A stretch of 64,000 bases of DNA from Siphonodentalium dalli (Eukaryota; Mollusca; Scaphopoda; Gadilida; Siphonodentaliidae). Position numbers and translations under genes: made by a program. The notes under the pieces are model-generated. The model did not search any database, was not told the DNA's origin, and saw nothing but the letters and a program-made list of their open reading frames with translations. This document shows positions 1 to 64,000 of this stretch, in pieces. The stretch lies in contig CP136067.1 in NCBI GenBank assembly GCA_032622095.1, positions 74,302,705 to 74,366,704 of the forward strand, in the 5' to 3' direction. How positions within the stretch are numbered: the stretch's first letter is position 1; the number at the start of each line of letters is the position of its first letter.

Positions 1-107
1 TCGAATCAAATATTTTTGACTCCCGAAGCCATTGAAATAGTAATTGAGAGGAGTTTTATCGGATTGAGTACCTTTAATAATAATGAGGAGCCAGATATGT
101 AATTGCA

Positions 108-310
108 CTTAGGTGAAATAAGAAATGTCTTATTTCGCTTAAGCGCAATAAGGAGTCCCCAGTCGTGCTTATGCGCAATAAGGACAATTCTAATTGAGCT
201 TAAGCACAATAAGAGAAGATATTATTGTGCTCATAAGATCAATAAGGAATATCTAATTTCGTTTAAGCGAAATATTAAAGGAATATTTTGATTGCACTTA
301 AGTGCAATTC
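108..310. repeat. Palindromic ~30-bp minisatellite
   Basis: About seven divergent units beginning at 108, 138, 168, 199, 230, 261 and 297 (periods 30-36). Each carries a near-palindromic core around cgcttaagcgcaataagg. Short open frames across it are by-products of the repeat. Confidence 0.75.
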
Positions 311-810
311 CGTCTACAGTTAATTCGACAAAACAATCGCCTGACAGCAATAATTGTAAATTGAAATCACGAAACCGCATATAATAAAAAGGAAACCTAC
401 TGCTTTTGACTGGATATTATATCATTAGTGGGTAGGTGTACACGCAAATATCGATTTTCCAATCGGTATTTGCTTGTACCCGTTCATGATAATTCTCGTT
501 TTCAGTCAAAAACCATAGTTATATCCTCTCGTATCACCGTTGATAATTTGCACTGCTAATCGATATATCGATCGCTCAGCACAATTTCAAAGTAAAATGT
601 GCTACTTTCAGCACGAAACTGACATAGGAAAGTTTTCAACGATGAATACTATTTATATCAGGAAAATGAAGACATTGATAAGATTTGATAACATTATCCG
701 AAAATGTACTGAAAAAGAGTCTGAATGCATGCCCCTTTAATACTTTCATCATCATTTTGAAGACAAAAACTAAAGGCTGTCCCATGGATCCGTTTACCGC
801 TAGAAAACTG
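311..810. other. Unassigned AT-rich flank
   Basis: No conserved protein, RNA or terminal repeat was recognised. Short reading frames here have no family resemblance. Confidence 0.4.
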
Positions 811-900
811 GGGAACGGGAAGATTCGGTCGCGGGATGATTCGGCTCGGTATTTTTCGGTCGCGGGAAAATTCGGCTGAGAAGATTCGTCTGGGAAGATT
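811..900 (+). repeat. Left arm of 'agattcggctg' inverted repeat
   Basis: Contains gattcggctgagaagattcg and related motifs, preceded by an aaaactgg block. The reverse complement of this arrangement occurs at 2120-2240, about 1.2 kb away. Confidence 0.55.
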
Positions 901-2119
901 CCTCCAGTCTATTGATCTAGTTAATTAGTGCAGGTGTTGTGGCTTGTTGACAGCTTGTTCATTGTCTTATTGAAAGATCATTTAGTTGTAACAACAACAA
1001 CAACTAATTGAAACGATTGTGGTCTTGATTATCTCAGTTTTAGTAATAACACACTTTATCAGACGAATAATATAATAACAAATATGTAACATATTTACAC
1101 AAGCTGATAGAAGGTGTAACGGACAATACAAAATATCAATATTGAAATTTTTAACTGAACGAAATTGACATTTATTCTTTATTCGAAAACCCATAATTAA
1201 ACATTAAAATAATTTAAAATCATAACATTATTATAGAAAATAATTTTTTTATTACTTTTATTGTAAAAAATCGTAATTTTTTCTTGCTGTCCTGCTGTTA
1301 TTGCATAGCGTTTCTATTTCTATGAGTGTCGATTCTATATATCTTGGTTACTATCTCATGAAACAATTCCTACGAAATTGTCATTGTGCAGTTCCATTTT
1401 TGTTCAAATGAAATATTGACGATATATAACGAGCGTTTCTTATTATCTTATATTTATTTATATCATAAGTCATGGATAAAGAGTGTTTATTAATATAGTT
1501 TTTGTTATCCATTAAAAGTGTATTTACCAGCTATGTGGTTGTTCGTTCGAACATTGTTCATATATACACCATTCGGAGACACATAAAAATAAACAGCGAG
1601 TATTTCTCACTGATTTCATATCAGCATCCGAAGGATGATTCTGTATACTCCATCGCCAGTTATGCAAACACACTTAGTGCCAACTGAACTGAGTGTGAAA
1701 AACTGAACACCCTATCAAACATTCTTTTAGAATTATAATTTTTCGCCTTGCATGCTTATTAATAGTAATTTCTTATATAGTTCCCGAATGTGATATTGGG
1801 ATTTACCACACAATGTGTAAGTAATAATGCATTATCCATGTCAAAACTACTATAAAATATATGCCCACTTAACTCACAAAGATACAATTAAACTTTCTTT
1901 ATTATGAACATAAAATAATCTCATAAAGTATGTAAAATAAACGTGCACAAAAACATCATAAAAGTATTAACTTGGATTTATTCATGTGATATTTATCCAC
2001 AATTCATGAAAACACATACAAATAAACTTTCTTTATTATAAACATATACTCATAATATATATGTAAAAATAATTACGGTAAAACTATTAAAATTCCTCCC
2101 CAAAATAGGTCTAAACCTA
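901..2119. other. AT-rich DNA between inverted arms
   Basis: No gene recognised. The phrase aaactttctttattatgaac occurs near 1889 and again (with taaac) near 2025, a small direct repeat. Otherwise nothing is seen. Confidence 0.4.
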
Positions 2120-2240
2120 GGACGATTCGGCCGATACATGGACGATTCGGCCGATACAACCAGCCGAATCTTCTCAGCCGAATCTTCCCAGCCGAATCTT
2201 CCCTCGGCCGAATCTTCACGGACCCGAAAACTGGACGTTT
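2120..2240 (-). repeat. Right arm of 'agattcggctg' inverted repeat
   Basis: cagccgaatcttc repeated four times, ending with acccgaaaactgg; the reverse complement of the 811-900 arm. Confidence 0.55.
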
Positions 2241-2391
2241 CTCGTCGAAATCTAAAGAGCATTGCTCGGACAACAATTGAACTTACTCGGGCGACGACAA
2301 CGGAACATACAGTACGGGAATCGGAGCGAAAACATAAATCACCGATTACAGCATTTTGATGGCTTTATAGGCAACAAAATTATAGGAGAAC

Positions 2392-2412
2392 ATGTCCCGG
2401 TTGAAGCTAGAG
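2392..2412 (+). CDS. Possible short first exon (weak)
   Basis: ATG TCC CGG TTG AAG CTA GAG is followed directly by a donor-like GTAAAT. It ends in phase 0, the phase needed by the first recognised ethanolamine kinase exon. The surrounding 2.1-2.75 kb is richer in CpG than its neighbours, as a promoter region might be. The encoded MSRLKLE would give a kinase lacking the usual N-terminal extension. Seven codons are far too few to prove this, and chance is a real alternative. Confidence 0.2.
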
Positions 2413-2939
2413 GTAAATATTAACATAATATGTTATTAAACTTGCATTATATCTGTGTTTTTACGTTTTTCGGCTGGTAAATTTGTAATTTGTTCGGTCG
2501 ACAAGCGGAAAAACTCAAAACGGAATCGGAATTTGCTCGGGCGGAATGAGATTTCGAGGAGCGGATCCTCCACAGTGAATGTACGCTAGTGTTCCGACCA
2601 GAAGAACAGACCGGAATATTCGGACATGTGAACGTTAGAGATTCCTCGGCCCTTTTATTTTAGGTGTACAATTTTGCCCGGACACCGGTAACTAATTGCG
2701 ACGGAAGTAACCTGGCGCCTTCACGGAGACGACAGATAACGCTTCGCAAATGAAACCTGCTGTCGCGGTGATATAAAGAGAACATAAGGTGATATTGTCA
2801 ATGCTATGCTATATGTAAGTCACAACAGTCAGAATGATGTATACCAGTCATAATATCAATGAATATGGAGATCGCCACGATCGATAACGTGTTTACCGTT
2901 TCTGATTTTCGTGTTATCAAAAATAAACAAAATATTATT

Positions 2940-3480
2940 AGCTCACCTGAGACGAATTCTCCGGTGGAGCTATAGTCATCACTCCTCGTCCGTCGTCCGT
3001 CCATCCGTCCGTCCATCCGTCAACAATTCTTTGAACATCTTCTCCTCTGGAACCGTAAATCCAAATTGGTTCAAATTTGGTGTGGATGTTCCCTAGGTGA
3101 CTCTCATTCAGATTTGTTCAAATGAGGTCATTGGGTCAAATAGTTGTGAAACCAGGGCCATAACTCTATTCCTCCATAGTAATTCTTACAACGACTCCTT
3201 GTCCAGAACCATTGGGCCGATTTAGCTAATATTTGGTATGGATGGTCCTTGGGTGACTGGTGTTCAGATTTGTTCAAATGAGGTCACCCGGTCAATTAGT
3301 TGAGAAACCAGGGCCATAACTCATAGTAATTCTAAGAATGACTTCTCAAAAAATAAAGGGCCGATTTAGCTTATATTTGGTACAGAGGGACCTTGGGTGA
3401 CTGGGGTTCAGATTTGTTCAAATTGGGTCACTGGGTCAAATAGGGGCAGAGCCAGGGACATAACTAAAAAAATAATAATA
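2940..3480 (+). repeat. Bivalve-type 'cacctgagacgaa' dispersed repeat, copy 1
   Basis: Starts gctcacctgagacgaattct, followed by a gtcc/catc-rich stretch. It then holds several ~140-bp sub-units with ttcagatttgttcaaatg and accagggccataactc. Similar repeats are common in bivalve genomes; no protein is encoded. Confidence 0.75.
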
Positions 3481-3898
3481 TCATTTTTGCATTTTGACCT
3501 TTGATTTTTTTTTAGACACATTACAGCTACCCCACCCTCCCCCACCCCACCTCCTGTCCCTGCCACACCATGCTGTACCATACCATATTATCTCTGCCTA
3601 GTTCACCCCATTAAAATCCTTGTTTTGATCACAGCTGTAGGAGTATCACAAAGCTGTTTGTGCAGTCCTTAAAACCTAATTATCTAAATGTCAACACCTC
3701 TCCTCAAGACATACTGGTAGCTGATGGTTTCATGAATGGAATACACTGGCTTTCAAGGTCATGGGAATCTTGTTAAGCTAATGTAGTCAGGCATTCATAT
3801 AAATCATGTATGTCATATTCTCGCAGGGATGTCCCCACAGTGTTGGGGGGGGGGGGGGGTGATATTGACAGATTTGTTCAATGAAATGTAATTTTGAA

Positions 3899-4560
3899 GT
3901 TCACCTGAGACGAAGCTATAGTCATCACTTCTCATCTGTCACCTGTCTGTCCGTCCATCCATCTGTCAACAATTCTTTGAACATCTCTAGATCAAAAAGA
4001 CTGAATGGGTTCATATTTGGTGTGGATGTTCCCTAGGTGACTCACATTCAGATTTGTTCAAAGAGGTCACTCTGTCAAATGGTTGTGAAGCCAGGGCCAT
4101 AACTCTTGCCCTCCATAGTAATTCTTAAAAACGACTTCTCATGTACCATCAGGTTGAATGTGTTCATATTTGGTATGAAGGGTCCTTTTGTGACTAGTTC
4201 AGATTTGTTCAAATGGGGTCACCTGGTCAAATAGGGGCCAAGCAAAGGACAGTTTTCCTCTTAATATGCTTCCTTCACACGGACCATCAGGTTTATTTTA
4301 CTGATATTTAGTATGAAGGGTTCTTTGGTGTCTGGGATTCAAATTTATTCAGATGGGGTCAACAGGTTAAATAGGGTGAGACCAGGGACATAACTGTATG
4401 TCTCTATAGTAATATTTAAAATGTCTTCTCAAGAGAGGTTGAACTATTTAGCTTACATATATAGTATGGAGGATCCTTTAGTGACTGAGATTTGTTAACA
4501 TGAGGTCAACCGTTAAGAAATGATGGGGCTATGGGGACTTAAGACTTTTGTGTCTAATAA
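3899..4560 (+). repeat. Bivalve-type 'cacctgagacgaa' dispersed repeat, copy 2
   Basis: A second copy in the same orientation starting ttcacctgagacgaagctat, with the same sub-units (ttcagatttgttcaaa, ccagggccataactc). The roughly 400 bp between the copies contains a 15-base G run at 3845. Confidence 0.75.
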
Positions 4561-5400
4561 AATCATTAAAATACAAAATTCATTAAAACATCTACCTTGG
4601 AACTACCTGACTGATTAATTTGACATACATATAGTGTTTTTGGGTCCATGGATATGGGGCTTTAAACATGTCTAAATGGTTTTATAAAAAGGTGCTTGTG
4701 AGATTGGAAATTTCCAACAATTGAGAAAGTTTGAGATGTCGGTTGTGAAATTCCAACCTAAGACTTGGGAGTCTGGAGCCCGGTCGGGAGGGGACATGAG
4801 CTGGAGGATGGGGGGGGGGGGGGGTGATCAGTAGTGTACAGATATTCACCGATCAACATACATGAAGCCTCTCTAGCCACATATCTTGTTTAGATCTACT
4901 TCTTTTAAAGTGATTATGAAAAGTTCTGACTGTTATGGTCTCCAGAGTCCCAGTCTTATCAGTCTTTGCAGTCTGGTGAGCGACCCCACAGTCTTTGACT
5001 GTCTTGTTTACTATCATCTTGTCAAACCCCTGTGCTCAGACACTCCGCTCGCTGGTTCCGACCAATTCCAGAACGTAACACTTCCGCCGTCAACACTACA
5101 ACAGTCATCACTCACCCAGACAAAAAGTCAACAGTCCAGTAAATGACACCATCTTAATTCTTATGCTGTTATGGCCAATATGGGGGGGGTCAGTGATTAC
5201 CCGCCCATGAGACAACCCGCCCGTTTCACTCCGGGACAACCTGCCCGCCTAAAAAAAATTGTAATTAGGAGTAGGACTAGGAGTAGGAGGTGTGAGGTAA
5301 TTATGAGATGTTTGTTTAAAGAAACTGGGTTGCTCTATATTCAAATTATTGATTTTTATTTGATGTAATAATAAATAATATACACATGTAATATAACTTG
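4561..5400. other. Unassigned flank
   Basis: No gene recognised. It contains a 15-base G tract at 4810-4824 and short acccgcccgtttcac-like C-rich motifs near 5200-5250. Confidence 0.35.
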
Positions 5401-5429
5401 ATAACGTAAACACAACAATGTATCAACGA

Positions 5430-5640
5430 TAATATGTTTATTCAAGTTTATACGATAATATGTTTATTCGAGTTTAATGAATGAAGTTTAAAAACAAATA
5501 TTAAAAACAAAGTTTAATGAACGAAGTATAATACGAATGAAGTATACGCATGAACGAAGTTTAATGAACGAAGTTTAAAAAAACAAATTTTAAACGAAGT
5601 TTAATGAACGATATGTGATATGAACGATCGAATGGTTGAC
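5430..5640 (+). repeat. Degenerate 'gaacgaagtttaat' tandem repeat
   Basis: Repeated gaacgaagtttaatgaacg and aaaacaaa words, preceded by a duplicated acgataatatgtttattc phrase. It is low-complexity DNA with no coding content, followed by a 17-base G run at 5682. Confidence 0.6.
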
Positions 5641-7486
5641 AATTAATATTAAAAATTTCTGGACACCCCACCTGTGTTTAAGGGGGGGGGGGGGGGGGAA
5701 ATGACAATGTAAGATCTGTCACATCTTACGATTGTGTTGACATGCTATATTCAATACTGTAAGTCACCGCGGGGAAAAAGTGAAACTGATAGTAGAAACA
5801 TAATTTAATTCCCAGAGAAAAATCATAAATATTTGCAACAAAACTCTCGCAAAAGATTGTTATGTTGAAAACTAAACAATTTTAAAGTTAATTTTAGTTA
5901 TAACTAAACCTAATTGTGTTGAAATAGGCATTTGAAACAAAGAAATTTGTCAAGTTACATTCCGAATTCAATGCATTTTGGTACGACGTCTGAGGTCACA
6001 TAACCAGATATAACTGTGTTTGACCTAGTTTATGCCAAAATTTTGGGTGTAGTGTTTGTTCGGGGGAATGTCTGGGCAATCTATCTTATGGGAAGCAGGT
6101 TTGATGCTTTTTAGAAATTTAGAATGCCAAGACCCAGCCAGGTCTCTAATTTTTGGGTACACTTTTTTTCTAAGGTCCATTTTGTGTCTAATTTTCTTCA
6201 ATTAAAAGTTCAAAAAGCCATAAACATCTTCAAAAATATACCTGATAAAAAAAAGAGTGCAATCTCACCTTTCCGATGATATACATCTCAGCCAATGAAA
6301 ATATTGTTTGCCCCTCCCGGTTTCAACTTGTTTACAAGACACAATTGATAGAACAGCCACAAAAGCAGGTTTGTCGAGGCATTTGGCCTCCCATAAAACT
6401 GAAGCAGAAATATTGGGTGGGAGGGTGGTTGCGCAAAAATAATTGTTGAAAGATTCGGACGAAAATTTTTACCTGAAAGAGGCCGTATGTTGTGATTATT
6501 AGAGTTTAATATATGCCCGGGAATTGAAAAAACAGAAACCGGAACGAAACCCCTTCAGAACCGGGAACGTTCCCGGGAAATGTATGGCTTGTATGCACAA
6601 GTTGTACAACACAAGTTATGTGAAATTTGACTAGTTTTGATTGACAGGGATCATAATAGTGATAATTTAGATTAACTAATTAATGGATATTCCGAATTGT
6701 TATATTTGACCTTCTTGGGCCACATAATGGTATATACAACGTAACGTTACACAAGTTGGAAAACCACTGTGTAGGAACTGTTACATCGGAAATCGTTCTA
6801 TCGCCGGTTTGTGTTGGTTCTTGCCTGATTTGTGACGGTTCTTGCTGATCGAAATTATACATTTTCACGACTTTTTGACAGTTAAAACGCAATTTTGATG
6901 CATCTAGGTGATAATTCGATTAGTTATTTTCGATCCCATAACAATCTGTGGCACCAATGAGCGTGTTAATAACGAAAAATTCATTGTGCGAGTCATAACA
7001 ACGACAAGAACTGCGAATTTTTATTATTGTTTGGGTTCTCTCCTGATCGAGTCGGTTCTATCCCCATTAATCGTTCTATACGGGTAAAACTATTGCTAAT
7101 ATTTGCCATGGTACATGGTTCAAATTGCCAATTTTGTGAAAGTGTACAAAGATAAACACAACAAACTATGCATTAAGTTGAAATTTGCACCACTTGTCAT
7201 TAATTTCGACGAATTACACTGCCTTTCTATGCTTATCCAATAAGCTGTGTTACGCCTATCAAAATTCACAAAGTCGCCAGCTAGTTTGAAAAATAACTCG
7301 TTTTGCAGGCCCGACATTACCATGAGTCAACAGCCGGTTAACAATAGTGAAATTTCATTGTGCTGGACTTCGTAAAGCGTGAGCGTAGACGGGATATATA
7401 GAGTTATCTGTCTTGTATTTTATCTATTATATATTTTGGAACTTCTGTCTGTATGTATGTATTTGTGTTATAGACTCGAAAAACTG

Positions 7487-7920
7487 CTCGACCGATCCGA
7501 CTCAAATTTGGTGTGTAGGCCTACTTTGATCCGGGGAACAATATGGGCGGGTCCAATTTCACGTGCGTCCGTGTCCTTGACCTCACTCAAATACGCTCAT
7601 ATAGGCATGTTTCTGGACCTCGACCGATCCCACTCAAATTTGGTAGCTGGTTCTATTTTGATCACGGGAACAATATGGGCGGGTCCAATTTCAATTGCGA
7701 CCGTGTCCTTGACCTTGACCTCGCTCATATACGCTCATATAGGCATCTTTCTGGACCTCGACCAATCCGACTCAAATCTGGTATAATGTAGGCCTACTTT
7801 GATCCCGGGAACAATATGGGTTGGTCCAATTTCACGTGCGCACATGTCATTGACCTTGACCATATTCACTCATATAGGCATGTTTCCGGGCCGATCGAAC
7901 AATAGTTTGCCTAGGCGGAG
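7487..7920 (+). repeat. ~135-bp tandem repeat, three units
   Basis: Units start at 7487, 7619 and 7757 (periods 132 and 138) with ctcgaccgatccgactcaa, and contain ggaacaatatgggcgggtcc. Open frames spanning it are repeat by-products. Confidence 0.75.
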
Positions 7921-8234
7921 ACGATCACAAAAAAATCCCTAAATAGCCCGGACGAAGAGGGCCGGGCACATCGGCTATTGTTGTCTCTTTTCGTAGACGT
8001 ATTTTACTCAACAAAAAGCCAAAAATAAGACGTTAAAAGTTAGTTGACACCCATACAATGTTCTGATTACGCAGTTTATGAAGTTTATGTCGGGCATCCG
8101 CTTGCTGGATGCTGATTATCTAGGTTAAATTATAGAATTCTAGAATATGCAGCTATTAAAGCATATACAAGCACGGTAATCTTCCATTCAATCATATTTT
8201 AGATTGACTAGGGATCTCTGATTTTTTAATAGAA

Positions 8235-8540
8235 GATATAAAAAAGCAAAGAATCCTACAGTTACAAACATTATTATATGGATGTTAAACCTTTGGTTAC
8301 TAAATGTGCTGTAATTAGAATTGACTTGAATCCTATTGATTAATTTGTAGGAATTCTTAGCTATTAAGTTCAACAAGCAGTAACATATAAAAAAGAGAAA
8401 AGAATCATGCAGTTACAAATATTATTATATGGATGTTAATTCTTTGATGACTAAATGTGCTATAAAGAGCAGCTACTTGAATCCTATTGATTCATTTGTA
8501 GGAATGCTCAGCTATTAAATTCAACATGCAGTAACAGATT
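8235..8540 (+). repeat. 151-bp tandem duplication
   Basis: gttacaaacattattatatg at 8261 recurs as gttacaaatattattatatg at 8412. Both are followed by cttgaatcctattgatt, taggaat.ct.agctattaa and ttcaaca.gcagtaaca. Confidence 0.7.
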
Positions 8541-9130
8541 GTTTGAATTATTAGCTAAACATTCATACAAATGAATCATTAAAAATTAGTGTTATGGGTG
8601 TCTGAACCTGGCTATTACAAGGCACATTATTATTCATCGCTACTAACGTGTCAAGTGAGCAGGGACGTGGGCTGGAGGGTATCCAATGTTGGGGCGTCCA
8701 CCTTGGAATTTCCAACCGCACCATCCCCTTGAAACAGACCAAACTCATGCACAGGGCCTGGGCTTTGGTTTTTCCCAACTGCATGACACATTATAGCTCT
8801 AGATTGTATACCATTCTGAAGTGAATTGATCAGTAGCCTTTGATTGGCCACCATGCAAACCGGGGGAGAAACTCAGGATACATGGGCCCAGTGAGAAAAT
8901 GTGGATATCTGAACCTGAAAATTGCAAAAAAAAACATATAGACTGGCTTCAAGATTCCCAAGTGTTGGAAGTTTCCAACCTGGTGCCTCACCCCCACAAG
9001 ATTGGAAATGTTCCCAACAGATGGAGAGAGAAATGATTTATTTTGCAAAAGAGCATACATTATTTAATACAAAGCATACTAATTAAATGGAATTAGATTA
9101 TTTGTCCATTAAACCAGTTTCTTGCCAATT

Positions 9131-9154
9131 GGGGGGGGGGGGGGGGGGGGGGGG
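9131..9154 (+). repeat. 24-base poly-G tract
   Basis: An uninterrupted run of 24 G, the longest of several G tracts in the window (others near 3845, 4810, 5682, 35400, 36291 and 63761). Confidence 0.9.
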
Positions 9155-10470
9155 TAAATGTGATATAGAAAACTAGATCACACCTGCTCCCTACTAGTAC
9201 TTCATGTCCACCCATCATGAGTTTTGGATCAACTCTAAAGAAGAGGTGTCCATTTGTATATGTCAAATATGGTTGATTACATGTTTAAAGTGTAGGAAAG
9301 TATGCAAATGTTAGTCTAAAAAGCGACAAAATCCCCACTATTAAATTGTTGCCAAATCAAATTAAGAGAACAATTTCAACATATTGTTGGTGTTAAATTT
9401 CAAACCAATCTATTGTAAGATAAGAAATTTGTAACTGTTGAACATTTTGACCAAAGTTGGGGATAGACACCAATTAAGCACTCCCTCCCCAAGCCACCAC
9501 CCACCACCCCAATCGCGTCATAACCTATCAGTGATTCAGTTGAAAGTGATTTCATAAGTTATATTCATGTCTGGGCAACAAACATGTGTATATGTCCACC
9601 AGGCGGACTTCAGAGGAGGAAATATGATGGCGCTGGCATTGAAATATTGTCACACCTGGATCTTTCAATAATGCCCAGATTAAGTAAATGAATATAACAT
9701 ATCATATTCTCCTGAGGGTAGATTTATATTACCATTGGTCATTTATATAGGCGGGCATGATTATGATACTATACTCATCGGGACTTTCAATATTTTATTT
9801 CTGCCTATTAATGTCACTTAATCTCCCGTATTAGGTATTTATTGTGTTATTTCTTAATATACCTGTTCTATTATGCAAATTACATAAGCTACAGTCATTA
9901 TCTGGTTTAAAATGTCAGATACACAAGACGATTTTCGGACCCAAGTGCAGAAATCCATCGAATAAATCTCATGGACAGAACCGTCACAGCCATGATCGGT
10001 TTGAAATAGAACCGTAACACGCACCCGTGTTGATTACGAGGTCACAGCTCCCAATTATCAACCCCTATCGGGATACTTTCTCAGCTATTTTACAAAAGAA
10101 TAACACGGGTACACTATATAGTCAGTGTTTGTCTTCAGAATGCGTTTCATATTTTATACACCACGAAAAACAAAGAAATTGCGTCCACGTGGCTTGATTT
10201 TCAGTGGTAACATGTTGATATTTACGCGTTAACTCGCTAATACCGAGTTAATTGTGGTCTAGAGTTCAGGTTTCGGTAACACGGCACTTCTGCAGCCTCT
10301 GCTCATTCAGGAAAGTTTAATATATTCAAGATATCTATAATTATGCGTGATTTTGTCACAAAAATGATTATTTTCAATCATCAGGAACCGTAACAAATCG
10401 GGCAAGAACCATCACACTACCGGCGATAGAACGATTTCCGATGTAACAGTTCCTACACAGTGTGGAAAAC

Positions 10471-11923
10471 ATAAAACCATCATTCCGACTTCCCAAGCTT
10501 CAAACGAATTGTTGCCGATGTTGTGAACTGGTCGTGGCATCTCGTAACTTGTCTTTGTGTACGTATACTTAAGAGAATACAAAATAAACAGTCTATATAT
10601 AGTTCAATGAAATTTGTGTGTTAATTTCCAAAACTTTTTTTATCAGGAGTCGGATGTAGTCTTGAAAATTACATTCGGAGCAACAAGTCACCCAGTGACT
10701 TGTCAGTCTATAGTAGCCATTGTGCTGTACATTATGTCTATGTTGCGTAACTTTTGTTATAATGGAAGCTCGAAATGTACAGGTATAATATTGTAACTGG
10801 ACTCTACACTGATATTCACAAGACTCACAAGTTCGCAACTTGCCTGAAACGATTTGCTATTACGGAAATTAGAATTTTAGAATGCGTATATCGGCAGCAA
10901 CTGCACGTGCATCACGGTTTATTTAGGTCATACACCGCACATTAAAGCAACTGCGTGGGAGTACAGTCTGTCCATGTGTCGCTATCAATAGCCTGAGATT
11001 GCTGACGCAACATCGCCACAATTGATAATTTGATACATGTTGTAAAAGTCTTGTTTCCCAAAAACGGTTCATGCCGTGCTACGTTGTGACTCATAAGCTC
11101 GTGTCGCGAAGTCATGTCTGTGCATGGGCCACGAGACCAAACCTTAAGTCCTTAACCCTTAGACGATAGCATGGTCAATTCTATTCACACTTTATGTAGA
11201 ATTTGCAGATATATAACATATATATTGCATTGTGCGCCGTGCATGGACACGTTAAACGAAATTATGTGCCATTGGTGTCCCCCACTACCCTGATGTATGA
11301 TATATCAAGTGTTAACAATTCACCCCGTTCCCGGTTCATACAAATCATATTCCCACGAAACGGGAATGAGTATGAGACCCGGGAACCAGGAAATTCCCGT
11401 TCCCGGATTAAACCCTAGTGAACATCCCATGACCTGATGCCAGACGAAATAGTTTCTTTCTCAATATCGTCGTGCTTTGTTCAATGCTTTAGTATATACT
11501 CGTCGCTTTAGGGCAAACAAAGGCGTTATCTCAGTTAGTTGACAGTTGGTGAACTGTGAGGAATAGAAGCTGGCAAATTGAGTGACTGATTTCCAGAACG
11601 ATCCGCGTGTACTGAACTGATCAGATACGGTATATGGGCTCTTGTGTACTGTCAGATCTATTTATAGTTATCATGAGTTTACTGTTCCAAATGCAACCAG
11701 GCGGGATAAATGATCCGCTGCTAGCTATGCTATGGCATCTCTGTTTTATTCTTAGTTCGGGTCTTGTTGTCCCTGTGTGCAGTTGTCTTGGGTCTTGTTG
11801 TCCCAGGGTGATCGGGTAGTGTTTTTCCCTGGGCTGGTGTGTGACTCGACAGTCATTGACAGTCTTGTTCCAATTTGTTTGGGACCCCAGTCTGGAACCT
11901 AATACCAGCTTTGATAATTTCAG
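10471..11923. other. Unassigned sequence upstream of first kinase exon
   Basis: No ethanolamine kinase N-terminal exon was recognised here. A cccgttcccgg/cccgggaacc-rich patch lies at 11325-11412, with similar motifs at 6510-6580. Short frames near 11.6-11.9 kb show no family match. Confidence 0.4.
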
Positions 11924-12192
11924 CATTTCACAGAAGGTATTTCAAACAAGCTGGTTGGATGTTATGAGAAGGATAAAGATTTGGATAGTGCTGATGTCAT
12001 TCTCATAAGAGTTTATGGCGAAAAAACTGAGCTGTTTGTGGACAGGAATGCTGAGAAAAGAGCATTCTGTAAATTATCAGGACTTGGATGTTCACCGCCT
12101 CTATATGCAGAGTTCAACAATGGTATTTGTTATGGCTTTTTTCCTGGAGCGACTCTTGATGACAAGACAGTGAGGATAGAAAAAATAAGGAG
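11924..12192 (+). CDS. ETNK: Ethanolamine kinase exon (first recognised, N-lobe)
   Basis: The exon starts after the acceptor ...gataatttcag in phase 0 and ends before gtatat in phase 2 (last codon AG|A). It encodes about 90 residues from HFTEGISNKL to VRIEKIR, covering the N-lobe: the GISNKL turn, the ILIRVYG strand, the VDRNAEKRAF helix and the hinge-side NNGICYGFFPG. These align by eye with the ETNK1 segment between FTEGITNKLIGC and LDPKHV. Entry in phase 0 means the missing upstream exon must end on a complete codon. Confidence 0.93.
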
Positions 12193-15100
12193 GTATATAA
12201 CATTAATTTTAACTATGTGTATCTGTGAGATATATATATTCTGTGTGTCAGTCTGATATTTACCTGACTTCTTATTGACTCCAATGTTTCTATAGAGATT
12301 AACTTATCATGTGGTCCCTTGGGGGGACTTCATAAACTTCCTTCTGATAATATTTGCTGAACAGACTGGTCATATTGAAAGCATGTGTATTAAGAGAGAT
12401 ATTTGCATGTTCTTTACTTGACTTTACAGATAAGCACTGGCTTTTACCATTCGGACCCTGCCTATCAATTATGACTCTCATGGACATATATGAACGCTGA
12501 TTAGTTTGGCAACCATAAGTTGAAAATAATTAAGCTAGGGAAATTTCTATGCAATTCCCTCCTATTTATGATTCCCCCCTATTTATGATCCCCCCCATGG
12601 GACCCATACATGCACGTGACTTCTGATATTAAACAATCTTCACTATTGAATTTTATTAAGGATATTTTTGATATGGTGACAAAAGATAGTTGATGATTAA
12701 AGATAGTAGTGCTGAAACGGTTGACCTATATATGTAGCTGGTTAACCACGAGGGGTAGCCGGATGATAACTGGATATCCGCTATTTTCAACCTATGACTT
12801 TACAGTCATTGTTCACACCATAATATGTACCATAATATGAACATAATTTGGTTAGTATTAACTGTATAACGAAGTCAAGTAAAGTTTACACATATAAAGC
12901 ATGTATTAAACGAATGTAAATCACCAAACAAGAATGGCAATAACTTCCAATAAGTCACATGTTAGCATCTTGACAGATGACACAGTGAACTAAAAGTCAG
13001 TGTTTATAAATAGACGTGTCATACTTTACCTGTTTGTATTCGCGACTGCTACCCAACCTTTTATCGGTCGCATTTGGGAAGAATATTTTGTGACCTACAT
13101 ACAGCGACATATATATAAATGTTCATATATGCAAATCGCGGCAGCTTTTTATTGTCATTATAGCGATTCCGGGACTGGGATTTTGGCAAGTATTAGGTCA
13201 TGTGACTCAGGTATTATAACTACCACTACCGGGTGTTCCTCGGCACTTTGAGATGAATGCTAAGCCACGCATGAATGTGTCCCGTGTAACTCCCGCATTC
13301 TAACAATTCATCTAGCCAGTTTTATTTCTCTCCTTGGACCTATCAGCCATGGTTTTAACTAAAGGAAGTATTTCTCTATTGCGAGTTTATAAACTCAATA
13401 TTTATTGTTGATAACAAACTTGCAATTTATCCGTTGCTTACCCGGTCGTTTAATATTTTTTAAGTACGCGCAGAAACTCTTCATTTCATAGTATGCGCAA
13501 TGCAATTTATATAAATTCCGTGTTTTTTATCGACACAATTTATCTCGAAAGGTTACAGGACACCAATTATTCTCCATAGGTGACAGTGTTAATGTCCGGG
13601 GCTATGCTCGATTCCTTGTGAATTCAGGAACTTTCTAACCTAGTCAATTTTGAAAAATGGCTCTTCGGACCCAATTTGACCCCAAAAAATTAATAGGTCC
13701 GTGTGGGTTTTCCATCTTTAAATTTACCGCTTTTGATACTACCCTAATTCCGCACAAAAAATCATCATCAAATTTTCAAACATACCCCCAATAAATCCCA
13801 GGTTAATTATTTTACCCACTCTGGATCAATATTCATCTAGGTATAATATTTCCATGGTGGCTTTGATTTTTTCTTGTTTTTTGCATTAATTTTATCCCAA
13901 TCATAATCAACCATTCAGCTGCAGGCCTGCCAGTGCCAATTTCAAAAGAGTCCAAAACATTGCTCTTCTCCTTCTATTACTACATATCCATATGATTATC
14001 TGGTGAATAGAATACCTAAATGAATAACACAAATGAAAGCATTTGTATCATCACACATATAAAGCGCTGTTCCACAAGAAGCCTTTTTATTGTGCATGAC
14101 CACTGCCCAGTACCAATGACTGGCGGGGTGCTACCATCGTTGATTCGGAAAACAAATCTTCAATGGCGAACGCCACAGCACCGAGCCTTAGGGTGGGGAA
14201 GACTCATCATGTGCTGCTAACAGCGCACCAGCCAACCAGACTTCAATTCTTGGCTTGGGCTCTCATTTGCTCTCGCAATTCATAAGACGGATGTAATTGC
14301 GCCCCTATAATCGTTAGTTGTGTTTTTCTCAAATTAAATGTCATTGTGGGATAGACCTCGATACATGCATGTTCCGTGGCACTTTCACATTCCCATAATT
14401 TAACTGCGATGGGAACGGTTTTAAATATACCTTCCAATAGTTTAATATTGAATCAACGATTACTGTGACCATGCACATTTTGTCAAGAGGGAACAGTCCT
14501 CTTCGCCGAGAAAAGACAGTATCTTACCTGCGGTTCAATTTATAGCAGGTAAGATCACGTGGCCAAGTAACTAACGGAATTTGCCTACCTTGTTTTTGCA
14601 ATAACTAACAAAATGTTTTGTATATTACGCTTGCTTGCTAATAACTAACAGAATGTCTTGTCTCGCTTATAGTCGAACGAGATTCAAATTTGATGGCCAC
14701 ATACCATGCGGGTTGCTCAAGAAATAAACGCGGTAATATGCTGTATTGTCATAGTTGGGTGAGGGCCCGTTGGTCCATGGTTAAACAATTTGAGCAAACG
14801 TACCAGTCTTACATCGGGCAGGAACCGTTCGGTCCCCCCTGGTCCTGCTTCAGCAGACCGTGGGAGGCAGGGTGCCGTCTTCCGGAGATTCGGGCAACCA
14901 ATCCTCCAGGACACAAGCACCCGCGCCTTTGGCGACTGTTCTGGGTGGGGAAGCCTCGTTGTCCCATGCGCACAAAGCGCACCAGCCAACTGGCCTTCTG
15001 ACGCTTCCAACGGCGCCGTGGCCCACTCCATTACGAGGGTCGGTCTTGTCCCCCTGGAAACGTCATCCCAAGTGATACGTCCAGGCCTGCTCCTCTGCCG

Positions 15101-18100
15101 TCATGGGATCCTAGTGGTATGTCATCGATGTTTATGCCAGCTTGTCGGGACCACCTGCATTTGGGAGATTCGGTGGGGGGGGGCTTTCTCTGGTCAAATG
15201 GATCCTTCCAATTTTTCCCCTTTACCATCCGCCCTTCTGGCCTTTGGGTGGGAAATAGCAACTTAACTAAAACTGCGAGAGCATTTGTTCCTCGTTCGAG
15301 CCATTCCCAGAGTGGGCTTCCCTCTAGTACCTTATCTCAACCTGATGCAGGCTGTTCTGTTGCTGGCATCGATCCTGACATGCTTTCTATGCTTCTCATG
15401 ACGTCTGATGGCTTTGACGACGATGAGCAAGAATCTTGGGCTGACAGTGGTCCCCACTGTCGGTCGAGGATTCTGTCGTTCCTAGGGAACTCGCTTTTGC
15501 ATATGGAAACGACACAGGTTGATATCTTGTAAAAAACTTCATCAAAGGATATGTGTCAAATCTTGTTACAATGAATTACAAAAAATTTGCACAACCATAC
15601 CAGTCTTTACCTCAGGCAGTACCAGTTCGGGTCCCCTGGTCCTGCATCAGCAGACCGTGGCAGGCAGGGTGCCTTCTCTGAGATTCAGGCAATCAATCCT
15701 CCAGGACAACAGGGTCACACTTATAAGATTTTGTGTTTCCCCTCTCCCTACCCTATATTTTTTAATTGGGTAGGTAGGTAGGTAAAATATTATTTATTGT
15801 TTTTGCCAAAACTACAGTAGTTATATCGGAAAGTATTTAGGCCTTTGGAATATGGTTTGATTGTTAAAAGACCATGTCAGAACTGGTACTTCATGTTTTA
15901 TTAAGTTTAAATGAATTAAATGAATTAAATTAACAATTTACGGTTTCACACACGAAGGTCAACAGTGTGAAATATTTGATATGAGACAAGTCATGGATAG
16001 GAAAATTCATTTCTTAATTATTGGTTCTATAGGCACCTGTGATGCATCAAATTCAAGGACTATCTACATTTAGTTCACTGGTGAGCATTGCGACATTTGG
16101 AGTCTTCAATTACTCTATAGAACCTTTCCTGGAAGTCTGTTAGTGTGTAGTCATACCACTTAAAATGTATCCAAATGGAGACCGACAGTCGAGCACGACT
16201 AATTTATTTAGTTGAAATTATAGCACTCTGCAGTCCTGGTTCACTTTCAGTGACAAGAAATTTCACAAATTTCAATTTTGGGTCGAAGTCCATTATCACC
16301 CGAATATCTTCGCCCGAGTCGCACGAAAATACATTGACAGTGTCCGTTCCGGTTTGCGAAACGCTGACAGCTACCACGCTGTTTTTCAACTTCACCTCCG
16401 TGACCTCGTCATTGCTGGTTAGCAAACTTTCCAACACATCGGACCACGTGCGTTCTGTGTCATATTCGCCGATCCTATTCTTAATTAATGTCATATTTTT
16501 GTCGCCATTTTTCAAAACGATATTAACACAGAGACTTGCAGATATTTTCTGCTTTTTAGCAGACTAATCCATCGCGAAATGTCAACAAACATCACCCGGA
16601 AGTTTAACGTCGGTAAAGCGGAAAAGCAAAAACGTGGAATTAAAAAACACCGGAAATGGACCGGAGGAATGCCGATTTCCGGAACATGAATATAAATAAT
16701 TTTTTACAAACAAGACGCAAATAATAATCTCAGTCGGCGGGTTTAAAATGGGGCGGTCGGGCGAGGGGAAACAAACATATTATTAATTATGGCCCAGCAC
16801 CCGAGCCTTTGGAGGCTGTTCTGTGTGGGGAAGACTCGCTGTCGCATACTGTCAATGGCGCTTTCTATTGGGAAGATATCTTTACCGACATCCATCTCAT
16901 CACATGAAACGAGAAGAAGATGAAGAAAAGGAAGCAGCAGAAGAAGAAGTCTCTACTTGCTCGGTTTCTAGCTGGCACGAATGTTATGGCACTACCTGGG
17001 ATGTTTCTTCCAAAAACAAGGGGGGGAGGTACAAGCTTGAGCAATGCTGGAATCTGAATTTTTGAGCTCTTTCACATAACATATCAAGGCTGATTCATGA
17101 CTAAATCACATTTACATGAAATCTGTTTTGGAAGAGTACATTCCCGTCAAATTGGGATATTAAATTTATTGCTTGTTGCTTCCTCCTGGGCTTGCATTCT
17201 AATCCAAATAGTTCAGTTGAAGGCCTTTCCTTGGCGGAAAAATATAATTTTTAAAATTATAATTAATTTTTCCTTAAGGGAAGCCCGAAACTGAACTATC
17301 ATAGATCCCTCCCATGGCGGTGCAATTCCCAACCCCGCGACTCGCAAATCTTATGATTAGGTCGGAAATAAAACTGGCTAGATGAATTGTTAGAACCGGA
17401 GATAATAATCCAAATAGTTCAGTTTCAGGCTTCCCTTAAGGAAAAATTAATTATAATTTTAAAAATTATATGTAACTTGCAATTCATGGAAGAATTGTGA
17501 TCTCGCACCAGGTTTTGACTTTGAATATGCTTAATTTCTACTGTGTACCCCTTTGAGTTTGTGGCAAAATTGAGAAAGTACACATGTTTAAAAGCTATTG
17601 TTGGCAGTCTCATGCTTATTAAGGACCTGAATATGTTAGTCTTTGTCATTGGCATTGCGTGTGTGAGTGTATTTATACAAGTATTTATAGCCACCTGCGC
17701 ACCATGCTTTCCAATTGACATTAGTGTTAATGGCATTCATTAAAGTGACATAGTCGACTCAAATCGGTAAAAACAAATTTTTTTGTATTTGTATGCTTAT
17801 TTATGGTTTTCCATTAATTTTTTATTGTTATTTACCAGGATTTCTGCTAGTGTTAAAATGTTGGGGCTTTCTTGTGGCCAGTGGAAAAACACAATTGCCA
17901 TTGCCATTGATGGTGACGATACACCTACACATACAGTACTTATACATGTAACTGGCTTCTAGTTTAATAGTTCTACTCTGGATATGTCATAGTTCAAATG
18001 ATGTGCCCAATGGACTAGCCCATTTTCGTATAGACAGATTCACGATGGCAATCAGCGGCAAATGCCGACGATTTCACATGCTTTCTGCATTCCTCGACCC

Positions 18101-21100
18101 TTGACCTCCAAGTACGGTACAGAGTTTACTGAGGTGACCTCTTGATGGGAGCCATCAATTTTTTCTGAAATTCGTTAAAAAAACATGGCTGCCAGCAACC
18201 ATTTTGGATTACAAATTTGAATCCATCTGCACACCCTGCAGCGGGCATTTATTGGAGAAATGTTTTGAAAATTTATAGGTATGTTTTAATAGGATCACCT
18301 GTAGATGGGAGTTATAAATTTTTAGCGATTTTCGATGAAAACCATGGCCACTGGCAGCCATCTTGAATTTTACTCTTTGCATGACTAAATCCTTTGGCAC
18401 ACCCTACAGACCACATCACTCATCTACTCGCCACTAAACTTCATATGGATCCTCGGGGTGACCTCTAGATGGGAGCCATCAATTATTTCTGAAATTTGTT
18501 AAAACACATGGCCGCCAGCAGCCATCTTGGACTTTACTCTTTGCATGACTAAATCCTTTGGCACACCACTTCCTTCATCCGATCGCCATCAAGCTTCATA
18601 TGGATCTTCGGGGTGACCTCTAGATGGGAGCCTTTCGATTATTTCTGAAATTCGTTAAAAAAACCTGGATTCCAGCAGCCTTCTCGGATTTCAAAATTTG
18701 AAATTTGAATCCATCGGCACACCCTGCATCCCGCATATATCTAAAAAAATAGTATTGTAAATTTACAGGCATGATTAAGATCACCTCTAAATGAGAGCTA
18801 TCTAATTGAACAATTTTCCATTAAAAACATGGCTGCTGGCTGCCATCTTGTATTTTTTTACTCTTTGCGTGACTAAAAAATCCTTTGGCACCCCCTACAG
18901 ACCATTTCCCTTGTCCGATCATCTCCAAACTGTATATTCATCTTCAGGGTGATCTCTAGATGGGAGCCATTGATTTTTTCCGAAATTCGTTGAAAAATAT
19001 GGCTGCCAGCTGCTATATTGTATTTTACTCTTGCATGACTAAATCTTTCGACACAATCTATAGGCCACATCCCTCATCTGATCGTCACTAAACTTCATAA
19101 GGATCTTCAGGATGACCTCTAGATGGGAACCAACGATATTTTCTGAATTTCGTTAAAAAACATCGTCGCCAGTGGACATCTTGGATTCTACTCTCTTCGT
19201 GACTGAAATCCTTTGGCACAGCCTAATGCCATGTCCCTCATCTCTCATCCAAACTTCATATGGTTCTTTGGTGTGACCTCTAGATGGAAGCTGTCCAATT
19301 AGTCCGAATTATGTTAAAAAACATGAGCACCTGAATCCATTGGCACACCCTATACATGTAGCCCACATTTAGTGGAGAAATGAAATTAATTTCATTTACA
19401 CAATACTATCAATTTACTGATACTTTTTGACTTTCCTTCTTTATCATTCTATTGACTGCTCAGCATAACATTATTAACACCTCCCCATGTTGAGCTACAG
19501 TGGCATTGACACGTTCGTTGTAGGGTGAATTCAATTAAAACAGACAAAAAATCTCACCACTGGATCTGGGCATAAAGTCTGCTATAGAAAGATATATACA
19601 TGGATACAGCATTATCCCAACTGATTTCACTAGATGGTTTATGTCAAAGAAAACTTGGACAAGAGATAAATGTATTGTTGAGTTGGATATTGAGTTGGAT
19701 ATTTCGGGATTAGGGCATAAAAATAGAGTACGCTTATCTCTAAAATGTGTGTTGCTTTCTGTGCTTTGAATACATAATTTGACATATCTTTTTTCACAGA
19801 CTCATAGCCAAAGAGATGGTCAGGCTACATACAGTTCCTTTACCTGAAAATGATAGACAATCTGAGTTATTTCCAAGAATAAGGAAATTCTTCAATTTCA
19901 TTCCAGATGAAATAGAAAATCCAGATTTAAGAGAGAGGTAAAATGCTTATTAGTCAAAGTTTTTGTCTAGGTTTCACCATATTGATTTTGATGTTAGATT
20001 TGTATGCCTTGTGTTTAAGAAATAAATACATGGAAAGTCTAGCCCTACAGTCAGTTTCTGTGGTCAAAATCAACACACGCTGATGTGCTATATATATTTA
20101 TTTAATTTATCATTCAACTGCATATTATTCCGTCGAATTTATAGTGACCGCGATATACAGCAAAATTTAGTTTCAGAAACCAACTATAATGGTCCAGTTT
20201 TGTGGTTTAAAGCAAGGTTCAAAATTGTAACATAAAAAATGATGTCACTATTATAAATGACAATTACTTTTCTTGGTCTCTTTTCTGAGCTTTTCAGTAT
20301 TTTTTACAGCTTATTTCTGTTATATCTCAAATCAATATGAACATTAATAGGTAGCCATTCCATGTCTCATCAGCACAGCACATTTCAACCAGTTATCCTG
20401 CTTTTAGAATTATGAGGGTTTTTAAACATTGATACGGTTACACAATTTTTGGCTCAACTTGACGAAATTTAAAGTATGAGCTATTTCCATGGGTTGGCAT
20501 CCGTCGTGCATGTGTCCATGCATCTTCTACAATTTCCTTTGGCACACGATACAGGCCACAATCCTCATCCGATCATCACTAAACTTCATAGGGATTTACA
20601 ATGAGACCTCTAGCTTGGAGCCATCAATTTTTTTCCAAAAAAACAAAACATGGCCACCAGCAGTCATCTTCGGTTGCACATTAGAATTCATTGGCACATC
20701 TTACAGCCCTTATGTATCAGAGAAATGTGGTTTGATGTCAGTCGTCCATGCGTTCTCCAATCTTGGACCCTAACCATTTGATGACAGCTAGGAGCCACGC
20801 TGGTGCAGCTTTAAAGATCCTGTCCAGTGCATTCTCTGATATATGCTAGTCTCTCCTCGTATATATAAGAGAATGCACTGAATTACAAGGTCAATGTATG
20901 TAATCTCTTATCTATTCGAGACTCCCTATGGGAGCACACCATGTAATCACCTCATTGCGGTTTGGAAGAAAATCTGGTTCCCGGTAGTTTTTCGTCCGTT
21001 CCCAGTTCGCATTTTTAATCGAAGTTTGCATGCCCTGAAATCATGGGATATTTAATCAAAAATTTATCATTAAATATAAACCCTTAGATCCTGATTTGTT

Positions 21101-24100
21101 ATGAAAAAACCTCATGCGAAGTAGCAACCAAATAAAAAACAGTAAAATATTTATTTGGAAAGTGAAACTAAACATCATTATTTCTGTTGACCGATGTCTT
21201 CTTCAAATTTTCTATTGTCTAATTAATGTTGAAAAGTGTTCACACTATCTGGATTATTATAAATTAAATGTTGAAATAGGTCACTTGAAACACAATTCAA
21301 TAGTTTTTATACGCCCTTTTTGAAAAAAGGTCGTATTATGTTATCAGTCTGTCCGTCTGTCCGTCTGTCTGTCGAGCCGTCTGTCCGTCTGTCTGTCCGT
21401 CCGTCCGTTAACATTTTTGGTTTCCGATCGATAACTCCAGTTTGGAGTATTTTATCTGAACCAAAGTTGGTATGTGTATTTCCCAGCTAAAGATACAGGC
21501 CAATTTCGAATATGGGTTCCGTCCAATTATTTTTACATGAGTTACGGCCCATTTTCGACTTAGAATTTGACCGTCTGTTAACATTTTTGGTTTCCGACCG
21601 ATAACTCCAGTTTGGATTATTTGATCTGAACCAAAATTGGTATGTGTATTTCCCAGCTAAAGATACAGGCCAAGTTCGAATATGGGTTCCGTCCAATTAT
21701 TTTTACATGAGTTACGGCCCTTTTTCGACTTAGAATTTGACCGTCTGTTAACATTTTTGGTTTCCGACCAATAACTCCAGTTTGGATTATTTGATCTGAA
21801 CCAAAGTTGGTATGTGTATTTATCAGCTAAAGATACAGACCAAGTTCGAATATGGGTTCCGTCCAGTTATTTTTACATGAGTTACGGCCCTTTTTCGACT
21901 TAGAATTTGACCGCCTGTTAACATTTTTGGTTTCCGACCGATAACTCCTGTTTGGATAATTTGATCTGAACCAAAGTTGGTATGTGTATTTCCCAGCTAA
22001 AGATACAGGCCAAGTTCGAATATGGGTTCCGTCCAGTTATTTTTACATGAGTTACGGCCCTTTTTCAACTTGGAATTTTACCAATTTCATAACATTTTGG
22101 TTTCCGACCGATAACTCCAGTTTTGATTATTTGAGCTGAATCAAAGCTGGTATGTGTATTTCCCAGCTAAAACTACAGGCCAAGTTTGAATATAGGTTCT
22201 GTCTAATTATTTTTACATGAATTATGGCCATTTTTCGACTTAGAATTTGACCACATTTTGGCATTGAAATTAGGGGTACATGCATATCAGATTTTCTTCA
22301 AATGTAAGCTCAAAGTATTATCTTATTTTGCGATAGTACAATTCGAAATGGCTAAAGGGCGTATTTTGCCACACCCTAGCGATGCTCTTGTTTGGATATA
22401 ATTTGACAACTCCGCGGATGGAGGTTGACAACACTGTAGTCTGGTCGAGATTTGACTTGACAACCACTCGAATGTCGATTGTGGAACTATACAAGATAGA
22501 GTCCAAATGATATATTCGTATCTTCCCTCATTTTAGTATGTTTCTTGGGATTTTCACGCTTATATGTCTGTACTATTGTTTGAATATTTCCAAGTCTACC
22601 TTTAAGAAGTATGTTATGAGGCAGATGTCACATGCATGTTTGGGAATTTCCAAAGTCACGATTTCAGTATTTTTGTACAGACTGCACAATTTCTTTCATT
22701 GCAGCTCAGATTTGGAGGACCTCAGGTGCATATATGCCTCTGCACAACAGCGAGCCTGATGCTTTAGGGAGAGGCGAATAATCCATTCTATTCGTAGTGG
22801 TCATTTTTCGGAAATAAAAACAACAATAATCAACCGTGGTGTCCCTGTATAATTTTTCAGAACACTTAAATGAAGTGATAATGTCATATATTAACAATAA
22901 CATGATGTTTATAGGTACCAGGGATAAAGATTAACAATCAAGTCACTTCTTTATATATGGTACCAGTATTTAGCCCTACCGATATCACTACATGTAGCTG
23001 GATAATGTCCATTGAAATTGGGACTACCAAAGGGCATGTAAGCGATCCGAGATGATGTATGTTACTCATTTCGAGAAGTAATGAACCATAATGCCCGAAA
23101 AAGTCATGTTGGTTGGCAGGCCACAATGAACGGAGCTAATCTGTGCCAGTTTTTGATGACGTTACAATATTTGGAATGCATCAATAAATATAGAGTATGT
23201 AGCTAGAGTCGTCGCTTAAACTGTTAATGTCTATTGAGTCCAATAGATGCCAAATCCTCCGAGCGGACATAAACACTTTAAGCAACAACATTATCTACAT
23301 ATTTTATTTATCCATTGCACAAAACTAGCCTGTTGTGAGGTAAATCTGTCATTTTCCTTAGTTTTACATTCGTTTTACTCGATGACGCCCTTACATTTGT
23401 CAGGTCAAGCACACTGATTGGCTTTCATGACAGGAAAATCGGAGTGCAGCTTAGAGAGAAATAGTTTGTTGGGATTTTTTAATAATTGTTCTAAGCTGGC
23501 CCTGTTGTAATAATTATAGATGTTTTAGAGTGAAAACACATATCCGTTTACGAATTTTGTATCAAATGCGGTGAATTATGGACGATAAAAACATCCCAAA
23601 GACCACAATGATGTCATTTGGGCCAATTGACAACCCTAGTTACCTGCGCAATTTGCATATACAATTACGTCATGAAACTAGTACTAACCTAATAAAGCTA
23701 CGTTGACCTAATAAAGCTACATTGATGTAATAAACATAACGTTTATTAGGCGTGCTTTTATATGTAGGCAATAGAGGTAGTGAGCGGTGGATAAACACTG
23801 TTAATGGACTAGATAACGCCCTATAAAGTGATGTGGGTGGGATTATTTGGTCGGGAGACACACAATACACTATACTGTAGGCGAGTCCTCATTGTTGCCA
23901 GAATCACCTCTCTCCGCACATCTGGCTCACTGTTGTCGAACGGTTTGCACCCGAGGTCCTCCAAATCTAAGCTGCAACGAAAGAAAGTGTGCATGCAGTC
24001 AGTAAAAAAAATACTGAAATCACATGCCGTTATTTTTCAAAGAGCCCTCAAATTACCTGCAATTTCACTATACAATTAAAGGGACTTTGGAACTTCCCAA

Positions 24101-27100
24101 CCATGGGACATCGGCCTCATGACACACTTCTGAAAGAGAGCCATGAAATTTTTCAATCAATAGAACAGACATAAATATCTATATCATCATGAAAATAGTG
24201 TTTACAAGAGGTACAGTCCGTTAATGTCTGACTAGTGACACAAGTGTCTGAAATGATGTACACACCATAAATGGCGGAAAACGTTGACATGTAAATTTAG
24301 TGAAATTAATTTGTCTAGTTTTCACTCCATGCCACCATGAACCCTCTGTCCATGTTTATTAGTCGCGTTTTTCGACTTATGGTTTGACAAGGGACGGTTG
24401 GCGGGCGGCGGACCTAAAGAATGCCTTATAACTTTGACATTTGTGAACGGATTCAAAAAATATTTGGTATGGCAGTTGCTCCCAATGACTATTTACTGCC
24501 TGTAGAAAATGGGTCATGTCCAAACTTTTTTACAAGAGTTATCCATCTTAGATGGTTTTTAGTTAAGTTATTCACCGATAGCGCGATAACTCACGCAAAT
24601 ATTAACCAATTTCAACAATATTTGGTATATGAGACTCTTGCAACAATATCTCGGACGAGTTTGAAAACCAGGTTTGTCCGAATTTTTTTCTCCGGAGTTA
24701 TGGGTCTTAGTTTGTCTATTTTTAGCAAATTTATCACCGTTAGCACGATAACTCGATGAAATATTAACCGACTTCAACAATATTTGGTATATGAGTCTCC
24801 TGCAACAATATCATGGAAGAGGTCGAAAACCAGGTTTGTCCGAAATTTTCGCGGAGTTATGGGTCTTAGTTTGTCTATTTTAGTTTGTCTATTTTTAGCA
24901 ATTTTATCACCGTTAGCGCGATAACTCGATGTGATATTAACCGATTTCAACAATATTTGGTATATGAGTCTCCTGCAACAATATCTCGGACGAGTTCGAA
25001 AACCAAGTTTGTCCGATTTTGTTTTCGCTGAGTTATGGGTCTTAGTTTGATAATTTTTAGCAATTTTATTACCGTTAGCGCGATAACTCGATGAAGTCTA
25101 ATATTTGGTATATGAGTCTCCTGCAACAATATCTCGGACGAGTTCGAAAATCAGGTTTGTCCGAATTTTTTTCGCGGAGTTATGGGTCTTAGTTTGTCTA
25201 TTTTTAGCAATGTTATTACCGTTAACGCGATAACTCAATGAAATATTAACCGATTTAAACAATATTTAGTATATGAGTCTATTGCAACAATATCTCGGAC
25301 GAATTCGAAAACCTGGTCTGTCCGAATTTTTTTCCGGAGTTATGGGTCTTAGTTTGTCTATTTTAATCACAATTTTATCACCGTTAGTGCGATAACTCAA
25401 TGAAATATTAACCGATTTAAACAATATTTAGTATATGAGTCTATTGCAACAATATCTCGGACGAGTTCGAAAACCTGGTTTGTCCGAAATTTTTTTCCGG
25501 AGTTATGGGTCTTAGTTTGTCTATTTTAATCACAATGTTATCACCGTTAGTGCGATAACTCAATGAAATATTAACAGATTCAATTGATATTTGGTATATA
25601 GGTCTATTGCAATAATATACCACCGTCCAACTTTTTTTCCCGGAGTTGTGCACCTTATTGGCAGAAGTTTGGTTCGACTGCCAAAAAACTCGACAAAAGC
25701 ATCTTAGATGCGTACCCCTTGTTCCCACTGCAATTAGATGCTGTTCCTCAACCTGTGAAACACTCCAAATTTTGAGCAAATGGTTCAATGGACATCGACA
25801 GGATATCAGGGATAAGAATTTTGGTTTTCAACAAACCTGGACATTCAGTGTCGGATATTTGTGTTCAGATTCTAAGAGATGGTTTACCTAACATGATACA
25901 GCGATATTTAGGGGATATTATTAGTTATCTTCGGCAACATCGGGGGTACATGGAGATTTAATACCTGGATGTCGATTTTGAACCCCGAGGCGGATCCGAG
26001 GGGTTCAAAAAGAGACATCCAGGTATTAAATCTCCATGTACCCCACGATGTTGCCGAAGATAACGATTTTGTCCCCACAAAATAACCATGTCTCCTTAAT
26101 TTAAGTGTGTTTTTCATAGGTTTTCCGGTTAATTCACACCAATAAGAATAATTCAGTTGGTGACCTAAGGATTCGGCGTCATGTGACGTCAAATTTGGCG
26201 TGCGAGAGCAAAGTCACGATTGGTGGAAACTGCCAGTTCAAGGGTCATTCATATACCCCCGATGTTTCACGTGCTCATATACCCCCGATGTTTGGCGCAC
26301 GTTCTCTTATACCCTGCTGTCAAGGGTGACGGGGGACATGGTGATTTAAACGTGGGGTTGTAGCCAATCAGATTGCTAGTTACAACCGGATGTGGGGACA
26401 AGGTGAATTATCGACACATTGTTACTGTATGGCTACTAACAGGTCATGATTGTTTGGCATTGTTGTTTTGGACAAGTTTTTAAAACTGTAATATTGGTTC
26501 GAAGCAAAATTGTTTAAATAATAAGAGCCAAACAAGTTTGAAATGTGATGAAAATGTTGGGTCAAGTTTCCAAGTTGTAAAAATAGAAAGGGATATCCGA
26601 CCAGTTCTTGTTTTATCATAACCGTACACATTCTCTGGTCATTATAAATATGTCAAACAGATACCAACAACGCAAAAATACAGTCAGAGGCCTCTATTAT
26701 CTTACCAAAGATGGAGAAAAAATATACATCAAGACTCGGAGTAGTCTCTTCTACTTTTCTCAACCTTTGGACACTTTTTATAACCGGATATTAGTGTCAC
26801 TGTGACAGACAGGAGACACCTCACAATTTGTATAGAAATGAAAAATGTGAGGGGGGAGGCAGGGTGCAACAAAATCGAAAACTAAGTGTCTTTTAAAAAT
26901 TGGCTCACGGCCTATGTAGTTTTGGTGACTCAACAGATGCAACAGGCTGCATATTATCAGTGGCAATACAAACCATTCTACATTTACTTTAGTGAAATAC
27001 TGTATTTTGAAGCATAACTAGATCATCTATTGCATGAATTAGATTACTGATAGTTACAGTTGGTCAGACGCGAATCTCTTGTCTTCCATTAGTAGCACTT

Positions 27101-30100
27101 GATGGCCATTATAAATATTCTCCATAGGGTTCAGTGTTATATTTTGGTAGCCAGTGAGAATAATCTGATCACATCCATATTTTTCTAATTTACATCTGAG
27201 TTTCATACGTAGTACTTTTGAGAAATTTAAATTCGCATATAATTATATGCAAAATGGAGTCATTTATCCAAAATAGGAGAATCTCCATAGGGTTCAATGT
27301 AAAAAATTTATCGCAACTGTAGTCCCCAAAAATCAACAGACCACAAAAAAATATATATATATATTATCTGACGTTCATACTTAGCAGTTGTGACAACATT
27401 TCAAATCGCACCGATCATCATACGCAAATTGACACCATCTATCATTTTTTTTTAAATACGAAAAATGCTCTCTAAATTATGTTGACCCCGTTTTAGGCAG
27501 ACCGTTTAAAATTCTGTGGAAACAGGTTAATCCTGAATATAGACCCACTAGGCATAATCTGGTTTCAGATCGGTTTTATCAAGCAAAAAATGTGATATGA
27601 ATTATTGGAATCTGACTATTTGTCAAATGCATCACTAAATATTGTTTTTGGGGAGGGTTATGTTTTTGTCACATATTCACACTATGTATCGCACAATGAT
27701 ACAACCACTGATAGCAGATGTGCCACGGGTAAAATAATCTATACATAGTGTGACAAAATACGATAACAGAGGTGAAACAGACACATTTAGCCGATTCATC
27801 TTAATGAATTATGTCACAGCTAGCACAAATGTCAAACGATTATCTGGCAACATTTTACCATTTTTAATATCACTGACATGTAAATTGTTTAACAAATCAA
27901 AGGAAGAAAAACTCAAGTTGAAAATAAATTAAGAACCTTATAGACTGATGAACATCACGGGTAATAACCCAAAAATGCATAAAAATAAGGATGGGTAGCA
28001 TGAGGAAAATGCGAACAAAAATTATTTTCCCAGATTCACCCACAATTAGAATATTGGCTATATTAATATGGTTGTTGCTGAATTCCCCTTTCTTGTGAAA
28101 CCTCGGCTAACGAGAGCCCACTATTTATTCAGAGTCTGAGGGAAGTCAGTTGGTATTAGGTATTTGTGCTGAAGAGAAAACATGAAAAAGTGAGACCAAC
28201 TTGCAGCTATACACCTTGGTATGCAAAAACAATAACATGATCCATTCAATTTTAGGTATAAGAAGTTGATTGGCAAGACAAAATCAGACCTACAGGATGA
28301 AGCTGGCCGATTAGAAGACCACCTGTCAAACCTAGACTCTCCTGTCGTACTATGTCACAATGATCTCTTACTTGCCAATATCATTTATAATGAAAAAACA
28401 GGTAAATATATGTACCAGTTGTTTAATAAATATGAAGGGGAATGCACATCTGTATTTAACTAGAGCCAGTATTATAAACACATTTATTCCAGTGTCCCAT
28501 TTTAAAAATCTAGTGTTATTTAAAAACTAAACCACATTGCTTATATATTGATACCATAATTCGAGAAACATGACATCTGTTCTTGATAGAAATGTAAATA
28601 TCCATTACTCCATACTAATTAAAACAAATGACATCATATCTTGCTAAATTGAATACAACATTTATGGTGATATAAACAGTCAGTGTAAATCAAAATCTTT
28701 CTCTCTATTCTTAATAACACCCCATTGTTGCCATCATTTTAAAGCTATTACAAAATATGAAGTAATTCACATCTAGGGGTCTCAGTATGTGCATCGTCAA
28801 AGACACAATGTTCTATTTAGTTTTTATACAACCATTTTGAAAAAAACAACGTATTACGTTATTGGTTCATCCATCATACTGTCTGTCCATCCGTCTGTCT
28901 GTCTATTCCAAACATTCGACAACTTTTCTAGTCCATAAGTGAACGAATACATTAGTTTTTACCTTCGAAATCCGAACATGGAAATCGACACCAACCGAGC
29001 GTACGTGCTGTAGATTTGACATACTTGATGCTGAGCTCTTATTGGCTTTGATGAAAACTGGGGATCCTTTATAAGTTTAAATCTCTGGTCTACATTATAC
29101 TCTTAGTGGTTGTTTTCGTCAGGGACCAGCCGAGAGGGCGGCGTGGGCGAAGAAGTCGCCCTAGCGCCGTCCGCTTCGCCTTATTTTTGCAGTCGGGCGA
29201 AGTTCAAGTCGCCCTGAAATTTCCAAAGTTGACTGCCGAAAATCGGCAAAATGCCCCAAATAATTTATGATAATTACTTGGTTTACAACTGTCAACTGTG
29301 ATTGCACACAATACTCCACTATCAGGGTGTTATAAAACAATTAACACCTGTATTGCTCCAATCTGGAAGCATGTTGACAACCAAGTCTGATTACTGGCAG
29401 CTGTGAAAACATTGTCAGGCCTTAAGTGTTAATCTGGTTGTTGTGATTTTTAGATTACCGTATTTACCACACCTTACAATGAAGATTACAACTCACAGCT
29501 CTCACAGTGTGTCAGAAGAAATTTTAAAACAATTCATTTGTGAAGCATATTAAAATTTCAAACGGGATTACTAATAGAGCTCAGTAAAAGTGTTCAGTAT
29601 TTCGTTTCGTTTCGGTTTGATAAATATTGTTGGCATTTTTAAAAACCCGAAAAATATGAAATAAAATCCTGTCATTCTCCCACAATTACGATATAAAATG
29701 CTGCTATCATCTCACAATTATGTTTGGGTATTATTAATAGTTATTAGGGTCGTGAAGTGAACATAAAGACTCCATATTTCAACCATTGTTTCATAAGTTT
29801 AATTGACATATTACATCTCTCCTATTTTCGTTCTATAGAGACTCCTGTCGTAGTACTGTCTACTGATCAATTTAATTTTTGTAGACTCACTTCGCCCTAT
29901 AGAACGGCCACTTCGCCTTATGTTTATAGTAGGGCGAAGTCATTTCGCCCTGAAAATCTGGTCTAGGCTTGTCCCTGGTTTTCGTGATGGCTCATACAGG
30001 TTGATTAAAACTATTGGTGACAATTAATACACTGCCATCGTGTACTTTTAGCGACCTTCATTAGTGTTTTGTTTGGACAGTGGTCGTAAAAATAAGTGTC

Positions 30101-33100
30101 TACCTCAGCTCAATGATTGATGTAAAAACATAGTGTCAGTGCTCTATTCTCTGTGAAGTCACCATTGTTTACTTATTGTGTGAAATAAGCACAGTTATCT
30201 AATATGACACCTGCTGTTATAATCTGGTTCAAAGCGTTCGTCGAACAAAGTCAAGCTAATAAAATCCAGCAGTACGCATATTCAACAGTAAAAAACTACA
30301 ACACATGTGCTACATTGTCAGCAACATTTTCGATCACCGTATTATCATTTCCATGTTTCCTGTCTTTTCTATATACATGTATTATGTCTTAATATACCAA
30401 GTTTTTAATTCTTATTATACCATGCTTTATCTATGTTATTTATATTTCATTCGGTACTTTATTGAATGAAGTTAAATTCAATAATGAGTTGGTTGTGCTT
30501 CAACAACTCAAACTATTGGAAAATCAGCCAACGTATATCTGAAATGTTTCGGAATATTTACATAAGCCCTCGGGATTCTTTCTGAGTTTACTTTCATTTC
30601 GTGTATCATGATTGGAAAACAACACCGCATGCTGTTCAGAAAGTTTCTGTATCGGGATTACTCCGGACTTTTATCGAGATTTTATGTTTTATAGGCCTAT
30701 CTTTATTATTGATTTAATAGTTTCCTGATATGAGAAATCATCGGTATAATAGTTTTACAGTATCGGGGAACACTTGTCGTAGAGTTATTATATATACAGG
30801 GGTACAATATCGTATTTTACCTGGACAATACACCCCATCCATCAGGAAATCTTCAAAATCAAGTCGCAGGGAGCATACCCAAATATTTATGCCGTTGTAC
30901 CACGCTTAATCGGCACTGCTCTCCGACCATTTCTGGAGATTTTACATTCCACTACCGGTATCCAAATGGCAAATGCAAAAGATTTGTATTTATTTGCGAC
31001 GACACAATGCATGCAGATAAACTGCAGATCTAGATAGACTGGTAGGCAGTGTTAATATGGGATGTCGATCGTACGTTCTATATTTTGCCCGATTCCAGGA
31101 ATTGGGGTCATCCATGTTCACTTTTCTGGGAACAACACATGTGACATAGGCATTACATGGTCATTGGGGGGTCCTAGATCGATCATGCCATGCTTCTCTA
31201 CTCTGGCTAATGTGCCCGTAGTGGCTTTAGTCAAGAGTATAGAGATTCGTGACATGACATATGGGGGTCCCTCTTTATATGTAAGCTATACTTTATATTA
31301 ACAATTTAGTAGTAATTCCGTAGTTTTTTCATGAATCCTAATATGGTAAGTAAAGTGCATCGACTACAGACCTGTGAAAATATGAATGGAAAATTCCTTG
31401 GCGAATCTCCCTATTTCAGTCTCAAGCTGCACACACTAAGACTCATTAGAGATTAGAGATGCATATATATGAAATTGGTGAAAATTGGCGAGTATACAAA
31501 TTCGTATCAAATTTAAGGTCCCCATATCTCTCACCCATAGGCATAGGGCACAAATTTGGTGTATCTAAACGACACGATAAGATTCCTTATATCACAGAGA
31601 AGAATATGTATCAATCTGGTGGAAATCGGCACTTAACATATAGATATAATTTGTTGTGTCCCTCTCATCTCTATACACCACTGACTCGAATGGCCCAACT
31701 TATGACATCCTTAAACCACAGGATTATACTCCTGATATCATGGAGATGATTGTTTATAAGTTTGGTGATAATCGGCGACTAAACAATTTTTTTTATCAAA
31801 TTTGGTGTCAATCCACACCCCCATCTCTCAAACAAACAGCACCACTATGGCGTCTTTAAATCACATGATTAGATTCCTCGTATCTTGGATAAGAACGTGT
31901 ATCAATTTGGTGGAAATTGGCGCAAAAAAATTGTGCATCAATTTTGGTGCCCCTGTCCCTTTCAATGCAACTCTGACTCGAATGAGGCCACATTTGACAG
32001 ATATAAGCAACACCATTAGACTCCTCATACCATGGGGATGATTTTGTATAAGAGTGGTGGCAATCGGCGACTAAACCATTATTATCAAATTTAGTGCCCA
32101 CCCCCTCCCAATCTCTCAACCAAAAGACAAAAATTTGGCGTTGTTAAAGCGCACAATTTGATTCCTTGTATAATGGAGAAGAATATATATATCAATTTGG
32201 TGGAGATCGGCGCTAAAATTAGTTTTTCAATTTTGGTGCCCGTCTCCCCTTCCGTGCATCCCTGAATCGAACGATGCCACTTATAAACCACACCGTTGTT
32301 TTTTTCATATAATGGGTTTGGCGTTGTTAAAGCGCACAATTTGATTCTTTGTATAATGGAGAAGAATATATATCAATTTGGTGGAGATCGGCGTTAAAAT
32401 TAGTTTTTCAATTTTGGTGCCCCTCTCCCCTTCCGTGCATCCCTCACTCGAACGGCGCCACTTTTAAACCACACCATTGGTTTTTTCATATCATGGGGAT
32501 GATTAATATATATAAGTTTGGTGGAAATTGGCGACAGAAAAAAAATCAATTTTGGTGCCCCTGTCCCTTTCAATGCAACTCTGACTCGAATGAGGCCACA
32601 TTTGACAGATATAAGCAACACCATTAGACTCCTCATACCATGGGGATGATTTTGTATATTAAAGAGTGGTGGCAATCGGCGACTAAACCATTATTATCAA
32701 ATTTAGTGCCCACCCCCTCCCAATCTCTCAACCAAAAGACAAAAATTTGGCGTTGTTAAAGCGCACAATTTGATTCCTTGTATAATGGAGAAGAATATAT
32801 ATATCAATTTGGTGGAGATCGGCGCTAAAATTAGTTTTTCAATTTTGGTGCCCGTCTCCCCTTCCGTGCATCCCTGACTCGAACGACGCCACTTATATAT
32901 AATGCTTGCACACGCCATGTTATGCTGGCGACATTGCAAAAAACGCTGTCTCAGGCGGTGTGGTGCAGCGCATACCGCACGTTTTTGTCTGCAGTTGTTC
33001 AGCAGATTCCGCCGTTTGCAGTGACGGTATAGAACGAAGACACCAGACACACAGCAGTTTTCAGTCTAGGTCAGTTTTGGACTGTGATTGTGCATCGCTT

Positions 33101-36100
33101 CACCATGCAGTCAATTTAAACAAAAATATGTGAATAACAATGAAACCATGATATCAACGGAAACTAGTGATGCGGACCGGACCGCTTTGGACCGGTCTGG
33201 TCCGCGGTCCAGGGGTGGACCGCGGTCCAGTCCGGACCGGGTGTCACTGGACCGGACCGCTTTTTGTCGCCGGTCCAGTACTCTCCGGTCCGGTCCACTA
33301 TTTTACTTCAGTTATAATAAACTATAGCGAATATTATTGCGTATTTGCCGTCCTATCAATTAGCAATGATGTATTGACACATTCAAGTGGTTAATATCTA
33401 TTAAACGTGTGATGCCACGAAAACAATGTATAGATGTACTGTGTACATGTCAATTTCCTTATAATGAAAGACAAGACAGTCACATTAATCCCATAGTAGT
33501 TGTACTTAGGTATATAACTGTAATTGTCAGGCCTATACAATCAGCCATCACAATCTCCAAGACTCCAATATTAATGAAGTAGTCATATTAGTACACATTT
33601 GTATAATTGTCATCAGTATAGTTATTTTGTTTAAATTTCAATTTAATGAAAATATGTATGATACGAATCATGCATACGATCAGTTGAGTGCCATGTTAGA
33701 TTGGTTATGACACATTCTGGCCCTAGCTTTTTATCTGTCCAATACATTTAATTAGTGCATGCATGTTCGCATTACTAGAAATACTATTATCGTGCATCGT
33801 TCCCAGTATATCCCACCAGAGACAGACAATGATGCATACAATCGGCAAACAATGTAAGTTTTAACATATATCTATTCATTGCAATGCACTGAACTCAGTA
33901 ACCTTATAGTTTGTACTATACAGAGTAAAAACTTTGAGAAAACAGAGAATTCATTAACATATAGCCTATTTTAGGTGGACCGGACCGTTTTGGACTGGTC
34001 CAGGCATGTGTACCGGACCGGAATGGACTGGACTGGACCGCCTTGGCAGTGGACCGGACCACCCAAGGTGGTCCGGTCCGCATCACTAACGGAAACATAC
34101 GAGTAACTGCAGAAAATGCCGTTGCCACAGAAAAACATGCGGCAAGCTGTGTGGAAGGGCCTTAAAAAGTATGGATTAATATCTTGCAAATTTTTTAGTT
34201 GCTCTAATCCTGTCAAATCATTTTGTAAAAATGCCTTAAGTTGCAAGGACCTAGAATGTCAAATTCTCAAATGAAAAGACATAGTTTTGTTAATACCGGA
34301 TTGTAATTGCTGTGATATTTATGGTGAAGCAAAAAATGTAGATTTCTCTTGTTTTTCGTGTATTTTATTTATTCTCATGCAAATATGTGATGTTGCCACA
34401 AGTATCATGTTGCAAGTTTGTAAGTAAATCAATATACTTGTATCTTTCAGAAACAACTTCCTTCATAGACTATGAGTATGCCTTCCCTAATCATCTTGCC
34501 TATGATATTGGAGACCACTTCACAGAATATGCTGGTGAGTTTAGCTTACCAGAGAAAATTTTGTCAAATCTTCTTTTGTTATCAATGCACACCAATCTTG
34601 CACATTGGCACAGGGTTTCCGCCAGGGAGAAATTAATGAGTCCGTATTGGGGAAACACATAACGCGACGGGACGACCATGGTTCGTCCTGTTGGGCGAAA
34701 ATTTTGTTATTTGACAATGAAAAGTGGCCATTTCCTTGCACCTGAGTGTCCCACAAAGCAATCCAAAGCTACGTATATTATGCAAGTCGATCATTTCCGT
34801 GGGTGTATAAATTCTGTTGATGGTATCCAAATAATTAGTCATGTAATTACGTAACGCACATAAGACTGCCGTCTGATTGGAGACTATATAAATGAACGAG
34901 TTACAGTGTTTACAAATTTATAACTTACAATAATATTCCAAAAGGTATAATGAATCTAAACACTAAAAATGATCTACGCATTGACCAATAATACCTAGCA
35001 AGGAGAATTGGATAAAGTATTTCTTAGAATTTCAAGTAGCGACAGTGAAAATGAAACTGACAGGATTATATATTCTGTCAATCTGTGTCAATCGTAAAAC
35101 TATTTGTGCCCTGTGACATCATACTGCAGGGTTTGTCTGCAGGAAATATTTATAGCAGCGAAATACGAATGGTATATTGCAAAATCTTTCATTCGGAACG
35201 CGTAGCTTGTTCAATAGTCTGTATTAGTCCAACAACAGTTGACGACCGCAGCTATAGAACAGAGTTTTAGCCAACGTGTTATAAAATATAATTGAGTTTT
35301 GGCAGGAAAATGTGAACATGATTGTCGTTGATTGTGCTTGGGGACCCAGGTGGGACAACGAAACTATTATTGACCGTACTTTGACTCTATCTCCATATTG
35401 GGGGGGGTGGGGGGGGGGGGGGCGTATGTGTTCGTGTTTATCCTCCATGTATGTAATATGGCTCAAATGAATGGTGTTGTCACTATGAATTCCTGCTATA
35501 AAGACTGATTTGGGACATGTTCCGTATTATTGTGAAATAAACCACTTTGGGATTTTGTTGAGTATGCATGGCAATATACTCATAATATTCAACACACGTA
35601 GAGAATCACATGTATTTTTCAGGAACTTCACTTACATCGAACTCAAAACAAATGATAATACAGCAATAAGATAATTGATCAACATTGAGTAGTTTCATCC
35701 ACGAAAATCCCTTGCATAAAAATGTCCCGACTCAGCAATTGGGTGTTCTTTGATCCAATTATGTAACCGTACAATAGCAAGGGGTCTTCATCCATAGTTT
35801 CATCCATGGAATCCCGTGCACAAAAATATCCGCACTCAACAGTCCGGCATTCTTTGAAGTTACCGCGACATGTATTACGCTGTATCTAATGTCGCTATTT
35901 GACACGCTTTTTCACCAGTCTGTTTAACTCCCGTTGCAGCCAGATTTTTTTTACGAATCAAACAGATCGTCTGCGAGGGGAATGGGTCCGTGGGGCGGAC
36001 CCGCAGCCGGCCTGGCGGAAACCCTGTGGCATCTCCAAAATTTTCTAAAGATCCTACTGGTACCATTTAAATTTTTTTATTAGACAATCAACGGTGAAGT

Positions 36101-37753
36101 TATGGACATCAAATATTGAAATTTTAGGCTAGAATGCAAACTAGTCGATATTTCATAAGCTGTACTGTTGAGAATGGTGGGGCGAACATATGGGGTAAGT
36201 TTGATAAATCTAGGATCATGAATAATTTATAACATACCCTTTGGCCCTTTGTCTTCTTAATTGCATATATTTCGAGTTGGAAATAACAGGGGGGGGGGGG
36301 TAAAAAAAAGGGCCAAATTGTTTTTTTCCTCCAATTTAACTATTTGACCATTTCTTTTTTCAAATGGATTTTCCCACTCAGTTATGAAAGTATACATTGG
36401 AATGGTCATCAATTATTCATCTGGATGGGTTTTCAGGAAAGATAAGCAGGCAACAGATAGTATAAGTACAGAAGAAGTTGTATTCATTGGAGGGTAATTT
36501 TCAGATAATATGTCATTTGTTGAACTTATTATCTGAACATTTCCTAAGCTGAATACAGATAAAGTCTCTAAGAAATGGTGATTGCAAGTTCTATTCCTTC
36601 AAAACTTAATAAATTTAGGCCTAAAAATCATATACTTTAGTTTTGTTGCAAATAATAAGGCAGAGAGATTGGGAAGATAAAAACTATGAATAATTTATAA
36701 CATACCCTTTGGCCCTTTGTCTTCTTAATTGCATGTATTTCGAGTTGGAAATTACATTACGGTGGCACACTTAACTACAGATGATGATGACACTGATAAG
36801 GTTGAAAAACATTATATGAAAGTTGACATTCTACTGTCAGCTCCTTTACGTCGCTATCATTACTTGAAATGAAAATCCTGCTTTGTTGAGTTTAGCATTG
36901 AAACCAACCCTCACCCACTCTCGTACCTAACTTCTGTACACTCTATACTCTCTCCCAGTTGCCCCTAACATTGCTCTCACCTACCCCCACCCTGTCAGCT
37001 TAGAAATCATTAGGAATCTATATATTATTATACCAGAACTAAACTTGAATTCAACAGCATATATTCTGGTAGGGTGAGTGAGGTAATGCAGGAGCAGGTA
37101 CGTAAATAACTGATAATGTAATTAATGTCTGCACTGTAAACTTAGAAGAGACTTCTCACTTCACACAGAGAGTCTGTTATTGGCAATGAGTTATGTTTAT
37201 CTGGACACTAGATCCATAGATAGTTAACATGGCTGGCAGAGTCTGTTGATAAAAACTGTGATTGATGACTCTCTGGTCCATTTCTGTGCAATATTAAGTT
37301 AACCCCTTTGTTGAAACAGGTTCATGAGATTAGAGACTGACTTATTGTATGGGTTTCTAAATCCAATGATATGCTTTTTATAGACTGTTTGTGTTTATCA
37401 GTTCATTAGTTTGGGTAAGATTAACCCTATTCTATTCGATTTCATAACTCAAATATTTCCATTGATTATGTTTATAGTTCTTGGCATAGTTTATGATAAC
37501 ACACCCCTAACCTGCATAGTGAGGGTCATTTGGTTTATTTGCTTAAAAATATTAACATCCTCCACCAATTCTGTTGACACAATGTGATAACTAAATAATA
37601 TTCACACGATCACTATATAAATAATTGCATCCATGTTAATGATGACACATTCTTCACCTGTATAGATTTTGGTATCGATTGAATGGTTTTGATAATATTA
37701 ACCATAACTTTAATTATATTTCCGCTGTTTACATCTATATCTATATTTGCGAA

Positions 37754-37784
<31 letters not shown>

Positions 37785-40700
37785 GTTCTATAGAAATTCA
37801 CAGGGGACCATCTAGATGATGCCAAAGGGGTCTACTAGGAGTAGCTTTTTACCATTAAGATAATGGTCGGGGTTATAATTTTCTAAAGTGACGCCGTTGT
37901 TGTCAGGGGCAGAAAAGAGGGAGGGGCAGAAAAAAAATTGTTGCCGATTGCCACCAAACTTATATATAATAATCCCTGTGATATGAGGAATCTAATGGTG
38001 TGGTTTAAATATGGCAAAAGTCGCGCCGTTCGCGTCAGGGGTGCCCGGAAAGGGGAGGGGCAGATTTGTTTTTCTGTCGCCGATTTCAACCAAACTTATA
38101 TATAATCATCCCCATGATATGAAAAAAACAATGGTGTGGTTTAAAAGTGGCGCCGTTCGAGTGAGGGATGCACGGAAGGGGAGAGGGGCACCAAAATTGA
38201 AAAACTAATTTTAGCGCCGATCTCCACCAAATTGATATATATTCTTCTCCATTATACAAAGAATCAAATTGTGCGCTTTAACAACGCCAAACCCATTATA
38301 TGAAAAAAACAACGGTGTGGTTTATAAGTGGCGTCGTTCGATTCAGGGATGCACGGAAGGGGAGACGGGCACCAAAATTGAAAAACTAATTTTAGCGCCG
38401 ATCTCCACCAAATTGATATATATATTCTTCTCCATTATACAAGGAATCAAATTGTGCGCTTTAACAACGCCAAATTTTTGTCTTTTGGTTGAGAAATTGG
38501 GAGGGGGTGGGCACTAAATTTGATAATAATGGTTTAGTCGCCGATTGACACCACTCTTATACAAAATCATCCCCATGGTATGAGGAGTCTAATGGTGTTG
38601 CTTATATCTGTCAAATGTGGCCTCATTCGAGTCAGAGTTGCATTGAAAGGGACAGGGGCACAAAAATTGATGCACAATTTTTTTGCGCCAATTTCCACCA
38701 AATTGATACACGTTCTTATCCAAGATACGAGGAATCTAATCGTGTGATTTAAAGACGCCATAGTGGTGCTGTTTGTTTGAGAGATGGGGGTGTGGATTGA
38801 CACCAAATTTGATAAAAAAAATTGTTTAGTCGCTGATTATCACCAAACTTATAAACAATCATCTCCATGATATCTGGTGTATAATCCTGTGGTTTAAGGA
38901 TGTCATAAGTTGGGCCATTCGAGTCAGTGGTGTATAGAGATGAGAGGGACACAACAAATTATATCTATATGTTAAGTGCCGATTTCCACCAGATTGATAC
39001 ATATTCTTCTCTGTGATATAAGGAATCTTATCGTGTCGTTTAGATACACCAAATTTGTGCCCTATGCCTATGGGTGAGAGATATGGGGACCTTAAATTTG
39101 ATACGAATTTGTATACTCGCCAATTTTCACCAATTTCATATATATGCATCTCTAATCTCTAATGAGTCTTAGTGTGTGCAGCTTGAGACTGAAATAGGGA
39201 CGGGAGGGTCACCAACACTGATACAGAATATTTTTAGTACTAATTACCATCAAATTCAGACACGTTCTTCTCAAATGATACAATAAATCAAATAGTGCTG
39301 TCTGTCTGTCTGTGTGCGTTCTATATATAACTTCACGCGGTACAATCGAGATGGCACCATGGCGTTCTATTAAGAGGGGTAACTAATTACAAGGAAGATA
39401 ACGGTGCGGGTAAAATTTTCTAAAATGACGCTGTTGGTGTCAGGGGAAGAAAAGGGGGAGGTCGGCAAAATTAAAAATATATCGTGAAATAGTTTTGTCG
39501 CCGATTTCCACCAAACGAATACATAATCACCTTCGCAATATGGCGTTGTTCGACAATCAACAATTGATTTAATAAACTATTTTTAGCCCAGATTTCCACC
39601 AAATTGATATATTATTGTTCTCTATGATACGAGGAATATCATCGTGTGATTTAAAGACGTCAAATTACTCTTACTATTCTCAGAATTTGTTTAGTTGCTG
39701 ATTACCACCAAACATATATATAATCATCGCCAGTATATCATGCATCCATGAGTCTAATGGGAGTGGTTTAAATATGTCAAAAGAGGCAAACGCTGGTACA
39801 AATTTATTTGGCACCAATTTCCACCGAATTCATACACGTTTTTCTCTAATGATATACCATGAATTAAATCACATTTGGTGTCGTTTGCGTCGCGGATGGC
39901 GAGCGGATATGCACTACCATTGATAAGATTGCTATTCGCCTTTATCCACATATAAGTTACTAGCAGGGTTACCCGGCGTTGCCCAGGTTAATGCGATGAG
40001 AAACCCTCTGTATGCTGTGGATTTTTGTTGGGGATAGAGAATGCTCTTGCTTAAAAGTGTAATACTTTTTCTCATAATACAGAATAAAATAAGGACCCGT
40101 CTAATGAATAAAGAATAAAATAAGGACCCGTCTAATGAACAAGGAATACAATAAGGACCCGTCTAATGAATAAAGAATAAATTAAGGACCCGTTTAATGA
40201 ATAAAGAATAAAATAAGGACCCGTCTAATGAATACAGAATAAAATAAGGACCCGTCTAATGAATACAGAATAAAATAAGGACCCGTCTAATGAATAACGA
40301 ATAGAATAAGGACCCGTCTAATGAATAACGAATAGAATAAGGACCCGTCTAATGAATAAATAATAAAATAAGCACCCATCTAATGAATAAAGAATAGAAT
40401 AAGGACACGTCTAATGAATAAATAATAAAATAAGGACACGTCTAATGAAAAAAGAATAAAATAAGGACCCGTCTAATGAATAAAGAATAAAATAAGAACC
40501 CGTCTAATGAATAAAGAATAAAATAAGAACCCGTCTAATGAATCTATATCTATATTTGCGAATGTCTGTCTGTCTGTCTGTCTGTCTGTCTTGTCTGTCT
40601 GTCTGTCTTCTATAGAAATTCACAGGGGACCATCTAGATGATGCCAAAGGGGTCTACTAGGAGTAGCTTTTTACGAGAAAGATAATGGTCGGGGTTATAA

Positions 40701-43700
40701 TTTTCTAAAGTGACGCCGTTGTTGTCAGGGGCAGAAAAGAGGGAGGGGCAGAAAAAAAATTGTTGCCGATTGCCACCAAACTTATATATAATAATCCCCG
40801 TGATATGAGGAATCTAATGGTGTGGTTTAAATATGGCAAAAGTCGCGCCGTTCGCGTCAGGGGTGCCCGGAAAGGGGAGGGGCAGATTTTTTTTTCTGTC
40901 GCCGATTTCCACCAAACTTATATATAATCATCCCCATGATATGAAAAAAACAATGGTGTGGTTTAAAAGTGGCGCCGTTCGAGTGAGGGATGCACGGAAG
41001 GGGAGAGGGGCACCAAAATTGAAAAACTAATTTTAGCGCCGATCTCCACCAAATTAATATATATTCTTCTCCATTATACAAAGAATCAAATTGTGCGCTT
41101 TAACAACGCCAAACCCATGATATGAAAAAAACAACGGTGTGGTTTATAAGTGGCGTCGTTCGAGTCAGGGATGCACAGAAGGGGAGACGGGCACCAAAAT
41201 TGAAAAACTAATTTTAACGCCGATCTCCACCAAATTGATATATATATTCTTCTCCATTATACAAGGAATCTAATTGTGCGCTTTAACAACGCCAAATTTT
41301 TGTCTTTTGGTTGAGAGATTGGGAGGGGGTGGGCACTAAATTTGATAATAATGGTTTAGTCGCCGATTGCCACCACTCTTATACAAAATCATCCCCATGG
41401 TATGAGGAGTCTAATGGTGTTGCTTATATCTGTCAAATGTGGCCTCATTCGAGTCAGAGTTGCATTGAAAGGGACAGGGGCACCAAAATTGATTTTTTTT
41501 TTCTGTCGCCGATTTCCACCAAACTTATATATAATCATCCCCATGATATGAAAAAACCAATGGTGTGGTTTAAAAGTGGCGCCGTTCGAGTGAGGGATGC
41601 ACGGAAGTGGAGAGGGGCACCAAAATTGAAAAAAAAAATTTAGCACCGATCTCCACCAAATTGATATATATTCTTCTTCGTGATATAAGGAATCTAATTG
41701 TGTGATTTAACAACGCCAAACCCATGATATGAAAAAACCAACGGTGTGGTTTATAAGTGGCGTCGTTCGAGTCAGGGATGCACGGAAGGGGAGAGGGGCA
41801 CCAAAATTGAAAAACTAATTTTAACGCCGATCTCCACCAAATTGATATATATTCTTCTCCATTATACAAGGAATCAAATTGTGCGCTTTAACAACGCCAA
41901 ATTTTTGTCTTTTGGTTGAGAGATTGGGAGCGGGTGGGCACTAAATTTGATAATAATTGGTTTAGTCGCTGATTGCCACCACTCTTATACAAAATCATCC
42001 CCATGGTATGAGGAGTCTAATGGTGTTGCTTATATCTGTCAAATGTGGCCTCATTCGAGTCAGAGTTGCATTGAAAGGGACAGGGGCACCAAAATTGATG
42101 CACAATTTTTTTGCGCCAATTTCCACCAAATTGATACACGTTCTTATCCAAGATACGAGGAATCTAATCGTGTGATTTAAAGACGCCATAGTGGTGCTGT
42201 TTGTTTGAGAGATGGGGGTGTGGATTGACACCAAATTTGATAAAAAAAATTGTTTAGTCGCCGATTATCACCAAACTTATAAACAATCATCTCCATGATA
42301 TCAGGAGTATAATCCTGTGGTTTAAGGATGTCATAAGTTGGGCCATTCGAGTCAGTGGTGTATAGAGATGAGAGGGACACAACAAATTATATCTATATGT
42401 TAAGTGCCGATTTCCACCAGATTGATACATATTCTTCTCTGTGATATAAGGAATCTTATCGTGTCGTTTAGATACACCAAATTTGTGCCCTATGCCTATG
42501 GGTGAGAGATATGGGGACCTTAAATTTGATACGAATTTGTATACTCGCCAATTTTCACCAATTTCATATATATGCATCTCTAATTAGTGTGTGCAGCTTG
42601 AGACTGAAATAGGGACGGGAGGGTCACCAACACTGATACAGAATATTTTTAGTACTAATTACCATCAAATTCAGACACGTTCTTCTCAAATGATACAATA
42701 AATCAAATAGTGCTGTCTGTCTGTCTGTGTGCGTTCTATATATAACTTCACGCGGTACAATCGAGATGGCACCAAGGCGTTCTAAGAGGGGTAACTAATT
42801 ACAAGGAAGATAACGGTGCGGGTAAAATTTTCTAAAATGACGCTGTTGGTGTCAGGGGAAGAAAAGGGGGAGGTCGGCAAAATTAAAAATATATCGTGAA
42901 ATAGTTTTGTCGCCGATTTCCACCAAACGAATACATAATCACCTTCGCAATATGGCGTTGTTCGACAATCAACAATTGATTTAATAAACTATTTTTAGCC
43001 CAGATTTCCCCCAAATTGATATATTATTGTTCTCTATGATACGAGGAATATCATCGTGTGATTTAAAGACGTCAAATTACTCTTACTATTCTCAGAATTT
43101 GTTTAGTTGCTGATTACCACCAAACATTATATATAATCATCGCCAGTATATCATGCATCCATGAGTCTAATGGGAGTGGTTTAAATATGTCAAAAGAGGC
43201 AAACGCTGGTACAAATTTATTTGGCACCAATTTCCACCGAATTCATACACGTTTTTCTCTAATGATATACCATGAATTAAATCACATTTGGTGTCGTTTG
43301 TGTCGCGGATGGCGAGCGGATATGCACTACCATTGATAAGATTGCTATTCGCCTTTATCCACATATAAGTTATATACAGTCACCAGGCCATCTCCATATC
43401 ATTTTAAGTAGGTTTGGACGCTCACATTTCACAATCTCGACATATGGTGACCCACTTAAGTCACTTGAACAATTATATCTTCTTAACTGGCATATGTATA
43501 TGGGAATAGCAATCAGGCATTCACAAAATGAGCTAGCAAAAAGAGATACATAGAACAAGCATTAAACGTATATTTATCATTCTATTGAAGAGATACATAT
43601 ATTCGTCAAACTGAGAGACCCCGAACCGTCAGAGGATTGCATATATATTATAACAAAATTGAGTCTGTTCCATTCAATACAGTTTCCACAAAAAAGTTAC

Positions 43701-46700
43701 AATTTGTCAAGAGATATCGAAGGCCTGTTCAAAAACAATTGTCACAGTGTGCAGTCAAATATAGTTTATTCTGATATACAAGAAAATGCAGTTAGTAGCA
43801 TAAGACTTTTTCAGGATCCTCCAAATACTGCATATCTGACAAGGGTTTTATAACAGACTCCTCGACTGACATAAACAACTAAAAATCTCGCTCTGTGCCT
43901 GGCACATGTAGCTATTATTTATGCGCATCAACATTTCGTTAAAACTGAGAATAGTTAGCCAATATATAGCACCATGAACAGAGGAGCACCTGGAAATTTC
44001 TTTGAAACATCTGTATCTTCATGGAGATAGCCAGGTGTCCTCGAGAACTTAGTCCAACCCACTAAATTGATTGACACATCTCAATATTTAAAACCCAATT
44101 ATCATCTTTTATCGAATTAATGTGTTTATGATGTTCATGTATCATATTATAACGTCTAATGTATACGCAGTTGTAAATAAATACATACTTCATTATTGTT
44201 GGAACGGATTAATCGCGACAAACAGAATGACAATTGACAAGGTGAGCCACTACTTATATCCCATGACTGTAATAATCATGTTTTATGATGCTATTTGAAT
44301 ATACAAATTATGAGAAAAAGTATTACACTTTTAAGCAAGAGCATTCTCTATCCCCAACAAATATCCACAGCATACAGAGGGTTTCTCATCGCATTAACCT
44401 GGGCAACGCCGGGTAACCCTGCTAGTACATTATATCTTTCCAATGATCAGCTTAGAAGAAAATTAACCCACCCCATTCCATAGTCATACAGTATGCTATC
44501 CAATGTAATGAATCTAATATTTTCAATCTGACCAATCTTATATCCTACCTCTAGCTATCTGAAAATTCTACATTAAAACATTTTATATCCAATCATTATC
44601 AATCATTTTATATCCAGGTCTATACATCCCTCACTTGTATAGTTGTTCAGGTATTGATTAGTTTTTGAATCGGAAATATTAACCCTTTTCTCCCATCTAA
44701 ATGATCCCATTAATTTTTAATATGCAGTTAACACAAAACATAATAAAACAAATAACAAAACAAAAAAAACATTCCAATGCAATAAGCAAATAAATGGAGT
44801 TGCTATGATGTTTATCTACTTAATGTCTTAACTATTTTGTCTTTAACTGCTATGGTGCTTCTCTCTGACTATGGATTGAGCTTAATTAGCTTTATCACTC
44901 TATAAGACATATCTGTGTTGGAGTGACCTAATAGGTTGAAATCAAATGCCACAACCGTGTTCCTATTGTGTTTATGTGAGCAAGGTAAGACATATCTGTG
45001 TTGGAGTGACCTAATAGGTTGAAATTGAATGCCACATCCTTGTAGCTATTGTGTTTTTGTGAGCAAGGTGTCCAATAAGTCTGATTCCACTTGTGACCTT
45101 AATAGTGAGGTGTGAATTGTTGAAACTTTTGCACTCATGAAAAGGTTGGTGTAAGGATTTATTAAAATAGCTAATCGGAATGGCCAAGGTATGGGTTAAT
45201 CATCTGCCGATCATGATCGGCCTCTCGTTTTAAAACGGAGTTATGTCTTACGGATTTTAGCGTCCAAGCTGAAAACAGCTGATCACTATTGCCAAGGTAT
45301 GGGTTAAACATCTGCCGATCGTGATCGGTCTCTCGTTATGTAATTGCATATATTAGAGTGGAATGTTTAGAGGTGTAATCCGTCCTCCTATTTGAGTATT
45401 CTTAGCATAGAGTCTCAGTGGTAACGTATCTTGGTAAGGAATTTTTTTTTTTTATATTTCATTCTATTTTCCTTATTACGATCACTGAGACCAGAGTCCC
45501 TACCAGCCTGCCCCGGTTACACCTCTAGTTGGGGCGCTCGCAAAGTAAAGTGAGGAATCTGGGGTAACCCGGATTGGGTAAACTACTATACTCGTACTTT
45601 AGATTTTGCATTCTGTTTTTCCTTTGAAATGGTTACGCTCAATTAACCCATCAGTTGTTGGTCCTATTTGCATGGGGAGGGTGAATTAGCATAGTGTCTC
45701 AGTGGTAAGTATCTTAATAAGGAAATTAAAATGTGATATCAAATTTTTGTATTTTTCTTCTCAACTGCTTGCTGTGTACTATGAAAAACGAAAGCGATGG
45801 TTCCTATTTAGATAAGTAGTCAGCAGAGTATGAGCGAACAAGAGAGAGTGAGCAACAGAGAGAAAGAGAGGGGAGAGGAAGCGAAAGGTATAAAGTGTGA
45901 CAGCGAGAAGAATGTAATATTTAAGATGAGAAACTGGAAACGTTATTTATGGAAGTATCCAAATTTCCCACTGGAAATTTGAAGCCTGGTTATTATTATT
46001 ATTCTCTATCGCAAATGATGACAACCTGAATCCATTTCTTATTTTTGTTTCAGGCATTGACAATATTGATTACACAAAGTATCCGGATAAAGATTATCAG
46101 CTTGAATGGTTAGAATGCTACCTAAAATACTGGAATGAAGTCGATGGAAAGGAAGATGATCCAGTGACACAGAAAGATGTTGAAACACTTTATGTTCAAG
46201 TCAACAAATTCGCTCTGGTTAGTACAATCCTCAGTTTCAGGCCTTGTCGTTTGAAAAATACAGGAGAGCAATAATCTCCCTACGTAAATCACCCCAAGAG
46301 AGCATAATTTATTGGGAAGACATGGCAGGATATGCTGAAAGCATATCCCGAGGGCCGTTGGTCCAGGATGGTCATGGGTTGCGAAGGAGTGTCCCCCTCC
46401 CAATGTCAGGAAAACTTTGAGTTTTAATTCTTTGAGAGTCAATCTATTGTCCGGCTGCCAAAGCACTAAGTGTGTTTTTGCTTATAAAGTTTTTTCTCTC
46501 AGTGGATTCCGGTGATCTAGGGCCACTATTAAAAATATTTGTGTTTGTCCACTCCTGACCCTAGATTTTGGAAGTGGGTAGGTAGGTACGTAAATATTTT
46601 ATATTTTTTTTCATTAGACCTGATATTTATACCATGTTATAATTTTCCCATATAATAAAACATATCACAAATATCATGATTCGGCATGCTTTATTTGACT

Positions 46701-49700
46701 AGTTATGTTGCTGAAAATTGTCATTGTGAATTTCTGCACATTTCTTGCACACTGGCCGCACCACCTTGTATCTCTTTAATATGTCAGGGTCCCTTGTGCA
46801 GTTTAATAGGCCCACAGCAGTGGCAGCAGATGTCCAGACTCTCTTGCGAAGAATAAAACGCAAATTCAACATGAGCTTCACAAGATTGTTGTTCAATTGA
46901 CATGTATATCAAGGGTCGGGGCACACATGGCAGGATCGATGCATGTATCCCGGATTTTCAGTCAGTTATATTTAGGCGTGTTGGGTGGCCTGACTGTGTC
47001 TCTCAGATTTTATTCATTGAACACAGGGGGGTAAAAATGAGTCGGTCGGGAGTGGACAAACAAACCTAATTTTAATGTCGGCCTAGGGCACCATTCTGAA
47101 GAATTCACTGGCTGACTAGCTGGCAGCCATGATGAATTTGAAAATTATCACAATGAAATGAACATATTGGATAACCACCTAGGAGTAAAAATATGTATTA
47201 CCGTGTATATCTGACACCGGAAATTATGCAGGAATTTTACCAATTTTGTCCTCTGGATAGTTAGTATATCACCGTTAGAATTTTATCAATTTCATTAATA
47301 ATGCATAATAATTAGGAAAAGAGTCTCTCGCTGAATACGTTCGTTATACAATGACCCTGACAGATTATAGATGATGAGTTAAACAGTTCAGCAGATTACT
47401 ATTTAATGATATTGAGTTCCTGAATGGGAAAATATCTATCATGAGACCTAAAGCGTCTCATATTTAATACACCCTCTTCAATTTTCTTGAGTCATCAATG
47501 TGTTTCTGAAGAATGAAGAATGGGATGGGAATTTGTATGGAAATTGTCAGCGCATCAACACACAATCAGACTTAACCTCTTCGCTGCTAAATGACATTAT
47601 GACATCGTGTGCTGGGCTGTTGACGTTATTGCTATTTTCCAATGGGAAAATGTAGCGGGAATGTCAAAAGAACCATAAAAGTGACTCAGCTGAAAGGCTA
47701 TTATCGTTCACAATCGTGGAACATCATACACTGTTTGAAACGTCGAGATACAGTTATTCTGATGCACTAATCTCTGAGTTCCAGTTATGTATGATGGCCT
47801 ACTGCTAGTGTGCTGAAGTAGGTCCGTAGTACCTATGGACCATATAGCACACGGCGTGCACTTTTACGTCCGTAATAGATACAGCAGTGAAGAGGTTAAT
47901 CTTAATCATTAGTTGCTAGTGTACAGCAAATTACAAATCAGAATATATTTACTGTCATGCGAATTGGCACTGTCGCCATCCACAAAGAAACAACTTTGTA
48001 GACCAGAAATCAACAAATATTGTCATTTTTTTTCAATAAAGGTCGATAAACGAGATATACCCCGCTGGACAAAACAAGTGTCCACTTGACCATGGTGCGG
48101 TTAGCGTTGCCACCATGGCCGAACTGCAACTACACCGGGGATCCACTGGCTAACTGCAGTTGGGCGGCGGCGGTGGACTTGTCGTTCGGCTGCAGTGTAG
48201 TTGCCGGTCGGGCGCAGTGTACTTGCCATTCGGCCACGGTGTTCTTGCCGTTAGGCCATGGTGTATTTGCCGTTCTTGAAAGGGAATATTGCGGAGAACG
48301 TGACATGTAATCATGTTCACCCAAACAACAGTTACGATGTAGCAAACAATGTCGATTTGAGAGATGCAGATGTGCGCAAAACTTGTGCTAAATTAATTGG
48401 CTTTCCATGAAACACTGCAGCAGCCTGAGCATACTGCTTCCTTGTTAGGCCAACATGAATGATATGCACCTTTCCCCAATCCAGCCCGCCCCTACCCCAA
48501 CACCCGACCTATGTCAAACATAAATGAATAATAAACCAAGTGATCATCCAAAATCTCAAATAAATGTCCGACATTTTCCCATTTATTTTCGCTCTATCAA
48601 CAAAACTGGAATAGCTGAGAATGTACTTCCGCTGCAAAAACAAAAGTAGCGGAAGAGGTGTTTGGTGTTTCAAAACGCGAGCACATGGTTCTCCGATTTT
48701 GACATTGGCATATACAGTGAAACCTGCTTTGAGCGACCACTGCCAAGAGCGACCACCTCGCTTTAACGACCGCATTGGCTTTGTACGGACTGGTTTTACT
48801 ATATAAATGACCTGCCGTGAGTGACCACCTGTCAAACGCGACCAGCGGTCGGTGATTTGTGGCAAAAATGACCAAATTTACCCGTTATGAACGACCACCA
48901 GACATGAAAAATAAGTCTTTAACCAGTGCTTTTCCGACATTAACACCCATTGTGAGCCCCAAATGCTTCAGCAGGATGCATTTCTTTGATTAAAAATATT
49001 TGCAATCAGTTGCTTCATCACATATTATGATTTGGGGATTCCCCACCGGGACATGTGACTAAGCGGAATTCCCAGCAGGGGAGATATAACATTGGTTCAT
49101 TTTAATCCAAAAGTAGTATATTTGGGAACGTGGATTATAAAAACTTCATCACTCTTATTATTTTTGACGTGAATGTTGACGATGTGTTTGACCTAACTAA
49201 TGTATGATGAAATTCAAAAAAGATCCTATATTCCAAAGTAGCATAAAATTTAGACTATGCTTGGCTGTACTGTTGTTTTAGCGATAGTCCTATCATTAAT
49301 CCAGTTGCTGCCTAATTGTGGCGAAGCATGAAAACGCTTAGGGCAAAGTGTCAAACTTACTCAACGCGGGGATTTAATGTCTGCACCCGAAGCGTGCAGC
49401 ATAAAGGAACCTTTGTTTAATAAATACAGGAGTTCGCGTCCTCCCGCTATGTCTTATTGAACGAACCATCAACACTTTGACAATGCATACTTTCCAAGTT
49501 TTTATAATTCTCATTCCCGGGCTTCATATTAAATTAAATCATTCCATGTGACATCATCAAGTACTAGTAGAAGTTTGCAGACACTACGCAATGAACTATG
49601 TCGCAACAAATGAAACATCAAAGAGATATTCCGTAGTCACGAAATGGAGGTCAATCATGTACGTATCCAGAATCATTACAGATCAGGTCAAGGACACGCA

Positions 49701-52700
49701 CTATTTATGAATTTTCTGCAGCTGTTTGCAGTTTTATTCGAAGATACTAATACATCCAAAATAATATAATATGTGAGACAGGGAATGAAATAAAGACACG
49801 CAGTGACGACTGATGTACGTTTATTCCCTTTTTATCAAGTTATCATGTTGGGAGTTGATTTGCGCCCGGCAATCTGTTTTGTTCTCCCTTCTGTCGCGAC
49901 TCACATGCCCGATGTGTTCTCTGATCGGCTGTTTTTACTGCATTATTTAACATGCATTTACCTGTATAAATCTCTTCTTTTTTTTGTACTAATATTAATT
50001 TAAAGTATACATTATTTAAAAAAGATTAGACATATAATCACAATCATTTTCAACCAGTTTGTGTATAAAAATAATTCTCTTGCTCAGACATCTAACACTG
50101 ATGATCAGATGATAGATGTCAGTTCAGTCGAAATTGGAACAAACCTGTCGTCGGCGACCACCTGTCATTAACGACCATTTTGTGTTGGCAAAATGGGTGG
50201 TCTCTCATAACAGGTTTCACTGTACTGCAGAGTTCATTTTCTAACAATGATGGCTGAACATGGTGCCACTGTGTATTCTATTGTTTATTTAGGAAACTCT
50301 CTGTCTCATTCACGCTTGAATGAAGTTTTTTAAACAATAATCATGTTTGTTGAGATACTACTTGTCAATATATAATGTCATCGCTGTCCGTGTTTTTAAA
50401 ATGCAGATTCCTACTTGCATTATACCAGGAATAGACACAAGCATGCATGTTGTAAAGACCGCATGGCTTTTTGTGCATGCGAGGTTTCCCCAAATTACGC
50501 AATTCACTGTGCTTTGTGTGAGAAACTAAACAACACTCAACCTGAATTTTCTCTGACACAAAGTATATTTTGTGAATAATATCGCATTCATATCATCATT
50601 ATGCTAACTATTAGTATATTCTTGAGGAAATTATCATAAATTGATAAATGTTATTTCTAAATTATAACCTACAATGAAGGCCTCCCTTCCCTTTAAAACA
50701 TGACATGCAAAATTTCAGGCAAATCGGTTCAAGAGCACCTGAGCCCGTTTTATACGTCGAGCCAGACACAGGTCGCACCAGCCTATCAAAGATGGCGCGA
50801 CTGGAGCACGGCGTATAAAACCAACTGGCTCGTCAGAATTTCTCTGGCACGACCCGATGTGCTACATGACTGGTGCCTTCATGCTACACACGTCTGTAGC
50901 TCAACGCTGTTTTATACGACGTGCTAATCACGGGTCGCATAAGATGATTAAGTGAAAATCACTCCCCATTTAGGACGCCTTTGGCGGAGAGCATGCACAA
51001 TTTGCCAGAGACCTGCCAATGTCGAGCCAAGCAAAGTTAGAATGACCCGTATTTGGCGCGACTTATATAACAGGCCTAAGATATAACGCATTTGCCAATG
51101 ATATTTTCCCTGATATAATGCGTTCCTTTGAAGGCGAATGTGCTTTCAGTGGTGCCCGTCATTATGACATACCAAAGCCAGATTCCGGACAAACTCTTTG
51201 CACTGTTTAATCTATATATTGTCCAGGAAATGTCTATCTGCGCATGTCTACCATGGGTCAGGGACATACGGAAGAGGTCCTGGTGAATTGGAGTGTCCAA
51301 GCAGGAAGCGGTAAACGTTGTATCTGAAGCCATTCTAATTATACATATACAATTTATCAATGCGATCGTTGGGTATATATTGGTGCGTAAACCTAGATTG
51401 TTTGTGGTTTCTGTTGTTATTTATGTGGTATGGATACCACTACGAGTTAACTCGCAGTAGCAGTCCCCATGGAACCGTTTACTACAAGTTTACTCGTAGT
51501 GGCAGCCAACTTGTTAAAGATGCATAAATAACATTACAGAGCCTTCCTTATAAGATTAGAAGATAAGTAGGAAAATTGGTACACATATGTTGACATGACC
51601 AGGGGAATGTCATGGGATAGGCGCCTTTGACCTCAAATGACTACTGAAAGGGGGACTAATAAATTGCATGATCAATATTAAAGAGCATATATATTTAAAA
51701 TACTATGTTTCTTAATATCAGAACAGACTTGAATGGATAGAATTTGCTTAGTAAATTAACTGACAAGGAATGATTTTGGCTCCTTTTATACTGACTGTAA
51801 TCTGAATAGATTAACATCATATGTTTCTAAACCATCATTTGTTTCTAAATATATTGCATTATTAATTATGTGCTCAATAACATATACAGTACATGTTAAT
51901 ATTTTACCTTTATTTTAGGCTTCACATTTCTTCTGGGGACTGTGGGGTATTGTTCAAGCTCAGTATTCAAAGATTGATTTTGACTTTTTACAGTAAGTAA
52001 TATTGTTTATCCCTCTTTACCTAATATAATATATATAATCTTACAAATAACATTGCCGCCATGAAACTAATTAAGTCTTGAATTTTTAAACTAAATTTTT
52101 GTCTCGATTGGTTCTAGCAGTTATTTTGGTTCTTACTTCTTACATAGCACAGCCTTCATAATACTGAGGCTAAGGCCAAAAACAAAAGATATTTGATTCT
52201 CAGGCAACAAAACTAATTTCCATTTGACAGTTTCCTATTTTCGTGTTATTCATATTAATAACTTCAATAAACAGTTGAACAGTATGCATGTTTAATGTGT
52301 TGTTAAACAAATCTTAATCCTATACTACAAAATATTAAAAATAGCACAGTCCCAACTGCGTTTATGTTGGTTTGTTTACTCACCAAAATTCTAGGGTCAA
52401 GGTTAACCCCGTTGGGTGACAAACTGCGGATGGAACGAGATACAGGACCAAATGACAAACTGTGGGACAGTATTTGTAAATGCCTGGTAGGGCAGATATC
52501 TTGAAGAACATAGTACGTAGAGCACTCATTTTCATGTCGATTGAAAGCTTGATATTCACTCCAACCAATTAAATGAATCACCGGCTGAACATTACATTAT
52601 TCAGCCAACAACTTACCTACCCTAAAATTGTAAAAATCAAGGCTGCGGGACAGCTGTAGAATTGCATTTTTTACAGCGAAAAAATTATCCCCATGAGCTA

Positions 52701-55700
52701 ACTTGGTATGGAAATGCACAACATAAATGTATTTAATCGAGCGAAGTGGTTATTTTTGTACACCTAGAGACCGATTAACCCACTTGTGCGAAAGTATCAC
52801 GAAAAATGGAACTGTCTTCAGAAATTGGAAAACGGGGCGCTTGTTCTTGGAGAGCATTTTTGTCAAAATTCACAGAGAAGTGGAAATATTTTGGCAAAAA
52901 ATTACATTCCTTGTGTCTATGCCCGATTATATGGAATAAATCAGTGGGAATAGAAATTATTTTTGTAAATATCGAGTCTACTTTTAACTTAATTTAAATC
53001 AGCGTTAAATGTATATATAGTTTGTGTGTTCAGTGCGGCAATAAACGTTTCACCACAGCCATATCGTATATGGAAATGAAAGCAAAGTAGCCCACTCTGT
53101 GGTTTTATACCTAATATGTGTTGTATGCAAGCGTATTCATCAACAACTGTAAATTCTAAACATTGCTGTTGAAGGTAGTCTTTCCATTAGTACCTTCCCA
53201 TATATGGGTTAATTGGGCTGAAGGGGTCACTCTCACCAAAAAATGTACTGAAGGGTACACAGGATTTGAAAATGTGCTGAAGGGTACACAGGGGTTGTGA
53301 TTGGCACTAACACCGTTATTTAAACTTTGTTTCTGAAAGTCTGGCGCCCATTAGCAGTTTGTTTTCGGTTCATTTTAATGTTCATTGGAACATAAAACAA
53401 TTACTCTCTGACAGAAATCATGGCAGATACGAAAACTAAACGCCGTTTAAAACGACATTTCAAAACCTGTGTACCCTTCAAATTTTCAAAACCTGTGTAC
53501 CCTTCAGCACTTTATTTTGTGAGAGTGACCCCTTCAGCATTAATTGGTCTATAGATGTACAAAAGAAACAGCCGCTTCGCTTTAATGAATCCATGTATGC
53601 TGTGCAATAGATGCTATTTTATTAGGGGCATGTGAAAATGATTTTCGCAAAAACGTGGCATCATTATAGCAGTTTTTCGTCATTATTGCATTCCATAATG
53701 TTGCAAGGTTTCATAAATTTTTCGCCGTTCTTTTGATGTACAAAAACAGCTGCTTCGCTGGAATGAATACATTTATGTTGTGCAATAGATGTAATTTTAT
53801 AAGCGGGCATGTGAAAAAATGTGAAAAATATGACTTCATTACAGCAGTTTTTTCGTCATTATCGCATTCCATTACTTTGCAAGTTTTCATCAATTTTTTG
53901 TCATTTTCACTGTTTTGTTTAAACATTTTTTAGCCGTGTTTGTTTTCGTCAATATGGCAGCTTTGTTTCCATCAATATTCATTATTGGCTGTAGTGTCGA
54001 TATGGTTGGCAGTACATCTGTTAATTTTTGCGTTTAACCATTGTCGCAGTTTTACCAATGTGTCGACGCATTCTTCTTTTAAGTAGAGTACTGGTATACA
54101 ATTATATATATCAGCTATCAAATTTGAGTCTGTTAAAAAGTTAAGTTAATACAAAAACAATAATTATTAGTTTTATTAAGTTAATATAAGTTCATTTGGA
54201 TAATACGTAATTGGAAATCCCACGGAGAGCACATGCTCAGACTGACTTCATGTTGTGTTGTGCTATTTTTAGCACTGGAATTTCCCAAGCCAAACCTAGT
54301 TTCGTTTGTGGTTCCAATTGACTGATATAAGAGAGTGGAGTATATGTTTGATTTTTTCTCAATTCTTTATTGAATAAATATTTAAACATGTCTAATGATA
54401 TACATCACAATATTAATACATGAACATAGGGGGATATGGCTCTATGTCTGGCATGGTTAGGGCTTGTTCCATGTCGGTATAAAGTGCAGTTACATGAACA
54501 GCGTTTCTATTTATATTGCGCACGACCACTGCAGGCCTGCGTATTGGAGGCGAACGACGGTTCGGTTCACCTGGAGGTTGTGAAATCTAGGTCGCGTCAA
54601 AGTTGTATGTGGCTCTCGTGATACTGAATATAGCAGTTTGTGTAACCTATGGGTACCTAAGCACAACCAGACAACCGACAAATATGTTACGGCTTACGAT
54701 TTATTTTGCATTCGGCAGGCCTGCCAGTGCCAATTTCAAAAGAGTCCAAAACATGGCTCTTCTCCTTCTATTACTACATATCCATATGATTATCTGGTAA
54801 ATAGAAAACCTAAATGAATAACACAAATGAAAGCATTTGTATCATCACACATATAAAGCGCCGTTCCGCAAGAAGCCTTTATATTGTGCATGACCACTGC
54901 CCAGTACCAGTGACTGGCGGGGTGCTACCATCATTGATTTGGAAAACAAATCTTCAAGGGCGAATGCCACAGCTCCTGAGCCTTAGGGTGGGGAAGACTC
55001 ATCATGTGCCACTAACAGCGCACCAGCCAACCAGACTTCAGTTCTTCCCAGATGTAACCGCAGCTCGAGCTCTCATTTGCTCTCGCAATTCAGAAGACGG
55101 ATGTACTTGCGCCTGTATAATCATCAGTTGTGTTTTTCTCAAATTCAATGTCATTGTGGGATAGACCTCATAACATGCATGTTCCATGGCACTTTCACAT
55201 TCCCATAATTTAACTGCGATGGGAACGATTTTATATATACCTTCCAATAGTTTAATATTGAATCAATGATTACTATGACCATGCACATTTTGTCAAGGGG
55301 GAACAGTGCACAGTTTAATATTCGTGAATTAGAAAATTACAATTGCATACGGCTGCGTGAACAATTGCTCCTGTCTCCTGGGATGGACTGAGACTACTGA
55401 CTCTTCCCCACGGTCCGTGGCCCACTCCATTACAAGAGTGGGTCTTGTCCCCCTGGAATCATACTCCCTCGGGATATTCCAGGCCTGCTCCACCATCTGC
55501 AGACTTTCCGTAAGTGTATAAAATGTTCTCCTCACCGTAAGTAAGGACACCGCTATGTTCTTGCACAGGAGAAATCGGATCTCATCGTCCTCTTCGCCGA
55601 GAAAAGACAGTATCTTACCTGCGGTTTAATTTCTAGCAGGTAAGATCACGTGGCCATAGTAAATAACGGAATTTACCTTATTAACCTTGTTTTGCAATAT

Positions 55701-58700
55701 CTAACAAATGTTTTGTATATTATGCTTGCTAATAACTAACAGAATGTCTTGTCTTGCTTATAGTCGAACAAGATTCGACTTTGATGGCCGTACGGGTTGC
55801 TCATGAATATACACGATATTGTCATAGTTGGTTGAGGGCCCATTGGTCCATGGTTTTACATTTTGAGCAAACATACCAGTCTTAACTCGGGCAGAAACCA
55901 TTCGGTCCCCCCTGGTCATGCTGCAAGCCCCGTCTTCTGCAGACCGTGGGAGGCAGGGTACCGTCCTCCGGAGATTCGGGCAACCAATCCTCCAGGACAC
56001 AAGCACCCGCGCCTTTGGCGACTGTTCTGGGTGGGGAAGCCTCGTTGTCCCGTGCCGCACAAAGCGCACCAGCCAACTGGCCTTCTGACGCTTCCCCACG
56101 GCGCTGTGGCCCACTCCATTACAAGGGTCGGTCTTGTCCCCCTGGAAACGTCATCCCAAGTGATACGTCCAGGCCTGCTCCTCTGCCGTCAGGGGATCCT
56201 AGTGGTATGTCATCGACGTTTATGTCAGCGTGTCAGGACCACCTGCATTTGGGAGATTCGGTTGGGGGGCTTTCCCTGGTCAAATGGATCCTTTCAATTT
56301 TCCTTTTTTCCGCCATTTTGGCCTTGGGGTGGGAAATAACACCTTAAAATCTAACTGCGAGCGCAATTGTTCCTCGTTCGAGCCATTCCCAGTGTGGGCT
56401 TCCCTCTAGTACCTTACCTCAACCTGATGCAGGCTGTTCTGTTGCTGGCGTCGATCCTGACATGCTTTCTAGTTTCTATAATTCTCCTGGCATCTGATGG
56501 CTTTGACGACGATGAGCAAGGATCTCGGGCCGACGGTGGTTCCCACTGTCGGTCAAGGATTCTGTCGTTCCTAGGGAACTCGCTTTGCGTACGGACACGA
56601 CACGGGTCGATCTCTTGTCAAAAACTTCATCACAGGATATGTGTCAAATCTTGTTACAATGAATTACACAAACTTTGCACAACTGTACCAGTCCTCGGGC
56701 TGTACCAGTTCGCGCCCCCTGGTCCTGCATCAGCGGACCGTGGCAGGCAGAGTGCCGTTCTCTGAGATTCGGGCAACCAATCCTCCGGGACAATAGCACC
56801 CGAGCCTTTGGAGGCTGTTCTGTGTGAGGAAGACTCGCTGTCGCGTCAATAGCGCTTTCTATTTGGGAAGATATAAATAGTAAATACCGCCATCACTCTC
56901 ATCGCAGGACACGAGAAAAAAGCAGCAGCAGAAGAAGAAGTCTCTACTGCTCGGTTTCTACTAGTAGCTGGCACGTATGGTATGGCACTGCCTGGGATGT
57001 TTATTCCAAAAGACAAAGGGGGAGGTACAAGCTTGAGCAATGCTGGAATCTGAATTTATGAGCTCTTTCACATAACATATCAAAGCTGATTCATGACTAA
57101 ATCACATTTACATGAAATCTGTTTGGAAGAGTACATTCCCGTCAAACTGGAATATTAAATTTATTGCTTGTTGCCTCCTCCTGGTCTTGCATTCTAATCC
57201 ATATAGTTCAGTTGAAGGGCTTCTCCTTGGCGGAAAAATATAATTTTTAAAATTAAAATTAGTTTTTCCTCAAGGGAAGCCCGAAACTGAACTATCATAG
57301 ATCCCTCCCATGGCGGTGCCATTCCCAACCCCGCGACTCGCAAATCTTATTATTAAAAGTCGGAAATAAAACTGGCTAGATGAATTGTTAAGAGTGCGGG
57401 ATTTGCACGGGACACATTCATGCGTGAGCTAATCCGAGCGCTGATTGACCGGAGTCGCTGATTGACCGGAGTAGGCTAATAAACGGACAATAAATTTTAA
57501 CCCTCCTGATAACACAAGGCCGAGGATAATAATCCATATAGTTCAGTTTCGGGCTTCCCTTGAGGAAAAACTAATTTTAATTTAAAAAATTATATATTCC
57601 GATTGACGACAATAGCTCACAACTGCCTAAAGCCGGGTTGAACTAAAAATAAGAAAGTGATATCCTATATACATATACAAAATTATATATAGACAGTACA
57701 AATACATGTACCATCTCACGACGACAACATCACTATCTGAAATCAGAAAGGTGAAACCAGAATGTCCAAGCATGTTAAACTGGCTGGTGACACACATCAC
57801 TGAATATTGAGACAAAGTAATAATTATGTCTGAATTGGCATTGTAAGACGAAGAGGGGTACATGGTTAGAATAGATTAAGCAATTGAGCAAACACATTTT
57901 AATTTTGTATTCATGTATAAAACTCATGAAAACCTGTAATATCATATGAGTATGCTGCTACCAAAAATATGAATAAATTGTAAAAAAAAACAAAACCTAA
58001 TTTTAATGCAATAAATAGATAGAACCGCATGAGTGTCTGGATTTTGAAGAAATTATCGCACGAGATTTGTTGGCGCAGTCCCGCACGAGAGGTATCGCGT
58101 TCCGCCAACAAATCTCGTGTGATAATTCGTCAAAATCCAGACACTCATGCGGTTCTATTTTTATTACATATCTCCGTATCATAGTAAATTGACTCAAAAT
58201 CGTACATCTCCGGTACAGAAAATGTGAATTTAATTGAGTTTTAACACTGAATGAAATAGTTCCGTCGACAGATTGCACTAGTGCGATTCTGAGAATTATC
58301 ACACGTCTGGAAACTCGTGCAATCATGCGAATTACGTTGATAGATATGTAATAAATAGTCCAGCCCAGAGGGACTTTGTGGTGATACAACAATTAACAAC
58401 GCAACACTCTTATTGGAAATTTTCGGCCACATAGCCTTCTTCGGCCAAATCAAGTTATACAGGTACAATCAATATTAATGTTGACTCCAATTAAACAAGT
58501 CCGTTCAATAGCCACACTTTTGCTTCAATGTTTGTGCCTCGATTGACGATGACGTACTAGTAATAATATGACGTTGCTTTTACCTGTGCCGTGAATTGGA
58601 TTGCAAATTCACTCCATTCGGTATCGACGTATCCAAGCGCCTTAACTGGGCACATCTGAAGTCCACCATTTACGATGTCCAGAGAACGGAAAACATTACG

Positions 58701-59742
58701 CCAAGGGCATAGTGTCCATTGTAATTAAAATGAGAAGCAACTGACTTTTCAATATTGTCAGTATCCCGCACATGCTCTTTCATCCGCTCCCCTAACATTC
58801 GTTCTGTTTCACCAATATAAACAACTGTTCTGCATTTCCTACATGACCGACAATACACCACATTTCGAGTTTTACAATTCACATTATGTTCAACAGTATA
58901 CAACTTTGTTTTCTGGTTCACTGGTTCAAATGAAATAAGAGTAAAATCCTAGATGACTGCCGACGCCATGTTTTATGGCTGAATTACCCCAAAATGACTC
59001 GTTCCCATTTACATGTCACATCCATGACAAATTTCAAGAAGATCAGACAAACAGTACGGCCTGCAGCCTGTGCTAATGGATTTATTTTGAAATCATAGAT
59101 GACCACTGGAGGCCATGTTTCTTTGCTGAATAACCCCAAAATGACTCTATCCCATCATGTCAATGTCAACAGCCATTACAAATTCATAATGATCCGACCA
59201 AAGGTAGCCTGTGCTAATGAAAGTTGTCGATGGACACATACACATATGGATGACGGATACCAACCCATGGCAATAGCTCAAACTTTACAAGTAAAGTTGA
59301 GCTTAAAATGGTTCATAGAATCGAAAAGCAAAGAGGTGATGTCAAAAATAAATATTAGCCAAATTTAGTCAAACATTTGTTTCTTGTGTTTCTATTGCTA
59401 TTTATTAAAGTCACCTCACTCGTGTGACCATTCACTCGTGCGACCATTTCAAATACATACACAGTCATTCGGTTTTGATGTTTTTGTGTCCAACATGTAA
59501 CAAAACAGAAATTCTCTATTTTCTTATAACCAAGGACAGATGAATGCTTTGTGGGCAGAAAGTGCATGTGATTTACCTGTGTGAAAATGTATTATTTTAA
59601 ATGAGGCCAATTGATCGCAATGTGAATAAATTAATGTCTGTTGTTGTATATTTGCTATTATCTTTTTAGGTTTGCAGCTACAAGACTCAATGAGTACTTC
59701 ACAAAGAGGGATGACTTTTTTGCTCTACAGCTACCACAGTAA
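11924..59742 (+). CDS. ETNK: Ethanolamine kinase, seven-exon gene (N-terminus missing)
   Basis: Catalyses ATP-dependent phosphorylation of ethanolamine, the first step of the CDP-ethanolamine (Kennedy) route to phosphatidylethanolamine; the family is cytosolic. Seven plus-strand exons with AG/GT borders splice to 948 nt, giving 315 residues and a TAA stop, with every phase matching. In the joined product, FTEGISNKL is at residues 2-10, RVYG at 29-32, the catalytic loop HNDLLLANIIYN at 170-181 (His170, Asp172, Asn177), the metal-binding IDYEY at 190-194 (Asp191), and the family signature ASHFFWGLW at 268-276. The order and content match animal ETNK1/ETNK2 rather than choline kinase, based on the IDYEY and HFFWGLW context. 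Family members usually have 40-100 more N-terminal residues; these were not found and may lie on an upstream exon outside the window or an unrecognised small exon. Introns run from 5.7 to 11.5 kb and are packed with mobile DNA. No disabling change is seen in the exons. Confidence 0.93.
12193..13254. other. Start of intron 1, nothing recognised
   Basis: Only small features are seen, such as cccccctatttatgat repeated at about 12557-12590. No gene or element termini. Confidence 0.4.
13255..13336 (-). repeat. Fragment of dispersed element, inverted
   Basis: It is the reverse complement of the segment at about 57363-57430 (aaactggctagatgaattgt and acgggacacattcatgcgtg). It is therefore a detached piece of the element that also ends the two GC-rich copies. 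Confidence 0.6.
13337..13920. other. Intron 1, nothing recognised
   Basis: AT-rich with no repeat termini or coding similarity seen. Confidence 0.35.
14521..14556. repeat. Perfect short hairpin inside copy A
   Basis: atcttacctgc and gcaggtaagat form a perfect stem around about 13 nt. The same hairpin is conserved in copy B at about 55612-55646. Confidence 0.6.
15713..16794 (-). mobile_element. DNA transposon with 3-bp CAG target duplication, 1,082 bp
   Basis: Imperfect terminal inverted repeats: the left end reads GGTCACACTTATAA ... GTTTCCCCTCTCCCTACC, and the reversed right end GGCCATAATTAATA ... GTTTCCCCTCGCCCGACC. It is flanked by CAG at 15710-15712 and 16795-16797. The paralogous copy B has an uninterrupted site with a single TAG (about 56794), which defines the boundaries. 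The 3-bp target duplication and GGYC start suggest PIF/Harbinger-like transposition, but the usual TWA target is not seen, so the superfamily is tentative. It contains a coding-like frame on the minus strand. Confidence 0.75.
16204..16572 (-). pseudogene. Coding-like fragment inside transposon, in-frame stop
   Basis: The minus strand reads ATG GAT TAG, then an open frame of about 120 codons beginning SAKKQKISASLCVNIVLKNG and continuing through TWSDVLESLLTSNDEVTEV and IRVIMDFDPKLKFVKFLV to a TAA. The composition is that of a soluble globular protein rather than random AT-rich DNA. The early TAG at codon 3 would stop translation from the first ATG; an internal TTG at 16515 or ATG after it could start a shorter product. 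No family was recognised. It probably represents the N-terminal part of a transposon-borne gene reading from the right terminus inward. Confidence 0.5.
17208..17470. repeat. A+T-rich nested inverted repeats at copy A end
   Basis: 17208-17299 is an imperfect palindrome from atagttcag to ctgaactat. A third half (atagttcagtttcaggcttc ... attttaaaaattata) follows at 17414-17470, inverted relative to 17250-17299 across about 115 bp. The same arrangement recurs at 57203-57595. Confidence 0.7.
17471..18009. other. Intron 1, nothing recognised
   Basis: No repeats or coding similarity seen. Confidence 0.35.
18010..19515 (+). repeat. 'gatgggagccatcaatt' tandem repeat block
   Basis: About eight ~160-bp units carrying gacctctagatgggagcc (near 18138, 18461, 18616, 18951, 19110 and 19275), acatggctgccagcagccat and tttggcacaccctaca. 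The block ends with gagctacagtggcattgaca near 19490. Related copies are at 20450-20770 and 59895-60640. Confidence 0.8.
19800..19937 (+). CDS. ETNK: Ethanolamine kinase exon 2
   Basis: Acceptor ttttttcacag, donor gtaaaa. The first base completes the Arg codon split from the previous exon. It encodes LIAKEMVRLHTVP, the helix equivalent to LIARQLAKIHAI in vertebrate ETNK1, then a charged linker FPRIRKFFNFIPDEIENPDL of the variable C-lobe entrance. It ends in phase 2. Confidence 0.92.
20450..20775 (+). repeat. Partial copy of 'gggagccatcaatt' repeat
   Basis: Starts with gctcaacttgacgaaattta and ccatgggttggcatccgtc, then tttggcacacgatacaggcc and gcttggagccatcaattttt. It shares its start with the copy at 59895. 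Confidence 0.75.
20822..20880. repeat. Short hairpin
   Basis: cagtgcattctct and agagaatgcactg form a perfect 13-bp stem around about 33 nt. Confidence 0.6.
21308..22395 (+). repeat. 170-bp tandem array with GGGCGT ends
   Basis: Five units start at 21407, 21577, 21747, 21917 and about 22086 with gttaacatttttggtttccg, an exact 170-bp period for the first four. It is preceded by tacgccctttttgaaaaaag and a (gtct/gtcc)n stretch, and closed by gggcgtattttgccacaccc, so the ends are short inverted repeats. A related fragment is at 28840-28915. Confidence 0.85.
22640..22775 (+). pseudogene. Degenerate exon-like fragment with splice acceptor
   Basis: tttctttcattgcag is followed by ctcagatttggaggacctca, which matches the reverse complement of 23840-24030 over about 130 bp including the intron-like lead. 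The reading frame continues SDLEDLRC and stops soon after, so this copy is decayed. Confidence 0.5.
23821..24030 (-). pseudogene. Exon-like fragment of unidentified gene, 49 codons
   Basis: On the minus strand, ctttctttcgttgcag precedes an open frame (23971 down to a stop at 23821) reading LDLEDLGCKPFDNSEPDVRR, then EVILATMRTRLQY and a tail. The acceptor plus charged, coding-like composition suggests a terminal or truncated exon. A decayed inverted copy lies 1.1 kb away at 22640-22775, so it was probably spread by a mobile element. No family was recognised. Confidence 0.45.
24371..25640 (+). repeat. ~160-bp tandem array, about seven units
   Basis: Units repeat gcgataactcgatgaaatat, caatatttggtatatgagtc, tgcaacaatatctcggacga and gagttatgggtcttagtttg. 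Unit spacing is about 140-175 bp. Reading frames through it are repeat by-products. Confidence 0.85.
25924..26064. repeat. 141-bp near-perfect palindrome
   Basis: gttatcttcggcaacatc at the left matches gatgttgccgaagataac at the right. The arms continue through gtacatggagatttaatacc and ggtattaaatctccatgtac to a centre near ggcggatccgagg. It is probably a foldback MITE. Related ccccgatgtt words follow at 26255-26300. Confidence 0.85.
26065..28255. other. End of intron 2, nothing recognised
   Basis: AT-rich with no supported gene. A short duplicated phrase, tctccatagggttca, occurs near 27119 and 27282. Confidence 0.35.
28256..28401 (+). CDS. ETNK: Ethanolamine kinase exon 3 (catalytic loop)
   Basis: Acceptor ttcaattttag, donor gtaaat. 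It encodes a helix (KSDLQDEAGRLEDHLSNL) followed by SPVVLCHNDLLLANIIYN. This contains the HND....N loop that supplies the catalytic Asp and a metal-binding Asn in the choline/ethanolamine kinase fold. It enters in phase 2 and leaves in phase 1. Confidence 0.95.
28835..28920 (+). repeat. Truncated head of the 170-bp-array repeat
   Basis: tttttatacaaccattttga, aacgtattacgttattggtt and a (ctgtctgtcc)-type stretch resemble the start of the 21308 element. Confidence 0.55.
29120..29977. mobile_element. Non-autonomous hAT element with 8-bp TSD
   Basis: 858 bp. The left terminus is CAGGGACCAGCCGAGA and the reversed right terminus CAGGGACAAGCCTAGA (two mismatches in 16). It is flanked by perfect 8-bp duplications gttttcgt at 29112-29119 and 29978-29985. 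Subterminal gggcgaagt / cttcgccct words occur at both ends. There is no transposase frame. The CAGGG terminus plus 8-bp duplication is diagnostic of hAT. Confidence 0.9.
29986..31408. other. Intron 3, nothing recognised
   Basis: No gene, repeat termini or array seen. Confidence 0.35.
31409..32893 (+). repeat. Dispersed repeat block, inverted copy upstream of exon 4
   Basis: Units contain cgaacggcgccacttttaaa, catcatggggatgatt-type phrases and tttggtggaaatcggcgac. It is nearly identical, in reverse orientation, to parts of 37880-39200 and 40690-42610; translated frames of 60-96 residues are identical between copies. Open frames are repeat by-products, not genes. Confidence 0.85.
33165..34088. 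mobile_element. Non-autonomous hAT element, ggaccggacc-rich ends
   Basis: 924 bp with perfect 19-bp terminal inverted repeats TAGTGATGCGGACCGGACC, flanked by perfect 8-bp duplications acggaaac at 33157-33164 and 34089-34096. Subterminal regions (33170-33300 and 33970-34080) are packed with ggaccggtcc-type words, probably transposase-binding repeats. There is no transposase frame. Confidence 0.92.
34451..34534 (+). CDS. ETNK: Ethanolamine kinase exon 4 (metal-binding IDYEY)
   Basis: A short 84-nt exon with acceptor tatctttcag and donor gtgagt. It encodes TTSFIDYEYAFPNHLAYDIGDHFTEYA. Asp of IDYEY is the DFG-equivalent magnesium ligand, and AYDIGDHF matches AYDIGNHF of ETNK1. Entry and exit are both phase 1 and its length is a multiple of three, so skipping it would keep the reading frame but remove the metal site. 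It sits between large inverted repeat blocks in the flanking introns, and a TIR element starts 77 bp after its donor. Confidence 0.94.
34611..36026. mobile_element. TIR element with perfect 16-bp ends, 77 bp after exon 4
   Basis: 1,416 bp with termini CAGGGTTTCCGCCAGG at both ends (inverted, perfect). A 5-bp tggca flanks each side (34606-34610 and 36027-36031). The CAGGG start suggests a hAT-type element, but the target duplication is 5 bp, not 8, so the superfamily is uncertain. No transposase was recognised. It holds a G-rich run at 35400-35422. Confidence 0.75.
36206..36760 (+). repeat. Direct repeat pair of ~72 bp
   Basis: atgaataatttataacatac, followed by cctttggccctttgtcttct and gagttggaaat, occurs near 36218 and again near 36686. 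A G run lies between them at 36291. Confidence 0.75.
36761..37732. other. Intron 4, nothing recognised
   Basis: Contains a pyrimidine-rich stretch at 36905-37000 and otherwise no gene or repeat signature. Confidence 0.35.
37733..39959 (-). repeat. Dispersed repeat block, direct copy 1 in intron 4
   Basis: Starts ctatatctatatttgcgaat, then (tctg)n and attcacaggggaccatctag, then many units of tggtgtggtttaaaagtggc, ccgatttccaccaaacttat and gcaccaaaattgaaaaacta. It ends in cctttatccacatataagtt. Copy 2 at 40541 is nearly identical. Orientation is given relative to the 31409 block. Confidence 0.85.
39960..40076 (+). repeat. Terminal segment 'ctagcagggttacccgg', forward
   Basis: Reads actagcagggttacccggcg, ttgcccaggttaatgcgatg and so on to tactttttctcataat. 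Its reverse complement occurs at 44297-44428 with only about two differences. Confidence 0.85.
40077..40541 (+). repeat. 31-bp minisatellite, about 15 units
   Basis: Units of taatgaataaagaataaaat then aaggacccgtc repeat head to tail with single-base variants (acgaatag, acagaata, gcacccat). The array runs directly into the start of the next repeat block. Confidence 0.9.
40541..43371 (-). repeat. Dispersed repeat block, direct copy 2 in intron 4
   Basis: Same start (ctatatctatatttgcgaat plus (tctg)n) and units as copy 1, but with additional internal units around 41.1-41.9 kb. It ends at acatataagttata, after which the sequence departs from copy 1. Open frames are shared with the other copies and are not genes. 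Confidence 0.85.
43372..44296. other. Intron 4, nothing recognised
   Basis: Unique AT-rich sequence between repeat block copy 2 and the inverted terminal fragment. No gene seen. Confidence 0.35.
44297..44428 (-). repeat. Terminal segment 'ctagcagggttacccgg', inverted
   Basis: Reverse complement of 39960-40076, reading attatgagaaaaagtattac to gccgggtaaccctgctag. Confidence 0.85.
44904..45070 (+). repeat. 83-bp tandem duplication
   Basis: aagacatatctgtgttggag, then tgacctaataggttgaaat, occurs at 44904 and 44987. Both are followed by gaatgccac/aaatgccac and gtgagcaaggt. Confidence 0.8.
45180..45350 (+). repeat. Pair of palindrome-bearing repeats
   Basis: gccaaggtatgggttaa, tctgccgatc and gatcgg.ctctcgtt occur near 45183 and 45292. 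Each contains the palindrome ccgatcatgatcgg (or ccgatcgtgatcgg). Confidence 0.7.
46054..46217 (+). CDS. ETNK: Ethanolamine kinase exon 5
   Basis: Acceptor atttttgtttcag, donor gttagt (a less usual GTTAGT). It encodes IDNIDYTKYPDKDYQLEWL, then an acidic linker (EVDGKEDDPVTQKD) and VETLYVQVNKFAL, matching the VDYSLYPDRELQSQWLRAYL and FIQVNQFAL segments of ETNK1. It leaves in phase 0. Confidence 0.93.
46521..47083 (-). mobile_element. DNA transposon with 3-bp TAG duplication, 563 bp
   Basis: The left end is GGCCACTATTAAAA ... TGTTTGTCCACTCCTGACC, and the reversed right end GGCCGACATTAAAA ... TGTTTGTCCACTCCCGACC. It is flanked by TAG at 46518-46520 and 47084-47086. The left subterminal gggtaggtaggtacgtaaat matches that of the 15713 element (gggtaggtaggtaggtaaaa), so the two belong to one family. 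It carries a coding-like frame on the minus strand. Confidence 0.75.
46699..46914 (-). pseudogene. Coding-like C-terminal fragment inside transposon
   Basis: A minus-strand frame open for about 70 codons containing RKRVWTSAATAVGLLNCTRD, ILKRYKVVRPVCKKC and AEIHNDNFQQHN, then TAG. It has a CxxC and looks like the end of a real protein. It lies closer to the left terminus, as expected for the 3' part of a gene that starts at the right terminus. The family is not recognised. Confidence 0.4.
47572..47899. mobile_element. piggyBac-like MITE with TTAA ends
   Basis: TTAA at 47572-47575 and 47896-47899. The termini are CCTCTTCGCTGCT (left) and CCTCTTCACTGCT (reversed right), one mismatch. Total length is about 328 bp with no coding frame. 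TTAA duplication with CCY termini is typical of piggyBac. Confidence 0.8.
48070..48290 (+). repeat. Degenerate ~30-bp GC-rich tandem repeat
   Basis: Repeated gtg.acttgccgttcggc-like units separated by about 30 bp (48175-48285), preceded by related ccatggccg/ggcggcggcgg words. Translated frames in it are unlikely to be genes. Confidence 0.5.
48715..50222. mobile_element. pogo/Tigger-like non-autonomous element
   Basis: 1,508 bp. The left terminus is CAGTGAAACCTGCTTTGAGC, and the reversed right terminus CAGTGAAACCTGTTATGAGA, with gcgaccac-type repeats continuing inward on both sides. It is flanked by TA (48713-48714 and 50223-50224). CAGTGAAACC termini with a TA duplication are characteristic of the pogo branch of Tc1/mariner. 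No transposase frame was recognised. Confidence 0.85.
50225..51436. other. Intron 5, nothing firmly recognised
   Basis: ttttatacgtcgagccag at 50749 and ttttatacgacgtgcta at 50910 bracket a CpG-richer 200 bp. No gene or clear termini. Confidence 0.35.
51437..51506. repeat. Small inverted repeat
   Basis: accactacgagttaactcg at the left pairs imperfectly with aagtttactcgtagtggc at the right across about 25 nt. Confidence 0.6.
51919..51992 (+). CDS. ETNK: Ethanolamine kinase exon 6
   Basis: Acceptor cctttattttag, donor gtaagt. It encodes ASHFFWGLWGIVQAQYSKID then FDFL, nearly identical to the C-terminal helix ASHFFWGLWALIQAKYS of ETNK1 and the strongest family signature in the gene. It leaves in phase 2. 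Confidence 0.95.
51993..53208. other. Start of intron 6, nothing recognised
   Basis: No gene or element termini seen. Confidence 0.35.
53217..53539. mobile_element. MITE with ~70-bp arms and 8-bp TSD
   Basis: The left end GCTGAAGGGGTCACTCTCAC is mirrored by gtgagagtgaccccttcagc at the right. Both arms carry two gaagggtacacagg units. It is flanked by ttaattgg at 53209-53216 and 53540-53547 (one extra terminal A at the right). It is non-coding. The 8-bp duplication suggests hAT mobilisation. Confidence 0.75.
53554..53915 (+). repeat. 181-bp tandem duplication
   Basis: gatgtacaaaa..aaacagc.gcttcgct at 53554 recurs at 53735. Both are followed by gtgcaatagatg, gcatgtgaaaa, cagtttttcgtcattat and gcattcca. 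Confidence 0.75.
54716..57595 (+). mobile_element. GC-rich dispersed element, copy B
   Basis: Parallels copy A (13921-17470) from caggcctgccagtgccaatt to the palindromic end. It lacks the 1,082-bp transposon of copy A, preserving the empty site near 56794. It carries about 285 bp (55305-55590) absent from A, and about 130 bp (57393-57528, gattgaccggagtcgctgat) inside the terminal structure. Frames at 55863-56339 do not keep phase with copy A. The class is unknown. Confidence 0.7.
57596..58018. other. Intron 6, nothing recognised
   Basis: AT-rich, no gene or termini seen. Confidence 0.35.
58019..58158. repeat. 140-bp palindrome (foldback MITE)
   Basis: atagaaccgcatgagtgtct at the left and agacactcatgcggttctat at the right are perfect mirrors. 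The arms of about 57 bp meet a 27-nt loop (58076-58102) after ttgttggcg. Confidence 0.88.
58600..58952 (-). pseudogene. Penelope-like element GIY-YIG endonuclease remnant
   Basis: A minus-strand frame from 58952 to a stop at 58670 contains a Cys-rich lead (NVNCKTRNVVYCRSCRKC), then VVYIGETERMLGERMKEHVR and SVASHFNYNGH. This is the pattern of the GIY-YIG endonuclease at the C-terminus of Penelope-like retroelements (YIGET.R.L..R..EH). After an in-frame TAA the same frame continues with RRLDTSIPNGVNL, resembling the usual closing L.P.GLN motif, so the copy is interrupted. The reverse transcriptase part is absent (a stop precedes 58952). It is a dead, 5'-truncated insertion antisense to the kinase gene. 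Confidence 0.8.
58953..59669. other. End of intron 6, internal direct repeat
   Basis: A phrase containing gatgactg/gatgaccactgg ... gccatgtttt and gctgaattaccccaaaatga occurs near 58955 and again (gctgaataaccccaaaatga) near 59099. Nothing else is recognised. Confidence 0.5.
59670..59742 (+). CDS. ETNK: Ethanolamine kinase last exon with stop
   Basis: Acceptor ttatctttttag. The first base completes Gln (CA|G). It encodes FAATRLNEYFTKRDDFFALQ then LPQ and TAA, corresponding to the C-terminal YAIVRFNQYFKMK...VPE of ETNK1. No confident poly(A) signal could be assigned; an AATAAA near 60398 lies inside a dispersed repeat. Confidence 0.92.
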
Positions 59743-59894
59743 CACAGTATTAGATTTAACTATAACCCAAGCAACAAAGTTGGGGGTGGTATTCTGCTTG
59801 TCTGCTCATTTGCAGTCAATTTGTTTTAAACTTGACCAAAATATTAACACCATGGGAACCTGTGCACCTGCTATTATGAGCTTGGTCGAAGTTT

Positions 59895-60640
59895 TTAGCT
59901 CAAGTTGACAAAGTCAAGTTTGAGCTATTGCCATGGGTTGGCATCTGTCATCCGTCCATAAACAATATCCTTTGGCACACCCTACAGGCCACATCCCTCA
60001 TCCAATTTTCACCAAACTTCATATGGATCCTCGGGGTAACATCCAGATGGGAGCTTACCATTTTTTTCTTCAAATTTTGTTGGTCAGCAGCCATCTTAAA
60101 TTTCACATTTGAATCCATCGGCACACCCTGTAGCCCAAAATTATTGGCGAAATGTTTAAAAAATTTACAGGCATGTTTGGGATCAATTCTAGATGGGAAT
60201 TATTGAATGAAAAACATGGCTGCTAGCAGCCATCTTGGATTTTGCTCATTTCAACACCCTACTGGTCACATCTCTCATCCGATCGTTACCAAACTTCATA
60301 TGGATTCTCAGGATTAACTTTGAATGGGAGCTTACCATTTTTTCTGAATTTCGTACAAAAACATGGCTGCCAGCAGCCAACTTGGATTTCACATTTAAAT
60401 AAATCGGCACACCCTGCAGCCTACAATTCTTGGCGAAATTTACAGGCATCTTTGGGATCACCTCTAGATGAATTTGAAATATTTTCAAAGAAAAACAATT
60501 TACCGGCAGTCATCTTGGATTTTACTCTTTGCATGACTAAATCCTTTGACATACCATACAGGCTACATCTCTCATCTGATCATTTCCAAACTTCATATGG
60601 ATCTTCGTGGTGACCTGTTGTTGGGTCATGAAATGTTTTC
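59895..60640 (+). repeat. 'gggagccatcaatt' repeat, copy after the gene
   Basis: Begins agctcaagttgacaaagtca and gccatgggttggcatctgtc, then units with tttggcacaccctacaggcc, aacttcatatggatc and acatggctgccagcagcca. Same family as 18010-19515. Confidence 0.8.
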
Positions 60641-60649
60641 GATTTCGTG

Positions 60650-60963
60650 ACATCTAGTATTACTTAGGCATTTCAACTTTCCGCATTCCTAATCACTCCA
60701 TTGATTGTAACACATGAAATTATCCCCAAGTTGAGCTACAGTGTCATTGACACTCTCATTTTAGTTTTGATCTTTATTATTTCATAAATGTACTTAATAT
60801 AATGTACCATCTAGTATAACTTAGACATTTCAACTTTCCGCATTCCTAATCACTCCATTGATTGTAACACATGAAATTATCCCCAAGTTGAGCTACAGTG
60901 TCATTGACACTCTCATTTTAGTTTTGATCTTTATCATTTTCATAAATGTACTTAATATAATGT
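60650..60963 (+). repeat. ~157-bp near-identical tandem duplication
   Basis: catctagtattacttaggca through ttgagctacagtgtcattga to cataaatgtacttaatataa is repeated directly with only a few differences (units about 60650-60807 and 60808-60963). Confidence 0.85.
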
Positions 60964-61445
60964 TTCCAGTCTGAGGAGATGCAGTCTGACTATACAAAAG
61001 AATAGACTCAGTATATCCAACACATAGTCTGGAATAGATGATATCTAAAACCACTTCCCCATAAAACTGTCATTGCATGCTAAAGGTCTGGACCAAACAG
61101 TTTTATTGTTGGCGATACTCTGGAGATGCATTCCACCAAATTTGACAAATTGATTAAAACAGTGCTCTCACTCAGTCTAATTAATGTTAGACTCTTGAAC
61201 AAGCTACGTGTTACAGGGTCTAAAGGATTCTTCTACCATTCACACTACTGTTCTTGGACCCTTCATAGCCGCTTTTAGTGTTTAAGTAGTTGTCCTAATC
61301 TCTAATTTTGTAAACACTGTGTGAAATTATCAATGTGACAGAAAATTTACTTTACTATTTTTAGCCAGCTGGCGAATCGACATGTTGCTGTATAGGAATT
61401 CCGACAATTGCCTGATTAGCTTCATTGCTTTATCCTTAAATGATG

Positions 61446-62983
61446 TGAGTGGCCGACACGAGGCTTCTCAAAGTACTGACGGTTCCAGACCTATCAGTAC
61501 CGGGGCTGTTCCGCATGTGGTACCGCGGTACCGATACTAAGATAATATTGTTTGTGGGTGCTTGGATTTATACAAGTTATATGTACAATGTGCCAGGTAC
61601 GAAATACAGGTTGATCTTCCAGCTGGAAGTAGATAACAATGTGGATTTAGAAGAATTTAAATAATGAATTTTGCCAATTGGTTGACCAATCAGTTATTTT
61701 CAATACAACAAAACACTTCAAAACAAGCATTTCAAGCAAAGATACATACAAGGCCACGCAAATTGGAGTTGGCAATTTGTTGTTTGAACATGTCTTTGAA
61801 CAATGAGTGTAAGGTTCCATCTTACAGAGAAGCATCGCTAACTGATGATTTTACTGATCACTTTGTTTTGGAGAGGTAAACTGTAAAGCCGATGAGTACA
61901 ATCTGCGTGTTTTGGATTAAGGTGACTGCGAAACATTGTTATCGAATGGGAATAGATGACGTGGTTGCCATGAATGGAATTGATTTTATATCCAAATTGG
62001 TAACAAGCAACGTCATTCCTATGTATGAATATGATATGTAGCAAAGATTCATGATGGTTGGCTTGTCGGTAAGCTTTTATGCTTTGGTAATTTTACAAAG
62101 TGGTTGAAAAAGCTTCCTCAGCGATCGAATATAATTAATGATGACAGTTTATATTCACAAACACAGGTTCACTGACTATTGAAATTGTGACTGTGGAATC
62201 CGATTTAAATAAATAAAATACAATGATATAATGCTGAATCTCTCTGTATTGACCAATCATTTAAATTATTTCTACATACAAGAAAAAAAACCCACAAAAC
62301 AATCATTCCGATCGAGCCTCGAGGACAAGTACATGTCAGTTGCAGATTGATTGTTTGATGTCTTTGAACGTCAATTGAAGTATAGAAATATACATGGTAT
62401 ATCCCCCTCAAATTGATTTAGCTGCAGTTACTGCACGTGACATCAGTTGGGGCCATGTGCATCATGACTTGTTGCTCAGTCAGCAGTTGGTCATTTGTAA
62501 TTGTCTTATGTTTAGATTGCGGTATGTGTATGATTCTATACTCATAGAAGCATCGCTAATTGGTTACTTTGTGTTGAGGCTACTGTGGCACCCGATGATA
62601 TACGCAGAAAATGTGTGTAATTTAAATTATCCAACTTCGCGACAAAATAAGTACTATTTGCGACTACTGATAGATCGTATTGCATTCCGTTTTGGTTGGG
62701 GCAAGTTGCAAATTGGATTTGCTACTATGCAAATATTGTCACCATATGAAAACAAGCACCATTTTTTTAGCAATAGCAAACTGTGGTTCAAATTTGGTTT
62801 TGTTAACGCTCCAAATAACATCTAAATCAAGTTATCCATTGCTTATGCAAATGTATATTGACTACTAATCCTAGTTCCATGTACCATGGTACTCAACACT
62901 CAGTACTGGTACCATGAAAATTGTCCAAGTACCGACAGTTCTGGTACCTGTACTGGTACTGTTGAGAAACCTGGCCAACACTG
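61446..62983. mobile_element. Possible TIR element (weak)
   Basis: The right end reversed reads CAGTGTTGGCCAGGTTTCTC followed by aacagtaccagtac. The left has gagtggccgacacgaggctt then ctcaaagtactgac. The similarity is only partial and no target duplication was found. Both ends are ggtacc-rich. Confidence 0.3.
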
Positions 62984-64000
62984 ACATAATGCTTCGTGGA
63001 GATAATGGATGCAGCTTGTTCGAGAGTCCAATTATAATTAGAACTGTCACCAAATTTTGACGAAAACTTGTTCTGATGGCAAGTTTTAATTATTCTTGAC
63101 CAAGTCTTCTCGGTCCACAACAGCTTGGGATATCGGTTGGGATGATGCTGTTTTTTGAGAGAGTCCCACCCGTTCTTCTATAAACAACTTTCATTCAAAA
63201 GATGCACTACATTTACACATGGAGCCTGGGAATTCATGTAAATCCCTGAATGTGCTTAATCATCTGACATATCCACGATTAATCAGTCTTCAAATTGATA
63301 TACCATGATAGAAAAAGGTATAGTGATGATATGATAATTGAATGTGTTTTTTTACATGCACGACAAATCAAAATTCTCTGGAAAACAAGGCTTTGTTTAC
63401 TTATAAATCTCGTTGCTTTGACATTTAACGGACCTCTGATATATGCATGTTTGATATCATCATGCTTGGGAAAGGCTGCTCTATGTTCATGTACACAAAG
63501 CTTCCATTTGACCTAATCAAACAACATACAAGCAAGATAACTCCTGCCCACAATTCTGGGCATAAAGTCTTTTACAAAAGAGTAACGGGATGGGACTCGG
63601 TCCAAAACACCATCAACCCAACTGATATCCCAAGCTGTTGTGGACTGAGAAGACATTGTCTACCCAAAACCACAAGAGAAACATCTGGTGTTACACATAT
63701 TTTAAAGTGTTTTATAAGATTTATTGTTCTAAAATAATGCCAGTTTGTGGAAAAATATATGGGGGGGGGGGGCAGAATTATTTCCTGGTGACAGCTATCT
63801 GTATGCTTACATTTATGTTATTGAGAATGAAACTGGTCCACTTCTTATTAAGCAGATAATAACAAATCTGCTATTTTCAGAGATATGCTATTTTTTCAGA
63901 GTTCTATTTCCCAATATTTGGACATATTGCCTTAATAATAGAGTTATGTTGCTAAAATAGAAATTATTTACGCAAATTTTATTTACAATATTTTATGTAT
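62984..64000. other. 3' flank, nothing recognised
   Basis: Contains a G run at 63761-63770 and a small inverted word (gttgtggac.gagaaga near 63105 and 63637). No supported gene. Confidence 0.35.

Follow-up and report, generated by a model that had tools for sequence, protein, structure and literature searches.

Inverted repeat blocks around a catalytic exon of a Siphonodentalium dalli kinase gene as probable copies of a Helitron-type transposon

In a stretch of 64,000 nucleotides from the scaphopod Siphonodentalium dalli (contig CP136067.1), hereafter the window, an exon encoding a catalytic motif of a kinase gene lies between large repeat blocks: one, block A, in the preceding intron and, in opposite orientation to it, two direct copies, C1 and C2, in the following one. 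Probably these blocks are young copies of a non-autonomous Helitron-type transposon, whose placement around the exon is coincidental, the exon itself being normally included. A non-autonomous rolling-circle element, with satellite-like tandem repeats and a TGTC microsatellite, would have spread recently into the long introns of the gene, leaving two copies head to tail in intron 4, with a second element piece having a like 3' end between them, and an internal fragment in opposite orientation in intron 3. Pairing of these arms in nuclear pre-mRNA could then lead, at a low level, to back-splicing, skipping of the exon or A-to-I editing as by-products. The features are collected in Table 1.

Table 1. 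Features of the kinase gene and of the repeat blocks, in window coordinates. Slashes within sequences mark borders.
Feature	Position	Strand	Basis
Exon 3 (window numbering), Brenner's motif HNDLLLANI	28256..28401	+	motif, frame of joined exons
Block A, probable internal fragment of Helitron-type element, intron 3	31408..32897	-	BLAST identity to C1/C2; mosaic
Exon 4 (numbering within window), choline-kinase motif FIDYEY...N...YD......E	34451..34534	+	splice sites, frame, PF01633
C1, probable Helitron-type copy	37734..39959	+	5' end TCTATATC after A, (TGTC)n, tandem units; 3' end of second element cuts it off at 39959
(TGTC)n microsatellite, 20 bp from C1 5' end	37754..37784	+	tandem-repeat listing
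Second piece, probably Helitron-type	39960..40542	-	3' end (hairpin and CTAG/T) at 39960
C2, second direct copy	40543..43371	+	5' end TCTATATC after A, (TGTC)n at 40563-40608, tandem units
Putative 3' part of C2	43372..44425	+	ends in hairpin (ACCTGG with CCGGGT) and CTAG/T; terminus common to reverse piece at 39960
Exon 5 (window numbering)	46054..46217	+	frame of joined exons

Repeat blocks and element ends

When the window was compared with itself by BLAST, block A matched both intron-4 copies in reverse: 31408-32683 corresponds to C1 39200-37940, with 95.6% identity over 1277 columns, and 31408-32897 to C2 42615-41145, with 96.5% over 1493 columns. The near-identical inverted block reported in the initial annotation is thus confirmed, including its placement and reverse orientation, while its span, given there as 31409-32893, had to be corrected at the end to about 32897. 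C1 and C2 are direct copies of each other, 95.6% identical over 2032 columns (37940-39959 against 41359-43372) and 85.0% identical over 1471 columns (37733-39140 against 40542-41989). The longest exact runs, 322 columns for A-C1, 413 for A-C2 and 277 for C1-C2, far exceed chance, and the A-C pairs are the sole inverted pairs larger than 1 kb within the window. Differences are clustered: bins of 100 columns hold only 0-3 of them in 11 of 13 cases for A-C1, 10 of 15 for A-C2 and 14 of 21 for C1-C2, and the remaining, difference-rich bins would reflect register shifts between tandem units, which measure 181 bp (38111-38474, 40933-41296, 41540-41901).

Beyond the edges of block A the same comparison listed no similarity of at least 100 bp, and the block has neither end of the longer intron-4 copies, and is therefore an internal fragment. 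Block A is a mosaic of C1-like and C2-like parts. Over A_rc 415-1490 (block A taken in reverse) 10 substitutions without any gap column separate it from C1, against 23 substitutions and 16 gap columns for C2; over the corresponding 1062 columns, C1 and C2 differ by 26 substitutions and 16 gap columns. A_rc 215-414 is instead C2-like, with 1 substitution and 9 gap columns to C2, against 29 and 17 to C1. The lack of termini and the closeness to C1 over A_rc 415-1490 were counted against the explanation preferred here.

Both C1 and C2 start with A/TCTATATC, and their left flanks differ, each ending in A (37734 and 40543). A terminus made of a hairpin and CTAG/T was found twice, with CTAG at 44425 and in reverse at 39960, and the reverse of 39950-40078 matches 44307-44435 with 97.7% identity; beyond the reverse 3' end lies a minisatellite whose 31-bp unit is repeated about 15 times (40076-40543). 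The part ending at 44425 probably belongs to C2, and no second copy with both ends was found within the window. C1 reads GTTA and then the reverse terminus (GTTA/CTAG...), whereas C2 runs uninterrupted through GTTA/TATACAG at 43371/43372 (...GTTATATACAG), a difference that reads as expected for an insertion between A and T; this A/T evidence is one-sided, being drawn from the left junction of C1 against C2, and the insertion at 39959 has lost its right-hand end. The two 3' termini are alike for about 10 bases past CTAG (8 of 10 letters), so that their right flanks are not wholly different, and it is the comparison of C1 with C2 that fixes the border. The 3' hairpin, 7 nt from CTAG, has a stem of 6 pairs, including one G-T pair, and a folding energy of -3.2 kcal/mol as DNA, a value without shuffle control. 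The end motifs are common in the window by themselves (TCTATAT 15 times on the forward and 7 on the reverse strand, CTAGT 40 and 28 times), so the weight is carried by the shared borders alone; when perfect GC-rich stems ahead of CTRR were sought automatically, one unrelated site was listed and not the termini at 39960 and 44425. From the whole of these observations we infer transposition by a Helitron enzyme and a young age of the copies.

A 96-residue reading frame, noted earlier as identical between block A and C2, is indeed so, yet this merely restates the identity of 298 bp of DNA; over the same region, 2 of 300 bases are different between A and C1. A coding reading of the repeat frames was dropped as support, frame identity being DNA identity, and the Pfam search of two block frames, which covers the element in part, returned no families. 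No Rep/helicase gene was seen in the element parts scanned, which non-autonomous members do not need, and no autonomous partner was found. An origin from an RNA gene or a tRNA was also dropped, as the window contains no Rfam families at the gathering threshold and no tRNAs (ARAGORN, bacterial code). Searches with the 3'-end pattern in viral contigs and with the 5'-end pattern in prokaryote and virus genome contigs gave no matches, and a search of viral contigs for relatives of a 99-residue frame gave 10 pattern-matching stretches, none confirmed; all of these have little bearing on animals.

The kinase gene and the exon between the blocks

Judging from its translated exons, the gene belongs to the ethanolamine/choline-kinase family and appears ethanolamine-kinase-like. 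PF01633 (Choline_kinase) matches all four exon ORFs scanned, out of 7 exons; three of the matches clear the curated cut-off and one falls short of it (21.1 against 29 bits), the match of the ORF containing exon 4 having an E-value of 2.7e-8. The best relative with a solved structure is 2qg7, 'ethanolamine kinase'. Brenner's motif and the choline-kinase motif, as defined in PMC4364537, are both present, the latter opening with T in place of I/L/V. In human choline kinase, magnesium is coordinated by Asp-330 of the choline-kinase motif, and activity is lost when this residue is mutated (PMC7368946).

The initial annotation had described exon 4 as a multiple of three, with phase 1 on both sides, encoding the IDYEY metal site, and this description stands. 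The exon is 84 bp long, in phase 1/1, with AG in front and GT behind, and its splice sites are good by eye (acceptor ending in TCTTTCAG, donor G/GTGAGT); the translated exon contains the choline-kinase motif. Joined, the exons of the gene read open to a single terminal stop, and the frame stays open, with 28 residues fewer, when exon 4 is left out. Two of the five exons tested (2 and 4, among exons 2-6) can be skipped in frame, so that the length of exon 4 says little. The exon is the fourth within the window, but its true number is probably higher: an acceptor-like AG precedes the exon at 11924, which makes a further exon upstream probable.

Placement, pairing and alternative explanations

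In a simple intron-length model, the probability that a third copy, randomly placed and oriented, lands in a neighbouring intron in inverted orientation is about 0.125; that it is inverted and separated by one exon or more has a probability of about 0.38. No function has to be invoked for the layout, since the blocks look like transposon copies and the former odds are about 0.125. Chance most likely accounts for their position around the IDYEY exon, and nearly all mRNA most likely contains exon 4 as usual. Pairing of the arms in pre-mRNA is plausible by energy calculation, a 393-nt piece of A being predicted to form duplexes of -716.8 kcal/mol with C1 and -695.3 kcal/mol with C2, whereas 10 letter-shuffled versions of the C2 piece average -113.6. 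Low-level back-splicing, skipping or A-to-I editing may thus take place as by-products, a splicing consequence of the repeats being nevertheless of low probability. The pairing originally suggested to loop the exon out has premises that hold, in that strong inverted complementarity flanks the exon, which is symmetric and carries the catalytic motif, but transposon copies alone can explain the layout. Inversion of the DNA between the blocks, also suggested, would put the exon on the wrong strand and is thus expected to break the gene.

It seems improbable that the arms regulate the gene, pairing of A with C1 or C2 looping the exon out and giving rise to appreciable amounts of an exon-4 circle, of a dead isoform shorter by 28 residues, or of both. 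Such a role would make use of the exact complementarity (runs of 322 and 413), of the absence of other inverted pairs above 1 kb, of the two pairing options offered by the intron-4 arms and of a symmetric exon whose choline-kinase motif is complete save for its first position; the arms, however, appear to be young transposon copies, with neither conservation nor use indicated, they lie 1.6 kb before and 3.4 kb after an exon with good splice sites, and the placement odds are not small. In mammals, moreover, circular RNAs are associated with young (inverted) transposons and, according to PMC8516420, are mostly read as by-products of splicing. The library searched contained no paper on circular RNA and ETNK1 exon 4, on two named mutations in connection with ETNK1 exon 3, or on circular RNA with flanking introns in a mollusc. 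That a recent Helitron array set a strong and still intact pair of double-stranded RNA arms around the catalytic exon of this lipid-pathway kinase, yielding a circle of exon 4 together with a dead kinase read in frame, at levels that vary between individuals according to whether they have the intron-3 fragment, strikes us as very improbable indeed.

Somewhat less improbable, though still unlikely, is that block A was copied locally, in inverted form, from the intron-4 array by template switching or repair, that conversion has kept it similar, or that the assembly is at fault; local duplication or conversion is a possible source of the block. The absence of both element ends, the closeness of A_rc 415-1490 to C1, greater than that of C2, and the C2-like A_rc 215-414, which makes the block a mosaic of its two neighbours, would all fit such an origin, but a mosaic is also expected from other family members outside the window, and stand-alone arrays without ends are described in oyster (PMC8268682). 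The spread of a Helitron-type element is preferred.

The case as it stands is a routine transposon finding, concerning a common kind of element, and nothing here shows any control of the repeat blocks over exon use. Ordinary transposon traffic can yield a striking pattern of inverted repeats around a catalytic exon; if splicing responded, the locus would be a natural test of the effect of kilobase-long, near-identical arms on exon choice, in an animal with intronic Helitron-type elements.

Comparison with known elements

Canonical Helitrons start with TC and end in CTRR, have a palindrome about 11 bp before that end and insert between A and T (PMC4067079). As in their non-autonomous forms, TC follows A at the 5' end of the present copies, a hairpin and CTAG followed by T mark the 3' end, and a one-sided sign of A/T insertion is found; unlike in canonical ones, the hairpin is weak and 7 nt, not about 11, from CTAG. 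The likeness is to a general description, and the link between 5' and 3' ends comes from one copy.

Oyster Helitron/Helentron elements carry satellite-like tandem repeats, with 4-nt microsatellites GTCY, GTCC and GTCK in several of them; stand-alone arrays are known, and a route to copy arrays without 3' ends has been proposed (PMC7492417, PMC8268682). Compared by layout and not by sequence, Cg_HINE and Helitron-N of Crassostrea gigas, as described in the same papers, resemble the present element in that a short tandem array follows a 4-nt microsatellite close to the 5' end and that stand-alone and truncated copies occur. Membership of the HINE group was dropped, because its defining subterminal inverted repeats were not found here: with the 3' end assumed to be that of C2, the best exact match between 5' and 3' subterminal regions is 7 nt, a length that 246 of 1000 shuffles also attain.

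The arrangement also recalls the mammalian circular RNA loci with young inverted transposons described in PMC8516420. The present element, unlike theirs, is of the tandem-repeat Helitron type and known from DNA alone; in both, little-diverged inverted copies lie in the two introns around one exon, within a host gene that is low in GC and rich in repeats.

A kinase gene and its symmetric fourth exon

The DNA is eukaryotic-looking, given its GC content (38.3%) and a spliced gene, and presumably comes from an invertebrate. Seven exons, reported below, were joined into one 315-residue frame; as AG precedes the first of them, a further exon probably lies upstream of 11924. Sequence similarity places the gene in the ethanolamine/choline kinase family: Pfam Choline_kinase was matched in all four exon ORFs scanned, out of the seven exons, three scoring over the curated cut-off and one under it. 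The top solved-structure relative of the hand-joined query is 2qg7 (E 7.9e-18), whose annotation is ethanolamine kinase; choline/ethanolamine kinases and choline kinase alpha chains rank behind it. The putative assignment to ethanolamine kinase proper rests on this structural match, together with a fit to the human ETNK1 sequence.

Gene and repeat features of the window
Feature	Position	Strand	Remarks
Exon 1	11924-12192	+	AG before, GT after
Exon 2	19800-19937	+	AG before, GT after
Exon 3	28256-28401	+	AG before, GT after
Block A	31408-32897		intron 3, reverse relative to C1 and C2
Exon 4	34451-34534	+	AG before, GT after
C1	37734-39959	+	intron 4, Helitron-type copy
3' terminus	39960	-	short hairpin + CTAG then T; shared with 44425
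C2	40543-43371	+	intron 4, Helitron-type copy
3' terminus	44425	+	short hairpin + CTAG then T; shared with 39960
Exon 5	46054-46217	+	AG before, GT after
Exon 6	51919-51992	+	AG before, GT after
Exon 7	59670-59742	+	AG before; terminates with stop codon

The initial annotation described exon 4 as frame-neutral and as encoding a metal site, and both points hold. The exon (84 bp long, entered and left in phase 1) encodes ETTSFIDYEYAFPNHLAYDIGDHFTEYA, which contains all but the first position of the choline-kinase motif as defined in PMC4364537. Asp-330 of this motif in human choline kinase is described as coordinating magnesium, its mutation abolishing activity (PMC7368946). Omitting exon 4 in silico keeps the frame open with a loss of 28 residues, and omitting exon 2 likewise keeps it, while omission of exon 3, 5 or 6 shifts it, with stops ahead of the proper end: two of the five exons tested (2 and 4) are therefore symmetric.

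Inverted blocks and the nature of the repeat

Near-identical inverted blocks do surround exon 4, as first noticed: block A aligns in inverted orientation with C1 (37940-39200) at 95.6% identity and with C2 (41145-42615) at 96.5%, the longest exact runs being 322 and 413 columns, respectively. The blocks contain 181-bp tandem units, and 100-column bins with 0-3 differences are 11 of 13 for A-C1, 10 of 15 for A-C2 and 14 of 21 for C1-C2. The identical long frame also claimed does exist (99 residues, at 31450, recurring in C2); it simply reflects identical underlying DNA.

Within the window, 59 non-overlapping inverted pairs of at least 60 bp were counted at E up to 1e-5; 50 join block A to C1/C2, many as register-shifted matches between the same arrays. 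The other nine span 61-129 bp, four of them enclosing at least one exon; these four include a 62-bp pair that flanks the last exon. Only A-C pairs exceed 1 kb.

Block A is a mosaic (positions counted on its reverse strand). Over 415-1490 it is C1-like, with 10 substitutions and no gaps against C1 and 23 substitutions and 16 gap columns against C2; C1 and C2 differ by 26 substitutions and 16 gap columns over the like 1062-column stretch. Over 215-414 it is C2-like, with 1 substitution and 9 gap columns against C2, and 29 and 17 against C1. It may have reached intron 3 by its own insertion or by copying from its neighbours.

C1 and C2 share the start TCTATATCTATATTTGCG, immediately 3' of an A in both, and differ in their left flanks; a (TGTC)n microsatellite begins 20 bp into the element, followed by tandem units. 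The two 3' termini lie in segments 97.7% identical in reverse orientation (39950-40078 and 44307-44435). Similarity extends about 10 bases beyond CTAG (8/10 alike), so that their right flanks are not fully different; in C1, these bases are part of the C1/C2 repeat. The reverse terminus breaks C1 at 39959 after GTTA, where C2 reads GTTATATACAG, and its border is fixed through this comparison; the terminus at 44425 would be the 3' end of C2 itself. Canonical Helitrons are described as having 5' TC, 3' CTRR, a palindrome and insertion between A and T (PMC4067079). The start, the hairpin with CTAG and the insertion site appear to be such marks, though with caveats: the hairpin is weak (-3.2 kcal/mol, 7 nt from CTAG), a stricter automatic scan did not pick up these termini, and the window is rich in the bare end motifs (TCTATAT, 15 on + and 7 on -; CTAGT, 40 and 28). 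At 40076-40543, within or beside the reverse Helitron-type piece, a minisatellite with a 31-bp unit, repeated about 15 times, extends as far as the start of C2.

Exons 2-6 are flanked by direct copies of another large dispersed repeat, probably of a separate transposon family (13921-17392 and 54715-57390; three main pieces, 87.5-91.6% identity, internal units in common). A reverse-strand frame at 58670-58948, containing CRSCRKCRTVVYIGETERMLGERMKEH, resembles the GIY-YIG endonuclease of Penelope-like elements; a Pfam search of this frame returned no families.

Possible effects of the arms on exon 4

The arms, which end 1.6 kb short of exon 4 on its upstream side and resume 3.4 kb beyond it downstream, were proposed to pair in pre-mRNA, giving an exon-4 circle or a dead in-frame isoform, or to support DNA inversion. 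For a 393-nt piece of block A with C1 or C2 the predicted duplex is about -700 kcal/mol, against about -114 kcal/mol when the letters of the C2 piece were shuffled (10 shuffles), as expected from near-perfect complementarity. A simple placement model, using lengths alone and taking C1/C2 positions as given, dropped a third copy randomly, in random orientation, among the introns between the seven exons: the chance that it lands inverted in an intron adjacent to intron 4 is 0.125, and the chance that it lands inverted with some exon in between is 0.38; the arrangement is therefore unsurprising. In mammals, PMC8516420 associates circular RNAs with young, recently active transposons and interprets many as splicing byproduct. 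We expect circular or skipped exon-4 products at low level at most, and the splicing mechanism is a candidate of modest prior plausibility. Recombinational inversion between the arms, with exact tracts over 300 bp, would be possible in principle; it would harm the gene, because exon 4 would be turned around.

Comparison with known Helitron-type elements

The repeated blocks appear to be a new example of a known transposon kind sitting in introns. Unlike HINE elements, the C1/C2 element has no detected subterminal inverted repeats (best 7 nt, matched by 246 of 1000 shuffles), and was therefore filed as Helitron-type, not HINE. Other tandem arrays (about 170 and 162 bp, respectively) occupy 21347-22252 and 24556-25618; the former adjoins a preceding GTCC/GTCT microsatellite, a layout resembling Helitron-borne satellite arrays. 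PMC7492417 (section 7) and PMC8268682 describe, in the Pacific oyster, satellite-like arrays with 4-nt microsatellites borne by Helitron/Helentron elements, arrays that stand alone, and a way in which tandem copies without 3' ends can arise; like those elements, C1 and C2 carry a 4-nt microsatellite and then tandem units.
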